Positions 1-64,000 of a DNA stretch of 64,000 nucleotides are shown here, in pieces; position 1 is the stretch's first letter; every line of letters begins with the position of its first letter. Under the pieces are notes generated by a model. The model made no database searches. It saw only the letters and a list, made by a program, of their open reading frames with translations, and was not told the origin of the DNA. The translations under genes were made by a program, and so were the position numbers. Source of the stretch: Georgenia sp. TF02-10 (GTDB taxonomy: Bacteria > Actinomycetota > Actinomycetes > Actinomycetales > Actinomycetaceae); the NCBI RefSeq assembly GCF_022759505.1, contig NZ_CP094289.1, positions 434,001-498,000 on the forward strand, given 5' to 3'.

Positions 1-1764
1 ACGGCGGCCGCGGCGGCCGGGGTGCTGCCGTGGCCCGAGCCGGGCGGCTGGGCGGCGGCGGTGGCGGCCAGCCCGCTGGTCGCCGCCGGCGTGGACGGGC
101 CCGTGGACCGGCCGGTGCGGTGGGTGGGCGAGCGCCTCTACCTCGACCGGTACTGGCGCGACGAGCTCCTCGTGCGCCGCGCGGTCGACGGCCGCCTCGC
201 CGGCTCCGTGCCGGGCACCCCACCGGGGACGCCGTCGGGCACCGCGCCGCGAACCCCGTCGCAGGCGTCACCGTTCGCCTCGGCGTCCACCGCGCCGGCC
301 ACCCCGCCGGGCGCCCCCTCGCCCATCCCGCCGGGCGCCGTCGCCGCGGACCGGCTCAGCGCCGTCGTGCACCGGCTCTTCCCCGCCGCGGGGGACGACC
401 GGCAGCGGCTGGCGGCGGCCACGGCGGTGCTGAGCCGGCTCACCGTGCTCACCGGCGGGCCCGGGACCGGCAAGACGACGACGGTCGCCCGGGTGCTCGC
501 CGTCCTGCAGGAGGTGGCCGGCCCCGGGCTGCGGATCGCGCTGGCCGCCCCGACCGGCAAGGCCGCGGCTCGGCTGCAGGAGGCGGTGCGCGACGCGGTC
601 GCGAGCTTCGCCGACGCCGACCGGGAGCGGGTGGGCGCGCCCGAGGCGACCACCGTGCACCGCCTGCTCGGTTGGCAGCCGGGCACCTCGACCCGGTTCC
701 GGCACGGCGCGCACCACCACCTGCCGCACGACGTCGTGGTGGTGGACGAGACGTCGATGGTGTCGCTGCCGCTCATGGCCCGGCTGCTCGAGGCGCTGCG
801 CCCGGAGGCCCGCCTGGTGCTCGTCGGCGACCCCGACCAGCTCGCCTCGGTGGAGGCCGGCGCGGTGCTCGGTGACCTCGTCGGGCGCCCGCCGGTGGCC
901 GCGGCGGTCCCCAGTGTGGAGCCGTTCGTCCCGGGCGACCTGACCGGCCAGGAGCGCGAGCAGCTCCGCAACGGCGTCGTCCGGCTCACCATCGTCCACC
1001 GGCAGGACCACGGCAGCGCGATCCTGCCGCTCGCCGCCGCGGTCCGGGCCGGCGACGCCGACCGGGCGCTCGCCGTCCTGCGCGCCGGCGACCCCTCGGT
1101 CACCTTCACCGCCGTGGGGGAGCGGCTCACCGAGGAGGAGGTCGCGCCGGTGCGGGCCGACGCCGAGGCGGCCGGCGCGGCCCTGGTCGCCGCCGCCCGG
1201 GCCGGGGACGCAGCCGGGGCGCTGGAGGCCCTGTCCGCGCACCGGCTCATGCTCGCCCACCGGCGCGGCCCGGCCGGGGTCGCCCGCTGGGCCGCCCTGG
1301 TGGAGGAGTGGGTCAGTGCGGCGGCCGGCCCGGACCCCCGACCGGCCTCGGCGCCCCAGGCCGGGACGCCGTGGTACCCGGGCCGGCCGCTGCTGGTCAC
1401 CGCCAACGACCGCGAGACGGGCCTGTACAACGGGGACACCGGCGTCCTGGTCGCCGACGGCGACGGCGGCGTCGTCGCCGTGTTCGGCGACCCGGCCGAC
1501 CCGCTCCGGGTGCGGCCGCACCGCCTGCCGCCGGTGGAGACGGTGCACGCCATGACCGTCCACCGCGGGCAGGGCAGCCAGTTCCGGAAGGTCTCGATCA
1601 TCCTGCCGCCGGCCACCTCCCCGCTGCTCACCCGCGAGCTGCTCTACACCGCCGTCACCCGCGCCCGGGAGGCGGTGCACGTCGTCGGGACCGCGGAGGC
1701 GGTCCGGGTGGCGGTCGGGCGACCGGTCCGCCGGGCTAGCGGGCTGCGGGAGCCGCTGACCTGA
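1..1764 (+). CDS. recD: RecD, exodeoxyribonuclease V alpha subunit (5' end outside window)
   Basis: This is the helicase subunit of RecBCD, which unwinds DNA ends for double-strand-break repair. The frame is open from base 1, so the start lies upstream of the window. A Walker A motif (GGPGTGKTTT) lies near nt 453-482, and the Walker B-like segment VVVVDETSMV near nt 735-765. The C-terminal UvrD-like part carries MTVHRGQGSQF and LLYTAVTRAREAV, typical of RecD. An unusual Pro/Thr/Ser/Ala-rich stretch (about nt 205-345) precedes the ATPase core and is probably a flexible linker. RecB and RecC would be expected just upstream, outside the window. Confidence 0.93.
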   Translation, partial: TAAAAAGVLPWPEPGGWAAAVAASPLVAAGVDGPVDRPVRWVGERLYLDRYWRDELLVRRAVDGRLAGSVPGTPPGTPSGTAPRTPSQASPFASASTAPATPPGAPSPIPPGAVAADRLSAVVHRLFPAAGDDRQRLAAATAVLSRLTVLTGGPGTGKTTTVARVLAVLQEVAGPGLRIALAAPTGKAAARLQEAVRDAVASFADADRERVGAPEATTVHRLLGWQPGTSTRFRHGAHHHLPHDVVVVDETSMVSLPLMARLLEALRPEARLVLVGDPDQLASVEAGAVLGDLVGRPPVAAAVPSVEPFVPGDLTGQEREQLRNGVVRLTIVHRQDHGSAILPLAAAVRAGDADRALAVLRAGDPSVTFTAVGERLTEEEVAPVRADAEAAGAALVAAARAGDAAGALEALSAHRLMLAHRRGPAGVARWAALVEEWVSAAAGPDPRPASAPQAGTPWYPGRPLLVTANDRETGLYNGDTGVLVADGDGGVVAVFGDPADPLRVRPHRLPPVETVHAMTVHRGQGSQFRKVSIILPPATSPLLTRELLYTAVTRAREAVHVVGTAEAVRVAVGRPVRRASGLREPLT

Positions 1765-1787
1765 GGGTCATCGTCTCGCCGTGACCC
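1765..1787 (+). terminator. Hairpin after recD stop
   Basis: A perfect 6-bp inverted repeat (GGGTCA / TGACCC) with an 11-base loop starts at the base after the recD stop codon and lies before the convergent vsr gene. There is no T-run, as is common in very GC-rich genomes, so termination function is only inferred. Confidence 0.4.
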
Positions 1788-1827
1788 CTGCCGTACCGAT
1801 GTGACGGGACGGTGCGGCGGTACTGGG

Positions 1828-1879
1828 CTATCCAGGGGCGCGGACCGCCGCGACTATCCCGGCGCGCGGACCGCCGCGG
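1828..1879. repeat. 26-bp tandem duplication at the vsr stop codon
   Basis: Two adjacent 26-base units (1828-1853 and 1854-1879) differ at only three positions. The second unit contains the TAG stop and last codons of vsr. The first repeats that sequence just beyond the gene, so the stop region is duplicated. Confidence 0.75.
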
Positions 1880-2381
1880 TGATCCGGGTGGCGGCCTGGG
1901 CCATGTCCTCGTGCTCCCAGAACCGCAGCACGGTCCATCCCTGGGCGACCAGCAGGGCGGTGGTGTCGGCGTCCCGGTCCCGGTTCGCGGTCAGCTTCGC
2001 CTGCCACCAGCTCCGGTTCGCCGCCGGCCGTGTGCCGTGCTCCGGGCAGCCGTGCCAGAAGCAGCCGTCGACGAACACCGCGACCCGCGCGCGGGGGAAG
2101 GCGATGTCGATGGTCCGACGGCGGTTGCCCGGGACGGGGTAGGTGACGCGGTAGCGCAGCCCAGCCCGGTGCAGGACCCGCCGGAGCGCGACCTCGGGCG
2201 CGGTGTCCCGCCGCCGGGCCACCGACATCCGCCGCGAAGCGCCCGCGCTCGACGGACCGGGGTGGGCCGGGACGTGAAAGCCCCTCCCGCTACCCGCCGC
2301 GCCACCGGGGCCGGAGGCAGCAGCTGCCGGGCCGCCGTCGGCCGGGGCGATGTCAGTGGGCGAAGCTACGTTCGAGGGCAT
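1854..2381 (-). CDS. vsr: Very short patch repair endonuclease Vsr
   Basis: Vsr nicks next to T:G mismatches that arise when 5-methylcytosine deaminates, and normally accompanies a C5 methyltransferase, as it does here. The Vsr core is clear: RRRDTAPEVALRRVLH, then the PD-(D/E)XK-like strand RTIDIAFPRARVAVFVDGC, the zinc/active-site segment CFWHGCPEHGT, and a C-terminal WTVLRFWEHED. The start is uncertain. Homologous sequence extends upstream of the Met at 2228, so I chose the ATG at 2381 (175 aa); one at 2411 is also in frame. Its ATG overlaps, head to head, the most upstream plausible ATG of the methyltransferase (2380), but that gene more likely starts at 2527. Confidence 0.88.
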   Translation of the reverse strand: MPSNVASPTDIAPADGGPAAAASGPGGAAGSGRGFHVPAHPGPSSAGASRRMSVARRRDTAPEVALRRVLHRAGLRYRVTYPVPGNRRRTIDIAFPRARVAVFVDGCFWHGCPEHGTRPAANRSWWQAKLTANRDRDADTTALLVAQGWTVLRFWEHEDMAQAATRITAAVRAPG

Positions 2382-2513
2382 GGACTCCGCAGACGCCCGC
2401 GTGCCGGTCACGTTCCCGCCCTCCCTGCTCCCCCAGCTGCCGGCACCACGCTATGCCACCCGCAACGAGCGGCCCCTCCGCGCGCCGGTGCGGGCCGGCC
2501 GGTCGGCAGAGAC

Positions 2514-2519
2514 TAAGCT
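2514..2519 (+). promoter_or_regulatory. -10 element for leaderless C5-methyltransferase mRNA
   Basis: TAAGCT matches the actinobacterial TAnnnT -10 pattern and ends 7 bases before the GTG at 2527. Transcription would then begin at the start codon. No Shine-Dalgarno sequence is apparent, which fits a leaderless transcript. Confidence 0.5.
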
Positions 2520-2526
2520 GTCGAGC

Positions 2527-3954
2527 GTGGCGGGCAGCGGGCAGACGGTCGACGGCGATGTGTCGACGGTCGATGGCGACGGCGACTCCTCGTTCCGGTT
2601 CGTCGACCTCTTCGCCGGCATCGGCGGCTTCCACGCGGTGCTCGCCGGGTTCGGCGGGACCTGCGTCTTCGCCTCGGAGATCGACGACCGGGCGGCAGCG
2701 GTGTACGAGCGCAACTGGGCGACCGACGTCGCCGGGGACATCATCCCGCTGACCACCGCCCGGATGGACGTGCCCGAGCACGAGGTGCTCGCCGCCGGCT
2801 TCCCCTGCCAGCCCTTCTCCAAGTCGGGGTTCCAGCGGGGCATGGAGGAGACCCGCGGAACGCTCTTCTGGAACATCGCCCGGGTGCTGGCGGAGCGGCG
2901 GCCTGGCGTCATCCTGCTGGAGAACGTCCGGAACCTGGCCGGGCCGCGGCACCGGGAGACGTGGGCGACCATCATCGCCACGCTGCGCCAGCTCGGCTAC
3001 AAGGTCTCCGCCGTGCCCGTGGTGTTCTCCCCGCACCTGCTGCCCCCCGAGCTGGGCGGCACGCCGCAGGTGCGGGACCGGGTGTTCATCCCGGCGACCT
3101 ACGTCGGCCGGGAGCGCGCCGAGCGGGAGACCCAGGTGCCCCCGGCCGTCCCGTACGCGCCGGTCCTCCGCCCGGAGGGCGAGCGGTGGGACCCCCAGCT
3201 CTGGGACCTCGAGACCGACCTCCCGCTCGAGGATGACGCCCAGATCGAGGACCTGCCGCGCTACCGGCTCACCGCCGAGGAGGAGCGCTGGATCGACCTC
3301 TGGGACGACTTCGTCCAGGTCCTCCGCCCGCGGATGCCCGGCCGCAAGCTGCCCGGCTTCCCCATCTGGGCGGACGCGTTCGTGCCCGTGCCGCAGATCG
3401 GTGCCGACACCCCGCGGTGGAAGGCGAACTTCCTGCGGAAGAACTCCGACCTGTACAACGCCCACGCCGACGTCATCGACGCCTGGCTGGACCGGCACGA
3501 CCACCTCGCCGGCGTGCCCGCCTCCCGGCGCAAGCTCGAGTGGCAGGCGCAGCAGACCGGGTCGCTGTGGGACACGCTCATGCACTTCCGCCCCTCCGGC
3601 ATCCGGGCGAAGCGCCCGACCTACGTCCCGGCGCTGGTGGCGATCACCCAGACCAGCATCATCGGCAGCCGTCGTCGGCGGCTGACCCCGCGGGAGACCG
3701 CTCGGCTGCAGGGGCTGGACGACTCGTTCGACTTCGGGAGCCAGCCGGACGCGGCGTCGTACAAGCAGATGGGAAACGGGGTGAACGTCGGGGCGGCCAG
3801 CTACGTCCTGCGTGAGCACGTGCGCCAGCACCTCGAGGACGTGACGGCCGTGGCGCCCGGCCTGGCACGCGCGGTCGTCACGGGCGCGGGTGCTGGCGCC
3901 AGCACCGTCGCCGCCGACGGCGTGCAGCGGCCGGACGCCGTCCTGGTCGGGTAG
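2527..3954 (+). CDS. DNA (cytosine-5-)-methyltransferase
   Basis: This is a type II C5-cytosine methyltransferase with the conserved motifs in canonical order: motif I RFVDLFAGIGGFHAV, motif IV catalytic loop GFPCQPFSKSG, motif VI LLENVRNL, motif VIII QVRDRVFIPA, and C-terminal motif X QMGNGVNVGA. The target-recognition region lies roughly between nt 3130 and 3620. An upstream ATG at 2380 would give 534 aa, but the 59 extra residues are low-complexity. The GTG at 2527 (475 aa) sits 7 bases after a TAAGCT hexamer and begins close to motif I, so I prefer it. The neighbours are vsr (divergent) and a convergent unrecognised gene that may be the restriction partner. Recognition sequence unknown. 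Confidence 0.93.
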   Translation: MAGSGQTVDGDVSTVDGDGDSSFRFVDLFAGIGGFHAVLAGFGGTCVFASEIDDRAAAVYERNWATDVAGDIIPLTTARMDVPEHEVLAAGFPCQPFSKSGFQRGMEETRGTLFWNIARVLAERRPGVILLENVRNLAGPRHRETWATIIATLRQLGYKVSAVPVVFSPHLLPPELGGTPQVRDRVFIPATYVGRERAERETQVPPAVPYAPVLRPEGERWDPQLWDLETDLPLEDDAQIEDLPRYRLTAEEERWIDLWDDFVQVLRPRMPGRKLPGFPIWADAFVPVPQIGADTPRWKANFLRKNSDLYNAHADVIDAWLDRHDHLAGVPASRRKLEWQAQQTGSLWDTLMHFRPSGIRAKRPTYVPALVAITQTSIIGSRRRRLTPRETARLQGLDDSFDFGSQPDAASYKQMGNGVNVGAASYVLREHVRQHLEDVTAVAPGLARAVVTGAGAGASTVAADGVQRPDAVLVG

Positions 3955-3982
3955 CACCGCGCAGAGGTCCCGGCGGGGACGA

Positions 3983-3996
3983 GCGCCCAGGGGCGC
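3983..3996. terminator. Possible bidirectional hairpin between convergent genes
   Basis: GCGCCC/GGGCGC inverted repeat with a very short loop lies in the 117-bp gap between the convergent methyltransferase and its neighbour. There is no T-run, so this is a weak call. Confidence 0.25.
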
Positions 3997-4071
3997 GGGC
4001 GGGCCCCTGACCGGAGGGCTCAGCGCGGGCGGCTCCCGACCGGGGAGTCGCGGTGCATGCGCGCGCGGGCA

Positions 4072-5244
4072 TCAGCGGCGGCGTCGGGCGGCGAACAGCG
4101 CCTCGAACTGCTGGCGCTGGATGCTGTACAGGTTCGGCGGCTGGGCGTCGGCGAAGTGGGCGAACCACAGCGGGACGGGCACGAACCGGCCCGCCGCCAC
4201 GGCTCGACGCATCAGCCCTTCGACGAACCGCTCGTCGACCGAGTGGGCCCGGTTGTTGGCCACCAGCGGGAGCTCCTGGAGGTCCTCGGCGGGCAGGACG
4301 TAGACGCCGGGCAGCAGGGGTGCCGCGTCCAGGGTCAGCACCTCGGCGGGCCGCGCAGCTGCCCCGGGTCTGGCTCGCCGGCTCTTCGGCGGGGTGGCCA
4401 GCCACAGGTCCTGGGTGGCGATGTGGTCGCCACCCAGCCGCGGCCACATGTCGTGGAACGACAGGTCTTCCCACGCGCCGGTCACCCACCGGTCCGTCAC
4501 CTCGAGCTCGCGGGCCGAGATCGGTCGCGCCAGGACCAGGTCGTGACGCCCCGGCGTGATCGCGCGCTTCTTGATCTTCTGCAGCCCGAGGTTCCCCGCG
4601 AACCGCCCGGTCTGCGAGCCTTCGCCGTCGGGTGCCGCGGCCGACGATGCGGCCGTCCACCGGAGGCTGCCGCGGATCCCGGCGTAGACGAGCACGACGG
4701 AGTGCTCGTAGCGCCAGGTGTCCCGGACGGGCTCGTACCGGTTTCCCACCCGCGTGCCGCCCGTCCACCACACCGCGAAGCCGGGCTGCATGTTCTCCTT
4801 GTGGCTCAGCAGCAGGTCGTCCAGGCCGTAGTCCCAGGTCTCCTTGCCGCTGCGGCGCCGGAGCTGGACGTCGGGATGGTTCTCCCGCAGGTAGGTGCCG
4901 AACGTGTCGAAGAACAGGTCCTCCAGCTGAGCCGCGGACGCCATCTGGTAGTTGTCCTCGCGGAACTGCCGCTGACCGGCGACCCACGGCAGGAGGAAGT
5001 CCGCGCGGTCCAGCATCCGGCGGACGAGCCCGACGAACCGGTCGATCCCGGGCTGCCCGCTCTGGCCCGCCGGCTCCGGCCCGCTCTGGCCCGCCGCCTC
5101 CCGCCCGGTCTGGTCAGCCGGCTCATGCCCAGGCGGCTCCGGCGGATGCTCGACCGGCTGCTGGTCGGGCCAGTCCGCCGGCTCCGGGACGCCGAACAGG
5201 TCGAACTGCTGGCCGACGGCGGTCCGGTCGCGATCGTGACCCAC
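4072..5244 (-). CDS. Uncharacterised protein, candidate restriction endonuclease partner of the methyltransferase
   Basis: I do not recognise a family for this 390-aa protein. The N-terminal third is low-complexity, with a Pro/Gly/Gln/Glu-rich repeat (PAGQSG, AAGQSG). The remainder is a globular, charged domain with segments such as NYQMASAAQLEDLFFDTFGT and ETWDYGLDDLLLSHKE. Acidic and Lys residues in this part could form a nuclease site, but no PD-(D/E)XK motif can be assigned with confidence. Position beside a C5 methyltransferase and Vsr suggests a restriction enzyme. The GTG start at 5244 is 6 bases after a TACGGT hexamer, so a leaderless transcript is likely. Function is inferred from context only. 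Confidence 0.5.
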   Translation of the reverse strand: MGHDRDRTAVGQQFDLFGVPEPADWPDQQPVEHPPEPPGHEPADQTGREAAGQSGPEPAGQSGQPGIDRFVGLVRRMLDRADFLLPWVAGQRQFREDNYQMASAAQLEDLFFDTFGTYLRENHPDVQLRRRSGKETWDYGLDDLLLSHKENMQPGFAVWWTGGTRVGNRYEPVRDTWRYEHSVVLVYAGIRGSLRWTAASSAAAPDGEGSQTGRFAGNLGLQKIKKRAITPGRHDLVLARPISARELEVTDRWVTGAWEDLSFHDMWPRLGGDHIATQDLWLATPPKSRRARPGAAARPAEVLTLDAAPLLPGVYVLPAEDLQELPLVANNRAHSVDERFVEGLMRRAVAAGRFVPVPLWFAHFADAQPPNLYSIQRQQFEALFAARRRR

Positions 5245-5250
5245 CCCAGG

Positions 5251-5256
5251 ACCGTA
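5251..5256 (-). promoter_or_regulatory. -10 element, leaderless start for gene at 5244
   Basis: Read on the minus strand, TACGGT is followed by 6 bases and then GTG, placing the likely transcription start on the start codon. Confidence 0.45.
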
Positions 5257-5462
5257 GCGGCCAGAACGCGGGACTCCCCGCGCAGCCACCTGCGCAGGCA
5301 CTGCCTGGGTCGCAGCGCTCGCGGAAGCGCCGGACCCGCGAGCGGCGCGCCAGCGGGTATCGCACGCGGCTGTTGTCACCGCTTTGACCCGGCGGTGAGA
5401 TCTGATTCCCGGGAGCACCGACCTGGTTCGTGCTAGCGTCGGTCCCGCTATACGGATGCAAG

Positions 5463-5478
5463 TTCCACCATGCAGGAA
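5463..5478. promoter_or_regulatory. Possible operator upstream of KDPG aldolase (TTCC-N8-GGAA)
   Basis: An inverted TTCC/GGAA pair lies just downstream of possible -10 sequences (TAGCGT at 5434, TATACG at 5449). IclR-family regulators of sugar-acid genes often bind TTCC...GGAA type sites. No regulator gene is nearby, so the assignment is tentative. Confidence 0.3.
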
Positions 5479-5498
5479 GCACTCACCTACGACCGAGA

Positions 5499-5516
5499 TA
5501 CCTGCCTTGTCAGGTA
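5499..5516. promoter_or_regulatory. Perfect 6-bp inverted repeat in the KDPG aldolase leader
   Basis: TACCTG-N6-CAGGTA lies about 10 bases before the Shine-Dalgarno sequence (GAAGGAG, 5526-5532). It could be a second operator or a small leader hairpin. TACCTGCC also recurs just after it. Confidence 0.35.
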
Positions 5517-5537
5517 CCTGCCTACGAAGGAGTAGTC

Positions 5538-6179
5538 ATGGACGTTCTGTCGGTGCTGAGCGCCGCTCGCCTGGTGCCGGTGGTGGTCCTGGACGACGCC
5601 GCCCAGGCCGACGGGCTGGCCGGCGCCCTCGTGGCCGGTGGCCTACCGGTCGCGGAGGTGACGTTCCGGACCGCTGCCGCCGCCGAGTCGATCCGCATGA
5701 TGGCCGAGCGGGGCGACATCCTTGTCGGCGCTGGCACCGTCCTGACGGTCGAGCAGGTCGACCAGGCAGTGGCGGCGGGCGCGAGCTACGTCGTCTCCCC
5801 GGGGCTGAGCCGGGCGGTGGTCGAACGCTGCGGCGAGCACGGAGTGCTGGCGCTGCCCGGCGCGGTGACCGCCACGGAGATCCAGGCGGCACTCGAGCTC
5901 GGGCTGACGACGGTGAAGTTCTTCCCGGCCGGCACCTCCGGAGGTGCCCCGGCGATCAAGGCGCTCGCGGCCCCGTTCGGTGGGGTGCGGTTCGTGCCGA
6001 CCGGTGGGGTCGGCCCGAAGAACCTGGCCGACTACCTGGCGCTCCCCGCGGTCGCGGCGGTGGGCGGGTCGTGGATGGTGCCGCGGGACCTGGTCGCGGC
6101 CGGGGACCTCGCCGAGGTAACCCGGCTGACCTCCGAGGCCGTCGCGCTGGCGCAGCGTCTGGCACCGGCGCCGGCCTGA
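5538..6179 (+). CDS. eda: 2-dehydro-3-deoxy-phosphogluconate (KDPG) aldolase
   Basis: Cytoplasmic class I aldolase that splits KDPG into pyruvate and glyceraldehyde 3-phosphate. The 213-aa length and motifs fit the KDPG/KHG family: the substrate-binding segment AEVTFRT, GAGTVLTVEQ, and the Schiff-base lysine in TTVKFFPA followed by the phosphate-binding VPTGGVGPKN. ATG 5538 is chosen because a good Shine-Dalgarno (GAAGGAG) lies 6 bases upstream and homology begins there; an in-frame GTG at 5430 would add junk sequence. KDG kinase follows 150 bp downstream on the same strand, so the pair forms the lower branch that converts KDG to central metabolites, probably from hexuronates or other sugar acids. 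Confidence 0.92.
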   Translation: MDVLSVLSAARLVPVVVLDDAAQADGLAGALVAGGLPVAEVTFRTAAAAESIRMMAERGDILVGAGTVLTVEQVDQAVAAGASYVVSPGLSRAVVERCGEHGVLALPGAVTATEIQAALELGLTTVKFFPAGTSGGAPAIKALAAPFGGVRFVPTGGVGPKNLADYLALPAVAAVGGSWMVPRDLVAAGDLAEVTRLTSEAVALAQRLAPAPA

Positions 6180-6329
6180 CCGGGGAGTCACGGCCGGCCG
6201 CGTCGAGCGTCACGTCCCGCCCGGCGTCGTCGGCGGCATCAATGGACCACGTTCGGCCGGCAGCGCCGGCCGCAGCCCGCGGCGGTCCCGACCGCGGGCG
6301 ATCGATATCGAGACCTGAGGAGTGTTCCC

Positions 6330-7460
6330 GTGAGTGTTGCCGACCTGCCCGCCGAGATCGCGGCGCTGAACCTGCGCCCCGCCGAGGAGTGCCGCTACGA
6401 CGCCGTGTCGCTGGGAGAGGTGATGCTGCGGCTGGACCCCGGGGAGGGGCGGATCCGCACCGCGCGCTCGTTCCGGGCCTGGGAGGGCGGCGGGGAGTAC
6501 AACGTCACCCGCGGCCTGCGCCGGGCGTTCGGGCTGCGCGGGGCGGTGGTGACCGCGCTGGCCGACAACGAGATCGGCCGCCTGGTGGAGGACTTCATCC
6601 TCGCCGGCGGGGTGGACACGCAGCTCATCAGGTGGGTGCCCTACGACGGGATCGGCCGCAGCGTGCGCAACGGGCTGAACTTCACCGAGCGCGGGTTCGG
6701 GGTGCGCGGCGCGGTGGGGGTCTCCGACCGGGGGCACACCGCCGCCGCCCAGCTCGGCCCGGACGACGTCGACTGGGACCACCTCTTCGGCGACCTCGGG
6801 GTGCGCTGGCTGCACACCGGCGGGATCTACGCCGCGCTGTCGCCGACGTCGGCCCAGACGGTGCTCGCGGCGGTGACCGCCGCGAAGAAGCACGGCACCG
6901 TCGTCTCCTACGACCTGAACTACCGGCCCTCGCTGTGGAAGTCGATCGGCGGGCAGGCCAGGGCCCAGGAGGTCAACAAGGCGATCGCCGAGCACATCGA
7001 CGTCATGATCGGCAACGAGGAGGACTTCACCGCCGCCCTCGGCTTCGAGGTCGAGGGGGTCGACGAGAACCTCTCCACCCTCGAGGTCGAGAAGTTCGCC
7101 GCCATGATCGACAAGGTGGCCGCCGCCTACCCGAACTTCAAGGTCATCGGCAACACGATCCGCACCGTGCGCTCCGCCTCCCGCAACGACTGGGGCGCGA
7201 TCGCCTGGTCTCCGGCCACCGGCGTGGTCCAGGCGACCCACCGGAAGGACCTGGAGATCATGGACCGGGTCGGCGGGGGCGACTCATTCGCCTCCGGCCT
7301 CATCTACGGCCTGCTCGACGGCCAGCCGCTGGCCACCGCCGTGGAGTACGGCGCCGCCCACGGCGCCCTGGCCATGACCACCCCGGGCGACACGACCATG
7401 GCCACCAAGGCCGAGGTCCTCAAGCTCGCCGCCGGCGGCGGGGCCCGCGTCGACCGCTGA
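6330..7460 (+). CDS. kdgK: 2-dehydro-3-deoxygluconate kinase (PfkB family)
   Basis: PfkB/ribokinase-family sugar kinase, 376 aa, probably phosphorylating 2-keto-3-deoxygluconate to KDPG for the aldolase gene just upstream. The N-terminal sugar-binding part shows GEVMLRLDP and WEGGGEYNVTRGL; the C-terminal signature RVGGGDSFASGL includes the catalytic Asp and anion hole. GTG 6330 follows a GAGGAG Shine-Dalgarno (6317-6322). The gene is about 30-50 aa longer than many PfkB kinases, mainly from an N-terminal extension and a helical insert around residues 225-255. Substrate assignment depends on the neighbour, since PfkB members vary. Confidence 0.85.
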   Translation: MSVADLPAEIAALNLRPAEECRYDAVSLGEVMLRLDPGEGRIRTARSFRAWEGGGEYNVTRGLRRAFGLRGAVVTALADNEIGRLVEDFILAGGVDTQLIRWVPYDGIGRSVRNGLNFTERGFGVRGAVGVSDRGHTAAAQLGPDDVDWDHLFGDLGVRWLHTGGIYAALSPTSAQTVLAAVTAAKKHGTVVSYDLNYRPSLWKSIGGQARAQEVNKAIAEHIDVMIGNEEDFTAALGFEVEGVDENLSTLEVEKFAAMIDKVAAAYPNFKVIGNTIRTVRSASRNDWGAIAWSPATGVVQATHRKDLEIMDRVGGGDSFASGLIYGLLDGQPLATAVEYGAAHGALAMTTPGDTTMATKAEVLKLAAGGGARVDR

Positions 7461-7471
7461 CCAGCACCGCA

Positions 7472-7492
7472 CCGCCGTCGTCCGCATGCGAC
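7472..7492 (+). repeat. First copy of a 21-bp repeat flanking the thiamine transporter operon
   Basis: The 21 bases here are identical to 11752-11772. The two copies bracket the riboswitch and ykoFEDC. This copy forms the 5' arm and loop of the hairpin at 7473-7496. Confidence 0.7.
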
Positions 7493-7496
7493 GGCG
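7473..7496 (+). terminator. Hairpin between kdgK and the TPP riboswitch
   Basis: CGCCGTCG / CGACGGCG forms a perfect 8-bp stem with an 8-base loop, 12 bases after the kdgK stop. It has no T-run. Position suggests it isolates kdgK transcription from the riboswitch operon. Confidence 0.5.
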
Positions 7497-7529
7497 CAGG
7501 CGCCGGCGGGACCTGGTGGTACGGTCGCA

Positions 7530-7628
7530 GCACCCCCGGGGAGCGCCCAGCGCGCTGAGAGTGCGGAGAGTCCGCAGACCCGTTTACCTGATCCGGTTCG
7601 TACCGGCGTAGGGAGCAGGGCACCCGCC
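7530..7628 (+). ncRNA. TPP riboswitch (THI element)
   Basis: The conserved THI-box pieces appear in order: GGGGAGCGCC, GCTGAGAG, the ACCCGTTTACCTGATCCGG core, and TACCGGCGTAGGGA, closing on GGCACCC. It lies directly before ykoFEDC, whose Bacillus counterpart is under TPP control. The likely outcome is lower expression of the transporter when thiamine pyrophosphate is plentiful. In GC-rich bacteria this usually works by sequestering the ribosome binding site (GAGAGGGA, about 7674-7681). A TACGGT hexamer at 7520-7525 could be the -10 element. Confidence 0.92.
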
Positions 7629-7686
7629 CGACGCGTGGCGCGTCGGCGGGTCTCGCAGTACCCGCGGGCCCGAGAGAGGGACCGTG

Positions 7687-8349
7687 ATGAGCACCAAGAC
7701 CGACGACCGCACCGCCGCCGGCGCCACGCCCGAGCAGCTCGGCATCGGCATGCGGTTCAGCGTCCACCCGCACACCGACGCCTTCGTCGAGGTCATCGGC
7801 GGGGCCCTGGCCGACGCCGCGGCCGCCGGCCGCACCGAGGGCCTCGTCCTGGACACCGACGAGGTGAGCACCTACGTCGGCGCCCGCACCGAACCGGCCG
7901 AGCAGCGTCTCGTCGACTACCTCACCGCCGTCGTCGCGGCGGCCCACCGCCGCTCCGGCGGCGGGCACGTGGTGGCCCACGTGCTGTTCTCCCGCGGCTG
8001 CCCCGGTGAGGTGGCCTGCGACCTCGCCGTGACCGGGCTGCCCCGTCCCGCACCGGTGCAGGTCGAGCCGACCGGGATCCGGGCGGCGGCCCAGTGGTCG
8101 CTCTACCCGCTGCTCGACGGCGGCACCGATGCCGGGGACCACATGGCCCACATCGAGGCCGCCATCCGGGCGGCGACGGCCCGGGGCACCGCGAGCAGCC
8201 CGGCGCACTACGCCACCCGGCTCACCGGGGACGTCGCCGACGTCCTGGCCACCGCCGTCGACGCGTGGGCCCAGGTCGGCGCGGTCGTCCCGCACGTCGT
8301 CAGCCACCTGACCGTCTCCGTCGGCTCGCCGACGGCGGCCGGCGCCTGA
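7687..8349 (+). CDS. ykoF: YkoF-family thiamine/HMP-binding protein
   Basis: 220-aa soluble protein resembling YkoF, which binds thiamine or its pyrimidine precursor HMP and is encoded with the ECF transporter YkoEDC. The tandem ferredoxin-like halves are visible: GIGMRFSVHPHTDAFVEVI in the first and IRAAAQWSLYPL in the second. ATG 7687 is 5 bases after a GAGAGGGA Shine-Dalgarno; the adjacent GTG at 7684 is a less likely start. It is the first gene after the TPP riboswitch, which supports the thiamine role. YkoE starts 11 bases after its stop. Confidence 0.88.
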   Translation: MSTKTDDRTAAGATPEQLGIGMRFSVHPHTDAFVEVIGGALADAAAAGRTEGLVLDTDEVSTYVGARTEPAEQRLVDYLTAVVAAAHRRSGGGHVVAHVLFSRGCPGEVACDLAVTGLPRPAPVQVEPTGIRAAAQWSLYPLLDGGTDAGDHMAHIEAAIRAATARGTASSPAHYATRLTGDVADVLATAVDAWAQVGAVVPHVVSHLTVSVGSPTAAGA

Positions 8350-8360
8350 GGGCGGCGGAG

Positions 8361-8969
8361 ATGGCCGCGCCGCACACCCCGCCCGCCACCCGCCGCCCCG
8401 GCTGGGCCATGGCGGACCTGGTCCTCATGGTCGTCCTCGGCGTCGTCTTCGGGTTCGCCTACTGGGCCCTCGTGCAGGCCTGGAACGGGCTGAGCATCCT
8501 CATGGGCCCGGCCGGGGACCTGGCCCAGCACGTCCTCTTCGGCGGGTGGCTGCTCGTCGCCCCCATCGCCGTGGCGATCATCCGCCGGCCGTTCGCCGGC
8601 ATCGCCGCGGAGGTCATCGCCTCGGTCGTCGAGGTCGTCTTCCTCGGCTCACCGGTCGGGCCCACCCTGATGATCGCCGCCGCGATCCAGGGCGCCGGCA
8701 GCGAGCTGCCGTTCGCGCTGACCCGGTACCGCCGGTTCGGGTGGGCCGTGTTCGCCGTCGCCGGCCTGCTCGGCGCGGGCCTGGTGTTCTTCTACTCGGC
8801 GTTCCGCTCCGGCTGGTACGGGCAGGAGATCTTCGCCCTGCGCCTGGCCGTGCAGTGCCTCTCCGGGATCGTCCTCGGCGGGCTGCTCGCCAAGGTCGTC
8901 GTCGACGCCCTCGCCCGCACCGGGGTCGTCGACAACTTCGCGATCGGTCGGCAGCGGGACCGGTCGTGA
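8361..8969 (+). CDS. ykoE: ECF transporter S component YkoE (thiamine/HMP specificity subunit)
   Basis: 202-aa membrane protein with about five or six hydrophobic segments, including LVLMVVLGVVFGFAYWALVQ, WLLVAPIAVAII and AVFAVAGLLGAGLVFFYSAF. Segments such as GAGSELPFALTRYRRFG match YkoE-type S components, which confer substrate specificity on energy-coupling-factor vitamin importers. The ATG at 8361 fixes the start; upstream in-frame codons lie inside ykoF. The stop overlaps the next gene's GTG (GTGA), so translation is probably coupled. It is the second gene of the riboswitch-controlled operon. Confidence 0.88.
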   Translation: MAAPHTPPATRRPGWAMADLVLMVVLGVVFGFAYWALVQAWNGLSILMGPAGDLAQHVLFGGWLLVAPIAVAIIRRPFAGIAAEVIASVVEVVFLGSPVGPTLMIAAAIQGAGSELPFALTRYRRFGWAVFAVAGLLGAGLVFFYSAFRSGWYGQEIFALRLAVQCLSGIVLGGLLAKVVVDALARTGVVDNFAIGRQRDRS

Positions 8970-10735
8970 GCCAGACCGCGGCCGCCGCCCGCCCGGCCGG
9001 CGTGGGCGGCCCCGCCGTCGCGCTGGCCGACGTCACCGTCGCCGTCCCGCGCCGGGCCGAGCCGGTGCTGCGCGGGGTGTCGCTGCACCTCGCCCCCGGC
9101 GAGCAGGTCGTCGTCCTCGGGGCGTCCGGGTCGGGCAAGTCCACCGTCCTGCGCGCCATCACCGGGGTGGTCCCGCACACCCTGGCGGCCACCGTCACCG
9201 GGGAGGTCAGCGTGGCCGGCACGGCGACGCTGCAGACGCCGGTCGTCGAGCGCTCCCGCCACCTCGGGGTCCTCGCCCAGGACCCCGCGGCGGCCGTGTG
9301 CCTGCCCGGGGTCGAGCAGGAGGTGGCCCTGCCGCTGGAGAACCATGCCGCCGACCCGGCGACCATCGGCCCTCGGGTCACCGCAGCGCTCGCGGCGGTC
9401 GGGGCGGCCGGGCTGCGGGACCGGCCGACGGCGGCCCTCTCCGGCGGGGAGTCCCAGCGGGTCGCGCTCGCCGCGGCCCTGGTCACCGAGCCCGCCGTCC
9501 TGCTGCTGGACGAGCCGACGTCGATGCTCGACCCGGCCGGGGTGGCGGCGGTACGCGCGGCGCTGGCCGCGGCGGTCGACAGGTACCGGCCGGCGGTCGT
9601 CCTCGTCGAGCACCGGCTCGACGAGTGGGCCGGACCGGGCGGGACTGCGGGCCTGCCCCCGCGGGCGGTGGTCCTCCGCGACGGCGAGGTGCTCGCCGAC
9701 GGGCCCACCGACGTCGTCCTGCGCGAGCACGCCCGGGCCCTCCATGCCGATGGGTGCTGGCTGCCGGTGGACGCCGAGCTCTTCGCGCTCACCGGCACCG
9801 CGGGGGGCCTGACCGCGACGGCGAACCGCGAGCTGCTCCGGGCGCTCGCCGGGACGGCGGGGTCGCCGGCCCGCCCAGCCGGGGACGTGCTGCTCGAGGC
9901 CCGGGGGCTGGCAGCCGGGCGTGCTGGGGCCACCAGCAGGCGCGTCCGACGCGGGCGGCGTGGGCAGAAGCCGGCCGCCGCGCAGCGCGGGCGGCGCGGG
10001 CGGCGCGAGCCGGCGCCGGCACCGCTGCTGGCCGACGTCGACCTGACGGTGCGGGCGGGGGAGGTGGTCGCCCTGCTCGGCGCCAACGGCGTCGGCAAGT
10101 CGACGCTGCTGCTCACCCTCGCCGGGCTGCTGCCGCCGCTGGCGGGACGGGTGCAGGGAGCTCGTCCCGGCCTGGTGTTCCAGAACGCCGAGCACCAGCT
10201 CCTCACCAGCTCCGTGCGCGCGGAGGTCGCCCACGGCCTGCCCGCCGAGGTCGCCGCGGACGTCGTGCCCCGCCAGCTCCGCCGGCACCGGCTGGACCAT
10301 CTCGCCGACCAATACCCGTTCCGGCTCTCCGGCGGGGAGCAGCGCCGGCTCAGCCTGGCCGCGATGCTCGCCCACGAGCGGCCGGTCCTGCTCGCTGACG
10401 AACCCACCCTCGGCCTGGACCGGCGCGACGCGATCGCCACCGCCGCGGCGCTGCGGGACGTCGCGGACGGTGGCGGCGCCGTCGTCCTCGTCAGCCACGA
10501 CCTGCGGCTCGTGGCCGGCCTGGCCGACCGGGCCGTCGTCCTCGGCGACGGCGGGGTGCTCGCCGACGGGCCCGCGGAGGAGGTGCTGGCGAGCGAGGAG
10601 GTCCGGACCCGGGGCGGCCTCACCCTCCCCCCGCTGCTCGGGTGGCTCCTCGAGCACGCCCCCGGCCGGGTCGGGCACGTGCTGCGCCAGCTCGACGACG
10701 CCGTCGGCGCCACCTCGACGGCGGCGCACCGATGA
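8966..10735 (+). CDS. ykoD: ECF transporter ATPase with two ABC domains (YkoD)
   Basis: 589-aa fusion of two ABC ATPase domains, replacing the separate EcfA1 and EcfA2 proteins. Domain 1 has Walker A GASGSGKST (about residue 52), signature LSGGESQRVA and Walker B LLLDEPTSMLD. Domain 2 has GANGVGKST (about 372), LSGGEQRRLS and LLADEPTLGLD. An Arg/Gly/Ala-rich linker lies between them (about residues 310-352). The GTG start overlaps the ykoE stop by 4 bases and the stop overlaps ykoC by 4 bases. It energises thiamine or HMP uptake with YkoC and YkoE. Confidence 0.92.
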   Translation: MSQTAAAARPAGVGGPAVALADVTVAVPRRAEPVLRGVSLHLAPGEQVVVLGASGSGKSTVLRAITGVVPHTLAATVTGEVSVAGTATLQTPVVERSRHLGVLAQDPAAAVCLPGVEQEVALPLENHAADPATIGPRVTAALAAVGAAGLRDRPTAALSGGESQRVALAAALVTEPAVLLLDEPTSMLDPAGVAAVRAALAAAVDRYRPAVVLVEHRLDEWAGPGGTAGLPPRAVVLRDGEVLADGPTDVVLREHARALHADGCWLPVDAELFALTGTAGGLTATANRELLRALAGTAGSPARPAGDVLLEARGLAAGRAGATSRRVRRGRRGQKPAAAQRGRRGRREPAPAPLLADVDLTVRAGEVVALLGANGVGKSTLLLTLAGLLPPLAGRVQGARPGLVFQNAEHQLLTSSVRAEVAHGLPAEVAADVVPRQLRRHRLDHLADQYPFRLSGGEQRRLSLAAMLAHERPVLLADEPTLGLDRRDAIATAAALRDVADGGGAVVLVSHDLRLVAGLADRAVVLGDGGVLADGPAEEVLASEEVRTRGGLTLPPLLGWLLEHAPGRVGHVLRQLDDAVGATSTAAHR

Positions 10736-11694
10736 GCGGGCTGGCCCGGGCGGGCACCGGATCGCCGCTGGCCCGCCGCAACCCGACGGTCAAGCTCGCC
10801 CTGCTCGCCGTCGTCTCGCTCGTCGCGATGTTCCTCCTCGACCCGGTCACCCCGACGGTGCTGTACCTGGTCGGGCTCGCCGCCGTGGCGTTCTCGGCGG
10901 GGGCGGCGCCGCGCACGCTGCTGGTCGCGCACGTGCCGTTCCTCCTCTTCGGCCTCGGGGTGCTGGTGGTCAACGCGCTCTCCCGGCCGGGCGTCGCCGT
11001 CTGGCAGGCGGGGCCGCTGCGGGTGACCGAGGAGGGACTGAGCGTCGGGGCGGCGCTCGCGGCCCGGACCCTGCTCATCGGGGTGCTCGCCGTCGGGTTC
11101 CTGCTCTCCACCGACGGGGTCGCGCTGATGACGAGCCTGCACCAGAACGCCCGGCTCGGCGCCCGGATCACCTACGCGGTCCTCGCGGGGTACCGGATGC
11201 TGCAGGAGATGCCCCGGGAGTGGTCGACCATCCGGCACGCCCACGCGGTCCGGGCGGGCCTTCCGGGCGGCGGTCGGGCGGCTGACGGCCAGGGCGACGG
11301 CGACGGCGAGCGCGACCGGGACGGCGCCGGCGTGGACGGCGACGACGACGGGCGGCCGGGCCGCGCCGGCACCCCGTCGGTACGCCCGCCGGGCCGTGCC
11401 GGCACCCCGGCGGTGCATCCGCCGCGCGGGCCGCGGCACCTGGTGGGCGTGGTCTTCACGCTCCTCGTCGTCTCCGTCCGGAAGGGGGAGCGGATGGCGC
11501 AGGCGCTGGAGTCCCGCGGGCTGGGGCTGCAGCCGCGGACGACGTGGCGGCCGCTGCCGGTGACGGGCCAGGACTGGGCGCTCGCGGCCGGCGTCGTCCT
11601 GGTGGTCGCCGCGGTCATCGCGGCCAGCGCGGCGCTGGGAACCCTGCAGGGGCCAGGGGCGCTGTTCGAGCCGGCGCCCCGCCCGGCCGGCTGA
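10732..11694 (+). CDS. ykoC: ECF transporter transmembrane T component (YkoC)
   Basis: EcfT/CbiQ-family coupling protein, 320 aa. Hydrophobic segments include LALLAVVSLVAMFLLDPV and LLFGLGVLVVNALS. The coupling motif region ARITYAVLAGYRMLQEMPRE is present, with a second one near RKGERMAQALESRGLG. Unusually, about 55 residues of Gly/Asp/Arg/Pro-rich sequence, including two imperfect copies of GRAGTPSVRPP, separate the coupling helices (about residues 183-237). That makes the protein longer than the usual 250-270 aa. It is the last gene of the operon. The 21-bp repeat seen before the operon recurs 57 bases after its stop. Confidence 0.88.
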   Translation: MSGLARAGTGSPLARRNPTVKLALLAVVSLVAMFLLDPVTPTVLYLVGLAAVAFSAGAAPRTLLVAHVPFLLFGLGVLVVNALSRPGVAVWQAGPLRVTEEGLSVGAALAARTLLIGVLAVGFLLSTDGVALMTSLHQNARLGARITYAVLAGYRMLQEMPREWSTIRHAHAVRAGLPGGGRAADGQGDGDGERDRDGAGVDGDDDGRPGRAGTPSVRPPGRAGTPAVHPPRGPRHLVGVVFTLLVVSVRKGERMAQALESRGLGLQPRTTWRPLPVTGQDWALAAGVVLVVAAVIAASAALGTLQGPGALFEPAPRPAG

Positions 11695-11751
11695 AGGCCG
11701 GCAGGAACGGGCGAGGGCATCGATCCGCACCGGCACGTGCCGCGGGCGTGG

Positions 11752-11772
11752 CCGCCGTCGTCCGCATGCGAC
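11752..11772 (+). repeat. Second copy of the 21-bp repeat flanking the thiamine operon
   Basis: Identical to 7472-7492 over 21 bases. Here too it can form a short stem-loop (GTCG / CGAC around the same loop), with GGCC / GGCC further out, so it may act as the operon's terminator. Confidence 0.65.
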
Positions 11773-11788
11773 CGGCCCGGGCCCGGGT

Positions 11789-11794
11789 TAGCGT
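11789..11794 (+). promoter_or_regulatory. Probable -10 element for the DUF4142/sortase pair
   Basis: TAGCGT fits the TAnnnT pattern and lies 51 bases before the ATG at 11846, so this transcript would have a short leader. Confidence 0.35.
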
Positions 11795-11845
11795 CACGAG
11801 GGTGGCACCCGCCACACCGACCAAGGACGTTGGGACTCGATCGAC

Positions 11846-12481
11846 ATGTCATTGCTACGACGCGCCGTCCTCGGCGCCGGAACCCTGATCGCCGCCGTCG
11901 GCATCGCCGCCGCGCCCGCCGTGGCCCAGCCGTCCGAGCAGGACACGACCTGGATGGTGGCCGCGCACCAGAGCAACCTGGCCGAGATCGCGGCCGGGAC
12001 CGCCGCCCAGGAGCAGGCGAGCAGCCCGGAGGTGCGGGAGATGGGCGCCACGCTCATCACCGACCACCAGAAGCTGGACGCCGACCTGACCGCCGCGGCG
12101 GAGCAGCTCGGCGTCGACCTGCCGGACGCGCCCACGCCCGAGCAGCAGGCCGCGCTCGAGCAGGTCAAGGCCCAGCAGGGCGCCGCTTTCGACACCGCCT
12201 GGATCGCCTCGCAGATCGAGGGGCACCAGATGACCATCGCGGCGACCACGCAGGAGATCAGCGCCGGCACCGACCCCACCGTGGTCGCCCTGGCCGAGGC
12301 CGCCAGCCCGGTCGTGCAGGGGCACCTGGACCACCTGCGGCAGATGTCCGGCGCACCGACCACCGTGCCCAGCGGCATCGGCGATCCCGGCTCCCCGGTA
12401 CTGGGTGCCGGCCTCATCGGTGCCGGCCTCCTGGTGGCGGCCGGGTCCCTGACGCTCCTGGCGCGGCGCCGTCGGGCCTGA
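11846..12481 (+). CDS. Exported DUF4142 protein with C-terminal membrane anchor
   Basis: 211 aa. The N-terminal signal peptide is MSLLRRAVLGAGTLIAAVGI followed by an AxA cleavage site. A helical DUF4142 domain (about residues 35-165) has the ferritin-like pattern AAHQSNLAEIAAG ... MGATLITDHQKLDADL. The C-terminus is a hydrophobic segment ending in ARRRRA, which resembles the tail of a cell-wall sorting signal, but no LPXTG motif precedes it. The gene lies 7 bases before a class E/F sortase gene. It may be membrane-anchored or an unusual sortase substrate. The biochemical role of DUF4142 is not settled. Confidence 0.8.
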   Translation: MSLLRRAVLGAGTLIAAVGIAAAPAVAQPSEQDTTWMVAAHQSNLAEIAAGTAAQEQASSPEVREMGATLITDHQKLDADLTAAAEQLGVDLPDAPTPEQQAALEQVKAQQGAAFDTAWIASQIEGHQMTIAATTQEISAGTDPTVVALAEAASPVVQGHLDHLRQMSGAPTTVPSGIGDPGSPVLGAGLIGAGLLVAAGSLTLLARRRRA

Positions 12482-12488
12482 CCGGCAG

Positions 12489-13205
12489 GTGGGCGGGAAG
12501 CACGTGGCGGCCCGGCCCGGGCTGACCTGGGCCGCCGTCGTCGCGGCGGCGGCCGGGGTCGGCCTCGTGGCGGTGGGTGCGCAGGTGCTCGACCGGCCCC
12601 CGCCGGTGGAGGCCGAGCCGTTCGGGGCCGAGGAGTCCACCACCCCCGGTCCCACCGCCACCCCCGGCCCCACCGCCACCGCCGGTGATCCGTCCACCGC
12701 CGCGCCCGACCCGGCCGCGCCCGACCCGGCCGAGCTGCCGGTCGTCGCGGCCGCGCCGGTGCCGGTCCCGCCCGAGCAGGTGCGGTTCCCGGCCACCGGC
12801 GTGGTCGCCGACGTCGTGCCGGTCGGCGTGCTGCCGTCCGGGGAGCTCCAGCTCCCGGCCGAGCCGGCCCGCGTGGGCTGGTGGGCCGCCGGCGCGCTGC
12901 CCGGCCAGGGCGAGGGCACCATGGTGCTCGCCGGGCACATGGACGGGCTGCGCCGGGACGGGGCGATGAGCGCGCTGCTGGACGCCCACGAGGGCGACGC
13001 GGTCGCCGTCGCCGACAAGCACGGGACGACGCACGAGTACCGCGTGGTCTCGCGACGGGTGACGGCGTGGGAGCGCCTGGACCCGGGGCTGTTCACCGCC
13101 GAGGGCCCGCACCGGCTGGCCCTGATCACCTGCGGCGGCACCTTCGACGAGCAGGCCGGCCGGTACACCGAGAACATCATCGTGATCGCCGAGCCCGCGG
13201 CCTGA
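12489..13205 (+). CDS. Class E/F sortase
   Basis: 238-aa membrane-anchored transpeptidase. An N-terminal hydrophobic helix (about residues 11-30) is followed by a Pro/Thr/Ala-rich extracellular linker, including tandem PGPTAT units, to about residue 95. The sortase fold then carries the catalytic His in LAGHMDG (about residue 151), Cys in LITCGG (about 215) and Arg in GRYTENIIV (about 225). Sortases cleave sorting signals and join proteins to peptidoglycan. Translation probably follows from the DUF4142 gene 7 bases upstream. GTG 12489 precedes the membrane helix. The lack of an LPXTG motif in the neighbour leaves its substrate open. Confidence 0.88.
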   Translation: MGGKHVAARPGLTWAAVVAAAAGVGLVAVGAQVLDRPPPVEAEPFGAEESTTPGPTATPGPTATAGDPSTAAPDPAAPDPAELPVVAAAPVPVPPEQVRFPATGVVADVVPVGVLPSGELQLPAEPARVGWWAAGALPGQGEGTMVLAGHMDGLRRDGAMSALLDAHEGDAVAVADKHGTTHEYRVVSRRVTAWERLDPGLFTAEGPHRLALITCGGTFDEQAGRYTENIIVIAEPAA

Positions 13206-13265
13206 GGCGCAGCCGGAGGCAGCAGGCCCGGTGACAGCAGGCCGGCGACCGGGAAGACTCCTGCC

Positions 13266-14348
13266 ATGGGCGCGGACGCCAGGCCGTGGGTGCTGCACGT
13301 CGACCTCGACCAGTTCATCGCCGCGGTCGAGGTGCTGCGCCGCCCCGAGCTCGCCGGCCGGCCGGTCATCGTCGGCGGCCGCGGCGACCCCACCGAGCGC
13401 GCCGTCGTCTCCACCGCCTCCTACGAGGCCCGGGTCTTCGGCGTCGGCTCCGGCATGCCGCTGCGCCTCGCCGCCCGGAAGGTCCCCGACGCCGTCCTCC
13501 TCCCGGTGGACGCCCCGGCCTACGAGGCGGCCTCGGCGGAGGTGATGGCCACCCTGCGCGACCTGCCCGGCGTGGTGGTGGAGGTCCTGGGCTGGGACGA
13601 GGCCTTCCTCGGCGCGACCACCGCCGACCCAGAGGCCCTCGCCCGGCGGGCCCAGGCCGCGGTGCTCGCCGCCACCGGGCTGCACGCCTCGGTCGGGATC
13701 GGGGACAACAAGGTGCGCGCGAAGATCGCCACCGGCTTCGGCAAGCCCCGCGGGGTCTTCCGGCTCACCGCGGAGAACTGGTTCGCGGTCATGGGGGAGC
13801 GGCCGACCAGCGACCTGTGGGGCGTCGGGCCGAAGGTCTCCCGGCGGCTGGCCGGGCACGGGATCGCCACCGTCGCCCAGCTCGCGACCGCGCCCGAGGA
13901 GGAGCTGGTCGCCGAGTTCGGGCCCCGGATGGGCCGCTGGTACGCCGACCTCGGCCGGGGGATCGGGCCCGCCGTCGTCGACGACGCCCCCTGGGTCGCC
14001 CGCGGCCGCAGCCGGGAGACCACCTACCAGCAGAACCTCACCACGCCGGCGGAGGTGGCCGCCGCGGTCCGCACGCTGGCCGAGCAGGTCTTCGCGGACA
14101 CCGCCGCCGAGGGCCGCCCGGTCTTCCGGGTCACCCTCAAGGTGCGGTACGCGCCCTTCGTCACCAAGGTCATGTCGCGGAAGCTCCCGGCGCCGACGAC
14201 GGACCGGGCGGAGGTGGTCGCCGCGGCGCTCGCCCTCGCCGACCGGCTCGAGCCCCGGGAGGTGCGCCTGCTCGGCGTGCGGGCCGAGATGGTCATGCCC
14301 GAGGAGGGCGACCCGGCCGAGCGCACCCCGGTCCGCGGCCGGCTCTGA
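13266..14348 (+). CDS. dinB: Y-family DNA polymerase (DinB/Pol IV-like)
   Basis: 360-aa translesion polymerase. The N-terminal metal site HVDLDQFIAAVE and the palm motif GWDEAFLG supply the acidic residues. GIGDNKVRAKIATGFGKP and the helix-hairpin-helix LWGVGPKVSRRL follow, then the little-finger domain after about residue 240. The usual S-x-DEA element reads W-DEA here, an uncommon variant that keeps both acids. No obvious C-terminal beta-clamp-binding motif is visible. The ATG at 13266 lies 6 bases after AAGACT (13254-13259), which could be a -10 element for a leaderless transcript. Such genes may be damage-inducible, but I see no clear LexA box. Confidence 0.88.
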   Translation: MGADARPWVLHVDLDQFIAAVEVLRRPELAGRPVIVGGRGDPTERAVVSTASYEARVFGVGSGMPLRLAARKVPDAVLLPVDAPAYEAASAEVMATLRDLPGVVVEVLGWDEAFLGATTADPEALARRAQAAVLAATGLHASVGIGDNKVRAKIATGFGKPRGVFRLTAENWFAVMGERPTSDLWGVGPKVSRRLAGHGIATVAQLATAPEEELVAEFGPRMGRWYADLGRGIGPAVVDDAPWVARGRSRETTYQQNLTTPAEVAAAVRTLAEQVFADTAAEGRPVFRVTLKVRYAPFVTKVMSRKLPAPTTDRAEVVAAALALADRLEPREVRLLGVRAEMVMPEEGDPAERTPVRGRL

Positions 14349-14536
14349 CGCCGCCGGGTCCGATTGCGACGCCGCTGGGCCGGCTGTGACGCCGCCGGGT
14401 CCGGCCGACGGCGGTCCGGCAGCTGGCAGCGCCGCAGCGCCCGCGTCCCGGGCGACCACCGCCCACCGACCCACCGCCGCCCACCGACCCGCCACCGCCC
14501 AGCGACCACCCGCCGCGGGCCGGCTCGGACCCTGGT

Positions 14537-14542
14537 TACCCT
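14537..14542 (+). promoter_or_regulatory. -10 element, leaderless sppA start
   Basis: TACCCT followed by 7 bases and the ATG at 14550. The preceding 200 bp contain only Pro-codon-like CCGCC / CCACCGA repeats and no gene. Confidence 0.55.
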
Positions 14543-14549
14543 GACGCCC

Positions 14550-16256
14550 ATGCGCCTGCCCGAGAAGCTCCGCCTCGCCGTCGGCCGCGACGGCGACGAC
14601 CACGCCGCCCCCGACTGGGTGGTGCTCGACCTCGAGGGCAGCTACCCCACCCACCGCACCGCCGGCCCGCAGGCCCTGCTCCAGCGGCTGGAGTCCTTCG
14701 AGGCCCTCACGGCCCGGCTGGAGCGGCTCGGCCGGGCGCCGTGGGTGCGCGGCGTCCTCGTCCGGGCGACCGGCCTGACGGCGGGCCTGGCCACCGCGCA
14801 CGCCATCGGCCAGGCGCTGGGCCGGCTGGCTGAGCGCACCCGCGTGGTGGTCTACCTGCCGCAGGTGTCGATGCGCAGCCTGCTCGTCGCCGCCGAGGTG
14901 GCCGAGGTGGTGGCGCCGGAGTCGGCAGAGGTGATGGTGCCGGGGTTCGCCGCTGAGCAGGTCTTCGTCGGCGCCTTCCTCGGCCGGCACGGTATCGCCT
15001 TCGAGAACCTGCGGATCCGGGAGTACAAGTCGGCGCTGACGCCGTACTCCGAGGACCGCATGGACGCCTACGCCCGCGAGCAGCTCACCGCCTACCTCGA
15101 CTCCGCCGAGCGGAGCTGGCTGGCGGCCCTGGGCCGGGACGGTCAGGACGTGCCCGCCGACGGCGAGCCGGCACCGGCCGACGGCGGCCCGGTCGGTGCC
15201 GGGGTGGGCCGCCACGCAGCCGGCGACGACGGCGGCGCGGCGCCGGGCGACGGCGAGCCCGGGGGCTGGTTCGCCGCCGACTTCACCAACGCCGAGCAGC
15301 TCCGGCAGGCCGGGCTGATCACCCGGGTCGCCTACGACGACGAGATCGTCACCCCGGTGGACCAGCACTGGGGCCGCACGCTGGAGCTGGTGAAGGGCCA
15401 GCTCACCTCCCGGCGAGCAGCGCGGAGTGCCGACGGCGTCGCCGTCGTCCCGGTGACCGGCGCCATCGTCTCCGGCCGCAGCCGGCCCACCCCGCCCATG
15501 CCGTTCCTGCCCGACCCGGCAACCGGGTCGGAGACCGTGGTGGCGGCGCTGCGCAAGGCCGAGCGGGACGAGGAGACCAAGGCGATCGTGCTGTTCGTGG
15601 ACTCCGGCGGCGGCTCCGCGCTCGCCTCCGACGTCATCTACCGGGCGGTGGCCCGGTGCACCAAGCCCGTCGTCGCGGTCATGGGCGAGGTGGCCGCCTC
15701 CGGCGGGTACTACGTCCTGGCGGCCGCCGACCACGTCGTCGCCAGCCCGTTCACCATCACCGGCAGCATCGGCGTCGTGGTCGGCAAGCCCGTGCTGACC
15801 CAGTTCAACGAGCGGCACGGCCTCAACCCGGAGGCGGTCGGCCGGGAGCGGGCGCTGTTCAACAGCCCGTCGCGGGGCTTCTCCGACGGCGAGCGTGCCT
15901 GGGCCGAGCAGATGATGCAGGAGGTCTACGACCGGTTCGTCGACCGGGTGGCCACCGGCCGCAGGCTCACCGCCGAGCGGGTCGACGAGATCGGCCGCGG
16001 CCGGCTCTGGAGCGGCGCCGACGCCCGGGACCTCGGCCTGGTGGACGAGCTCGGCGACCTCGAGGCCGGGCTCGCCGCCGCCCGGCGCCTGGCCGGCCTG
16101 CCCGCGGACGCCCCGGTCCACGCCGTCTCCGCCGGCTTCGCCCTGCCCGGCGCGCCGACCTTCGGGAGGGACGCCGGGGACACCCTGGCCGGCCTGTGGC
16201 CGTTCGGCCAGGAGAAGGTGCTCACCTGGTTCGACCGGTCGGTGCGGATCCGGTAG
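14550..16256 (+). CDS. sppA: Signal peptide peptidase SppA, 67K long form (protease IV)
   Basis: 568-aa S49 serine peptidase with two tandem S49 domains, which digests leftover signal peptides. The likely catalytic Lys is in EYKSALTPYS (about residue 160, N-terminal domain). The Ser is in GEVAASGGYYVLAAAD (about residue 383, C-terminal domain), followed by TITGSIGVVVGKP. Between the domains is a Gly/Asp/Ala/Pro-rich stretch (about residues 200-240). No strong transmembrane helix is evident at the N-terminus, unlike the E. coli enzyme. The ATG at 14550 is 7 bases after TACCCT, pointing to a leaderless start. Confidence 0.88.
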   Translation: MRLPEKLRLAVGRDGDDHAAPDWVVLDLEGSYPTHRTAGPQALLQRLESFEALTARLERLGRAPWVRGVLVRATGLTAGLATAHAIGQALGRLAERTRVVVYLPQVSMRSLLVAAEVAEVVAPESAEVMVPGFAAEQVFVGAFLGRHGIAFENLRIREYKSALTPYSEDRMDAYAREQLTAYLDSAERSWLAALGRDGQDVPADGEPAPADGGPVGAGVGRHAAGDDGGAAPGDGEPGGWFAADFTNAEQLRQAGLITRVAYDDEIVTPVDQHWGRTLELVKGQLTSRRAARSADGVAVVPVTGAIVSGRSRPTPPMPFLPDPATGSETVVAALRKAERDEETKAIVLFVDSGGGSALASDVIYRAVARCTKPVVAVMGEVAASGGYYVLAAADHVVASPFTITGSIGVVVGKPVLTQFNERHGLNPEAVGRERALFNSPSRGFSDGERAWAEQMMQEVYDRFVDRVATGRRLTAERVDEIGRGRLWSGADARDLGLVDELGDLEAGLAAARRLAGLPADAPVHAVSAGFALPGAPTFGRDAGDTLAGLWPFGQEKVLTWFDRSVRIR

Positions 16257-16396
16257 GGGTGGCGGGCGGCCGGCCCGCCGGCCTGGTCGCCCGCTCGCCC
16301 CGGCCCCCCGCACCGGCGCCGGCCTGGTTGCCCCCGCCCGCTCGGGCCAGCCGTAACGGCCCGCCCCGACGGGCGGCGGATGTGGGCACCCGCCGC

Positions 16397-16402
16397 TACC
16401 CT
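16397..16402 (+). promoter_or_regulatory. -10 element, leaderless hydrolase start
   Basis: TACCCT, 7 bases, then ATG 16410: the same arrangement as at sppA and icmF. Confidence 0.5.
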
Positions 16403-16409
16403 TCGCGAA

Positions 16410-17114
16410 ATGGACGTCATCCTCGTGCCCGGCCTGTGGCTGGACGCGTCCTCCTGGCAGCGGGTGACCCCGGCGCTGCAGGCCGCGGGCCACACCGTCC
16501 GCCCGCTCACGATGCCGGGCGTCGGGGCGCCGCCGGCGCAGTCCGCGGACATCGGGATCGCCGACTGGGTCGACGCGGTCGTCGCCGAGGTCGACAGGTC
16601 TGCCGGACCGGTCGTGCTGGTCGGCCACAGCGGCGGCGGCAACGTCGTCTACGGCGCGGTCGACACCCGCCCGGAGCGGGTCGCGCGCGTGATCTTCCTC
16701 GACACCTTCCCGCCGACCGACGGCGGCACGATCTCCGAGTTCCCGGTCGTGGACGGCGTCGTCCCTTTCCCCGGGTGGGACTTCTTCGACGACTCCGACG
16801 TCGCCGACCTCGACGACGCCACGCGGGCGGACGTCGCCGTCGCCGCGGTCCCGGCCCGGGTCCCGACCGACCCGCTCCCGCTCCGCGACGAACGCCGTCG
16901 CCGGGTGCCGGCCACCATGCTGGTGTCCACGGTCCTCGCCGAGGAGGTCCGCGAGTACCTCCATCAGCGGCCGGCGTGGCTCGCCGAGGCCGCCGCCCTC
17001 GAGCGGCTCGACACCGTGGACCTGCGCCGTCCCGACGAGCCCGGCGGGCACTGGCCGCAGCTCACCCGGCCGGATGCGGTGGCGGCCGCGATCGTCGCCG
17101 CGATCGGCGACTGA
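16410..17114 (+). CDS. Alpha/beta hydrolase
   Basis: 234-aa alpha/beta-hydrolase. The protein opens with the first strand and oxyanion region MDVILVPGLWLDASSW. The nucleophile elbow is VLVGHSGGGNVVYG (Ser about residue 73). A probable acidic residue follows in a later loop, and the catalytic His sits in GGHWPQLTRPDAVA near the C-terminus. The length and GLWLDASSWQRV opening resemble small esterase-like hydrolases of actinomycetes. The substrate is unknown. It stands alone between sppA and the helicase, with its own leaderless-type promoter. Confidence 0.8.
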   Translation: MDVILVPGLWLDASSWQRVTPALQAAGHTVRPLTMPGVGAPPAQSADIGIADWVDAVVAEVDRSAGPVVLVGHSGGGNVVYGAVDTRPERVARVIFLDTFPPTDGGTISEFPVVDGVVPFPGWDFFDDSDVADLDDATRADVAVAAVPARVPTDPLPLRDERRRRVPATMLVSTVLAEEVREYLHQRPAWLAEAAALERLDTVDLRRPDEPGGHWPQLTRPDAVAAAIVAAIGD

Positions 17115-17330
17115 CCCGAGCGGCCGGGAGGATGATGCGGGACGGGCCCGGGACGCCGACCCCGCCCGCGGCCCGCACGCACCCATGCCTCGACACGCCA
17201 CGCTCGCGACAGCCCACGCCGGCGAACCCACGCACGCCCCCGACGCGCTCGCGACACGCCCGCGCCCGCGGCACGCCCACCTCGACCCGCCACGCCGGCC
17301 CGGTGTCCCGGCCGTGTCGGCGGGTCCGCT

Positions 17331-17336
17331 TACCGT
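17331..17336 (+). promoter_or_regulatory. -10 element, leaderless helicase start
   Basis: TACCGT followed by 6 bases and GTG 17343. The 228 bp before it hold short CGCGACACGCC-type repeats and no gene. Confidence 0.5.
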
Positions 17337-17342
17337 AGGGGC

Positions 17343-20852
<3,510 letters not shown>

Positions 20853-20947
20853 GCCTCAGGGCCGGTGCGCCGAGCCTGCCCTGCGGGCCAGATGGCCGGC
20901 TGACCCGCCGCCCTCAGCCAGCGGCGCCCCAGCTACGACGCCCCGAG

Positions 20948-21898
20948 GTGAACGACCCGTTGGACCTGCCCTTCGTTCCCGCCGCCACGATGCGCGCGGC
21001 CCTGCCCCTCGGCCGGGCCGTCGCCGTCATCGAGGAGGCGCTGCGCGGCGACGTCGACCCGGAGCGGGACAGCCCCCGCCTGTTCAGCCCCGCCCCGGGC
21101 GGGGAGTTCCTCATCATGCCCGGGGCGCACCGGCGCTACGCCGGCGTCAAGGTGGCCACCGTCGCGCCCCGGAACCCCGCCCGCGGGCTGGCGAAGATCC
21201 AGGCGGTCTACCTCCTCTTCGACGCCGACACCCTCGCCCCGCTCGCGGCGATGGACGGCACCGAGCTCACCGCGCTCCGCACCCCGGCGACGACGCTCGC
21301 CGCGGTGAAGAACATCGCCGCCGCCCCGGGGAGCGGGACCCCGAAAGACCCCTACGTCCTCGTCCTCGGCGCGGGCGTGCAGGCGCTCAACCACGTCCGG
21401 GCGGCGCGGGCGGTCTTCCCGCGGGCCCGGTTCGCCGTCGTCGGGAAGCGTCCGGCGCGGGTCGACGCCCTCGTCGCCGCGCTGGCCGCGGAGGGGATCG
21501 AGGTGGCCCGCGGGGACCTCGCCCGGGACGTGCCGGCCGCGGACGTCATCGTCTGCGTGACCTCCTCCCCGGCCCCGCTGTTCGACGGCGCCCTGCCCGC
21601 CGACCACGCGATCGTCGCCGCCGTCGGCCAGCACGGGCTGGACGCCCGCGAGGTCGACGCCACCCTCGTCCACCGCGCCGACGTCGTCGTCGAGGGCCGG
21701 GAATCCTCCTGGCGGGAGGCCGGCGACCTCGTCCCGGCGCGCAGCGTGGCGGAGTGGCGGACCATCGCCCCGCCGAACCTCAAGGACCTCATCCAGGGCC
21801 GCTTCACCCGTACCCCCGGCCGGCCCACCCTGTACACCGGGGTCGGGATGGCGTGGGAGGACATCGTCGTGGCCGCGGCCGTCTACGAGGGCCGTTGA
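20948..21898 (+). CDS. Ornithine cyclodeaminase/mu-crystallin family protein, possible delta1-pyrroline-2-carboxylate reductase
   Basis: 316-aa NAD(P)-dependent protein of the OCD/mu-crystallin family. Visible features are the substrate-binding GAHRRYAGVKVATVAPRN, the segment MDGTELTALRTPATT, and a Rossmann motif VLVLGAGVQALNHVRAA. Family members include ornithine cyclodeaminase, alanine dehydrogenase and delta1-pyrroline-2-carboxylate reductase (LhpI, trans-3-hydroxyproline pathway). The hydroxyproline operon begins 2 kb away on the other strand, which makes the LhpI-like role attractive but unproven. The GTG at 20948 follows a weak GAGG-like signal. The asparaginase gene lies 59 bases downstream. 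Confidence 0.82.
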   Translation: MNDPLDLPFVPAATMRAALPLGRAVAVIEEALRGDVDPERDSPRLFSPAPGGEFLIMPGAHRRYAGVKVATVAPRNPARGLAKIQAVYLLFDADTLAPLAAMDGTELTALRTPATTLAAVKNIAAAPGSGTPKDPYVLVLGAGVQALNHVRAARAVFPRARFAVVGKRPARVDALVAALAAEGIEVARGDLARDVPAADVIVCVTSSPAPLFDGALPADHAIVAAVGQHGLDAREVDATLVHRADVVVEGRESSWREAGDLVPARSVAEWRTIAPPNLKDLIQGRFTRTPGRPTLYTGVGMAWEDIVVAAAVYEGR

Positions 21899-21957
21899 CC
21901 CGCCCCGCCCCCGTGCCGTCGCGCCCGGCGCGCCGGCACCGATCCCGGAGAACCGCC

Positions 21958-22953
21958 ATGCCTGACCCCTCGCTCGCCGAGCTCGCCGCCGTGACCCGCT
22001 CGGGCCTGGTGGAGAGCCGCCACCTCGGCACGCTCGTCGCGCTCGACGCCGACGGCGCCGTCGCGCTGAGCCTGGGCGACCCCGACGCCACCGTCCTGCC
22101 CCGCTCCACCGTCAAGCCGTTCCAGGCGCTCGCCTGCCTGACGGCCGGCGCGCCGCTGACCGGGCCCGAGCTGGCCATCGCCGCCGGCAGCCACACCGGG
22201 GAGGACGCGCACGTGCAGGTGGTGCGCACCGTGCTCGAGCGGGCCGGCCTCGCCGAGGACGCGCTCGGCTGCCCCGCCGACTGGCCGGCGGACGAGCCCA
22301 CCCGCCACCGGCTCGTCGCCGCCGGCGAGGGCCGCGCGGCCGTGCGGATGAACTGCTCGGGCAAGCACGCCGCGATGCTCCTCACCTGCGCCACCAACGG
22401 CTGGGACACCGCGACCTACCTCGACCCGCACCACCCGCTCCAGCAGCACGTCCGGGCCACGCTCGCGGAGGCCACCGGTCAGGACGTGCGGCACGACGCC
22501 ACCGACGGGTGCGGGGCGCCGCTCTTCGGCACGACCGTGCGCGGGCTCGCCACCGGCTTCCGCCGGCTCGCGCTGGCCGCGCCCGGCACGCCCGCCCGAA
22601 CGGTCGCCGACGCCATGCGGGCCCACCCGTTCTTCGTCGGCGGCACCGGGCACCCGAACAGCCAGGTCATGGACGGGATCCCCGGTGCGCTGGCCAAGGG
22701 CGGCGCCGAAGGGGTCATCGGGATGGCCGGGCCGGACGGCCAGGCCGTGGCCATGAAGATCGTGGACGGCAACTCGCGCGCGACGACGGTGCTCGCCCTC
22801 CTCGTCCTGTCCGCGCTCGGCGTGGACGTCTCCGGGGCGGCCGAGCTCCTCGTCGTGCCCGTCCTCGGCGGAGGCCGGCCGGTGGGCGGCATCGTTCCCG
22901 GCCGTGACCTCGCCGCCTGGCTCGACACCCGGCAGCCGGGACCGGCCCGTTGA
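21958..22953 (+). CDS. L-asparaginase (asparaginase II, PF06089-type)
   Basis: 331-aa cytoplasmic asparaginase of the family first known from Rhizobium etli, distinct from the AnsA/AnsB type. Characteristic stretches are RSTVKPFQALACL, SHTGEDAHVQ, RMNCSGKHAAML and the C-terminal GGTGHPNSQVMDG. It hydrolyses asparagine to aspartate and ammonia. The ATG at 21958 is preceded by GGAGAA. The stop codon overlaps the TTG start of the downstream cutC frame, so the two genes are probably co-transcribed. Confidence 0.88.
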   Translation: MPDPSLAELAAVTRSGLVESRHLGTLVALDADGAVALSLGDPDATVLPRSTVKPFQALACLTAGAPLTGPELAIAAGSHTGEDAHVQVVRTVLERAGLAEDALGCPADWPADEPTRHRLVAAGEGRAAVRMNCSGKHAAMLLTCATNGWDTATYLDPHHPLQQHVRATLAEATGQDVRHDATDGCGAPLFGTTVRGLATGFRRLALAAPGTPARTVADAMRAHPFFVGGTGHPNSQVMDGIPGALAKGGAEGVIGMAGPDGQAVAMKIVDGNSRATTVLALLVLSALGVDVSGAAELLVVPVLGGGRPVGGIVPGRDLAAWLDTRQPGPAR

Positions 22954-23692
22954 CCGCCGTCGAGATCTGCCTCGAGGACGTCGGCGGCGCCGAGCTCGCC
23001 GAGCGGGGCGGCGCCCACCGGGTGGAGCTGTGCGCGGCGTGTCCGAGGGCGGCGTGACGCCGAGCCTGGGGTTCGTCCACGGCGCGGCCAGCGCCACCCG
23101 CCATATCGGTCTGCAGGTACTGGTGCGGCCGCGCGGCGGGGACTTCGTCTACTCCGACGCAGAGCTGGCCGTGATGCGGGCGGACATCGCCGCCTTCCGC
23201 GGCCTGCCCCTGCCCGACGGGCGCACGATGGGGTTCACCCTCGGGGCACTGACCCCCGCCGGCAGGATCGACACGCGGGCGCTGACCACGCTGCTGGACA
23301 CCTGCGGCGACGCCCCGGTCACCTTCCACAAGGCCTTCGACGCGGTACCCGATCCGTTCGAGGCCCTGGAGACCCTGGCCCGCCTCGGCGTCGCGCGCGT
23401 GCTCACCGCCGCCGGCCACCCCACCGCCCTGGCGGGGATCGACACGCTCGCCGCCCTGGTCGCCGCCGCAGGGGACCGGATCTCGGTCATGGCGGGCGGA
23501 TCCGTCCGCCCCGGCAACGTCGCCCGGATCGTCACGGCGAGCGGGGTGCGGGACGTGCACCTGCGCGCCCCCCGCACCCTCCCGAGCGCCAGCACCACCG
23601 GGTCGACCGCGTACGACGCCGGGACCCGGACGGTGACGTCGCTCGACGTCGTCACGGAGGTGGTCCGGGCGCTCGCGGAGGCGGACCGGTAG
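22950..23692 (+). pseudogene. cutC: cutC, interrupted by a single-base frameshift
   Basis: CutC-family TIM-barrel protein linked to copper homeostasis. The N-terminus (TTG 22950) reads TAVEICLEDVGGAELAERGG, then RVELCAA, and hits a TGA at 23055 in that frame. The rest (SEGGVTPSLGF, VRPRGGDFVYSD, VTFHKAFDA, SVMAGGSVRPGNVARI) is in the next frame. Family members normally read LCAA.LSEGGVTPS without a break, so one base appears to be missing near 23035-23042. The two parts together have near-normal length, and no other damage is seen, so this may be a recent mutation or a sequencing error. Confidence 0.85.
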
Positions 23693-23811
23693 CGGGCCGC
23701 ACGGCAGCATTCCCGGCGGCCGGCCCGCGGGGGGTTGACGTCGGCGGGTCCTCGATCGGGGCGGTCCTGTCCTCCCGGGTCGGTCCGCCGCGGCGTCTCG
23801 TCCGGCGGTGG

Positions 23812-24830
23812 TCAGCGCAGCACGAACCCGGTACCGACCTCGTCGTCGTCGGCCAGGACGAACCGGTGCTCCCCGGTCGGGAAGGCGCGCCCGGTGACCT
23901 CCGGGACGACGGCTGCCCGCCCGGCGACGTCGACCTCCGCCCGCACCCGGGCGGTGAACCGGGTCCCGACGATGGAGTCGTGGGTGAACGTCTCGCCCGG
24001 GCGGAGCAGCCCGTCGTCGCGCAGCAGCGGCAGCCGGGCGCAGGTGCCCGACCCGCACGGGGACCGGTCGACCTCGCCGTCGGCGAAGACGGTGACGTTG
24101 CGCTGGTGCGGGCCGCCCGTGGTGCGGCCCAGGTACTCGTACAGGATCGTGCCGTAGATCCCGGACAGCCGCGGATCCTCCGGGTGCCGGGCGGCGGCGG
24201 TGCCCTCGAGCGCCCGCTTCACCGCCCGGCCGGCCGCGATGAGCTCACTGTAATGGTCCGGCGTGACCTGCAGGCCGAAGGGGCCGCCGGCACCGAGGCG
24301 TACAGCGCACCGCCGTAGCTGACGTCGGCCCGGACGGTGCCCAGCGGCGTCGCCACCTCCAGGTCGCGGGCGACGGTCCACGACGGCACGTTGACGAACG
24401 TCGCGCCGGTGACCGCCCCGGCCCGGCGGTGCACGGTGGCCCGCACCCGCCCGGAGGGCACGTCGATGACGACGTCGGTGTCGCCGTCCGCGGCGGCCGG
24501 GACGACGCCGTGCTCCACCGCCCACACCCCGAGCGCGATCGTGCCGTGCCCGCACGCGGTGGAGTAGCCGTCCTTGTGCCAGAACAGCACGCCCAGGTCG
24601 GCGCCGTCGTCGTCGGGCGGCACGAGGAAGCCGCCGTACATGTCGGCGTGCCCGCGGGGCTCCCGGACGAGGAGCTGGCGGTACCGGTCCAGCTCCGGGT
24701 CATGCTGGGCGGTGACGCGGCGGTCGGCCACCGAGGTGCCCGGGACCTCGGGGACCCCGCCGGTGACGATCCGGAACGGCTCGCCGGCGGTGTGATAGTC
24801 GACGGCGGTGACCGTCAGCGGGAGTGTCAC
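23812..24830 (-). pseudogene. Proline racemase/hydroxyproline epimerase family protein, frameshifted
   Basis: Last gene of the hydroxyproline operon. The GTG at 24830 overlaps the aldehyde dehydrogenase stop. The first part (TAVDYHTAGEPFRIVTGG, STACGHGTIALG, then SYGGALYASVPA) shifts frame near 24285-24300 into FGLQVTPDHYSELIAAGRAV, then DRSPCGSGTCARL and SIVGTRFTARV. The total of 1019 bases fits a 339-codon gene lacking one base. Both catalytic Cys positions are Cys, as in racemases and epimerases; trans-3-hydroxyproline dehydratases of this family usually have Thr at the second. Specificity is therefore open. It may be a sequencing error, as a second shift occurs 1.2 kb away in cutC. Confidence 0.85.
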
Positions 24831-26296
24831 CGCACCTGGAGCTTCCCGTCCACCCGGCGCGGGATCCCCAGCGGGTTGTCCTCGGCGAGCGCGGCCGGGA
24901 GGAACCGGGCGGGCACGTCCTGGAAGGCGACCGGGCGCAGGAACCGGGCGATCGCGGCGGTGCCCACCGACGTCGTGGTCGGGGCGGTGGTCGCCGGGTA
25001 GGGCCCGCCGTGCTGCTGGGCGTAGGTCACCGACACCCCGGTCGGCCACCCGTTCCACAGCACCCGGCCGGCCCGGGCCACGAGGACCTCGAGGAGCGCG
25101 GTGACGTCGTCGCCGTCCTCGCCGTGGACGGTGGCGGTGAGCTGGCCCTCGAGCAGGGCGGCCAGGCCGGGGAGCTCGGCGGCGTCGTCGTACTCCACGA
25201 CGAGCGCCGACGGCCCGAAGCGCTCCGCCGCGAGCTCCTCGACGTCGCCGCGGAACCGGGCCGCCGTCGTCGCCAGGACCGTGGGAGAGGTGGGGGAGCC
25301 GGTCGGGTCCTCGCCCGCGGCGAGCACCCGGACGCCGTCGTGGCCGCGCAGCCGGTCCAGGGCCTCGACGTAGCCGGCGTGCAGGTGGTCGCTGAGCATC
25401 GGCGCGGCCGGCGGCAGGGCCGCGGCGGCGAGCCGGTCGGCGAGGCCGGCGTCCCGGGGCACGAACAGCAGGCCGGGCTTGGTGCAGAACTGGCCGACGC
25501 CCATGGTGACCGAGCCGACGAACCCGGTGACGATCTCCTCGGGGCGGGCAGCCGCGGCGGCCGGGGTGACGAAGGTCGGGTTGACCGAGCTGAGCTCGCC
25601 GTAGAACGGGATCGGCTCGGGGCGGGCGGCGGCGAGGTCGAACAGGGCGCGGCCGCCGCGGATCGACCCGGTGAACGACCCGGCCTTGACCGCCGGGTGC
25701 TGCAGGGCGGCGGTGCCGGCGTCCTGGCCGAAGATCACCGCGAAGGTGCCCGCCGGCGCCCCGGCGGCCTGCAGCGCCACGGTGACGACCTCCCCGGTGC
25801 GGGCGGACAGCCGCGGGTGCCCGGGGTGGGCCTTGAGGATCACCGGGCAGCCGGCCGCGAGCGCGGAGGCGGTGTCCCCGCCGGCGACGGAGAACGCGAA
25901 CGGGAAGTTCGAGGCGGCGAAGACGACGACCGGGCCGAGCGGCTGGTTGACCCGGCGCAGGTCCGGGCGGGGGCCCATGCCCCAGTCGGGGTCGGCGTGG
26001 TCGATCCGGGCGTCCAGGTAGGACCCCTCGGTGAGGACCTCCGCGAAGAGCCGGAGCTGAAAGGTCGTGCGCACCAGCTCCCCGGTGAGGCGGGCGGTGG
26101 GCAGGTGGGTCTCCCCGGCGGCGAGCGGGACGAGCTCCTCGGCGGCGGCGTCGAGGGCGTCGGCGACGGCGCCGAGCGCCGCCGCCCGGTCGGCCGGGGC
26201 CAGCCGGCCCCAGGCGGGGGTGGCCTGGGCCGCGGCGGTGACCAGCCGGTCGACGTCGGCCGGGCTGGTCTCGGTGGTCTCGGTCGTGGTCGTCAT
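24827..26296 (-). CDS. Alpha-ketoglutarate semialdehyde dehydrogenase (ALDH family)
   Basis: 489-aa NAD(P)-dependent aldehyde dehydrogenase, oxidising alpha-ketoglutarate semialdehyde to alpha-ketoglutarate in the last step of hydroxyproline breakdown. Seen: FAASNFPFAFSVAGGDTASA, SFTGSIRGGRALFDLA, the general-base Glu in FYGELSSVNP, and the nucleophile Cys in VGQFCTKPG (about residue 271). These sequence features resemble KGSADH rather than generic aldehyde dehydrogenases. The start ATG overlaps the upstream oxidoreductase stop (ATGA) and the stop overlaps the next gene (GTGA), so translation is coupled. The N-terminus begins with a Thr/Glu-rich tail. Confidence 0.87.
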   Translation of the reverse strand: MTTTTETTETSPADVDRLVTAAAQATPAWGRLAPADRAAALGAVADALDAAAEELVPLAAGETHLPTARLTGELVRTTFQLRLFAEVLTEGSYLDARIDHADPDWGMGPRPDLRRVNQPLGPVVVFAASNFPFAFSVAGGDTASALAAGCPVILKAHPGHPRLSARTGEVVTVALQAAGAPAGTFAVIFGQDAGTAALQHPAVKAGSFTGSIRGGRALFDLAAARPEPIPFYGELSSVNPTFVTPAAAAARPEEIVTGFVGSVTMGVGQFCTKPGLLFVPRDAGLADRLAAAALPPAAPMLSDHLHAGYVEALDRLRGHDGVRVLAAGEDPTGSPTSPTVLATTAARFRGDVEELAAERFGPSALVVEYDDAAELPGLAALLEGQLTATVHGEDGDDVTALLEVLVARAGRVLWNGWPTGVSVTYAQQHGGPYPATTAPTTTSVGTAAIARFLRPVAFQDVPARFLPAALAEDNPLGIPRRVDGKLQVR

Positions 26297-27876
26297 GGCG
26301 TGCTTCCCTCCTGGTCGGCCGCGGTGTCCAGCCCGGCGAGGGTGCCGAGGGGGACGTGCGCGGCGAGCGGGCGCCGGCTCGAGGCCAGCAGGTCGTCGTC
26401 GGTGAGGTCGCGGCCGGTCTCGGCGGCGAGCAGGCTGGCCGCCGCCCAGCCGCACACCCGGCCCTGGCACCGGCCCATGCCGACCCGGGCGAGCGAGCGT
26501 GCGGCGCGCGGGTCGTCCGCGCCGAGGTCGTGGCAGGCGGTGCGCAGCGTCGCCGCGCTGACCTCCTCGCACCGGCACACCAGTGTCTCCCCGGCCGGCC
26601 ACGCCGGCCAGGCGGCCGGGACCGGGTAGACGGCGTGCATGGCCCGGGCGAACGCGCGGTGGTTCAGGACCTCGCGGCGGCGGGCCGGGTCGGGCGGGGC
26701 GCCGGCGGCGGCCCGGCCGGCCACGTGGCCCTCGGCGACGGCGAGCGCCGCCCCGCCGACGCCGGTGGCCTCCCCGGCCACGTACAGACCCGGCACGCTG
26801 GCGCGCTGGGCCGGGTCGACCCGCACCACGAGGGAGCCGTCGGCGCCGATGGCGGTGGCGGCGCCGAGCATGAGCGGCAGCTCGAGCTGGGGGGTGAACC
26901 CCCAGCCCAGCGCCACGCTGTCGGCCGCGACGGCGGTGGCCGGGCCGGTCACCGCGCCGGCGGCGTCGACGCGGGCCAGCCGGGCCCCGGTGACCCGGTC
27001 GGTGCCGAGGATCTCGGTGACGACCGTGCGGGTGCGCGGCCGGACGCGGTGCCGGGCCAGGCGCACCGCGTACCCGGCGGCCTCGGCCAGCTTGGTGCCC
27101 TGCCGCAGGGCGGTGCCGGCGTGCCGGGCCCACCGGCGGGGGTCGGCCGCCTCGCACAGCGCGACGACGTGCGCGCCGCCGTCGGCCAGGCCCGCCGCCA
27201 CCGGCAGCAGGAACGGGCCGGTCCCGGCGACGACGACCCGCCGGCCGACCAGCACGCCGGAGCCCTTGAGCAACGCCTGTGCGCCGCCGGCGGTCACCAC
27301 GCCAGGCAGGTCCCAGCCGGGCACGGGCAGCTGCCGGTCGTAGGCGCCGGGGGCGAGGACGAGCCGGCGGGCGAGCACGTCGCCGCGGGGAGATGGGTGC
27401 GGCGGGGGTGCCTCCGGCACCGGCGTAGTGCGCAGCCGGAACAGGTCGCCGTCCCGCTCGGCCAGCCACACCGACGTCCAGGGCCGGTGCTCGAGGGTCC
27501 CGGTGCGGGCGGCGGCGCCGATCCGGGCCCGCAGGTCGAGGAAGGTGGCCCAGCCGTGGTGACCGTGCCCGTCCGGCTCGGGCCCGTCCGGCTCGGGCTC
27601 GTCCGACCCGTGCTCGTGCTCGTCCGGCCCGGAGCCGTGGCCGCCCCGCTCGCACCCGCGGCCCCCGTGCGGGTCGGGCCCGGCCTCGGCCGGGTGGCGC
27701 CAGTACTGACCGCCGAGCTGGCCCCCGGCGTCGAGCAGGACGACGCCGGCGCCGGCCTCGGCCGCGGCGACGGCGGCCGCCATGCCGGCCGGGCCGGCGC
27801 CGACGACGGCGACGTCCACGACCCGCAGCGGCGGCTCGGCCAGCGGGTCGGTGGGGTGGGTGACCTGCTCACGCAT
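26293..27876 (-). CDS. FAD/NAD(P)-dependent oxidoreductase with BFD-type [2Fe-2S] site, D-hydroxyproline dehydrogenase alpha-type subunit
   Basis: 527 aa, similar in layout to HcnB and the alpha subunits of heteromeric amino-acid dehydrogenases. The FAD motif is VAVVGAGPAGMAAAVAAAEAG; a second nucleotide site reads RVVVAGTGPFLLPVAAGLA. The C-terminal BFD-like [2Fe-2S] domain has CRCEEV and GMGRCQGRVC. An odd His/Asp/Glu/Pro/Gly-rich insert (about residues 60-100, with EHEHGSDEPEPDGPEPDGHG) follows the first strand pair. The preferred ATG is 27876; GTG 27885 is possible. It overlaps the small [2Fe-2S] protein, and with it and the DAO-like subunit probably forms the D-hydroxyproline dehydrogenase complex. 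Confidence 0.85.
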   Translation of the reverse strand: MREQVTHPTDPLAEPPLRVVDVAVVGAGPAGMAAAVAAAEAGAGVVLLDAGGQLGGQYWRHPAEAGPDPHGGRGCERGGHGSGPDEHEHGSDEPEPDGPEPDGHGHHGWATFLDLRARIGAAARTGTLEHRPWTSVWLAERDGDLFRLRTTPVPEAPPPHPSPRGDVLARRLVLAPGAYDRQLPVPGWDLPGVVTAGGAQALLKGSGVLVGRRVVVAGTGPFLLPVAAGLADGGAHVVALCEAADPRRWARHAGTALRQGTKLAEAAGYAVRLARHRVRPRTRTVVTEILGTDRVTGARLARVDAAGAVTGPATAVAADSVALGWGFTPQLELPLMLGAATAIGADGSLVVRVDPAQRASVPGLYVAGEATGVGGAALAVAEGHVAGRAAAGAPPDPARRREVLNHRAFARAMHAVYPVPAAWPAWPAGETLVCRCEEVSAATLRTACHDLGADDPRAARSLARVGMGRCQGRVCGWAAASLLAAETGRDLTDDDLLASSRRPLAAHVPLGTLAGLDTAADQEGSTP

Positions 27877-28135
27877 GCCCGTCACCGCTCTCGAGCACCA
27901 TGCCCGCGGCGAGCGGGACGAGGCAGGCGCGCTGGTTGGGGACGCCGTCGACGGTGAGCAGGCAGTCCTGGCACACGCCGATCCCGCAGAAGAGCCCGCG
28001 CGGTCGTGCCCCGCGGCGGGTGGTGCGCCAGGAGGTGATGCCGGCGGCGACGAGCGCGGCGCCGACGGACCGGCCGGGCACGCCTAGGAGGGGCGCGCCG
28101 TCGAAGGTCGCCGCGACTGTCGGGTTCTCGGTCAT
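27869..28135 (-). CDS. Small [2Fe-2S] subunit (HcnA-like) of hydroxyproline dehydrogenase
   Basis: 88-aa ferredoxin-like protein with the cysteine pattern C-x4-C-x2-C...C in LFCGIGVCQDCLLTVDG and RACLVP. Such small subunits join a DAO-type flavoprotein and an FAD/[2Fe-2S] oxidoreductase in HcnABC-like and D-hydroxyproline dehydrogenase complexes, carrying electrons between flavins. The ATG overlaps the DAO-like gene stop by 4 bases, and its own end overlaps the next gene, consistent with a fixed complex stoichiometry. Confidence 0.87.
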   Translation of the reverse strand: MTENPTVAATFDGAPLLGVPGRSVGAALVAAGITSWRTTRRGARPRGLFCGIGVCQDCLLTVDGVPNQRACLVPLAAGMVLESGDGHA

Positions 28136-29376
28136 CCCTGCCTCCCCGGTCGGCTGGTCGAGCCGGACATCTCCGGTCGGTTCGTGGAGCCGGTCCGCTC
28201 CGGTCGGTTCGTGGAGCCGGTCCTGTCCGTGCGGCTCGTCGGGCCGAACCGCTCCGGCCGGAACGGGTCCAGCGGCAGCGCGGTCGCCGCGCCGGTTAGC
28301 GCCTGGACGAGCAGGGCGGCCGTGCCGGCGGCCAGGCCCACTCCCGCGCCCTCGTGCCCGGCGGCGTGCCACAGGCCCGGAGCCCGCGGGTCCGGGCCGA
28401 TGACCGGCAGGTGGTCCGGGCAGTACGGCCGGAAGCCGTGGTAGTGCCGCATCACGACGACCCCGGCCAGCGCGGGGAAGAGCCCGACGGCGGCCGCCGC
28501 CAGCCGCGCCAGCGCCGGCACCGAGACGGTGGCGTCGAACCCGACGCGCTCGCGGGTGGACCCGATCAGGATCGTCCCGGCCGGGGTGCCCTCGACGACG
28601 GGGGAGGACTGCAGCGCGGCGTCGGAGCTGGCCACGTCGGAGACGTACTCGGCCGCGTAGACCTTGTGCCGGACCAGCACCGGGACCGGCTCGGTGACCA
28701 GGACGAACCCGCGCCGCGGCGCGACCGGCAGGTCGACCCCGGCCAGGGCCGCGACCTGGCCCGACCACGGCCCGGCGGCGTTGAGCACCGCCCCGGCCGG
28801 CACGTCACCGCCGGGGGTGCGGACCCCGACCACCCGGTCGCCGGCCCGGAGGAACCCGGTCACCTCGGTGCGGGGGCGCACGGCCGCGCCGGCGTCCCGG
28901 GCGAGCCGGAGCAGGTGGGCGACGGCGAGCATCGGCATGAGCTGGGCGTCCTGCGGGTAGTGCACGGCCCCGGCCAGCCCGTCGGCCAGGTGCGGCTCGA
29001 GCGCGGGCAGGTCCTCGGCCGCCACCGGGGTGGCCGCCACGCCCGCCCCGCGCTGGACCTCGGCCAGCGCGGTCAGCGCGGCGAGGCTCTGCTCGGTCGC
29101 GGCGACGACGAGCCCGCCCTTGGCCTCGAACTCCCAGGCGTCGGCGTGCTCGCCGAGCTCGGTGCGCCACACCTCGCTGGAGTACTGGGCGAGGTCCAGC
29201 TCGGGGCCGAGCTCCTTGTCCGAGACCAGCACGTTCCCCTCCCCGTGGGAGGAGGTCCCCGCGGCGGGCGCGGCCCGGTCGACCACGGTGACGGCGAGGC
29301 CGGCGCGGGCGGCGAGGTACGCCGTCGCCGCCCCGACGATCCCGGCGCCGACGACGAGGAGGTCGGGGGCGCTCAC
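28132..29376 (-). CDS. FAD-dependent oxidoreductase (DAO family), D-hydroxyproline dehydrogenase beta-type subunit
   Basis: 414-aa D-amino-acid oxidase-family flavoprotein, probably the catalytic subunit oxidising cis-4-hydroxy-D-proline to pyrroline-4-hydroxy-2-carboxylate. The Rossmann motif PDLLVVGAGIVGAATAYLAA is at the N-terminus. The family pattern continues with GTSSHGEGNV, NAAGPWSGQVAALAGVDLPV and the C-terminal GLWHAAGHEGAGVGLAAGTA. The C-terminal tail carries three imperfect RTGSTNRPE-like repeats beyond the domain. The GTG start overlaps the epimerase stop (GTGA). The order epimerase then dehydrogenase matches the order of reactions. Confidence 0.87.
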   Translation of the reverse strand: MSAPDLLVVGAGIVGAATAYLAARAGLAVTVVDRAAPAAGTSSHGEGNVLVSDKELGPELDLAQYSSEVWRTELGEHADAWEFEAKGGLVVAATEQSLAALTALAEVQRGAGVAATPVAAEDLPALEPHLADGLAGAVHYPQDAQLMPMLAVAHLLRLARDAGAAVRPRTEVTGFLRAGDRVVGVRTPGGDVPAGAVLNAAGPWSGQVAALAGVDLPVAPRRGFVLVTEPVPVLVRHKVYAAEYVSDVASSDAALQSSPVVEGTPAGTILIGSTRERVGFDATVSVPALARLAAAAVGLFPALAGVVVMRHYHGFRPYCPDHLPVIGPDPRAPGLWHAAGHEGAGVGLAAGTAALLVQALTGAATALPLDPFRPERFGPTSRTDRTGSTNRPERTGSTNRPEMSGSTSRPGRQG

Positions 29377-30374
29377 AGCAGGAAGCCCGCCGGGAACGGG
29401 TCGGTCGGGTCGAGGAAGTACTGGGCGGTGCCGGTGACCCACGCGCGCCCGGTGACCGTCGGGACGACGGCGGGCCGCCCGGCCACCGTGGTCTCCTCGA
29501 CCAGCCGGCCGACGAACCGGGTGCCGATGAAGGACTCGTTGACGAAGTCCTCGTCCAGCCCGAGCTCGCCGCGGGCGTGCAGCTGGGCCATCCGGGCCGA
29601 CGTGCCGGTGCCGCACGGGGAGCGGTCGAACCAGCCCGGGTGGATCGCCATCGCGTGCCGGGAGTGCCGCGCCGTCGACCCCGGCGCCTTGAGGTAGACG
29701 TGGTGGCAGCCGCGGATGTCCGCCCGCTCCGGGTGGACCGGCTCGGCCGCCGCGTTGATCGCGTCCATGACCGCCAGGCCGGCGCCGAGCAGCCGGTCCT
29801 TGGCCGCCCGGTCGAACGGCAGGCCGAGCTGGTCGAGGTCGACCACCGCGTAGAAGTTGCCGCCGAACGCCAGGTCGTAGTCGACGGTGCCGAGGCCGGG
29901 GACCTCGACCTGCGCGCCGAGGGTGTGGGCGAAGGAGGGCACGTTGCGGATCGTCACCGCCGTCGCCGAGCCGTCCTCGACGGCGACCTCGGCGACCACC
30001 AGCCCGGCCGGGGTGTCCAGCCGCACGGTGGTCACCGGCTCGGTCACCGGCACCATGCCGGTCTCGACCAGGACGGTGGCGACGCCGATCGTGCCGTGCC
30101 CGCACATCGGCAGCAGGCCGGAGACCTCGATGTAGAGCACCCCGTAGTCGGCGTCCGGCCGGGTGGGCGGCTGGAGGATCGCCCCACTCATCGCCGCGTG
30201 CCCCCGGGGCTCGTACATCAGCAGCGTGCGCAGGTGGTCCGCGTTCGCCGCGAACCAGGTCCGGCGCTCGGCCATCGTGTCGCCCGGGATCACGCCGACG
30301 CCGCCGGTGATCACCCGCGTCGGCATCCCCTCGGTGTGGGAGTCGACGGCGTGGAAGACGTTCCTCGTCCGCAT
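29373..30374 (-). CDS. 4-hydroxyproline epimerase (proline racemase family)
   Basis: 333-aa cofactor-independent epimerase, first gene of the operon, probably converting trans-4-hydroxy-L-proline to cis-4-hydroxy-D-proline. Two-base catalysis is supported by both Cys: MCGHGTIGVAT and FDRSPCGTGTSARMAQL. The family motif MYEPRGHAAMSGAI and the C-terminal SFIGTRFVGRL are present. ATG 30374 follows GGAGAG; an upstream in-frame ATG would run through the promoter region. The promoter region shared with the GntR gene contains a TGTCACA-centred inverted repeat. Proline racemase activity cannot be excluded, but the downstream dehydrogenase subunits and KGSA dehydrogenase favour hydroxyproline. Confidence 0.88.
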   Translation of the reverse strand: MRTRNVFHAVDSHTEGMPTRVITGGVGVIPGDTMAERRTWFAANADHLRTLLMYEPRGHAAMSGAILQPPTRPDADYGVLYIEVSGLLPMCGHGTIGVATVLVETGMVPVTEPVTTVRLDTPAGLVVAEVAVEDGSATAVTIRNVPSFAHTLGAQVEVPGLGTVDYDLAFGGNFYAVVDLDQLGLPFDRAAKDRLLGAGLAVMDAINAAAEPVHPERADIRGCHHVYLKAPGSTARHSRHAMAIHPGWFDRSPCGTGTSARMAQLHARGELGLDEDFVNESFIGTRFVGRLVEETTVAGRPAVVPTVTGRAWVTGTAQYFLDPTDPFPAGFLL

Positions 30375-30457
30375 GGCATCCTCTCCGCAGGGCTGGGGCG
30401 GCCGCACGCCGGCCACGGGACGGGCGGCGAGCGGCGGCCGACCCCACCCAGGCAATA

Positions 30458-30475
30458 CAGTGTCACATAGCACTG
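30458..30475. promoter_or_regulatory. Putative GntR operator between hydroxyproline operon and regulator
   Basis: CAGTG-N8-CACTG is a perfect 5-bp inverted repeat containing TGTCACA (30461-30467). It lies between the divergent epimerase and GntR genes, where an autoregulated operator is expected. The TGTSACA core recurs at 31624, 31645, 44368 and 49601. Confidence 0.6.
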
Positions 30476-30575
30476 CGTGGTCCCACAGCACCGCGTGCCG
30501 GAACGCCATCGGCGGCTCACAGCCGGGACGCCACCGGCGGGCACCGCGGGGCGCCAGCCTCGGGAAGGAGACGTC

Positions 30576-31256
30576 ATGCCCGCAGCCTCACCCTTCACCC
30601 CGGTGGTGCACGCCGCGAACCTGCGCACCCTGGTGGAGGACTCGGTGGCCGGGGCCATCGTCAGCGGCCAGCTGCCGCCCGGCGAGCTCGTCTCGGTGCC
30701 GGCCCTGGCGGCGGAGTTCGACGTCTCCGCCACCCCCGTCCGCGAGGCGATGATCAACCTGCAGCACCGCGGGCTGGTCGAGCCGGTGCGGAACAAGGGC
30801 TTCCGGGTCACCGCGGTCTCCGAGCAGGACCTGACCGAGATCGTCCAGCTGCGCCGGCTCGTCGAGCCCCCGGTCGTGCGGGACCTGGCCGGCGCCGTCG
30901 GCCCGGAGGACGTGGAGCGGCTGCGCGGCCTCGCCCGCGCCATCGTCGAGGCCGCCGACGCCGGGAACCTGCCGGCGTACCTGGCCGCCGACGTCGACTT
31001 CCACCGCGAGCTCGTCACGCTCGGCGGGAACCGGCGCATCGCCGCCCTGGTCACCGAGCTGCGGCGGGAGACCCGGCTGACCGGGCTCTCCGGCATGCTC
31101 AACACCGACCAGCTCGCCGAGTCCGCCGCGGAGCACGAGCGGCTGCTCGACCTCATCGCGGCCGCCGACGGCGACGGGGCCGAGGCCCTCATGAGCCGGC
31201 ACATCGGGCACGTGCTCGGCTGGTGGTCCGGCAGGCCGGAGCCGGCCGGCGGCTGA
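30576..31256 (+). CDS. GntR-family transcriptional regulator (FadR/FCD type)
   Basis: 226-aa regulator. The N-terminal winged helix (about residues 12-78) includes PGELVSVPALAAEFDVSATPVREAM, the typical GntR recognition region. A C-terminal FCD domain follows, with metal/effector-site residues such as D-x3-H in DVDFHRELV and the pair EHERLLDLI and SRHIGHV. ATG 30576 has a strong GGGAAGGAG Shine-Dalgarno. It is divergent from the hydroxyproline operon and upstream of the GH127/peptide operon, so it probably senses a hydroxyproline pathway intermediate and represses both. The TGTSACA motif is the best candidate binding site. Confidence 0.87.
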   Translation: MPAASPFTPVVHAANLRTLVEDSVAGAIVSGQLPPGELVSVPALAAEFDVSATPVREAMINLQHRGLVEPVRNKGFRVTAVSEQDLTEIVQLRRLVEPPVVRDLAGAVGPEDVERLRGLARAIVEAADAGNLPAYLAADVDFHRELVTLGGNRRIAALVTELRRETRLTGLSGMLNTDQLAESAAEHERLLDLIAAADGDGAEALMSRHIGHVLGWWSGRPEPAGG

Positions 31257-31679
31257 CCGCCCGGCAGGCCGGCCTGGGCCACTCGATGCCCGCGCCGCCC
31301 GTGCCGCCCGACGCGTGCCTGCCCTCGACGTCGCGGGTAACCCGGCCCGTCGACCGACGGCCGCGCGTTCGCTCGTTCGTGCCGAGCTCGAGGTTGTGCG
31401 CCGAGCTCGCAAGCGGTGACTAGCGAGCTCGGCCCGGACTGGCGAGCTCGGCACTGTCCGACAGCCGCGAGCTCGTTCGTTCGAGCCGACCCGGCGCCAG
31501 TCCGTCCGGCCGCAGTGGGTACGCCGTCGGCGATCGGTGACGGCATGGCGAGCGGCGCGGGTCGCCGTCGACGCCGGCACGAAACGCTGGCGTAACGAGG
31601 AGGGCCTAGCGTCACCGGTGACATGTCACATATGGTGTGCCGACTGTCACACGAAGCAGCCGTCCGTAAGGGAGAGGTC
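31257..31679. other. 423-bp intergenic region with GAGCTC cluster and GH127 promoter
   Basis: No convincing gene lies here. Five GAGCTC hexamers (starts 31384, 31403, 31425, 31444 and 31469) sit within about 90 bp, mostly within CGAGCTCG palindromes. Downstream, TAGCGT at 31607-31612 is a likely -10 element, followed by two TGTCACA sites around the presumed transcription start, and GGGAGAGG before the ATG at 31680. Confidence 0.6.
31621..31651 (+). promoter_or_regulatory. Paired TGTCACA operator sites upstream of GH127
   Basis: Two TGTCACA cores at 31624-31630 and 31645-31651 are spaced exactly 21 bp apart, about two helical turns, just downstream of the TAGCGT -10 candidate. The placement suits repression of the 10-kb GH127/peptide operon by the adjacent GntR protein. 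Confidence 0.55.
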
Positions 31680-33668
31680 ATGGCCCCCACCGGAACCCTC
31701 CGGTCCCGCCCCAGCCCCGTCGCTGCCGCCGCTGCCGTCGCCGCCGCCGGCACCCGGGGCACCTCCCTGGGCCGGGGACGGGTGCAGCTCCGTAACGGCC
31801 TCCTCGCCCAGTGGCAGGACCGGAACGCCGCGGCGACGCTGCCGCACGCGGTCCGGGAGATCCGCCGGGCCGGCAACCTGGAGAACTTCCGGCGCCTGGT
31901 CGAGCCGGACGGGACCGGCTACCGGGGCCGGTACCCGTTCCTCGACACCGACGTGTACAAGACGCTCGAGGGCGCCGCCTACGAGATCGCCCGGGGCGCC
32001 GCCGGCGAGGACGTCGTGTCCTTCTACGCGGAGGCGGTCGACCTCATCGAGCGGGCGCAGGCGCCCGACGGCTACCTGGGCACGTACTTCCAGGGGCCGG
32101 ACGCACCGAAGGCCCCGTGGAGCGACCTCGCCTGGGGGCACGAGCTCTACAACCTCGGGCACCTGGTGCAGGCCGCCGTCGCGGCCCGCCGACAGCTCGG
32201 TGACGACCGGCTGCTCGCCGTCGCCCGGCGGTTCGCCGACCTGGTCGTCCGCCGCTTCGGGGACGACGGCGAGGCCGGGTACTGCGGCCACCCCGAGGTG
32301 GAGATGGCGCTCGTCGAGCTCTCCCGCGAGACGGGGGAGGCGGCCTACCTGCGCCAGGCCGAGCTCTTCGTCCGGCGCCGCGGGTCCGGCGCCATCACGC
32401 ACACCGTCTTCCCGCCGGAGTACTTCCAGGACGCAGTGCCGCTCACCGAGCTCGACTCCGTGACCGGCCACGCCGTCCGGATGATGTACCTGGCCGCCGG
32501 GGCGACCGACGTCGCGGCGGAGACCGGCGACGCCGAGCTCCTCGACCGGCTGGTGCACCTGTGGGAGGACATGGTCCGGACCAAGCTCTACCTCACCGGC
32601 GGCCTGGGCAGCCGGCACTCCGACGAGGCGATCGGCGACCGGTACGAGCTCCCCGCCGAGCGGTCCTACAGCGAGACGTGCGCGGCGATCGGGCTCATGC
32701 AGTGGGCCTGGCGGCTGTTCCTGCTCACCGGGAGGGCCGACGTCCTCGACGTCTACGAGCGCGTCCTGTACAACGCCTACGCGGTCGGGCTCTCGGCCGA
32801 CGGCACGGCGTTCTTCTACGACAACCCGCTGCAGCGCCGGCCGGACCACTCCCAGCGGAGCGGGGCCGAGAGCGGCGGGGAGCTGCTCCGGCGCTCGTGG
32901 TTCGGCTGCCCCTGCTGCCCGCCGAACGTCGTGCGCTGGATGGCCCAGCTGCAGGACCACGTCGCGGTGGCGACCGACCGATCGCTCACCCTGGCGCTGC
33001 TCACCGGTGCTGAGATCAGCTCACCGGCGCTCGACGTCGTCGTCGAGACCGACTACCCCTGGGGCACCTCGGTCACGGTCCGGGTCACCCGCGCCGACGC
33101 CGAACCGACGACGCTGGCGATCCGCGTGCCGGCGGCGGCCCGTGAGCCCGTCGCGCTCGTCAACGGGGCCGCGGCGGGCACCGGGCCGGCGGACGGGTGG
33201 GTCGTCCTGGAGCGCCGGTGGCGCCCCGGGGACGTGGTCACCCTGTCCTTCGAGATGCCGGTGACGGTGGTCGGCTCGCACCCGTACCTGGACGCCACCC
33301 GCGGGTCCTACGCGCTCGTGCGCGGGCCGGTCGTGTACTGCGTCGAGCAGCAGGACTCCCCGGCCGCCGTCGACGACCTCGTGCTCCGGCCGCACGAGCT
33401 GCTCGCCCAGCGGCCCACGCCCCGGCGGGTGGCGCCGGCGGACAGCCAGGACCCGCTCGGACCGGGCGAGCACGACGTCGTCGAGGCGATGCTGGCGGTG
33501 GCGGCGCCGCCGTCGGCGGAGCTCTACCCGGAGGTCACCGAGGTCACGGCCACCGGGGCCACGGCGGCCGGCGCCGCCGCGGCGGACCGGAAGGTCACGT
33601 TCATCCCCTACTTCCTGTGGGGGAACAGAGACGTCGGAGCCATGCGGGTGTGGCTCCGCGGCAGCTAG
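31680..33668 (+). CDS. Glycoside hydrolase family 127 protein, probable beta-L-arabinofuranosidase
   Basis: 662 aa, GH127 (formerly DUF1680). The characterised Bifidobacterium member HypBA1 removes beta-L-arabinofuranose from hydroxyproline-linked arabino-oligosaccharides using a zinc-bound Cys nucleophile. The ligand residues recognised there correspond to SYSETCAAIG (Glu and Cys, about residues 331-333) and WFGCPCCPPNVVRW (Cys pair, about 410-412). No signal peptide is seen, so the enzyme is probably cytoplasmic, acting on imported glycopeptides or sugars. ATG 31680 follows GGGAGAGG. It is the first gene of a likely operon continuing through the peptide transporter and two proline-specific peptidases. 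Confidence 0.88.
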   Translation: MAPTGTLRSRPSPVAAAAAVAAAGTRGTSLGRGRVQLRNGLLAQWQDRNAAATLPHAVREIRRAGNLENFRRLVEPDGTGYRGRYPFLDTDVYKTLEGAAYEIARGAAGEDVVSFYAEAVDLIERAQAPDGYLGTYFQGPDAPKAPWSDLAWGHELYNLGHLVQAAVAARRQLGDDRLLAVARRFADLVVRRFGDDGEAGYCGHPEVEMALVELSRETGEAAYLRQAELFVRRRGSGAITHTVFPPEYFQDAVPLTELDSVTGHAVRMMYLAAGATDVAAETGDAELLDRLVHLWEDMVRTKLYLTGGLGSRHSDEAIGDRYELPAERSYSETCAAIGLMQWAWRLFLLTGRADVLDVYERVLYNAYAVGLSADGTAFFYDNPLQRRPDHSQRSGAESGGELLRRSWFGCPCCPPNVVRWMAQLQDHVAVATDRSLTLALLTGAEISSPALDVVVETDYPWGTSVTVRVTRADAEPTTLAIRVPAAAREPVALVNGAAAGTGPADGWVVLERRWRPGDVVTLSFEMPVTVVGSHPYLDATRGSYALVRGPVVYCVEQQDSPAAVDDLVLRPHELLAQRPTPRRVAPADSQDPLGPGEHDVVEAMLAVAAPPSAELYPEVTEVTATGATAAGAAAADRKVTFIPYFLWGNRDVGAMRVWLRGS

Positions 33669-33712
33669 CAGATCCAGCGAACGATCAACGCAGATTCGGC
33701 GAACCATCAAGG
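33669..33712 (+). repeat. Two adjacent 22-bp imperfect direct repeats before the peptide-binding protein gene
   Basis: 33669-33690 and 33691-33712 match at 18 of 22 positions. The second unit carries the Shine-Dalgarno-like AAGGACGGG region of the gene at 33723. Confidence 0.6.
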
Positions 33713-33722
33713 ACGGGAACCC

Positions 33723-35456
33723 ATGAAGAGATCCACAGTCATCTCCGCCGCGCTGGCTGCCGTGCTGGCGCTCGGGCTCGGCGCCTGCACCGGCGACGGG
33801 CAGTCCGGCGCCGACGCCGCCGGCGCCGGCACGGGCACCGGCTCGGGAAGCAGCTTCGGCGACACGCCCGAGCCCGGCGGCACCGTCTACATGTTCCAGC
33901 AGACCGACTTCTCCTACCTCGACCCCGCGCGCGGGTTCGACGGCGGGGTCAACAACTTCTACCGGCTCGTTTACCGGACCCTGACCACCTCCGCGCCGGG
34001 CAACGCCGAGGACCCCTCGGCGACCGTGCCCGACCTCGCCACCGACATGGGCACCCCGTCCGCCGACGGGCTCACCTGGACCTTCACCCTCAAGGAGGGG
34101 GTGAAGTTCGAGGACGGCACCCCGATCACCTCCGCGCACATCAAGTTCGGGGTCTCCCGCGCCTGGGACCCCGAGCTCGGCATCGGGTCCCCGTACGCCA
34201 AGCAGGTCATCGCCGCCCCCGAGGGGTACGAGGGGCCCTACCGCTCCGGGCCGCTGGAGACCATCGAGACGCCGGACGAGCGGACCATCGTCTTCCACCT
34301 CAAGGAGCCGTTCCCCGAGTTCGGCTACCTCGTCGCCCAGCCGAACTTCGCGCCCTTCCCCGAGGGGACCGGGGCCGGCGACGAGTTCATCAGCGGGCTC
34401 ATCTCCTCCGGACCGTACAAGCTCGAGTCGTATGAGCCCGGCAGCAGCATCTCCCTGGTGCGCAACGAGCACTGGGACCCGGAGACCGACGACGTCCGCG
34501 AGGCCTACCCGGACCGCTGGGAGTTCGTCCTGGGCCTGGACCCCGCCACCATCGACGAGCGGCTGCTCGCCGGGCAGGGCGCGGACGTCAACGCGATCGC
34601 CGGGGCGGTCCAGCCGGCCACGGTCCCGCGGCTGCAGGACCCGCGGTTCGCGGACCGGACCCTGAAGCTCCCCGGCGTCTGCACCACCTACCTGGGGCTG
34701 AACACCACGAAGGAGCCGCTGGACGACGTCCGGGTGCGGCAGGCGATCAACTTCGCCGTCGACAAGGCCGCGGTGCAGAACGCCAGCGGCGGCACCCAGC
34801 TGGCCGAGATCGCGACCACGATCCTGCCGCCGGCGCTGGGCGCGCGCCGGGAGTACGACCTCTACCCGAGCGAGGGGCACGCCGGCGACCCCGAGAAGGC
34901 GCGGGAGCTGCTGGCGGAGGCCGGCCTCGGCGACGGCTTCGAGCTCGTCCTGGACACCCGGGCCCAGCCGAAGATCCAGGCGCAGAGCGAGGCCATCCAG
35001 GAATCGCTCGGCGAGGTCGGCATCGACGTCCAGCTCAACGTCATCGACACCGCCACCTACTACGAGACGATCGGCACGACCTCCCAGCAGAACGACGCCG
35101 CCCTCACCGGGTGGTGCCCGGACTGGGCCTCCTCCGCCGGGACGTTCCTGCCGCCGCTCTTCCACGGCGAGAGCATCACGGAGAAGGGCAACACCAACCT
35201 CGCCCAGCTCAACGACCCGGCGATCAACGCCCGGATCGACGAGATCCGCGCGATGACCGACCTGGAGGCGGCGAACGAGGAGTGGGGCAAGCTCGACGAG
35301 GAGATCATGGAGCTCGCGCCCATCGTCCCGGTGGTCTACGAGTCCTCCATCACCGTCCCCGGGGAGAACGTCACCGGCCTGTACTCCTCCCCGGGCGCCG
35401 CGACCGGCGGCATCGACCTCGTCCTCGTCGGCCTGCGCGACCCGGAGCGCGGATGA
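33723..35456 (+). CDS. dppA: Peptide ABC transporter substrate-binding lipoprotein (SBP family 5)
   Basis: 577-aa extracytoplasmic binding lipoprotein. The signal peptide ends with a lipobox, ALGLGAC (Cys about residue 22), followed by a Gly/Ser/Ala-rich linker. The family 5 fold shows DPARGFDGG, LTWTFTLKEGVKFEDGTPIT and VRQAINFAVDKAAVQ. Family members bind di- and oligopeptides, nickel or sugars. Adjacent proline-specific peptidases suggest proline- or hydroxyproline-containing peptides here. The stop overlaps the permease start by 4 bases. Confidence 0.9.
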   Translation: MKRSTVISAALAAVLALGLGACTGDGQSGADAAGAGTGTGSGSSFGDTPEPGGTVYMFQQTDFSYLDPARGFDGGVNNFYRLVYRTLTTSAPGNAEDPSATVPDLATDMGTPSADGLTWTFTLKEGVKFEDGTPITSAHIKFGVSRAWDPELGIGSPYAKQVIAAPEGYEGPYRSGPLETIETPDERTIVFHLKEPFPEFGYLVAQPNFAPFPEGTGAGDEFISGLISSGPYKLESYEPGSSISLVRNEHWDPETDDVREAYPDRWEFVLGLDPATIDERLLAGQGADVNAIAGAVQPATVPRLQDPRFADRTLKLPGVCTTYLGLNTTKEPLDDVRVRQAINFAVDKAAVQNASGGTQLAEIATTILPPALGARREYDLYPSEGHAGDPEKARELLAEAGLGDGFELVLDTRAQPKIQAQSEAIQESLGEVGIDVQLNVIDTATYYETIGTTSQQNDAALTGWCPDWASSAGTFLPPLFHGESITEKGNTNLAQLNDPAINARIDEIRAMTDLEAANEEWGKLDEEIMELAPIVPVVYESSITVPGENVTGLYSSPGAATGGIDLVLVGLRDPERG

Positions 35457-36415
35457 GCGCCCAGTTCACCCTCACGACCCATGCCGAGCAGGTCGAGGGC
35501 TCGGGTGCGCCGGGAGCGGCGGACGGCGCGCCCGTCGCCCCGGTGCGGCGCCGCCGCCGGCCCGCGACCAACCTCGGCACGGCGCTGAGCATCGCCTACA
35601 TCGCCGTCGTCATCCTGATGGCGATCTTCGCCCCGCTCATCGTGCGGGTCAGCGGCTGGTCGCCCTACGAGTTCGACCAGGGCGCGATCGACCCGGCCCT
35701 CGGCGGGATGCCCGCCGGCGGGCGGGGCGGGATCTCGGCCGAGCACTGGTTCGGAGTCGAGCCCGGCAGCGGCCGGGACATCTTCGCGCGCATCGTCTAC
35801 GGCGCCCGGGTGTCGATGTCGATCGCGCTCTCGGCCACCGCGCTGACCACCGCGATCGGCGTCGTCATGGGCGTGCTCGCCGGGTACTTCGGCGGCCGGG
35901 TCGACCAGCTCATCTCCCGGGCGATGGACTTCCTGATGGCCTTCCCGGCGCTGATCTTCATGATCGCGATTCTCTCGGCGCTGCCCGCCGGTAACCGCTC
36001 GACCCTCCTGGTCATCGTCATCTCCATCTTCGGCTGGCCCTACCTCGCCCGGGTCGTCCGCGGGCAGACCATGTCCCTCGCCCAGCGCGAGTTCGTCGAG
36101 GCGGCCCGGGCGTCCGGGGCGAGCAACCTGGCGATCGTGTTCCGGGAGATCCTGCCCAACCTCGGACCGACGATCATCGTCATGACCACTCTGGCCGTGC
36201 CCGGCTACATCGGCACCGAGGCCGGGCTGTCCTTCCTCGGCGTCGGGGTGGTGCCGCCCGCGCCGTCGTGGGGGCAGATGATCGCGGCCTCGACCAGCTG
36301 GTACTCCGTCGTCCCCACCTACTTCCTCATCCCCGGCGCCTTCCTCTTCCTCCTGGTCATGTCCTTCACCGTCCTCGGCGACCGCCTCTCCGCCGTCCTC
36401 GGGGGGAGCCGCTGA
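35453..36415 (+). CDS. dppC: Peptide ABC transporter permease (DppC-like)
   Basis: 320-aa inner-membrane permease. A cytoplasmic N-terminal tail (about 40 aa) leads to a first helix (SIAYIAVVILMAIFAPLI), then a periplasmic loop and five more helices. The BPD_transp_1 EAA loop appears as EFVEAARASGASNLAIVFREILPN. The long N-terminal region and the periplasmic segment before the core are typical of DppC/OppC. The start overlaps the binding-protein stop (ATGA) and the stop overlaps the next permease gene by one base. The C-before-B order is reversed relative to E. coli dpp. Confidence 0.9.
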   Translation: MSAQFTLTTHAEQVEGSGAPGAADGAPVAPVRRRRRPATNLGTALSIAYIAVVILMAIFAPLIVRVSGWSPYEFDQGAIDPALGGMPAGGRGGISAEHWFGVEPGSGRDIFARIVYGARVSMSIALSATALTTAIGVVMGVLAGYFGGRVDQLISRAMDFLMAFPALIFMIAILSALPAGNRSTLLVIVISIFGWPYLARVVRGQTMSLAQREFVEAARASGASNLAIVFREILPNLGPTIIVMTTLAVPGYIGTEAGLSFLGVGVVPPAPSWGQMIAASTSWYSVVPTYFLIPGAFLFLLVMSFTVLGDRLSAVLGGSR

Positions 36416-37410
36416 TGATCCGCTACCTGACAGAACGCCTGCTCGCCGTGACGGTCGTGCTGTTCCTCGTCTGCCTCTTCACGTTCGTGATCTTCTTCGT
36501 CCTCTCCCCGGACCCGGCCGTGCAGATCTGCGGCAAGACCTGCACCCCCGAGCGGATCGACCAGATCCGGGCCAACCTCGGCCTGGACGAGCCGTTCACC
36601 ACCCAGTTCTTCGGCTTCCTCGGCGGGCTCTTCCTCGGCCGGACCTACGGCGAGGGGGCGGGTGCCATCGAGTGCGCCACGCCGTGCCTGGGCTACTCCT
36701 TCCAGTCCAGCCAGTCGGTGTGGGACATGGTCCTCACCCGGCTGCCGGTCTCCGTCTCGGTGGCGGTGGGCGCGGCGGTGCTCTGGCTGCTCAGCGGCGT
36801 CGCCGCCGGGCTGGTCAGCGCGTTCAAGCGGGGCACCTGGCTGGACCGCACCGCGATGGTGGCCGCCCTCTCCGGCATCTCCATCCCGAACTACGTCCTC
36901 GCCCTGGTCCTGCAGTACGTGCTCGTCGTGCAGCTCCAGTGGCTGCCGTTCCCCCAGCCCGTGCCGCTGAGCGAGAGCCCCGGCCGGTGGTTCCTCGCCT
37001 ACCTCATGCCCTGGATGGTGCTCGCCTTCGCGTACGCCTCGATGTACGCCCGGCTCACCCGGGCGAACGTCATCGAGACGCTCGGAGAGAACTTCGTCCG
37101 CACCGCCCGGGCGAAGGGCCTGGCCCCCCGGCTGCTGGTGCGCCGGCACGCGCTGCGCCCGGCGCTCACCCCGGTGATCACGCTCTTCGGCATGGACTTC
37201 GCCGGGCTCCTCGGCGGGGCGCTCATCACCGAGACGGTCTTCGGCCTCAACGGGGTGGGGAAGATGGCGGCGGACGCGATCGCCAAGAACGACCAGCCGG
37301 TCATCATGGCGGTGACCCTCCTCGCCGCCTTCTTCGTCATCATCGGCAACGTCATCGTCGACCTCGCCTACGCGGGGCTGGACCCGAGAGTGCGGGTGCG
37401 CGCAGCATGA
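36415..37410 (+). CDS. dppB: Peptide ABC transporter permease (DppB-like)
   Basis: 331-aa permease with the DppB/OppB pattern: an N-terminal helix (LLAVTVVLFLVCLFTFVIFF), the element RANLGLDEPFTTQFFGFLGG, and the EAA loop NFVRTARAKGLAPRLLVRRHALRPAL. ALITETVFGLNGVGKM is near the C-terminus. Two Cys pairs (ICGKTC and ECATPC) lie in the first periplasmic loop and could form disulphides. It starts within the preceding stop codon (TGATG) and its stop overlaps the first ATPase gene. Confidence 0.9.
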   Translation: MIRYLTERLLAVTVVLFLVCLFTFVIFFVLSPDPAVQICGKTCTPERIDQIRANLGLDEPFTTQFFGFLGGLFLGRTYGEGAGAIECATPCLGYSFQSSQSVWDMVLTRLPVSVSVAVGAAVLWLLSGVAAGLVSAFKRGTWLDRTAMVAALSGISIPNYVLALVLQYVLVVQLQWLPFPQPVPLSESPGRWFLAYLMPWMVLAFAYASMYARLTRANVIETLGENFVRTARAKGLAPRLLVRRHALRPALTPVITLFGMDFAGLLGGALITETVFGLNGVGKMAADAIAKNDQPVIMAVTLLAAFFVIIGNVIVDLAYAGLDPRVRVRAA

Positions 37411-38243
37411 CCGACATCCTCGAGGTCGACGACCTCACCGTGCGCTTCGAGACCCCGGCCGGCCCGACCGACGTCGTCCGCTCGCTCAGCTTCACGGTCG
37501 GGGAGGGCAGGTCCCTCGGGATCGTCGGGGAGTCCGGCTCCGGGAAGTCGATGACCAGCCTGGCGGTCATGGGCCTGCTGCCGGCGGGCGCCCAGCGGAC
37601 CGGCCGGATCACCCTGGGCGGGCAGGACCTGACCGCGATGTCGGAGGCCATGCTGCGCAAGGTGCGCGGCAACCGGGTGGCGATGATCTTCCAGGACCCG
37701 CTCTCCTCGCTCAACCCGTACTACACGGTCGGGCTGCAGATCGCCGAGGCGTACCGCTCGCACCGCCCGCGGGTCACCCGCCGGGAGGCCCGCCGGGTCG
37801 CCGTCGAGTCGCTCGAGCGGGTGCACATCGCCGACGCCGGCACCCGGGTGGACCACTACCCGCACCAGTTCTCCGGCGGGATGCGCCAGCGGGTGATGAT
37901 CGCCATGGCCCTGTGCATGGAGCCCGACCTGCTCATCGCGGACGAGCCGACCACGGCCCTGGACGTCACCGTCCAGGCGCAGGTGCTCGACCTCCTCGCC
38001 GAGATCCGGCGGGACACCGGCACCTCCCTGGTGTTCATCACGCACGACCTCGCCGTCGTCAGCGAGATCGCCGACGACGTGCTCGTCATGAAGGACGGGG
38101 TGCAGCGGGAGTACGGCAGCGCGGAGCAGGTGTTCTCCGCGCCGCGGGACCCCTACACCCGCGCCCTGCTCGACGCCGTGCCCCGGATCGACGACGAGGT
38201 CACCGACCTGCGCGTGCTCCCCGACCTGGGAGGACGCTCATGA
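37407..38243 (+). CDS. dppD: Peptide ABC transporter ATP-binding protein (DppD-like)
   Basis: 278-aa ABC ATPase. Walker A is GESGSGKSM (an uncommon Met after the Ser), the Q-loop is [16 protein letters not shown], the signature is FSGGMRQRV, and Walker B is [12 protein letters not shown]. The C-terminal oligopeptide-transporter helper region found in DppD is short here, lacking the long Cys-rich extension. Start and stop overlap both neighbours by 4 bases. Confidence 0.9.
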
Positions 38244-38276
38244 CCACCTCGGGGAGGACGCCCATGACCACCTCGG
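38229..38276 (+). repeat. 24-bp tandem duplication carrying Shine-Dalgarno and start codon
   Basis: 38229-38252 and 38253-38276 are near-identical (one difference, TC/CC before ATG). Each holds GGAGGACG followed by ATGACCACCTCGG. The gene therefore has two complete in-frame translation start sites at 38240 and 38264. Confidence 0.8.
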
Positions 38277-39151
38277 CCCCGCTGCTCCGCGCCCGGTCCC
38301 TCGTCAAGGAGTTCAGCACCCGCGACACTGCCGGCCTGTTCGGCCACCGGCGGACCTTCCGCGCCGTCGACGACGTCAGCCTCGACATCGCGGCCGGGCA
38401 GACCCTGGCCCTGGTCGGGGAGTCCGGGTCCGGGAAGTCCACGACCGCCCGGCTCGTCGGCCGCCTCCTCGACGTCACCGCCGGGACCGTGGAGGTCGAC
38501 GGGCAGGACGTGACCGGGCTCAGCGGCAAGGACCTGCACGCCTTCCGCTCCACTGTCCAGTTCGTTTTCCAGGACCCGTACTCCTCCCTCAACCCCCGGC
38601 ACACCGTGGAGCAGATCATCACCGCGCCGCTGCGCTACCAGGGCCGCAAGCCGCCCGGCGGTTCCCGCGCGTTCACCCGGGACCTGATGGACCGGGTCGG
38701 GCTGGACCCGGACCACCACCAGCGCTACCCCCGGCAGTTCTCCGGCGGGCAGGCCCAGCGGATCGGGATCGCCCGGGCGCTCGCGGTCGGCCCGCGCCTG
38801 GTCATCTGCGACGAGGCGGTCTCCGCGCTCGACGTCTCCGTCCAGGCCCAGGTGATCAACCTGCTGCGCCGGCTGCAGCGCGAGGAGTCCTTCAGCTACC
38901 TGTTCATCGCCCACGACCTCGCCGTCGTCCGGACCATCGCCCACCAGGTGGCCGTCATGCACCGGGGCAGGATCGTGGAGGCCGGGCACCGCGACGCGGT
39001 CTTCGACGCCCCGCAGCACGAGTACACCCGCCAGCTGCTGGCCGCCGTGCCCCGGATCCGGCCGGAGTGGGAACGGGCCCGGCGGGAGCGGGAGGCCGGG
39101 CTCCGGGCACCGGTGGACGAGCGGGTGGTGGAGGAGGAGGTCCGGTCATGA
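38240..39151 (+). CDS. dppF: Peptide ABC transporter ATP-binding protein (DppF-like)
   Basis: 303-aa second ATPase of the transporter. Walker A is GESGSGKST, followed by VFQDPYSSLNPRHTVEQI, signature FSGGQAQRIGI and Walker B LVICDEAVSALD (Ala-Val in place of Pro-Thr after DE). The N-terminus reads [14 protein letters not shown] because a 24-bp unit with the ribosome binding site is duplicated; either ATG (38240 or 38264) could initiate. I chose the first because it overlaps the upstream stop (ATGA). The stop overlaps the peptidase gene. Confidence 0.9.
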   Translation: MTTSGRTPMTTSAPLLRARSLVKEFSTRDTAGLFGHRRTFRAVDDVSLDIAAGQTLALVGESGSGKSTTARLVGRLLDVTAGTVEVDGQDVTGLSGKDLHAFRSTVQFVFQDPYSSLNPRHTVEQIITAPLRYQGRKPPGGSRAFTRDLMDRVGLDPDHHQRYPRQFSGGQAQRIGIARALAVGPRLVICDEAVSALDVSVQAQVINLLRRLQREESFSYLFIAHDLAVVRTIAHQVAVMHRGRIVEAGHRDAVFDAPQHEYTRQLLAAVPRIRPEWERARREREAGLRAPVDERVVEEEVRS

Positions 39152-40434
39152 TGACCAGGGAGTACGCCCTGCCCGGCATCTGGGTGCGCGAGCACACCGT
39201 GCCGGTCCCGCTGGACTGGTCCGACCCGGGCAGCCGGCCGATCGAGGTCTTCGTCCGCGAGCTGAGCGACCCGGCGCGCCGCACCGAGGACCTGCCGCTC
39301 CTGCTCTTCCTCCAGGGCGGCCCGGGCGGCAAGGGACCGCGCCCGGTGGACAGGTCCGGCTGGATCGGCGAGGCGCTGCGGCGGTTCCGGGTCGTCCTGC
39401 TCGATCAGCGCGGCACCGGCCGCAGCACCCCGGTGGACGGCTCGGACGTCACCGGCCTGGACGCCGTCGCCGCCGCCGACCTCCTCAGCCACTACCGTGC
39501 CGACTCCATCGTCCGGGACGCCGAGCACGTCCGCCGGACGCTCTACGACGGGCGCCGGTGGTCCACCCTCGGCCAGAGCTACGGCGGGTTCATCACCCTG
39601 ACCTACCTCTCCACCGCCCCCGACGGGCTCGCCGCGTGCTACGTCACCGGCGGCATCCCGGCCGTGCCGCCGGACCCCCGCGTGGTGTACGCCCACACCT
39701 ACGACCGGCTCGAGCGCAAGAACGCCGAGCTCTACGCCCGCTACCCGCACCTGGTGGCGGAGGTCGCCGGGATCGCCGACGTGCTCGAGGCGGAGGACGT
39801 GCGGCTTCCCGACGGCGACCGGCTGACCGTCCGCCGCCTGCAGAGCCTCGGCATCGACCTCGGGATGGGCCCCGGCCCGCAGCGGCTGCACTGGCTGCTG
39901 ACCGAGGCGTTCCGCGCGCCGGGAGTCTTCCAGCCGGCGTTCCTCGAGCAGGTTCAGGTCCGCACCGCGAGCACGGACAACCCGCTCTTCTGGGTGCTGC
40001 AGGAGTTCATTTACGGCGACGGCGCCAACGGCCCGACCGGCTGGGCCGCCCAGGCCGAGCGGGACCGGCGCCCGGCGTTCGCCGAGGACGCCCGCCCGCT
40101 CCTGCTCACCGGGGAGATGACCTACCCGTGGATGTTCACCGAGGTGAAGGCGCTCCGGCCGTTCCGGCCCGCGGTGGAGGAGCTCGCCGCCCGGGAGGTC
40201 TGGAGCGAGCTCTACGCCCCGGACCGGCTCGCCGCCAACGACGTGCCGCTGGCCGCAGCCGTGTACCTGGAGGACATGTTCGTGGCGTCCGCCCTCTCCC
40301 TGCGCACCCTGGACGGGATCGGGAACAGCCGGGCGTGGGCGACGAACGAGTTCGAGCACGACGGGCTGCAGAGCGGACGGGTCCTCTCCCGGCTGATCGA
40401 GCTCGTCGAGGACGATGGAGGAGAACGCCGATGA
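39148..40434 (+). CDS. pip: Proline iminopeptidase-like alpha/beta hydrolase (S33)
   Basis: 428-aa S33 peptidase releasing N-terminal proline (possibly hydroxyproline) from peptides. It has the oxyanion segment LFLQGGPGGKGP, VVLLDQRGTGRS and the nucleophile elbow TLGQSYGGFITL (Ser about residue 147), with the catalytic His near the C-terminus (FEHDGLQSGRV). No signal peptide is present. It is translationally coupled to the transporter ATPase (ATGATG at 39148) and to the following M24 peptidase, so imported peptides are its probable substrates. Confidence 0.88.
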   Translation: MMTREYALPGIWVREHTVPVPLDWSDPGSRPIEVFVRELSDPARRTEDLPLLLFLQGGPGGKGPRPVDRSGWIGEALRRFRVVLLDQRGTGRSTPVDGSDVTGLDAVAAADLLSHYRADSIVRDAEHVRRTLYDGRRWSTLGQSYGGFITLTYLSTAPDGLAACYVTGGIPAVPPDPRVVYAHTYDRLERKNAELYARYPHLVAEVAGIADVLEAEDVRLPDGDRLTVRRLQSLGIDLGMGPGPQRLHWLLTEAFRAPGVFQPAFLEQVQVRTASTDNPLFWVLQEFIYGDGANGPTGWAAQAERDRRPAFAEDARPLLLTGEMTYPWMFTEVKALRPFRPAVEELAAREVWSELYAPDRLAANDVPLAAAVYLEDMFVASALSLRTLDGIGNSRAWATNEFEHDGLQSGRVLSRLIELVEDDGGERR

Positions 40435-41918
40435 CCACCCCGATGACGACACCGACGACCACCCCGACGACGACGCCTCAGCCGACGCCGCCCGCCCCGC
40501 CGCGGCCGCGCTACGCCGGCACCCGGCCCCCCCGGCTCACAGAGGTCCCGGCGTTCACCCGGGCCATCGCCGAGGGCTGGGCTCCCACCACCGTCCCCGC
40601 ACCGGTCCCGCCCGGCGCCGCGGCGGCCGCCGCCGAGCACCGCCGTCGGCTCAGCGAGCAGCTGCCCGGCCGCACCGTCGTGGTCGCCGCCGGCCGGGCG
40701 CCGGTGCGCAGCAACGACACCTCCTACGACTTCCGGCCGGACAGCGACTTCCTGTGGCTCACCGGCTGCGCCGTCGAGGACGCCGTCCTCGTGCTGCGGC
40801 CCCGCGGGAGCGAGCACGACCCCGTCCTCTACCTCCCGGCGTCCGCCCGGCCCGGCGACCACCGGTTCTTCTCCGACGCCGCCCAGGGCGAGCTGTGGGT
40901 CGGGCCGTCGGCCGGGCTGGCGGAGTGGGCGGAGGCGCTCGGCATCCCGGTCCGGCCGCTCACCGAGCTCGACGAGCTCTCCCTCACCGGCGCCGACGCC
41001 GGCCGCCGGGTCGACGAGACGCTGCTCCGGCGCCACGGCATCGCCCGCTCCGCCGAGCTGGCCCGGGTGTGCTCGGACCTGCGGATGATCAAGGACGCCT
41101 GGGAGGTCGGGGAGCTCCGCCGCGCCGTCGACCACACCGTCGAGGGGTTCGCCGCCGTGCTCGCCGAGGTCCCCACGGCCGTCCAGCGGCACGGCGAGCG
41201 GTGGCTGCAGGGGACGTTCGACAGGTACGCCCGCGCCGTCGGCAACGGGCCCGGGTACGCCACCATCGTCGGGTCGGCGGGCCGGTCGGCCACCCTGCAC
41301 TGGGTCCGCTGCGACGGGCCGGTCGAGCCGGACGCCGTCCTCCTGCTGGACATGGGGGTGGAGGAACGCTCCTGCTACACCGCCGACGTCACCCGCACGG
41401 TCCCGCCCTCGGGCCGCTTCTCCCCGGCCCAGCGGCAGGTGCACGACCTCGTCGAGGCCGCGCACCGGGCCGGCCTGAGCCACGTCCGGCCCGGCGCGCA
41501 GTACTCGGACTTCCACTTCGCCGCGATGGAGGTCATCGCCGAGGGCCTGCACGACTGGGGGCTGCTCGGCATGTCGGTCGACGAGGCCCTCTCCCCGCAG
41601 GGGCAGCTGCACCGCCGCTACCTGGTCTGCGGGATCGGCCACCACCTCGGCCTGGATGTGCACGACTGCGCGCACTCCGACTACGAGCAGTACCAGGGCG
41701 CCACCATGGCGCCCGGGATGGTCCTCACGGTCGAGCCCGGGCTGTACTTCCACAGCCACGACCTCACCGTGCCGCCCGAGCTGCGCGGCACCGGCATCCG
41801 CATCGAGGACGACCTGCTCGTCACCGGCACCGGCGCCGAGCTGCTCTCCGCGGCGCTGCCGATCGACGCCGACGGGATCGAGCGGTGGGCGCGGGAGGCC
41901 ATGGGGGTGGGTCGGTAG
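40431..41918 (+). CDS. pepP: Xaa-Pro aminopeptidase (M24 family)
   Basis: 495-aa aminopeptidase P that removes an N-terminal residue preceding proline. The N-terminal creatinase-like domain (FRPDSDFLWLTGC) is followed by the pita-bread metallopeptidase domain. Metal ligands are recognisable in LLLDMGVEE ... YTADVTRT (two Asp), GIGHHLGLDVHD (His), LTVEPGLYF (Glu) and IRIEDDLLVT (Glu). The first 20 residues are a Thr/Pro repeat (TTPTTTPTTTP), possibly disordered. It is the last gene of the GH127/peptide operon, coupled to the iminopeptidase gene (ATGA). Confidence 0.92.
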   Translation: MTTPMTTPTTTPTTTPQPTPPAPPRPRYAGTRPPRLTEVPAFTRAIAEGWAPTTVPAPVPPGAAAAAAEHRRRLSEQLPGRTVVVAAGRAPVRSNDTSYDFRPDSDFLWLTGCAVEDAVLVLRPRGSEHDPVLYLPASARPGDHRFFSDAAQGELWVGPSAGLAEWAEALGIPVRPLTELDELSLTGADAGRRVDETLLRRHGIARSAELARVCSDLRMIKDAWEVGELRRAVDHTVEGFAAVLAEVPTAVQRHGERWLQGTFDRYARAVGNGPGYATIVGSAGRSATLHWVRCDGPVEPDAVLLLDMGVEERSCYTADVTRTVPPSGRFSPAQRQVHDLVEAAHRAGLSHVRPGAQYSDFHFAAMEVIAEGLHDWGLLGMSVDEALSPQGQLHRRYLVCGIGHHLGLDVHDCAHSDYEQYQGATMAPGMVLTVEPGLYFHSHDLTVPPELRGTGIRIEDDLLVTGTGAELLSAALPIDADGIERWAREAMGVGR

Positions 41919-42031
41919 GTCGATCCGGCCCGCCGTGACGGCGCGGCGCACGACGCCGACGGCGCCCGGCCGCGTCGGCCGCCCCGGTGCCCCGGCGTGC
42001 CCGCCCGGCCCGGCCGTGATGGGCTGGCGGG

Positions 42032-43114
42032 ATGCAGGTCGCTGTCGTCGGAGCCGGGATCGTCGGGCTCGCCACCGCCTTCGCGCTGCGGCGGCGGGGC
42101 GCCAACGTCACCGTCGTGGAGTCCGGGCCGCCCGGCGGCGGCCAGTCCGCCGGCCAGGGCCGGATCTTCCGCCACGCGCACGCAGACCCACGGCTCGTCG
42201 CGCAGGTCGTGCGCAGCCGGGCGCTGTGGCGGGAGTGGGAGGACGAGCTCGGCACCGAGCTCGTCTCGCCCGACGGTGCCGTCGCCATCGGCGACGGCGT
42301 ACCCGCCAAGGTCGCGGCGCTCGAGCCGTTCCCCGAGGCGCCGGTGCGCCTGCTCACCCCGGCCGAGCTGGCCGAGCGCCTGCCGGTGCTCGCCGCCTAC
42401 GACGGACCCGCGATGCTCGACGTGCACGGCGGCGCGATCCGGACCCGGGCCGCCGTCGGCGCGCTGGTGGGTCGGCTCGGCGACACGCTGGTCCGCGACC
42501 ACGTCCTCGCGGTCCGGCGGCGCGCGGCCGGCGGCGTCGAGGTCCGCACCGGCACGGACGTGCGGGTCGTCGACCACGTGGTGCTCTGCGCCGGGTCCGG
42601 CACGGCGGGCCTCGCCCGCGGGGTGGGCCTGGACCTGCCGGTCGAGCTCGGCGCGCATGTCCGCCTCACGTTCGAGGTCGACGGCGGCGCCGCGCCGCTG
42701 CCGACGTTCCAGGACGGCAGCGGCGCCTTCGGCGAGACCGGCGTGTACGCGTCCCCGTACCCGGATACGGGACACCTCGCCGTCGGGCTCAGCGGGTCCG
42801 TCCCGGCCCATGCCGACGGCGGCGTCGTGGACCCAGGTGCGCTCGCGGCGCTCGCGGACCGGACCGCCGCCTACGTGCGCCGGGCGCTGCCGGGGCTGCG
42901 GCCGGACCCGGTGGACCACGTGCACTGCTGGGTCACCCGGCTGCCCTGGGGCGAGGACGGCGTGGGCGTCTGGTCCGCCGACGGCGTCACCGCGGTCGCC
43001 GGGCACAACCTGTTCAAGCAGGCCCCGGTGCTGGGCGAGACGCTCGCCGAGGCCGCGCTCACCGGAGAGGTGCCCGCGGACTGGTCGCACGCCGCCCACC
43101 TCGGGCGGGGCTGA
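42032..43114 (+). CDS. FAD-dependent oxidoreductase (glycine/D-amino acid oxidase family)
   Basis: 360-aa DAO-family flavoprotein. The N-terminal FAD motif QVAVVGAGIVGLATAFALRRRG is intact, followed by QSAGQGRIFRHAH, DHVVLCAGSGTAGLARGVGL, and a C-terminal VAGHNLFKQAPVLGETLAEA. It resembles sarcosine/D-amino acid oxidases. Its position between the peptide operon and the amino acid importer suggests an amino or imino acid substrate, perhaps proline- or hydroxyproline-derived, but that is unproven. It has its own upstream gap of 113 bp. A hairpin terminator candidate lies 70 bp downstream. Confidence 0.82.
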   Translation: MQVAVVGAGIVGLATAFALRRRGANVTVVESGPPGGGQSAGQGRIFRHAHADPRLVAQVVRSRALWREWEDELGTELVSPDGAVAIGDGVPAKVAALEPFPEAPVRLLTPAELAERLPVLAAYDGPAMLDVHGGAIRTRAAVGALVGRLGDTLVRDHVLAVRRRAAGGVEVRTGTDVRVVDHVVLCAGSGTAGLARGVGLDLPVELGAHVRLTFEVDGGAAPLPTFQDGSGAFGETGVYASPYPDTGHLAVGLSGSVPAHADGGVVDPGALAALADRTAAYVRRALPGLRPDPVDHVHCWVTRLPWGEDGVGVWSADGVTAVAGHNLFKQAPVLGETLAEAALTGEVPADWSHAAHLGRG

Positions 43115-43452
43115 GGCGGCGCACCCGGTGCCGTGAGGTCGCCTGGTGCCCTGACCGGCACCCGGCGCCCCTGACGGCGTCCCCGGTGCTGGCGGCCAGC
43201 ACGACCTGCCCGGTGGCGGCCACCAGGGACTGCCCGCTCGCGGCCACGGCGCCACGCCCGGTGGCCGTCCGGTGGGGACCAGCGCGTCGACAGCGACCAG
43301 TCATTACCTCGGGGCGATGTCCCAACCGCTGCAGGGGCGCGGGCGGGTGACGCCTGGTGCCTGCCGTCGTGCAGCCTGAACCGTCGTTCGCTCGTTCCGA
43401 CGTTCCGTCGTTCCGTCGCGCGGCAGCGGCCAGCGTGCCAGGACAGATCAGG
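43115..43452. other. 338-bp gap between convergent genes
   Basis: No gene seen. It holds the hairpin at 43186-43202, CCGGTG-rich short repeats, and a CGTTC-rich run around 43380-43420 (CGTTCGCTCGTTCCGACGTTCC). Confidence 0.5.
43186..43202. terminator. Perfect 7-bp hairpin between convergent genes
   Basis: GTGCTGG / CCAGCAC with a 3-base loop lies between the convergent FAD oxidoreductase and DHFR-like genes. There is no T-run, so the terminator role is inferred from strength and position. Confidence 0.45.
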
Positions 43453-44022
43453 TCAAGCCGTCACGCGGGCGGGTCGGTACTGCAGGGCGACCGCCCCCGA
43501 CCGGAGCTCGCGGCGAGCCACGAGCTCGAGCGGGATGCGCTCGCGCAGACCGGCGAGCAACGTCGGCCCGTGTCCGGCGAGGACCGGCTGGACAAGGAAC
43601 TCGTACTCGTCGATCAGTCCCAGATCTGCCAACGCCCGGGGGAGCGTCACGCCGCCGACGTACAGGCCCTCGCCTGGCTCCTGCTTGAGCCGCTGCACCG
43701 CTTGCCCCACGTCACCGCGGACCAGCTCGGCGTTCCAGTCGACCGCGCTCAGCGTGCTCGACACGACGTGCTTCTTCGCCCGGTCGATGGTCTCGGCGAA
43801 CGGGATCTCCCACTCATCCATCCAGTCCGGCCACGTGCCGGTGGCCGGCTGCCGCCACGCCGACTCCATCATCTCGTAGGTCACCCGGCCGAAGAGCAGG
43901 GCATCGGCTCGTGCCATCGCAGCGGTCCAGTAGCGCATCGACTCCTCGTCCGGGGGGAGCCCTGCCTCGTGGTGGCAGCAGCCGTCGAGCGTGACGTTGA
44001 TCGAGTAGCGAAGTGGTCTCAT
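43453..44022 (-). CDS. Dihydrofolate reductase/RibD C-terminal domain family protein
   Basis: 189-aa reductase-like protein. It shows the RibD_C fold pattern: RYSINVTLDGCCHH, YWTAAMARADALLFGRVTYEMM, KHVVSSTLSAVDWNAELV, LYVGGVTLPRALADLGLIDEYEF and a closing strand ALQYRP. Proteins of this type are widespread in actinomycetes and their substrates are mostly unknown. They are not the folate-pathway FolA. The ATG at 44022 follows GGGAGAG. It is monocistronic and faces away from livK across a 400-bp region with a minisatellite. Confidence 0.82.
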   Translation of the reverse strand: MRPLRYSINVTLDGCCHHEAGLPPDEESMRYWTAAMARADALLFGRVTYEMMESAWRQPATGTWPDWMDEWEIPFAETIDRAKKHVVSSTLSAVDWNAELVRGDVGQAVQRLKQEPGEGLYVGGVTLPRALADLGLIDEYEFLVQPVLAGHGPTLLAGLRERIPLELVARRELRSGAVALQYRPARVTA

Positions 44023-44170
44023 CTCGTTGCTCTCCCTTGATGCGCGCCGTGGGGTGCACCGTGCCATACCCGGACGACTGCCGGCGCCGTATTTCTCATC
44101 AGCGCCCCGATCGCACGTGCTCAACACCCGGTGCCCTGGCGCCTGCGGTGCCCTGGCGGCGCGCGGCATC

Positions 44171-44284
44171 GCGACGGCGCACGCTTGGCCCGACGGCGCA
44201 CGCTTGGCCCGACGGTGCGCGCCTGGCCCGACGACGCACGCTTGGCCCAACGACGCACGCTTGGCCCGACGGTGCGCGCCTCGC
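44171..44284. repeat. Six tandem copies of a 19-bp minisatellite
   Basis: Units start at 44171, 44190, 44209, 44228, 44247 and 44266, with a partial seventh at 44285. The theme is CGACGGCGCACGCTTGGCC, with variants such as GGTGCGCGCCTGG recurring in the third and sixth units. There are no spacers, so it is not a CRISPR array. Confidence 0.88.
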
Positions 44285-44364
44285 CCGACGTACGCACCGA
44301 GTGACGAGGTCACAGTTGCATCTCAGTTCCGGCAATGTGACGTGCACCTCACTCCGCGTATGTA

Positions 44365-44375
44365 ATGTGTGACAT
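44365..44375 (+). promoter_or_regulatory. Putative GntR operator upstream of the amino acid importer
   Basis: ATGT-GTG-ACAT is a perfect inverted repeat containing TGTGACA (44368-44374), the same core (reverse complement) as in the hydroxyproline and GH127 promoters. It lies 50 bases before livK. Confidence 0.55.
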
Positions 44376-44380
44376 CCCAT

Positions 44381-44401
44381 CGTCCCGAACCCTCCGGGAC
44401 G
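44381..44401 (+). promoter_or_regulatory. Leader hairpin upstream of livK
   Basis: CGTCCCG / CGGGACG forms a perfect 7-bp stem with a 7-base loop. It is followed by a second small stem, TCCTT / AAGGA, that overlaps the Shine-Dalgarno sequence. These could modulate translation or stabilise the message. Confidence 0.35.
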
Positions 44402-44425
44402 ATCTCCTTGCGGAAGGACAGACCG

Positions 44426-45601
44426 ATGAGGAACCCCTTCTCGCGCCGGGGCCACGCCGCCGTGGCCCTCGGTGCGGTCGCGGCTCTCGCGCTCGGTGCC
44501 TGCTCGGGCGGCGTGGCCGGCGGCGAGGACGCCGCCACCGAGGACGAAGGCCCGATCAGGCTCGGCATGCTCGCGCCGTTCTCCGGCTCCGAGGCCGCCT
44601 TCGGCCCGTACATGGAGAACGGCGCCCAGATGGCGATCGACGAGATCAACGAGGACGGGGGCGTCCTGGATCGTGACCTCGAGCTGGTCACGGAGGACGA
44701 CGCCTGCGACGCCACGAGCGCCACGGCCGCCGCGAACAAGCTCATCACCGCCGGCATCGTCGCCTCCGTCGGCGGGTACTGCTCCGGCGCGACGCTGCCG
44801 ACCCTGCCGATCTTCGCCGACGCCGGCGTGCCGATGGTCATCCCGGCGGCGAACTCCAACCAGCTCGTCGAGGCCGACGAGAACGGCGTCTTCCTCATCA
44901 ACGGCACCGGCGACCAGCAGGCCCAGGCGGCGCTGGAGTGGGCGCAGAAGCAGGGCGCCCAGCGCCTGGCGCTGGTCGACGACAACACCGACTACTCCGC
45001 CGACCTCGCCGCCGCCGTCGCCGAGCAGGCCGCGGAGACCGACATCGAGATCGTCCTGGAGGAGTCCGTCACCGCCGGCGAGTCGGACTACTCGGCCAAC
45101 GTCAACTCGATCCTCTCGGCCGACCCGGACATGGTCTACTGGACCGGCTACTACCAGGAGGGTGGGCTCATCGCCGCCCAGCTGGCCGCGGCCGGCTACG
45201 CCGGCGAGCTGCTCGTCGCCGACGGCACCGTCGACGCGAAGTTCGCCGAGATCGCCGGCGCCGCCGCCCAGGGCGTCGAGGGCACGTTCACCCAGACCCC
45301 GGACATGCTCGAGGGCGCCGAGGACTGGATCGCGCAGTACGAGGAGCGCTACGGCGAGGGCCCCGGCCCGTACTCCACCCAGGCCTACGACGCCGTCCGG
45401 GTCGTCGCCGAGGGCATCGAGGCGGCCGGCGGCACCGAGAGCGAGGCGCTGATCGAGGCCATCCAGAACATCGACGGCCTCGAGCTCTTCTCCGGCCCGC
45501 TGAAGTTCACCGAGGAGGGCACCCTCTCCGCCGGCGGCTTCGCCATCGTCGAGGTCGGCCCGGAGGGCGACTTCGTCCTCCTCGACGACCTCCAGGGCTG
45601 A
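44426..45601 (+). CDS. livK: Branched-chain-type amino acid ABC transporter binding lipoprotein (LivK family)
   Basis: 391-aa type 1 periplasmic-binding-protein fold lipoprotein. The signal peptide ends in ALALGAC (lipobox Cys about residue 26). The ligand-binding part shows RLGMLAPFSGSEAAFGPYMENG, VGGYCSGATLPTLPIFADAG and VYWTGYYQEGGLIAAQL. This HAAT-family module imports branched-chain or other amino acids. With the operator shared with the hydroxyproline genes and a hydroxyproline-type deaminase gene after the transporter, free hydroxyproline or proline is a plausible ligand. Strong Shine-Dalgarno GGAAGGA before ATG 44426. Confidence 0.88.
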   Translation: MRNPFSRRGHAAVALGAVAALALGACSGGVAGGEDAATEDEGPIRLGMLAPFSGSEAAFGPYMENGAQMAIDEINEDGGVLDRDLELVTEDDACDATSATAAANKLITAGIVASVGGYCSGATLPTLPIFADAGVPMVIPAANSNQLVEADENGVFLINGTGDQQAQAALEWAQKQGAQRLALVDDNTDYSADLAAAVAEQAAETDIEIVLEESVTAGESDYSANVNSILSADPDMVYWTGYYQEGGLIAAQLAAAGYAGELLVADGTVDAKFAEIAGAAAQGVEGTFTQTPDMLEGAEDWIAQYEERYGEGPGPYSTQAYDAVRVVAEGIEAAGGTESEALIEAIQNIDGLELFSGPLKFTEEGTLSAGGFAIVEVGPEGDFVLLDDLQG

Positions 45602-45809
45602 CCGGCGCGGGGCCGGGCGGCGGCTGGACGCCGCCCGGACCCCCGTCCGGCTCCCCAGCCGCCGGCTCCCCAGCCGCCGGCTCCCGCCGTCGCCGGCTCC
45701 GTCAGGGCCGGCTCCCGCCGCCGCCGGCTCCCGCCCCGCCCCCATCCCTGCCCGCGTCCAGCCCCTGCCCCGCCCCCGCCCCGCCCCCATCTCCCGGGAG
45801 GCACGTGCC
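45602..45809 (+). other. 208-bp livK-livH spacer with GCCGGCTCCC repeats and a C-tract
   Basis: At least six copies of (A/G/C)GCCGGCTCCC lie between 45640 and 45735. They are followed by a C-rich run (45762-45788) whose complementary strand has four or more runs of four to five G, a potential G-quadruplex. No ORF is credible. Such a spacer may lower expression of membrane genes relative to the binding protein. Confidence 0.55.
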
Positions 45810-46703
45810 GTGCTCCAGCTCGTCGTCGACGGTCTCTTCGTCGGCTCCTTCTACGCCCTCGTCGCCCTGGGGTACTCGATGGTCTACGGGATCATCAAGC
45901 TCCTGAACTTCGCCCACGGGGACGTCTACATGGTCGGCGCGTTCACCGGCTTCGTCGTGCTCAGCTCGGTCACCGGCGTCGCGGCCGTCGGGGGGCTCGC
46001 GTCGATCCTCATCGTCCTGCTCATCGCCATGCTGCTGACCGGGATCCTCGGGGTCACCGTCGAGCGGGTCGCCTACCGGCCGCTGCGCGCCAGCCCTCGC
46101 CTCGCCGTCCTCATCACCGCCGTCGGCGTCTCCTTCATCCTCGAGTACGGCGTCCGGCAGATCATGGGGCCCAACCCCCGCGTGTACCCGGTCCGGCTGA
46201 GCGGGGAGACGTTCAACCTGCTCGGTGCGCGCATCACGCTGCCGCAGATCATCCTGTTCGCCGTCGCCGCCGGGCTGATGGTGGCGCTGAACTACCTCGT
46301 CATGCGGTCCCGCGACGGGCGGGCCATGCGGGCGATCGCGCTGGACCCGCAGGCCGCGAAGCTCATGGGCGTCAACGTCGACGCCGTCATCTCCCGGACC
46401 TTCTTCATCGGCTCCGCCCTCGCCGGCGCCGCCGGTGTCATGGCGGGCGCGTACTACGGCACCGTCGACTTCCTCATGGGCTTCGTCATCGGCCTCAAGG
46501 CCTTCACCGCCGCCGTCATCGGCGGCATCGGCAACCTCTACGGGGCGATGCTCGGCGGGATCCTCCTCGGCCTGCTCGAGTCCTTCGGAACGAACTTCCT
46601 GGGCGGGGAGTGGCGGGACGTGTTCTCGTTCGCCTGCCTGATCCTCTTCCTCTCGTTCCGACCCACCGGCATCCTCGGCGCCCGCGTCGTGGAACGGATG
46701 TGA
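45810..46703 (+). CDS. livH: Amino acid ABC transporter permease (LivH)
   Basis: 297-aa permease with about eight hydrophobic helices. Family hallmarks are GLFVGSFYALVALGYSMVYGIIKLLNFAHGD at the N-terminus (first 17 residues quoted in part only), RVAYRPLRASPRLAVLITAVG, RAIALDPQAAKLMGVNVD and GLKAFTAAVIGGIGNLYGAM. GTG 45810 follows GGGAGG. It pairs with LivM, which starts 4 bases after its stop. Confidence 0.92.
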   Translation: MLQLVVDGLFVGSFYALVALGYSMVYGIIKLLNFAHGDVYMVGAFTGFVVLSSVTGVAAVGGLASILIVLLIAMLLTGILGVTVERVAYRPLRASPRLAVLITAVGVSFILEYGVRQIMGPNPRVYPVRLSGETFNLLGARITLPQIILFAVAAGLMVALNYLVMRSRDGRAMRAIALDPQAAKLMGVNVDAVISRTFFIGSALAGAAGVMAGAYYGTVDFLMGFVIGLKAFTAAVIGGIGNLYGAMLGGILLGLLESFGTNFLGGEWRDVFSFACLILFLSFRPTGILGARVVERM

Positions 46704-46707
46704 CGCC

Positions 46708-47892
46708 ATGACCCAGACATCCTCGTCGAGGACCAGCCAGGCCCAGCCCGCCCCCGAGCAGGCCGTGCGCGGGCTGGCCTACCGGTTCCGACCGCCCGCC
46801 CCGACCCGCGCGCGGCCCGCCCCCGAGCGGGGCCTCCTCCAGCCCCGGCGGTTCATGTCCGGCGCCGGCGCCGTGCTGCTCCTGCTCGCGCTCGCGGTGC
46901 CGTTCATCAACGCCTCGCCGTACATCATCTCGATCGGCACCTCGGCGTTCATCTACATCATGCTGGCGATGGGGCTGAACATCGTCGTCGGCTACGCCGG
47001 GCTCCTCGACCTCGGGTACTACGCCTTCTTCGCCGTCGGCGCCTACACCTCCGGCGTCCTCGCCACCGGCGGCATGCCGCTGGTCTTCACCATCCCGTTC
47101 GTGATCCTCGCCTGCATCGCCGCCGGGATCATCATCGGCGGGCCGACCCTGCGGCTGCGCAGCGACTACCTCGCCATCGTCACCCTGGGCTTCGGCGAGA
47201 TCATCCGGCTCACCGCCAACAACCTGGAGCTCACCGGCGGGCCCTCCGGCATCAGCGGCATCCCCACCTTCTCGTTCCTCGGGTGGTCCTTCCGGGACGG
47301 CCTGGACCTGTTCGGGATCCACTTCAACGGCGACATCCTGCTGTACTACACGGCCGTCCTCGCCGGCGGCGGCTTCACCGTCCTCGCCGTCGCGCGGCTC
47401 GGCAAGGGCCGGCTCGGCCGGGCCTGGCGGGCGATCAAGGACGACGAGGACGCCGCCGAGGCGATGGGTATCAACACCTACCTCACCAAGCTCGCCGCGT
47501 ACGTCCTCGGCGCGATCTTCGGCGGGCTCGCCGGGATCCTGATGAGCGCCCACCAGTCGGCCATCAGCCCGACGTCGTTCGTCTTCCTCAACTCCGCGCT
47601 CCTGCTCATGGCCGTCGTCCTCGGCGGCATGGGCTCCACCCCGGGCGTCCTCATCGGCGCGCTCGTCATCTCCCTCGCCCCGGAGCTGCTGCGCGACTTC
47701 GCGAGCTGGCGCTTCCTCCTCTTCGGCGTCCTCCTCGTCCTCATGATGATCTTCCGCCCGCAGGGGCTGTGGCCGTCGACGGCGGTCCTGCCGTTCCTGC
47801 GGTTCCGGCGCGAGGGGCGCTCGCCGCGCGAGGGCTTCGGCCCGCACGTCCCCGACGACGAGAACCTGGACCGGTCCGGGGAGCAGGCATGA
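46708..47892 (+). CDS. livM: Amino acid ABC transporter permease (LivM)
   Basis: 394-aa permease partner of LivH. A cytoplasmic Pro/Arg/Gln-rich N-terminal tail (about 50 aa) precedes eight to ten helices. Hallmarks are AMGLNIVVGYAGLLDLGYYAF, RLRSDYLAIVTLGFGEIIRL, AIKDDEDAAEAMGINTYLTK and VVLGGMGSTPGVLIGA. A charged C-terminal tail ends in DDENLDRSGEQA. The stop overlaps livG (ATGA). Confidence 0.92.
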   Translation: MTQTSSSRTSQAQPAPEQAVRGLAYRFRPPAPTRARPAPERGLLQPRRFMSGAGAVLLLLALAVPFINASPYIISIGTSAFIYIMLAMGLNIVVGYAGLLDLGYYAFFAVGAYTSGVLATGGMPLVFTIPFVILACIAAGIIIGGPTLRLRSDYLAIVTLGFGEIIRLTANNLELTGGPSGISGIPTFSFLGWSFRDGLDLFGIHFNGDILLYYTAVLAGGGFTVLAVARLGKGRLGRAWRAIKDDEDAAEAMGINTYLTKLAAYVLGAIFGGLAGILMSAHQSAISPTSFVFLNSALLLMAVVLGGMGSTPGVLIGALVISLAPELLRDFASWRFLLFGVLLVLMMIFRPQGLWPSTAVLPFLRFRREGRSPREGFGPHVPDDENLDRSGEQA

Positions 47893-48743
47893 GAGCAGCG
47901 AGCGAGAACGCGCCCACGAACCCGGCGCCCGCCGTCGGCAGCACGACGGCGGCCCCGGACGGTGCCGTGCCCCTGCTCCGGGTGCGTGACCTCGGCCTGA
48001 GCTTCGGCGGCGTCCGCGCCGTCGACGGGCTGACCTTCGACGCCCGGGCCGGGCAGATCATCTCTGTCATCGGCCCCAACGGCGCCGGCAAGACCAGCGC
48101 CTTCAACTGCATCACCGGCTTCTACAAGCCGACGTCGGGCCAGATCCTCTTCGACGGCGAGCACATCACCCGCCGCCAGCCGTCGACGATCGCCCAGAAG
48201 GGCCTGGCCCGCACCTTCCAGAACGTGCGCATGTTCCGGGAGATGACCGTCGTGGACAACGTCAAGACGGCGATGCACTCCCGGATCCGGCAGAACGTCT
48301 TCGACGCCATCCTGCACACCCCGCGCTACCGCCGGGTGGAGCGGCAGGCCCTGGAGGACGCCCGCGGGTGGCTCGACTTCGTCGGCTTCTCCCACGATGA
48401 GGACCTCCTCGCCGCCCAGCTGCCCTACGGGGAGCAGCGACGGGTCGAGATCGCCCGGGCGCTGGCGTCCCAGCCGCGGATGCTCCTCCTCGACGAGCCC
48501 GCCGCCGGCCTCAACCACAGCGAGAAGCAGGACCTCATCGCCCTCATCCGCCGCATCCGGGACCTCGGGATCGGGGTCGTCCTCATCGAGCACGACATGG
48601 GCCTGGTCATGAACATCTCCGAGCGCGTGGTCGTCCTCAACTTCGGCAAGGAGATCGCCGAGGGCACTCCCGAGGAGGTCCGCCGCAACCCGGACGTCGT
48701 CGAGGCCTACCTCGGCGCAGAGGACGAGGGGGACGCGCGGTGA
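47889..48743 (+). CDS. livG: Amino acid ABC transporter ATP-binding protein (LivG)
   Basis: 284-aa ABC ATPase. An Ala/Pro/Thr-rich N-terminal extension (about 27 aa) comes before the domain. Walker A is GPNGAGKTS, then GLARTFQNVRMFREMTVVDN, signature LPYGEQRRVE and Walker B LLLDEPAAGLN. The Leu-Pro-Tyr-Gly-Glu form of the signature is typical of LivG. Coupled by 4-base overlaps to livM and livF. Confidence 0.92.
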   Translation: MRAASENAPTNPAPAVGSTTAAPDGAVPLLRVRDLGLSFGGVRAVDGLTFDARAGQIISVIGPNGAGKTSAFNCITGFYKPTSGQILFDGEHITRRQPSTIAQKGLARTFQNVRMFREMTVVDNVKTAMHSRIRQNVFDAILHTPRYRRVERQALEDARGWLDFVGFSHDEDLLAAQLPYGEQRRVEIARALASQPRMLLLDEPAAGLNHSEKQDLIALIRRIRDLGIGVVLIEHDMGLVMNISERVVVLNFGKEIAEGTPEEVRRNPDVVEAYLGAEDEGDAR

Positions 48744-49450
48744 ACGAGGAGCTCGTCGTCGACGGGGTCGACCTCTTCTACGGCCGGGTCCAGGCCCTGC
48801 GCGGCCTCAGCCTCACGGTCGGGTCCGGCGAGGTCGTCGCTATTCTCGGCAACAACGGAGCCGGGAAGACCTCGACCCTGTCGATGCTCTCCGGCCTGTA
48901 CCGCCCGCACCGCGGCACGGTTACCTGGAACGGCGAGGACATCACGAGCACCAGTCCCTGGGACCTGGTCAAGGCGGGCCTGGTCCAGGTGCCTGAGGGC
49001 CGGCGGATCTTCTCGACGATGACCGTGCACGAGAACCTCCAGCTCGGCGGGTACCAGGTCCGCGACCCGAAGGACCTCGCCGGGCGGATCGACGCCGTCT
49101 ACGAGATGCTCCCCCGGCTCGGGGAACGGCGGAACCAGCAGGGCGGCACCCTCTCCGGCGGCGAGCAGCAGATGCTCGCCATCGGCCGGGGCTACGTGAG
49201 CCGCCCGCGCCTGCTGCTCCTCGACGAGCCCTCGATGGGCCTCGCCCCGCTCGTCGTCAAGCAGGTCATGGAGCTGGTCAAGAGCATCAACGACGGCGGC
49301 ACGACGATCCTGCTCGTCGAGCAGAACGCCCGGGCCGCCCTGCGGATCGCCCACCGGGCCTACGTCATCGAGTCCGGCCGGGTGGCGCTGTCCGGGTCGG
49401 CGGCCGAGCTCGCCCAGGACCGGGCGGTCATCGAGGCGTACATGGGCTGA
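48740..49450 (+). CDS. livF: Amino acid ABC transporter ATP-binding protein (LivF)
   Basis: 236-aa second ATPase. Walker A is GNNGAGKTS, then VPEGRRIFSTMTVHENLQLG, signature LSGGEQQMLAIGRG and Walker B LLLDEPSMGLAP, all standard for LivF. The GTG start overlaps the livG stop. It ends 228 bp before the deaminase gene, which has its own operator-like site. Confidence 0.92.
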   Translation: MNEELVVDGVDLFYGRVQALRGLSLTVGSGEVVAILGNNGAGKTSTLSMLSGLYRPHRGTVTWNGEDITSTSPWDLVKAGLVQVPEGRRIFSTMTVHENLQLGGYQVRDPKDLAGRIDAVYEMLPRLGERRNQQGGTLSGGEQQMLAIGRGYVSRPRLLLLDEPSMGLAPLVVKQVMELVKSINDGGTTILLVEQNARAALRIAHRAYVIESGRVALSGSAAELAQDRAVIEAYMG

Positions 49451-49594
49451 CCGGGGCGCCGAGCCGTTCCCGGACGACGAGCCGGCGCCGAGGGGCGGTC
49501 AGCCGGGACCTCCCGGGGGGCGGGTGGCGCCGGCCGGGCCGAGGCCGCCGCCGGCAGGTCAGCCGACGGACGGCCGAAGGGCCTGGGCACGGCG

Positions 49595-49613
49595 GTAGAG
49601 TGTGACATACTAC
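49595..49613 (+). promoter_or_regulatory. Putative GntR operator upstream of the DapA-family gene
   Basis: GTAG-N11-CTAC with AGTGT/ATACT inside forms a 19-bp imperfect palindrome centred on TGTGACA (49601-49607). It is the fourth promoter region with this core and lies 66 bases before the ATG. Confidence 0.55.
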
Positions 49614-49678
49614 AGACTGCGACCAACCGATCTACCGGTGCCCCGCGCCGCGGCCGGCACAAGATGAAGGGTGAGGAC

Positions 49679-50620
49679 ATGGCTGAGCTCGACCTGGGCG
49701 GCGTCGTCGTCGCGACCGCCTTGCCGTACAAGGAGAACCCGTCGGCGCCGGCCGGCCTCGAGGTCGACTACGACCGCTTCGCCGAGCACTGCGCGTGGCT
49801 GGTCGACAACGGCTGCCGCGGGGTGGGCCCGAACGGGTCCCTCGGCGAGTACTCCTCGCTCACCGACGAGGAGCGCCGCCGGGTCGTCCAGACCGCCGTG
49901 CGGGCGGTGGCCGGCCGGGGCATCGTCGTCGCCGGCGTGCACGGGCCGGGCTGGCACCAGGCCCGGCACTGGGCCGAGGTGGCGGCCGAGGACGGCGCCG
50001 ACGGCGTGCTGTGCCTGCCGCCGACGATGTACCGCGCCGACCGGGCCGGCGTCGTCGAGCACTTCACCAAGGTCGCCGAGGTCGGCCTGCCGGTGATGAT
50101 CTACAACAACCCCATCGACACCAAGGTCGACCTGACCCCCGACCTCGTCGCCGAGCTCGCCGGCATCGACAACGTCGTGGCCATCAAGGAGTTCAGCACC
50201 GACGTGCGCCGGCCCTTCGAGATCACCGACGCCTGCGAGGCGGCCGGGACGAGGATCGACGTCATCGCCGGCGCGGACGACCTGCTCTTCGAGTGCATGG
50301 TCGACGGCGCGGTCGGCTGGTTCGGCGGGTACCCGAACGTCTTCCCGGCCGAGGCCGTGGCGGTGTACGACCACATGGTCGCCGGGCGGTACGCCGAGGC
50401 ACGCGCGATCTACCGCAGCCTCGTCGCCGCGTTCCGCTGGGACTCCAAGACGGAGTTCGTCCAGGCGATCAAGCTGGGCATGGACATGGTCGGCCGGTAC
50501 GGCGGCCCGTGCCGCCCGCCGCGCACGGCCCTGAGCCCGGAGCTCGAGGCCCGGGTGCGGGCGGACACCCAGCGCGCCCTCGACGCCCTGGGGACGCTCA
50601 CGGTGGGGGTCACGGCCTGA
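49679..50620 (+). CDS. DapA/NAL-family protein, probable pyrroline-4-hydroxy-2-carboxylate deaminase
   Basis: 313-aa class I aldolase-fold enzyme. The family site GPNGSLGEYSSLTDEER, the Tyr in VMIYNNPIDTKVDL and the Schiff-base Lys in VVAIKEFSTD are present. Members include dihydrodipicolinate synthase, N-acetylneuraminate lyase and the hydroxyproline-pathway deaminase, which yields alpha-ketoglutarate semialdehyde. The operator shared with the hydroxyproline operon and the absence of any other deaminase there favour the last role. ATG 49679 has a GAAGGGTGAGG Shine-Dalgarno; an ATG at 49664 is possible. Confidence 0.8.
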   Translation: MAELDLGGVVVATALPYKENPSAPAGLEVDYDRFAEHCAWLVDNGCRGVGPNGSLGEYSSLTDEERRRVVQTAVRAVAGRGIVVAGVHGPGWHQARHWAEVAAEDGADGVLCLPPTMYRADRAGVVEHFTKVAEVGLPVMIYNNPIDTKVDLTPDLVAELAGIDNVVAIKEFSTDVRRPFEITDACEAAGTRIDVIAGADDLLFECMVDGAVGWFGGYPNVFPAEAVAVYDHMVAGRYAEARAIYRSLVAAFRWDSKTEFVQAIKLGMDMVGRYGGPCRPPRTALSPELEARVRADTQRALDALGTLTVGVTA

Positions 50621-50753
50621 CCGATCCGGCCCGCCGACGGTTGCGCCCCGCCCGGTGCGCCTTGGGCCGGCGCCCGCCCGGGGCGCTGGGTACGGCGGCC
50701 CGCCCGGGGCGCCCTCGGTGCGACGTCCCGCCCACGGGCAGCCGCTCCGGCGG

Positions 50754-50787
50754 GTGTCAGGCCTGCTCGCGTGTCAGGCCTGCTCGC
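50754..50787. repeat. 17-bp perfect tandem duplication at the lipoprotein gene stop
   Basis: GTGTCAGGCCTGCTCGC occurs twice in a row (50754-50770 and 50771-50787). The second copy contains the stop and last codons of the minus-strand lipoprotein gene; the first lies just beyond. Confidence 0.8.
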
Positions 50788-51265
50788 GCAGCTGGTCGGT
50801 GAGCTCCTCGATCGTGCCGCTCAGGGACTCCAGCCCGTCACGCGTCGCGCCCTCGGCCGAGGAGGACGCCTGCTCCAGCTTCTCCCGGGCGTCCGCCAGC
50901 GCCTGCTCGGCGTCCTGGCGGGCGGCCTCGCCGTCGTCCTCGAGGGCCGAGCGTGCCTTGTCCACCGCCGCCGACGCCGAGTCCACCGCGTCTTCCGCCG
51001 CCGCCCGGGCGTCCGCCGAGCTGATCCCCTCGAGCCGGCCGCGGACGTCCTCGACGGTGCCCCGCGCGTCCTCGACGCTGCCCCGGGCGTCCTCCACCGC
51101 GGCGGAGATCGACTCGCGCGCCGCGCCCACGCCCGGCACCTCGCCGTCGGCGCAGCCCGCCAGCACCAGGGCCAGGCCGGCGACGGCGACGGCGGACTGC
51201 GCCAGCGCCCGCCGCGGCCGTCCCGGACCCTCGGTTCCGGCGGGGTGGGGTGGGCTGTCGGGCAC
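50774..51265 (-). CDS. Small coiled-coil lipoprotein
   Basis: 163-aa predicted lipoprotein. The signal sequence has a lipobox in ALVLAGC. The mature part is almost wholly Ala/Glu/Asp-rich helix with internal repeats (VEDARGSVEDARGTVEDVRG) and long runs such as AEDAVDSASAAVDKARSALE, so a coiled coil is likely. GTG 51265 is preceded by AGGAG. No enzymatic motif is seen. It may be a cell-envelope spacer or stabiliser. A 17-bp tandem duplication lies at its 3' end. Confidence 0.75.
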   Translation of the reverse strand: MPDSPPHPAGTEGPGRPRRALAQSAVAVAGLALVLAGCADGEVPGVGAARESISAAVEDARGSVEDARGTVEDVRGRLEGISSADARAAAEDAVDSASAAVDKARSALEDDGEAARQDAEQALADAREKLEQASSSAEGATRDGLESLSGTIEELTDQLREQA

Positions 51266-51393
51266 GATGAGCTCCTCTCGATCGGGACTCCCATTGTGCC
51301 GGGTCCGCCCGGCCTGACCGCAGAGGCGATCCGTGAAGGTGGAGGGTGAAGGAGAGAGCCGCGCAGCAGGCGCGGCCGCGGGAGCGGCGGGGG

Positions 51394-51399
51394 TAGCGT
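51394..51399 (+). promoter_or_regulatory. -10 element, near-leaderless idnD-like start
   Basis: TAGCGT followed by 8 bases and ATG 51408. Confidence 0.45.
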
Positions 51400-51407
51400 C
51401 GCCGGGC

Positions 51408-52430
51408 ATGCGATCCCTGACCATCCACGGACCGCTCGACGCCCGCGTCGAGGAGACCGAGCTGCCCGAGCCGCGACCCGGCCAGGTGCGCCTGCGCCTG
51501 GCGTACGCCGGCATCTGCGGCTCCGACCTGCACTACTACTACGAGGGGGCCAACGGCGAGTTCGTGATCCGCGAGCCGCTGGTCCCCGGCCACGAGGTCT
51601 CGGGCACGGTCGACCGCGACCCGTCCGGACGGCTCGCGCCCGGCACCCCGGTCACCGTCCACCCCGCCACCGTCGGCGAGCCCCGGCCGGGCCTGGAGGA
51701 CCACCCGCACCTGTGGCCCGGCGGGGCCTACCTGGGGTCGGCGTCGACCTGGCCGCACTCGCAGGGCGGCATGCGCGAGTACCTGCTCGTGGACGCGGGC
51801 ATGGTCCGCCCGCTGCCCGAGTCCCTCTCCCTGCGCGCCGCGGCGCTGGCCGAGCCGCTCGCCGTCGCCCTGCACGGCATCGCGGTGGCCGGCGGCGTCG
51901 CGGGCAAGACGGTGCTCGTCTCCGGGTCCGGCCCGATCGGCCTGCTCGCCGCCGCCGGGGCGCTCGCCCAGGGGGCGGCCGAGGTGGTGGCCAGCGACGT
52001 GCTGCCCGGCCCGCTCGCGCGGGCCCGCCAGCTCGGCGTGAGTGCCACGGTGCAGGTCGGCGCCGAGGAGCTGCCCGCGGAGCGGTTCGACGTCGTGCTC
52101 GAGTGCTCCGGCGCCGCCCCCGCCGTCGACGCCGCCCTCGCCGCCGTCCGCCGGGCCGGCGTCGTGGCCCAGGTCGGCATGCTCGGCGCGGGCCCGCACC
52201 CGATCGCCCTCGCGCCGCTGGTGGCCAAGGAGATCCAGCTGCGCGGGGCCTTCCGGTTCAAGGACGAGATCGACGACGCCATCGCGCTGCTCGCGACCGC
52301 CCCCGCCATCACCACGGTGATCACGCACGTCATCCCGGCCGACGACGCGGCGACCGCCTTCGCCGTCGCCAGGGACGCCGAGCGGTCGGGCAAGGTGCTG
52401 ATCGACCTCTGGCACGAGGACGCCCGGTGA
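51408..52430 (+). CDS. idnD: Zinc-binding alcohol dehydrogenase, L-idonate 5-dehydrogenase-like
   Basis: 340-aa medium-chain dehydrogenase. The catalytic zinc region reads AGICGSDLHYYYEG, followed by VPGHEVSGTV. The Rossmann motif is VLVSGSGPIGLLAAAGA. The segments GSDLHYYYEG and AYLGSAS match L-idonate 5-dehydrogenases, which interconvert idonate and 5-ketogluconate. The structural-zinc CxxCxxC loop of the E. coli enzyme is replaced by a Cys-free stretch (about residues 80-108). The KDG genes in this window would make a sugar-acid role sensible, though they are 45 kb away. Confidence 0.82.
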   Translation: MRSLTIHGPLDARVEETELPEPRPGQVRLRLAYAGICGSDLHYYYEGANGEFVIREPLVPGHEVSGTVDRDPSGRLAPGTPVTVHPATVGEPRPGLEDHPHLWPGGAYLGSASTWPHSQGGMREYLLVDAGMVRPLPESLSLRAAALAEPLAVALHGIAVAGGVAGKTVLVSGSGPIGLLAAAGALAQGAAEVVASDVLPGPLARARQLGVSATVQVGAEELPAERFDVVLECSGAAPAVDAALAAVRRAGVVAQVGMLGAGPHPIALAPLVAKEIQLRGAFRFKDEIDDAIALLATAPAITTVITHVIPADDAATAFAVARDAERSGKVLIDLWHEDAR

Positions 52431-52476
52431 GGCGAGGGCCCCTGGTGCGCCGGGACGGGGGCACGGAGGCAGCCGC

Positions 52477-53418
52477 GTGAACGAGAGCCAGCCGGCACGT
52501 CCGGTCCGCGTCGTCGGCGCGTACGCGGCGCAGCCCGAGGAGCCGGCAGAGCGCCAGGCCTTCCTGGAGGGGGTGCTCGCGCTGCCCGGCGTGGACGGCC
52601 TGGAGCTTCCCTGGGGCGAGCCCTCGTGGGCCGAGGACGTCGCCCTCGTCCGCGACGTCCTGCCCACGGGAGGCCGGCACGTACTCACCCTCGTCCGCGC
52701 CGAGGGGGCCCGCAACGCCCAGGACCCCGCCTTCGGGCTCGCGTCCCCGGACGACGCCGGCCGGGCCCGCGCCGTGGACCTGCTCCGTGCCGCCCGGGAC
52801 ACGGTGGCGGCGCTGACCGACGCCGGGCTGGGCGTCGTGGCCGTCGAGGCCCACACCTGGCCGTCGCTGGACCCGGCCGAGGGGGCGGACGCGGGCACCG
52901 CGCTCGGCAGGTCGCTGGCGGAGGTCCTGCAGTGGGACTGGTCCGGCGCGACCGTGGTGATCGAGCACTGCGACGCCCGCACGTCCCGCCGCCCCTGGCG
53001 GAAGGGACTCCTGGCCCTCGACCTCGAGGCGCGCGCCGTCGCCGCCGCGCGCGGCGGCCCCACCGACGTCGGCATGGCGGTCAACTGGGGGCGCTCCGCG
53101 ATCGAGGAGCGCGACCCCGGCGCGCCCGAGCGGCACGCACGCACGCTGCGGGCGGCGGGTCTGCTCACCGGGGTGATCTTCTCCGGCGCCACGGCCGGGC
53201 CTGGCTCCTACGGCGACCCCTGGTCGGACGTCCACCCCCCGCTCCGGGACGACGTCCCGGAGTCGGTGCTGGACGCGGACGCCGTCGCCGCCGTCCTCGC
53301 CGCGGCCGGTGACGGGCTCGTCTACGACGGCGTGAAGGTGGCCGCGCGCCCGCCGCACACCTCGGTCCGGCAGCGGCTCGACCTCATCCAGCGCGTGCTC
53401 ACCGCCATGGACCGGTGA
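52477..53418 (+). CDS. DUF4862 family protein (putative TIM-barrel)
   Basis: 313-aa soluble protein with alternating strand/helix pattern: VVGAYAAQP, GVDGLELPWGEPSW, LGVVAVEAHTWPS, ATVVIEHCDAR, DVGMAVNWGRSAIE and VKVAARPPHTSVRQRLDLI. I recognise this as DUF4862, found in actinomycetes and often near sugar genes. The acidic/His strand ends resemble a metal-dependent TIM barrel, but no activity is known to me. GTG 52477 lies 46 bases after the IdnD-like gene, suggesting co-transcription. Confidence 0.65.
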   Translation: MNESQPARPVRVVGAYAAQPEEPAERQAFLEGVLALPGVDGLELPWGEPSWAEDVALVRDVLPTGGRHVLTLVRAEGARNAQDPAFGLASPDDAGRARAVDLLRAARDTVAALTDAGLGVVAVEAHTWPSLDPAEGADAGTALGRSLAEVLQWDWSGATVVIEHCDARTSRRPWRKGLLALDLEARAVAAARGGPTDVGMAVNWGRSAIEERDPGAPERHARTLRAAGLLTGVIFSGATAGPGSYGDPWSDVHPPLRDDVPESVLDADAVAAVLAAAGDGLVYDGVKVAARPPHTSVRQRLDLIQRVLTAMDR

Positions 53419-53564
53419 CCCGCCGCCGTGCCGGCACCGCACCGGCGGTGTCTCGCCGGCCGGCGGTGCGGAGCTTGCCGTCCGGGTTGCCTGCTGGCAC
53501 GCTCGGGCGCGGCTTGCGGCACCGCGGTCACGTGCACGCGAAGAATCGTCCTCGAGGAGCAGGC

Positions 53565-54941
53565 ATGACCTCCCAGCAGTCCCAGCCGGCGGAGGACCCG
53601 CCCGTCGACCAGGCCAACGTGCGGCGCGCCGCGCTCGGCGGTCTCGTCGGCACCGCGCTGGAGCAGTACGACTTCGTCATCTACGGCACCGCCGCGGCGA
53701 TCATCTTCAACACGCTGTTCTTCCCCGACGTCTCCCCGGCGGTCGGCGTGATCGCCTCCCTCGGCGCGTACGCCGTCGGCTTCGCCGCCCGGCCGCTGGG
53801 CGGCCTGTTCTTCTCCCGCTTCGGCGACCGGCTCGGGCGCAAGTGGGTGCTGGTGTCCACCCTCTTCCTCATGGGCATCGCGACCTTCGCGATCGGCCTG
53901 CTGCCCACCTACGAGCAGGTCGGGATCCTCGCCCCCATCCTCCTGGTGCTGTGCCGGTTCCTGCAGGGCTTCGGCGCCGGGGCCGAGCAGGCCGGCGGGG
54001 TGACCCTGCTGGCCGAGACCGCCCGCCGCTCCCAGCGCGGGCTCTACTCCTCGCTGGTGTTCGTCGGCGCGGCCCTCGGCTCCGTCATCGGCGCGCTGGC
54101 CTGGATCCTCGCCCAGCGGCTGCCCGACGACGCGCTCGAGTCCTACGGGTGGCGCCTGGTCTTCTTCTCCTCCATCTTCGTGACGATCGCGGCCTACATC
54201 CTGCGGCGCAAGCTCAACGAGTCGCCGGTGTTCCAGGAGACCAAGAAGGCGCGCATCGGCAAGGCGGACACCCCCATCGGGGACGTGCTCAGGAACGGCC
54301 GGCCGAGCCTGCTCCGGGTGTTCTTCATCAACATGGGCTCCAACGGGCAGAGCTACATCTACCAGGTGTTCATGGGCAGCTATCTCGTGACCTGGCTGGG
54401 CGTGGAGGCCGACTTCATCCCCCAGATCCTGCTCCTCGGCGGCATCGGCGCCTGCTTCGCCGCCGTCGCCGCCGGCAGGGCCACCGACCTGGTCGGCCGC
54501 AAGCCCGTCATGCTCGCGGTGCTGATCTTCCTGTTCCTCTTCCCGATCCCCGCGTTCATGATGATCGACACCCGGAGCCCGGTCCTGATCGGCCTGGTCG
54601 TCGTCATCGGGTTCATGGTGGCCGGGTACGGCACGGTCGGCAGCCAGGGCGCCTTCTACGCCGAGATGTTCGGCTCGCGCTACCGCTACGCCGGCATCTC
54701 CCTCGCCCGGGAGTTCTCCTCGGTCTTCGGTGGCGGCATCGCCCCGCTGGTCTCCTCGGCGCTGATCACCTGGGCGTCGGGCAGCTGGTGGCCCGTGGCC
54801 GCCTACATGATGGTCATGATCGGCCTGTCGATCATCGCGACGCTGCTCTCGCCGGAGACCCGCGGCCGCGACCTGCACCTGGAGGCGGACGCCGTCGACA
54901 AACGGCGCGCCGTGCCGGCCGGTCCCTCCACCGAGACCTGA
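53565..54941 (+). CDS. MFS transporter, metabolite:H+ symporter (MHS) family
   Basis: 458-aa inner-membrane transporter with 12 predicted helices. MHS hallmarks are TALEQYDFVIYGTAAA at helix 1, the loop FGDRLGRKWVL after helix 2, RFLQGFGAGAEQAGG in helix 4, and the second-half loop ATDLVGRKPVM. MHS members carry proline/betaine, citrate, shikimate and similar compounds. Position after the IdnD-like and DUF4862 genes suggests a sugar-acid or related organic acid, but proline-type substrates are also possible. ATG 53565 follows GAGGAG. Confidence 0.88.
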   Translation: MTSQQSQPAEDPPVDQANVRRAALGGLVGTALEQYDFVIYGTAAAIIFNTLFFPDVSPAVGVIASLGAYAVGFAARPLGGLFFSRFGDRLGRKWVLVSTLFLMGIATFAIGLLPTYEQVGILAPILLVLCRFLQGFGAGAEQAGGVTLLAETARRSQRGLYSSLVFVGAALGSVIGALAWILAQRLPDDALESYGWRLVFFSSIFVTIAAYILRRKLNESPVFQETKKARIGKADTPIGDVLRNGRPSLLRVFFINMGSNGQSYIYQVFMGSYLVTWLGVEADFIPQILLLGGIGACFAAVAAGRATDLVGRKPVMLAVLIFLFLFPIPAFMMIDTRSPVLIGLVVVIGFMVAGYGTVGSQGAFYAEMFGSRYRYAGISLAREFSSVFGGGIAPLVSSALITWASGSWWPVAAYMMVMIGLSIIATLLSPETRGRDLHLEADAVDKRRAVPAGPSTET

Positions 54942-55104
54942 CGACGACGCCCGTGGCGCGGGCGGTCCCGGGCCCGCGCCGCGGTCGGTTGCCCGCCTCG
55001 GGCTTGCGCCCAGTCGACGGTCGGCGCCCGAGCCCGCCCCCGCCGCCCGAGCCCGCCCCCACTGCCCGGCGCCCAAGTCCGCCCCCACCACCTCGCGCCC
55101 GACG

Positions 55105-55110
55105 TACCCT
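55105..55110 (+). promoter_or_regulatory. -10 element, leaderless icmF start
   Basis: TACCCT followed by 7 bases and ATG 55118. The preceding spacer has repeated CGCCCGAGCCCGCCCCC units and no gene. Confidence 0.55.
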
Positions 55111-55117
55111 CGAAGGC

Positions 55118-58100
55118 ATGTCCAACGACGGGCTGGAGCAGCGTCCCGGTACGACCGCCGTCTTCTCGCCCGGGGGTAGCGCACCCCCGGGCCCGCACCT
55201 GCACGCCCGGGCCGGCGGCGTCGCCGCGGTCGCGCCCACCCACGAGCGCACCGAGACCAGGGCCCCAACTGCCCCCCAGGACCGCGCCGCGCCCACGGCC
55301 TCGGCACCGACCACCGGCCCGGACGCGGCCGGCGGCCTGCACGTCCCCGTCCACCCGGTGCGCGTGGTCACGGCCTCCAGCCTGTTCGACGGCCACGACG
55401 CCGCCATCAACATCATGCGCCGCATCCTGCAGGCCCAGGGCTGCGAGGTGATCCACCTCGGGCACAACCGGTCGGTCGCGGAGGTGGTGGCCGCCGCCGT
55501 CGAGGAGGACGTCCAGGCGGTCGCCGTCTCCTCCTACCAGGGCGGGCACCTGGAGTACTTCGGCTACCTCGCCGCGGAGCTGCGGCGCCAGGGGTGCGGG
55601 CACGTGCGGGTCTTCGGTGGTGGCGGCGGCACGATCGTGCCGGCCGAGATCGCCGAGCTCGCCGCCGTCGGCGTCACCATCTTCTCCCCGGCGGACGGCC
55701 AGCGCCTCGGCCTGCCCGGCATGGTCAACCAGATCGTCCGGGCCGCCGACGTCGACCCGGTCACCCAGGGCGGGCCGCTGACCGACCTCGCCGGCCTGCG
55801 CGCCGGGGACCGCCGCGCCCTCGCCCGCGCGCTGACCGCCCTGGAGGCCGGCCGCCTGCCGGCCGCGCTCCGCCGCGAGCTGCGCGAGGCCGCCGCCGCC
55901 CGCCGGGCCCCCGTGCTGGGCATCACCGGCACCGGCGGGTCCGGCAAGTCCTCCCTCACCGACGAGTTGCTCCGCCGCCTCCGCCTGGACAGCGGGGACG
56001 CCGCCCGCGTCGCCGTCCTCGCTGTGGACCCCACCCGCCGCCGCGGCGGCGGGGCGCTGCTCGGGGACCGGATCCGGATGAACGCCCTCGACGGCGACCA
56101 CCTCTTCCTCCGCTCCCTCGCCACCCGCGGCGCCACCGGGGAGGTGCCGCCCTACCTGGACGACCTCGTCGCCGCCGCCCAGGCCTGGGGCGCGGACCTC
56201 GTCGTCGTGGAGACCCCGGGCATCGGGCAGGGCGACGCCGGCATCGTCGAGCACGTCGACGTCCCGGTCTACGTCATGACCCCGGAGTTCGGCGCCGCCA
56301 CCCAGCTCGAGAAGATCGACATGCTCGACGCCGCCGACGTCGTGGTCATCAACAAGTTCGACCGGCGCGGCGCCGAGGACGCGCTGCGGGACGTGCGCCG
56401 GCAGGTCGCCCGTAACCGGCTGCAGTTCGCCGCGGACCCGGCCGACCTGCCGGTCTTCGGCACCGTCGCCTCCCGGTTCCACGACGACGGCGTCACCGCC
56501 CTGTACCAGCACCTGCGCACCGCCCTGGCCGCCCGCGGGCTGGACGTGCCCGCCGGCCGGCTGCCCGCGGTGACCACCAAGGTCTCCACCCAGGTCGCCC
56601 CGCTCGTCCCCGGCGCCCGCGAGCGCTACCTCGCCGAGGCGGCCGAGGCCGTGCGGGCCTACCACCGGCGCACCGCCGAGCAGGCCGCCGTCGCCCGCAC
56701 CCGCCAGCGCCTGGCCGCCGCCCGGGACGTGCTGGCCGGGCGCGGTGCGCCGACGGCGGACCTGGAGGACGCCGTCGCCGACCACCCGCTGGCCGACGAC
56801 GCCGCCGCGCTGCTCACCGCCTGGCCCGCCCAGGCCGACGCCGCCGCGGCCCTGGAGCCGGGAACCACGCTGTCCGGCATCGCCGTGCCCCGCCTGGCCC
56901 TGCCCCGGCTGCACGACGACGGCGACCTGCTCACCTGGCTGCGCGCGGAGCACCTGCCCGGCCACTTCCCCTACACCGCCGGGGTCTTCCCGCGCCGGCG
57001 CACCGACGAGCACCCCACCCGGATGTTCGCCGGGGAGGGGGAGCCGGCCCGGACCAACCGCCGCTTCCACCTGCTCGCCGCCGGCCAGCCGGCCGCCCGG
57101 CTGTCCACCGCGTTCGACTCGGTCACCCTCTACGGCGCCGAGCCGGCCGAGCAGCCGGACGTCTACGGCAAGGTCGGCAACGCCGGCGTCTCGGTGGCCA
57201 CCGTGGAGGACGTGCGGGACCTGTACGCCGGGTTCGACCTGTGCGCCCCGACCACCTCGGTGTCGATGACCATCAACGGGCCGGCGCCGGCGATCCTGGC
57301 CATGTTCCTCACCGTCGCCGTCGACCAGCGCCTCGCCGCCGCCGAGGCCGAGCGGGGCCGGCCGCTGACCGAGGAGGAGGTGGCGCAGACCCGCGCGGCG
57401 GCGCTGCGCACCGTCCGCGGCACCGTCCAGGCGGACATCCTCAAGGAGGACCAGGGGCAGAACACCTGCATCTTCTCCACCGACTTCGCCCTCGGGCTGA
57501 TGGCGGACGTGCAGGAGTGGTTCATCGCCCACGACGTGCGGCGGTTCTACTCGGTGTCGATCAGCGGCTACCACATCGCCGAGGCGGGGGCGAACCCCCT
57601 CACCCAGCTCGCCTTCACCCTGGCGAACGGGCTGACCTACGTGGAGGCCTACCGCGCCCGCGGGATGGCGGTGGACGACTTCGCCCCGAACCTGTCGTTC
57701 TTCTTCTCCAACGGGATGGACCCGGAGTACTCGGTGCTGGGCCGGGTGGCCCGGCGGGTGTGGGCGATCACCATGCGGGAGCGCTACGGCGCGAACGAGC
57801 GCAGCCAGCGGCTGAAGTACCACGTGCAGACCTCCGGCCGGTCGCTGCACGCCCAGGAGATGGCGTTCAACGACATCCGCACCACCCTGCAGGCGCTGCT
57901 CGCCCTGAACGACTCCGCCAATTCCCTGCACACCAACGCCTACGACGAGGCGGTGACCACGCCCACCGAGGAGTCGGTGCGCCGGGCGCTGGCGATCCAG
58001 CTCATCCTCACCAGCGAGTGGGGGCTGTCGCTGAACGAGAACCCCAACCAGGGCTCCTTCGTCCTGGCCGAGCTCACCGCGCTGGTGGAGGAGGCGGTGC

Positions 58101-58621
58101 TGGCCGAGCTCGACCGGCTCTCCGCCCGCGGCGGCGTCCTCGGCGCGATGGAGACCGGGTACCAGCGGGGCAGGATCCAGGACGAGTCGCTGCTGTACGA
58201 GCAGCGCAAGCACGACGGGTCGCTGCCCATCGTCGGGGTCAACACCTTCCTGCCGCCGGAGCGGGCGGGGTCCGGGGACGGTGCGTCCGCGGCGGCCGAC
58301 GGCGGTGGGCCGGGCGACGGCGGCGGGTCGGGCGGGGACGGCCGTGCCGCGGCTCCCGACGGCGCCCGTGGCGGTGCCGCCTCGACGCCGGCCCTCGCCC
58401 GGTCGACCGAGGAGGAGAAGCAGCGGCAGATCGCGCGGCTGCGGGACTTCCAGGCCCGCCACGCCGCCGAGGCGCCGGCCGCCCTGGACCGGCTGCGGTC
58501 GGCGGCCCTGGCCGGGGAGAACGTCTTCGACGTGCTGATGGACGTCGTGCGGGTGTGCTCGCTCGGCCAGATCACCCAGGCGTTGTACGAGGTCGGCGGC
58601 CGCTACCGGCGCTCGATGTGA
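55118..58621 (+). CDS. icmF: Fused isobutyryl-CoA mutase IcmF (B12 domain, G-protein chaperone, mutase)
   Basis: 1167-aa adenosylcobalamin enzyme that interconverts isobutyryl-CoA and n-butyryl-CoA (some act on pivalyl- or isovaleryl-CoA). The N-terminal B12-binding domain has SLFDGHDAAINIMRRIL with the cobalt-ligand His (about residue 93). The central MeaB-like G domain has the P-loop GTGGSGKSS (about 270) and NKFD. The C-terminal mutase domain opens with FPYTAGVFPRRR (about 617). Two low-complexity stretches are unusual: an Ala/Pro/Thr-rich N-terminal 70 aa and a Gly/Asp/Ala-rich insert near residues 1050-1085. It is a stand-alone gene with a leaderless-type promoter. Confidence 0.93.
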   Translation: MSNDGLEQRPGTTAVFSPGGSAPPGPHLHARAGGVAAVAPTHERTETRAPTAPQDRAAPTASAPTTGPDAAGGLHVPVHPVRVVTASSLFDGHDAAINIMRRILQAQGCEVIHLGHNRSVAEVVAAAVEEDVQAVAVSSYQGGHLEYFGYLAAELRRQGCGHVRVFGGGGGTIVPAEIAELAAVGVTIFSPADGQRLGLPGMVNQIVRAADVDPVTQGGPLTDLAGLRAGDRRALARALTALEAGRLPAALRRELREAAAARRAPVLGITGTGGSGKSSLTDELLRRLRLDSGDAARVAVLAVDPTRRRGGGALLGDRIRMNALDGDHLFLRSLATRGATGEVPPYLDDLVAAAQAWGADLVVVETPGIGQGDAGIVEHVDVPVYVMTPEFGAATQLEKIDMLDAADVVVINKFDRRGAEDALRDVRRQVARNRLQFAADPADLPVFGTVASRFHDDGVTALYQHLRTALAARGLDVPAGRLPAVTTKVSTQVAPLVPGARERYLAEAAEAVRAYHRRTAEQAAVARTRQRLAAARDVLAGRGAPTADLEDAVADHPLADDAAALLTAWPAQADAAAALEPGTTLSGIAVPRLALPRLHDDGDLLTWLRAEHLPGHFPYTAGVFPRRRTDEHPTRMFAGEGEPARTNRRFHLLAAGQPAARLSTAFDSVTLYGAEPAEQPDVYGKVGNAGVSVATVEDVRDLYAGFDLCAPTTSVSMTINGPAPAILAMFLTVAVDQRLAAAEAERGRPLTEEEVAQTRAAALRTVRGTVQADILKEDQGQNTCIFSTDFALGLMADVQEWFIAHDVRRFYSVSISGYHIAEAGANPLTQLAFTLANGLTYVEAYRARGMAVDDFAPNLSFFFSNGMDPEYSVLGRVARRVWAITMRERYGANERSQRLKYHVQTSGRSLHAQEMAFNDIRTTLQALLALNDSANSLHTNAYDEAVTTPTEESVRRALAIQLILTSEWGLSLNENPNQGSFVLAELTALVEEAVLAELDRLSARGGVLGAMETGYQRGRIQDESLLYEQRKHDGSLPIVGVNTFLPPERAGSGDGASAAADGGGPGDGGGSGGDGRAAAPDGARGGAASTPALARSTEEEKQRQIARLRDFQARHAAEAPAALDRLRSAALAGENVFDVLMDVVRVCSLGQITQALYEVGGRYRRSM

Positions 58622-58718
58622 CCGGCGGCCCGGATGCGTAGCGGTGCGTCGTGCCTGACCAGGTGGTGCCGAGGTCGTTGACGCGCTGGACGACTTCCTC
58701 GTCGAGCGGCGTACTCAC
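58572..58718 (-). pseudogene. Truncated remnant of a RES-domain toxin gene
   Basis: The GTG at 58718 overlaps the antitoxin stop by 4 bases, the usual layout for Xre/MbcA-RES operons. The frame reads STPLDEEVVQRVNDLGTTWS then GTTHRYASGPP, resembling the start of a RES-domain toxin. It then runs antisense into the 3' end of icmF and stops after 48 codons. A full RES toxin has about 150-200 residues, so almost all of it is missing. Family assignment rests mainly on context. Confidence 0.5.
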
Positions 58719-59065
58719 ATCAACACGCCGTCAGCAACCGCATCGATCAGATCGAGCACGTCCTTATAGGCCCCGGCCCGGATCCGGTCAGCAGGGGTGT
58801 CGTGCCCGAGCAGGCGGTTGGGGGTGAACATCCACAGGTTCGCCTCCTCCGCCGGCAGCACCTCGGTGAGGGCTTCGGCGACGTAGGCAAGCTCGACCAG
58901 CCGCTGCTTGTTCAGCCGCTGTGGGACAGCTTCACCCCTGGACCAGCGCGACACCGACCGGGCGGAGGCGTCAACGATGGAGCCGATCTCGTCTTGCGTG
59001 AGCCCAAGGGCGGCGATGAGGTCGCTCACCTTGTGGGCCAGAGCTCCTGGGGCAGCCACAGGCAT
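58715..59065 (-). CDS. Xre/MbcA/ParS-type antitoxin
   Basis: 116-aa protein. The N-terminal helix-turn-helix reads LIAALGLTQDEIGSIVDASARSVSRWSRG (quoted in part elsewhere). The C-terminal toxin-binding domain shows EANLWMFTPNRLLGHDTPADRI, typical of MbcA/Xre antitoxins that neutralise RES-domain NAD+-degrading toxins and repress their own operon. Its partner gene at 58718 is truncated, so this antitoxin now appears to be orphaned. The ATG at 59065 is the longest frame and GTG/ATG alternatives are few. Confidence 0.82.
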   Translation of the reverse strand: MPVAAPGALAHKVSDLIAALGLTQDEIGSIVDASARSVSRWSRGEAVPQRLNKQRLVELAYVAEALTEVLPAEEANLWMFTPNRLLGHDTPADRIRAGAYKDVLDLIDAVADGVLM

Positions 59066-59315
59066 GTCACCTTCTCTGGCGGCTGTTTGTCGAACGCTCT
59101 GTCGCCAACTATGTCACTCCGAAGGGCAGTGGTCGACACCGGGAGGGAAAGCCTTAGGTGTCCAGTTCCGCCTCGGGCGCCAAGGCCACCAGAAGGTCGA
59201 GGACTTCGTCGCTCGGCAGCCCGCGAGCGTCTCGGGCATCGTCCTGGACCCCCACAGTACGGCCGGCGCCAGAAGCTCCGGCCGGCACCAAAGGGCTGCG
59301 GCCGACCTCGCTCGG
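59066..59315. other. 250-bp region with no intact gene; possible gene fragment on the minus strand
   Basis: On the minus strand, downstream of the antitoxin-like gene at 59537, one frame around 59158-59260 reads DEVLDLLVALAPEAELDT before a stop. This looks protein-like but has no start in frame with it. It may be the tail of a decayed toxin or antitoxin gene. No family was recognised. Confidence 0.3.
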
Positions 59316-59537
59316 TCACCTGCCGAACTCCTCCCTGACCTCGTCCATGAGGCTCGCGAGGTCGACCTGGCGCTCGGCCCGGACGGGTCGGGCGAGCTCC
59401 CGGGCGACCCAGTCGTCGGTCTCCGACGTCCTCACCGCCCGCTCGATGGCTTCCCGCGCCACGGCCGACAGGGAGATGTTGCGCTCGCGGGCCCGGCGGT
59501 AGAGCTCGTCCGGGAGGTAGACACTCACCTTCGGCAT
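59316..59537 (-). CDS. Ribbon-helix-helix antitoxin-like protein
   Basis: 73 aa. The N-terminal MPKVSVYLPDELYRRARERN is the classic ribbon-helix-helix beta-strand and first helix of CopG/VapB/CcdA-like antitoxins. LSAVAREAIERAV forms the second helix, and the C-terminal tail (ETDDWVARELARP...) would bind a toxin. ATG 59537 is chosen because homology begins there. No intact toxin gene follows; the frame overlapping its stop (59319) is not convincing. Confidence 0.75.
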   Translation of the reverse strand: MPKVSVYLPDELYRRARERNISLSAVAREAIERAVRTSETDDWVARELARPVRAERQVDLASLMDEVREEFGR

Positions 59538-59743
59538 GACCCCATGTTCCTCTTCCGAGGACCCTCTGGGGATACCGATGGTGCGGGCGGGCTCATCCCG
59601 CGCGGTCACCGCTCCCGGTCACGTGCTCGGCACGCAGGTGCGGCGGCGCGAGGGCGGCGTGCGCGATCCCGACGGCCGCTGGGACCGTGAGGTCCCGCCG
59701 TCGTCGGGCCGCCGTCGCCCCCGCTGCCGGGCCCCCCCGGCCC

Positions 59744-62062
59744 TCAGCCCCGCTGGGCCACCGGCTCGGCCTCCGCCCGGCGGGCGTCCGGCGCCGGCCG
59801 CCGGCCCAGCGCCGCCGCGACGCCAGCCTGCGGGCTCAGGTCGATCCGGCGGAGCAGCTGGGCGTTCAGGGCGACGACCACGGTGGACAGCGACATGAGC
59901 AGCGCGCCGAGCGCCATCGGCATCACGAACCCGACCGGGGCCAGCACACCGGCGGCCAGCGGGACGGCCACCAGGTTGTACCCCGCCGCCCACCACAGGT
60001 TCTGCTTCATCTTCCGGTAGGCCGCCCGGGAGAGCTCGATGACGGACAGCACCGAGCGCGGGTCGTCCGAGGCGAGGATGACCCCGGCCGAGGCGATCGC
60101 TACGTCGGTGCCGGCGCCGATGGCGATCCCGACGTCGGCCTGCGCCAGCGCCGGGGCGTCGTTGACGCCGTCGCCGACCATCGCCACCCGCCGGCCCCGC
60201 TGCTGCAGCGCGCTGACCTGCTCGCTCTTGTGCTCCGGCCGCACCTCGGCGAGGACCTGGTCGATGCCGAGCTCGTCGGCGACCGCCCGGGCCACCGGCT
60301 TCGCGTCCCCGGTGATCATCACGACCTGCACGCCCAGGGCGTGCAGGGCCTGAACCGCCTCCCGCGACTCCGGCCGGACCTCGTCGGCCAGCGCGAGCGC
60401 GCCGACCACCTCGTCGCCGTCGACGACGTGCAGCACGGTGGCGCCCTCGTCCGCCCAGCCCTCGCTCGCCGGCAGCGGGACGAGGTGGCGGGCGGTTAGC
60501 AGCCCGGGGCCGCCGACGGCCACGGCCCGCCCGTCCACGGTGGCGTGCACGCCGGCGCCGGGGTCGGCCGAGAAGTCGGTCGACGGCGGGACGTCCAGGC
60601 CGCGGTCGGCGGCGGCGTCGCGGATGGCCCGGGCCAGCGGGTGCTCGCTGTCGCGCTCGACGGCGGCCGCCAGGGCCAGCACGTCCGCGTCGGGCCGCCC
60701 GTCGGCGGGAGCGAGGTGGGTGAGGGCCGGCCGGCCGAGGGTCAGCGTGCCGGTCTTGTCGAAGACCACCGTGTCCACCGTGCGCATCTGCTCCAGCGCC
60801 ATCCGGTCGGTGACCAGCACCCCGCCCCGGGCGGCGCGCTCGGTCGCGATCGAGACCACGAGCGGGATGGCCAGGCCGAGGGCGTGCGGGCAGGCGATGA
60901 CCAGGACGGTGATGACGCGGGTCCAGGCCTGCTCGGGGGTGCCGAGGACGGACCAGGCCAGGAGGGTGAGGACCGCGGCGCCGAGGGCGAACCAGAAGAG
61001 CCAGCCGGCCGCCCGGTCGGCCAGCCGCTGGGCGCGGGTGGCGGAGGACTGCGCCTGGGACACCAGGCGCTGGATGCCGGCCAGGGCGGTGTCCTCGCCG
61101 ACGGCGGTGATCCGCACCCGCAGCGCGCTGTCGGTGGCCACGGTGCCGGCGACGACGTGGTCGCCCACCTGCCGGCGCACCGGGGTGGACTCCCCGGTGA
61201 TCATCGACTCGTCGACGGCGGCGCCGCCCGCGACCACCTCGCCGTCGGCGGGCACGCGCCCGCCGGGGCGGACGACGACGACGTCGCCGAGCGTGAGCTG
61301 GGCCGGCGGGACGGTCACGGTGGCGTCGCCGTCGACCTTCTCCGCCTCGTCCGGCAGCAGGGCCGCGAGCGAGCCCAGGGCGGAGGAGGTCTGGGCGAGG
61401 GAGCGCATCTCGACCCAGTGGCCGAGCAGCATGATGACGACGAGGAGGGCGAGCTCCCACCAGTAGTCCAGGTCGTGGGGGAGCAGGCCGAGGCTGGCGC
61501 CCCAGGAGGCGACGAAGGCGACCGTGATCGCCATGCCGATGAGCAGCATCATCCCCGGCGCGCGGCTGCGGGCCTCGCTGACCGCCCCGGTGAGGAACGG
61601 GCGCCCGCCCCAGACGTAGATCACCGTGCCGAGCACGGGGGACACCGCGCCGAGGCCGGGGACGTCGGGCAGGTCGTAGCCGAGGATCGACGCGAACATC
61701 GGGCTGAGCACCACGGTGGGCACCGCGAGGGCGAGCATGATCCAGAACAGCCGCCGGAACTGCTCGACGTGCCCGGCGTGGCCCTCGTGCCCGGCGTGCC
61801 CGGCGTGGCCCCCGTGCCCGGCATGCCCGGCGTGGTCCTGGTGGCCGTGGCCGTCGGGCCCGGCGTGGACATCGTGCCCGGCACGGTCGTGGTGCCCGGC
61901 GTGGACATCGTGGTTCTCGTGCCCGGCGCGGTCCCCGGCCGCGCCGTCGACCTCCCCGGCGCGGTGGGCCACCGACCCGCCCTGCCGCCCGGTCAGCTCG
62001 CCGGGTGGCGAGGAGCCGGCAGGGTCCTCGGTGGGGGAGTTCGGGTAGTGCTTCGCGGTCAT
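59744..62062 (-). CDS. copB: Copper-translocating P-type ATPase (CopB-like, P1B)
   Basis: 772-aa heavy-metal pump. The cytoplasmic N-terminus is a His/Gly/Asp-rich metal-binding tail (repeats of GHAGHAG, DHAGHAGHGGHAGH) in place of a CxxC domain. The core has the TGES motif (MITGESTPV), the metal site VIACPHALGLAIP (CPH, as in CopB rather than CPC), phosphorylation motif VVFDKTGTLT, HP locus DSEHPLARA and hinge MVGDGVNDAPAL. ATG 62062 is just downstream of a CsoR-like operator, so copper probably induces it. CopB types export Cu(II) or Cu(I). Confidence 0.92.
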   Translation of the reverse strand: MTAKHYPNSPTEDPAGSSPPGELTGRQGGSVAHRAGEVDGAAGDRAGHENHDVHAGHHDRAGHDVHAGPDGHGHQDHAGHAGHGGHAGHAGHEGHAGHVEQFRRLFWIMLALAVPTVVLSPMFASILGYDLPDVPGLGAVSPVLGTVIYVWGGRPFLTGAVSEARSRAPGMMLLIGMAITVAFVASWGASLGLLPHDLDYWWELALLVVIMLLGHWVEMRSLAQTSSALGSLAALLPDEAEKVDGDATVTVPPAQLTLGDVVVVRPGGRVPADGEVVAGGAAVDESMITGESTPVRRQVGDHVVAGTVATDSALRVRITAVGEDTALAGIQRLVSQAQSSATRAQRLADRAAGWLFWFALGAAVLTLLAWSVLGTPEQAWTRVITVLVIACPHALGLAIPLVVSIATERAARGGVLVTDRMALEQMRTVDTVVFDKTGTLTLGRPALTHLAPADGRPDADVLALAAAVERDSEHPLARAIRDAAADRGLDVPPSTDFSADPGAGVHATVDGRAVAVGGPGLLTARHLVPLPASEGWADEGATVLHVVDGDEVVGALALADEVRPESREAVQALHALGVQVVMITGDAKPVARAVADELGIDQVLAEVRPEHKSEQVSALQQRGRRVAMVGDGVNDAPALAQADVGIAIGAGTDVAIASAGVILASDDPRSVLSVIELSRAAYRKMKQNLWWAAGYNLVAVPLAAGVLAPVGFVMPMALGALLMSLSTVVVALNAQLLRRIDLSPQAGVAAALGRRPAPDARRAEAEPVAQRG

Positions 62063-62092
62063 GACAGCCCCTGACGACGGATGGATCCAACG

Positions 62093-62110
62093 TATACCCA
62101 TGGGGGGTAT
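62093..62110. promoter_or_regulatory. CsoR-like copper operator
   Basis: ATACCC (62094-62099) and GGGTAT (62105-62110) form a perfect inverted repeat separated by 5 bases, starting 32 bases upstream of the CopB ATG. CsoR repressors of actinomycetes bind such TACCC...GGGTA sites. No csoR gene is in the window. Confidence 0.65.
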
Positions 62111-62254
62111 GCAGGCCGCAACCCGACGACGCCTCTCGTTGTTCCCCACCGTGCCCGTGCCTGCGTGCCTCCTGCCGGCCGTGCCGGCCCCCGCTGTCCA
62201 GCGTCCGGCCGGCGCCCCCGACCGGCCCGGGACGTCGGTCCCCGGGCTGGTCGG

Positions 62255-63409
62255 TCAGACCCGGTCCACCGCCCGCGCCGGCGAGGCGACGGTGTCGCCG
62301 GCCGGTACCGCCGCCCCGGCTGGGTCCGCGCGCCGCTGCTCGTCGCGGGCCAGCAGCACGTCGGGCAGCTGCGCGGCCAGCGCATGCCCGTCCGGCCCAC
62401 GGACGATGGGGACGCCGTGCTCGGCGGCGGCGTTGCGCAGCGGGTTGGGCTTCTCGATCGCCTCCGGCGTGCCGTGCGAGAGCACCTGCTCGGTGGGCGA
62501 GAGCTCCCGGAGCCCGATGGCCGCGATGTGGTGCGGGTGCTCCCGGGCCAGCTCGTCGTAGATCATCGGGTCGTGCTGGCCGTCGTCGCCGACGAGCAGC
62601 CACCGGATGTCGGGGAAGGTGATGAGCAGGTTGCGCAGCTGGATGCGCTTGTGCTCCACGCCGGAGCGGAACAGGCCGGTCGGCGTCGGCCCCCAGTCGG
62701 TCATCAGCATCGGCCCGTCCGGGTAGCCGTGCTGGCGCATGAACCGGCGCAGGGTGGGGACGGTGTTCCACGCGCCGGTGGAGAGGTAGAACACCGGCGT
62801 CTCGGGGTGGTTCGCCCGCAATGAGCGGTACAGCTGGGCCATCCCGGGCACCGGCTTGCGGGTGTTGGTGTGCCGCACGAAGGTGTTCCAGGCGGCGATG
62901 AACGCCCGCGGCAGCATCGTGACCATGATGGTGTCGTCGATGTCGGAGATGATCCCGGCCCGGGCGGCCGGGTCGACCACCAGCACCCGGGCGGTCACCG
63001 GCTCGGCGGCCAGCGCCTCGATCGTCACGTCGTGCCAGCCCGGTGGCAGCCCGTGCTCGCGGAGCATGACGTCGATGTACCCGCCGCGGTCCGTCGTCGA
63101 GCGGAGCGTCTGGTTGCCGGCACGGACGGTGACCGGGAGGAAGCCGACCTGGGCGGTGAAGAAGGCGCGCCACCCGCGCTGGGCCTCGGCGGCGACGTTG
63201 AACGGTCCCACCGGGGCGACGTCCTCGTCCTCGGCGTGCAGGTTGAGCGGGTCCGCCATCACCACCCGGCCCAGCACGTGCAGGCTGTCCACCGAGCCGT
63301 ACCCGGTGAGCCCGATCGCCCGCGGCCGCCACCCCCGCCTGCGCAGAGCGACGACGCTGCGGCGGTTGACGGCGTCCTCGAGTGTGGTGGCCAGCCGGCT
63401 CATACCCAT
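62255..63409 (-). CDS. App1-family phosphatidate phosphatase-like protein (DUF2183)
   Basis: 384-aa protein with an HAD-like App1 catalytic domain. The key motif IISDIDDTIMVTMLP (DxDxT) is at about residues 150-165. PVFYLSTGAWNT (Ser/Thr motif II), KRIQLRNLLITFP and WLLVGDDGQHDPMIY (motif IV) follow. The N-terminal 140 residues form a separate beta-rich region typical of bacterial DUF2183 proteins. In yeast App1 dephosphorylates phosphatidic acid; the bacterial substrate is not established. ATG 63409 is 6 bases after TAGCGT on the minus strand, so the mRNA is probably leaderless. An ATG at 63403 is possible. Confidence 0.85.
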   Translation of the reverse strand: MGMSRLATTLEDAVNRRSVVALRRRGWRPRAIGLTGYGSVDSLHVLGRVVMADPLNLHAEDEDVAPVGPFNVAAEAQRGWRAFFTAQVGFLPVTVRAGNQTLRSTTDRGGYIDVMLREHGLPPGWHDVTIEALAAEPVTARVLVVDPAARAGIISDIDDTIMVTMLPRAFIAAWNTFVRHTNTRKPVPGMAQLYRSLRANHPETPVFYLSTGAWNTVPTLRRFMRQHGYPDGPMLMTDWGPTPTGLFRSGVEHKRIQLRNLLITFPDIRWLLVGDDGQHDPMIYDELAREHPHHIAAIGLRELSPTEQVLSHGTPEAIEKPNPLRNAAAEHGVPIVRGPDGHALAAQLPDVLLARDEQRRADPAGAAVPAGDTVASPARAVDRV

Positions 63410-63415
63410 GGCCCC

Positions 63416-63421
63416 ACGCTA
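63416..63421 (-). promoter_or_regulatory. -10 element, leaderless App1-like start
   Basis: On the minus strand TAGCGT is followed by 6 bases and ATG 63409. Confidence 0.5.
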
Positions 63422-63570
63422 TTGCAGGGCGATCGACGGCGGGAGCGTACTCCACCGGCGCCATACCGGACCCTGCCGGCCCGGTACCGGAGTGCCACCA
63501 GACGGCACCGGCCCGGTACCAAACCGCCACCGGCCCGTGCCGCCCCCTTCCCCCCGCCGGCGCCTGGCTC

Positions 63571-63576
63571 TACCGT
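63571..63576 (+). promoter_or_regulatory. Probable -10 element for the secreted peptidase gene
   Basis: TACCGT, 52 bases before ATG 63628; this transcript would have a leader containing GGGAGGG as Shine-Dalgarno. The 150 bp upstream have short CCGGCCCGGTACC repeats and no gene. Confidence 0.35.
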
Positions 63577-63627
63577 TGCCGTCCTGAGGGTGGGCGACGA
63601 CGCCGACCGTGGACCTGGGAGGGCCTG

Positions 63628-64000
63628 ATGCACGTCCGAAAGATGCTTGCCGGCGCCGGGGTGGGGGCGCTGCTCGCCACCGCCGCGGTGACCGGCCCGG
63701 CCGGCGCGGCGCCGGCCGGAGACACGGAGAGCCAGGAGTGGCTCGTGCTCAGCGAGGAGGGCGCCGCCGTCGACGCCGTCGTCGAGGAGCTGGCGGCGGC
63801 CGGCGCCACGGTGGAGTCGGTCAACGACGCCATCGGCCTGGTCCGCGTCACCGCGGCCGACGACGCCTTCGCCGAGAAGGCCAGGGACCTCGACGGCGTC
63901 GCCGGGGTGGCCACCAACCGGATCATCGGCTCGGTGCCCGAGCGGGCCGCCCAGCCCGACGCCGTCGAGCGGGAGAACCTGCTCACCCCGCCCACCGCCG
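63628..64000 (+). CDS. Secreted protein, probable S8 subtilase N-terminus (3' end outside window)
   Basis: The first 124 codons are present and the frame runs off the window. MHVRKMLAGAGVGALLATAA is a signal peptide ending near GPAGAAPAG. The next 80 residues (SQEWLVLSEEG, VDAVVEELAAAGATVESVND, IGLVRVTAADDAFAEKAR, GVAGVATNRIIG) resemble the I9-type inhibitor prodomain of secreted subtilisin-like proteases. The catalytic domain would follow outside the window. Strong GGGAGGG Shine-Dalgarno 7 bases before the ATG. A secreted protease would fit with peptide uptake elsewhere, but this is speculative. Confidence 0.7.
   Translation, partial: MHVRKMLAGAGVGALLATAAVTGPAGAAPAGDTESQEWLVLSEEGAAVDAVVEELAAAGATVESVNDAIGLVRVTAADDAFAEKARDLDGVAGVATNRIIGSVPERAAQPDAVERENLLTPPTA

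Follow-up and report, generated by a model that had tools for sequence, protein, structure and literature searches.

The open reading frame at 49679..50620 (+) encodes a 313-aa protein of the dapA family, which we predict to be a Δ1-pyrroline-4-hydroxy-2-carboxylate (Pyr4H2C) deaminase on the basis of its Pfam match, its place in a phylogenetic tree, its active-site residues and the gene neighbourhood of its relatives. An alternative in-frame ATG upstream, at 49664, is a possible start. All positions are those of the window, the whole 64,000-nucleotide stretch of DNA that was analysed (bases 434001-498000 of contig C1 in a 4.09-Mb genome of four contigs, 98% complete). The gene follows a Liv-type amino-acid ABC importer (44426..49450, +; SBP, LivH, LivM, LivG and LivF), whose SBP was identified by a match to the family library and whose other four genes were named from sequence and gene order. 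The LivF gene ends at 49450 and dapA starts 228 bases further on, presumably as its own transcription unit behind the importer.

The hydroxyproline operon runs from 30374 to 24827 (-). Its first gene (29373..30374, -) encodes a protein of the Cys/Cys proline-racemase family (Pro_racemase, 443 bits) with the motifs MCGHGT and DRSPCGTG. It misses every NCBIfam cutoff (355 bits for 4-hydroxyproline epimerase, cutoff 376) and is predicted to be a 4-hydroxyproline 2-epimerase from its family, its Cys/Cys motifs and its context. Domain matches identify an FAD-dependent protein of the DAO family (28132..29376, -), a 2Fe-2S subunit (Fer2_4; 27869..28135, -) and an FAD/BFD-type subunit (26293..27885, -). 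The first of these is a predicted D-hydroxyproline dehydrogenase subunit, by analogy with the S. coelicolor system in the available part of its account (PMC6608401). The aldehyde dehydrogenase gene (Aldedh; 24827..26296, -), predicted to encode α-ketoglutarate-semialdehyde dehydrogenase, shows 50% to the ALDH of the hydroxyproline region on Sinorhizobium meliloti pSymB. Divergent from the operon is a gene (30576..31256, +) for a regulator with GntR and FCD domains, a predicted HypR-type repressor, which travels with the hydroxyproline cluster in relatives. No DHDPS gene was found in the operon from 30374 to 24827 (-), just as an earlier note on this DNA had described an operon devoid of its DapA-family deaminase.

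At the operon end (24830-23812, -) lies a second gene of the proline-racemase family. It is broken near 24.2-24.3 kb and occupies two frames, so that either the gene is a pseudogene or the sequence contains an error. Its first part has trans-3-hydroxyproline dehydratase as best NCBIfam match, below the cutoff, and unbroken copies occur in three genomes of the genus g22 (G118, G125 and G139). Near the operon, at 20792-21890 (+), there is also a gene of the ornithine-cyclodeaminase (OCD) family, the class of Δ1-pyrroline-2-carboxylate reductase. An OCD-type gene and a GntR gene have one TGTSACA site in common in the relatives' loci L045, L046, L050, L051 and L060, hinting at a trans-3-hydroxyproline branch.

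In the pathway that we propose, the epimerase would yield cis-4-hydroxy-D-proline, which the three-subunit D-hydroxyproline dehydrogenase would convert to Pyr4H2C. The dapA-family enzyme, through a Schiff base at Lys170, would turn Pyr4H2C into α-ketoglutarate semialdehyde and ammonia, and the aldehyde dehydrogenase would carry the semialdehyde on to α-ketoglutarate.

Sequence, phylogeny and relatives of the deaminase

The dapA-family protein matches Pfam DHDPS (PF00701) with 150 bits. Its Lys170 and Tyr142 align with K161 and Y133 of E. coli DapA, in agreement with the earlier description of a DapA homologue with the Schiff-base lysine behind the Liv importer. In the same alignment T44, T45, Y107 and R138 of E. 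coli DapA are replaced by S, L, M and D, respectively. Thr44, Tyr107 and Arg138 (E. coli DapA numbering) are functional residues of DHDPS. The motifs YNNPxDTK and KEF are common to the window deaminase and the hydroxyproline-cluster forms of Streptomyces and Arthrobacter. A structure predicted from five aligned sequences was of poor quality (mean pLDDT 64.6) and was set aside.

The best PDB matches carry the name dihydrodipicolinate synthase, and the best NCBIfam score is that of TIGR00674 (dapA), as would be expected of an ordinary dihydrodipicolinate synthase (or some other aldolase) whose gene stood beside Liv by chance. However, this score (148.4 bits) falls below the cutoff of 206.15. A tblastn search of the whole genome found three other DHDPS homologues, each 31% identical to the window protein; two of them score above the dapA cutoff, and the third reaches 193.4 against 206.15. 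An ordinary DHDPS is ruled out by the replacement of T44, T45, Y107 and R138 (the DHDPS Arg being Asp here), by the sub-cutoff dapA score and by the two genes above the cutoff elsewhere. The neighbourhood and the tree described below also argue against a DHDPS or another aldolase, which we regard as extremely unlikely.

The tree was computed from 46 proteins, 27 of them taken from the 80 relatives considered below and 19 others. The window deaminase groups with the three g22 proteins (99/95) within a 34-row clade of hydroxyproline-cluster proteins (98/97), away from E. coli DapA, NanA and YagE, which fall outside it together with the genome's own three paralogues. The earlier note had allowed for a placement with DapA; the position obtained is that of the hydroxyproline-cluster forms. 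The S. meliloti pSymB protein, which we take to be HypD because of where its gene is located, shares the window deaminase's side of the tree (100/99) with a branch of 7.0, and this branch is so long that the placement is unsure and provides no evidence. A "lysine-pathway dapA" on the Priestia megaterium plasmid pBMV_2 (L204:196-10401) is found amid proline-racemase, FAD oxidase and ALDH genes; as the tree puts it on the side of the deaminases, that annotation is probably wrong.

The relatives are the best 80 of 532 loci from a search of genome contigs, with 64-80% identity. Among these best 80 of 532, a 4-hydroxyproline epimerase gene stands beside the deaminase gene in 78 (at most 400 bp away, same strand), and the deaminase gene is directly 3' of the FAD/BFD subunit gene in 71. 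The deaminase thus normally lies among the pathway genes, as had been stated. One of the two exceptions, L082, ends 145 bases past the gene. In the other, L041 (Actinoplanes couchii, 9856-13000), dapA adjoins a GntR gene and a dipeptide importer and has its own 30-bit operator; no epimerase was found within 10 kb of this dapA, which makes it a second instance of a detached deaminase.

The deaminase gene (E <= 1e-60) was found in 6 of the 200 genomes of the window's family, its own genome included, and the epimerase (E <= 1e-40) in 10. Six of the epimerases, at least 71% identical, come from exactly the six dapA genomes, and the other four (43-46%) from genomes that have no dapA at the cutoff. 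In G011 the deaminase gene is inside the operon, between the genes for the FAD/BFD protein and the epimerase, and in G071 it adjoins the epimerase gene. That the window gene may close the gap in an otherwise incomplete hydroxyproline pathway of this strain, as the earlier note had proposed, is supported by the tree and by the neighbourhood of the relatives.

A plasmid of Arthrobacter sp. ERGS1:01 (L203:5964-18183) brings two proline-racemase-family genes, an α/β hydrolase and an aminopeptidase P together with the deaminase. The same stretch has OCD, GntR, dehydrogenase and ALDH genes, and no GH127 is annotated there.

Array layout and candidate operators

The start of dapA is 19.3 kb from the start of the epimerase gene in the window, matching the 19-kb separation given before, and about 6 kb from it in the three g22 genomes. 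In those genomes the operon is flanked by GntR, Liv SBP, H, M, G, F and dapA, in the order and orientation of the window, which has about 13 kb extra between GntR and Liv. This insert holds a GH127 gene, an SBP5 and Dpp importer, an α/β hydrolase, an aminopeptidase-P gene and a second FAD oxidase (42032-43114). The 19-kb distance therefore arises because this insert of some 13 kb interrupts a colinear GntR-Liv-dapA array, at whose far end the deaminase gene stands. Given the colinearity of the array in all three genomes, we rejected a random scattering of the deaminase. The stretch 3' of dapA (51408-54941, +) has a gene for a zinc alcohol dehydrogenase that is close to idonate 5-dehydrogenase, and also a DUF4862 gene and one for a sugar transporter. 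These genes gave no operator match and probably form a separate sugar-acid unit.

A candidate operator, TGTGACATACTACAG, is located upstream of the deaminase gene at 49601..49615 (+). Its heptamer TGTGACA (49601-49607), already reported in front of the gene, lies 71 bases 5' of the dapA ATG. Candidate sites were scored by a 23-base model from 74 training sites, all in other genomes. Of these, 61 came from the 80 loci, where they had been chosen for lying 5' of matched genes; the other 13 came from the window's family and included dapA, Liv and epimerase promoters orthologous to those of the window. The consensus of the 74 sites is TGTGACATATTACTG. TGTSACA occurs 38 times in the 4.09-Mb genome, and the first four ranks of the 38 are the deaminase site (32.3 bits), a site upstream of the Liv importer (44368..44374, +; 29.9 bits), one between the epimerase operon and the GntR gene (30461..30467, -; 25.1 bits) and one 49 bases 5' of the GH127 gene (31624..31630, -; 21.1 bits). 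They lie 49 to 108 bases from start codons. The fifth rank has 10.4 bits, a drop of 10.7 bits. The top four are all in the window; its fifth site, at 31645, was rejected as an operator, with -5.0 bits in the model. Since orthologous promoters of the three close relatives were part of the training, the test is not fully independent for three of the four top sites. The GH127 promoter, which has no orthologue in these relatives (the gene is absent at that place), still ranks fourth. The model thus supports the earlier proposal that the deaminase gene and the operon have the same predicted operator, which the GH127 gene and the Liv importer carry too.

The bare TGTGACA is weak evidence alone, its counts being unremarkable against a dinucleotide model: the window has 5 where shuffling predicts 2.5 (6 shuffles in 100 reach 5), and the 80 relative loci have 89 against 96. 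Matches with three mismatches to the longer pattern TGTGACATAYTACWG are also at background level (16, while the pattern reversed as a control gives 12). These counts are what one would see if the deaminase were correctly assigned and the common TGTGACA were a chance short motif in regulatory DNA. However, the 16 are all the further matches there are, and the only one with zero mismatches in the 4.09 Mb is the extended site at the deaminase gene (49601). In addition to the 10.7-bit step below the four window sites, a TGTSACA site is present upstream of dapA in the three g22 genomes, and sites above 20 bits precede dapA in L041, L101, L111 and L113. We hold a chance motif to be very improbable.

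Conservation extends to the other promoters. The site upstream of Liv is kept at the same position in the three g22 genomes and in Pseudoclavibacter (L036-L038), and a TGTSACA precedes SBP5 in G011, L039, L040, L041, L043, L049 and L053 (59-62% identity of the SBP5 in the six L loci). A site above 20 bits is present in 38 of the best 80 of 532 loci, indicating that the rest of the clade relies on different sites, or has none in the examined stretch.

This suggests that one operator, predicted at four places of the 4.1-Mb genome, governs the whole hydroxyproline pathway. The GntR/FCD repressor encoded beside the epimerase probably binds the TGTGACATAYTACWG-type operators and would so switch the deaminase gene and the operon together, presumably upon induction by hydroxyproline. 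On the strength of these sequence comparisons we consider it very probable that the dapA-family gene encodes the Pyr4H2C deaminase of the hydroxyproline pathway and is co-switched with the operon by this repressor.

The GH127 cassette and comparison with known systems

The insert begins with a gene of the GH127 β-L-arabinofuranosidase family (31680..33668, +), identified by its GH127 domains and by alignment with solved GH127 enzymes. The Cys and Glu stretches of the active site are present in this alignment, and we take the aligned Cys and Glu residues to be the catalytic ones. Its PDB matches are 6ex6 ('six-hairpin glycosidase', 336 bits), 4qjy (β-L-arabinofuranosidase, 312) and 3wkw (β-L-arabinofuranosidase, 269), the last being presumably HypBA1; its NCBIfam match is aceric acid hydrolase (333, cutoff 950). 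By the PDB scores it is nearer to 6ex6 and 4qjy than to 3wkw. The most hydrophobic 12 residues of the N-terminus average 1.81 in the window protein, no more than 1.0 in any of six relatives, and 2.5 and 2.7 in the two binding proteins, which are exported. By this N-terminal hydropathy, the sole basis of the comparison and with some starts ambiguous, no clear signal peptide was found in the GH127 protein, suggesting that glycopeptides would be trimmed inside the cell.

The next genes encode a dipeptide/oligopeptide ABC importer (33723..39151, +; SBP_bac_5, two permeases and two ATPases, the first of them at 37407-38243), with family matches for the SBP, the permeases and the second ATPase. They are followed by an α/β hydrolase gene (Abhydrolase_1; 39151..40434, +), a weak proline-iminopeptidase relative (best NCBIfam match prolyl aminopeptidase, 35 bits, far under the cutoff), and a gene of the Xaa-Pro aminopeptidase (aminopeptidase P) family (AMP_N and Peptidase_M24; 40431..41918, +; 193 bits for NCBIfam Xaa-Pro aminopeptidase, cutoff 465).

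A class-level search gave GH127 matches in 34 of 394 genomes. The closest relatives come from five genomes besides its own (57-66% identity, the next having 48%), and all five have GH127-SBP5-DppC-B-D-F-M24 around the gene. Four of them also have the α/β hydrolase, which was not found in G408. No cassette gene was found around six control GH127 genes (46-48% identity), taken from the upper part of the list of the 28 remaining GH127 genomes; the control locus G340 ends at a contig end and is visible mostly on one side, and G410 shows a 31% match to the window's alcohol dehydrogenase. The epimerase is present in all five close-GH127 genomes (71-79% identity) and in none of the six control genomes. 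The GH127-SBP5-Dpp-M24 cassette is a recurring unit in actinobacteria; three of the five genomes belong to one genus and do not represent independent events.

The position of the cassette varies. In G412 and G488 it directly joins GntR-DAO-FAD-dapA-epimerase-ALDH, and a strong site (41 and 40 bits) precedes the dehydrogenase operon, not GH127. L052 has GH127-SBP5-DppC-DppB, cut by the locus end, divergent from the hydroxyproline operon and directly adjoining it with the GH127 end. The cassette of G293 ends with a GntR gene, the epimerase being elsewhere in the genome, and that of G408 has no hydroxyproline gene nearby. The window alone showed an operator before GH127 itself; the examined stretches of G408, G330, G293 and L052 contain no site above 15 bits.

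L-2-keto-3-deoxyarabonate dehydratase belongs to the same Pfam family as DHDPS, so that the window gene might be a 2-keto-3-deoxy sugar-acid dehydratase of this kind, leading arabinose released by GH127 to the same α-ketoglutarate semialdehyde step. Such a role would suit the predicted operator shared with GH127, and in G330 a 54% dapA relative closes the cassette while the contig has no epimerase. Yet the relatives sit in hydroxyproline operons, a GH127 gene being found within 10 kb at a single one of the best 80 of 532 loci, the arabinose isomerase (PF02610) of the genome points to the isomerase route for arabinose, and no molecule named as a sugar-acid dehydratase is among the best 60 of 90 PDB matches. 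On these indirect grounds a dehydratase is a highly unlikely alternative to the Pyr4H2C deaminase.

By itself the displaced deaminase gene is ordinary, and the surrounding array is of more interest. Slightly short of an even chance, in our estimate, is the reading that one GntR repressor governs a full pathway by which arabinosylated hydroxyproline peptides from plant extensins would be used, the insert of about 13 kb included. The dipeptide importer would take in the glycopeptides, the cytoplasmic GH127 enzyme would cleave off arabinose and the proline-type peptidases would release hydroxyproline. Liv would take up free hydroxyproline, and the epimerase-to-deaminase pathway would burn it. If true, this would provide a genetic handle on soil actinobacteria that use the protein backbone of extensins and not the sugars alone.

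In predicted reaction and family, the window deaminase resembles LhpC of Pseudomonas and HypD of S. meliloti, reportedly the subjects of work by Watanabe and by White in 2012 (cited in PMC6608401 and PMC4113996). The sequence comparison covered the pSymB form, with which it has in common the catalytic Lys and Tyr and the GS(L/M)G and KEF motifs, at about 24% identity. The literature search returned no useful report of a solved LhpC structure.

The closest described regulon is that of S. coelicolor with SCO6292, which in the accessible text comprises a GntR/FCD HypR repressor, DAO-Fer2-FAD, an epimerase and a DapA-family deaminase, with an operator of ATGTCAC core (PMC6608401). The published HypR consensus, CTNTGC(A/C)ATGTCAC, overlaps the window operator and is not identical to it (PMC6608401). 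The S. coelicolor order is DAO-Fer2-FAD-deaminase-epimerase, so that the deaminase, in that text also only predicted, is inside the operon, whereas it is detached in the window. The further repressed genes named there are a collagenase and 2-oxoglutarate decarboxylase/dehydrogenase (PMC6608401); the predicted targets in the window are instead Liv, GH127 and the dipeptide importer with its peptidases. In Streptomyces lividans TK24, genes predicted to encode an epimerase, an oxidase, a deaminase and a dehydrogenase are reportedly up-regulated on trans-4-hydroxyproline, and the portion of that account at hand mentions no detached deaminase and no GH127 (PMC4113996).

GH127 enzymes acting on hydroxyproline-linked arabinosides are described, in the part of the paper available, for Bifidobacterium longum (HypBA1) and as a homologue from Xanthomonas (PMC6085000). 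The window protein belongs to the same β-L-arabinofuranosidase family; it stands in a hydroxyproline array, whereas those enzymes supply L-arabinose, and it has no clear signal peptide, unlike the Xanthomonas homologue (PMC6085000). Another report predicts GH127 action on extensin arabinose, and the text available from it contains no hydroxyproline-degradation pathway (PMC4454575). As far as these sources go, the product of interest in both GH127 papers is arabinose (PMC6085000, PMC4454575), whereas it would be the amino acid here if the extensin reading is true. Among the open-access matches listed in a non-exhaustive search, none tied GH127 or peptide uptake to hydroxyproline catabolism by title or start of abstract. 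The deaminase and the HypR-type regulon are of known kinds, and the tie of GH127 and peptide uptake to hydroxyproline catabolism is new, as far as literature searches show.
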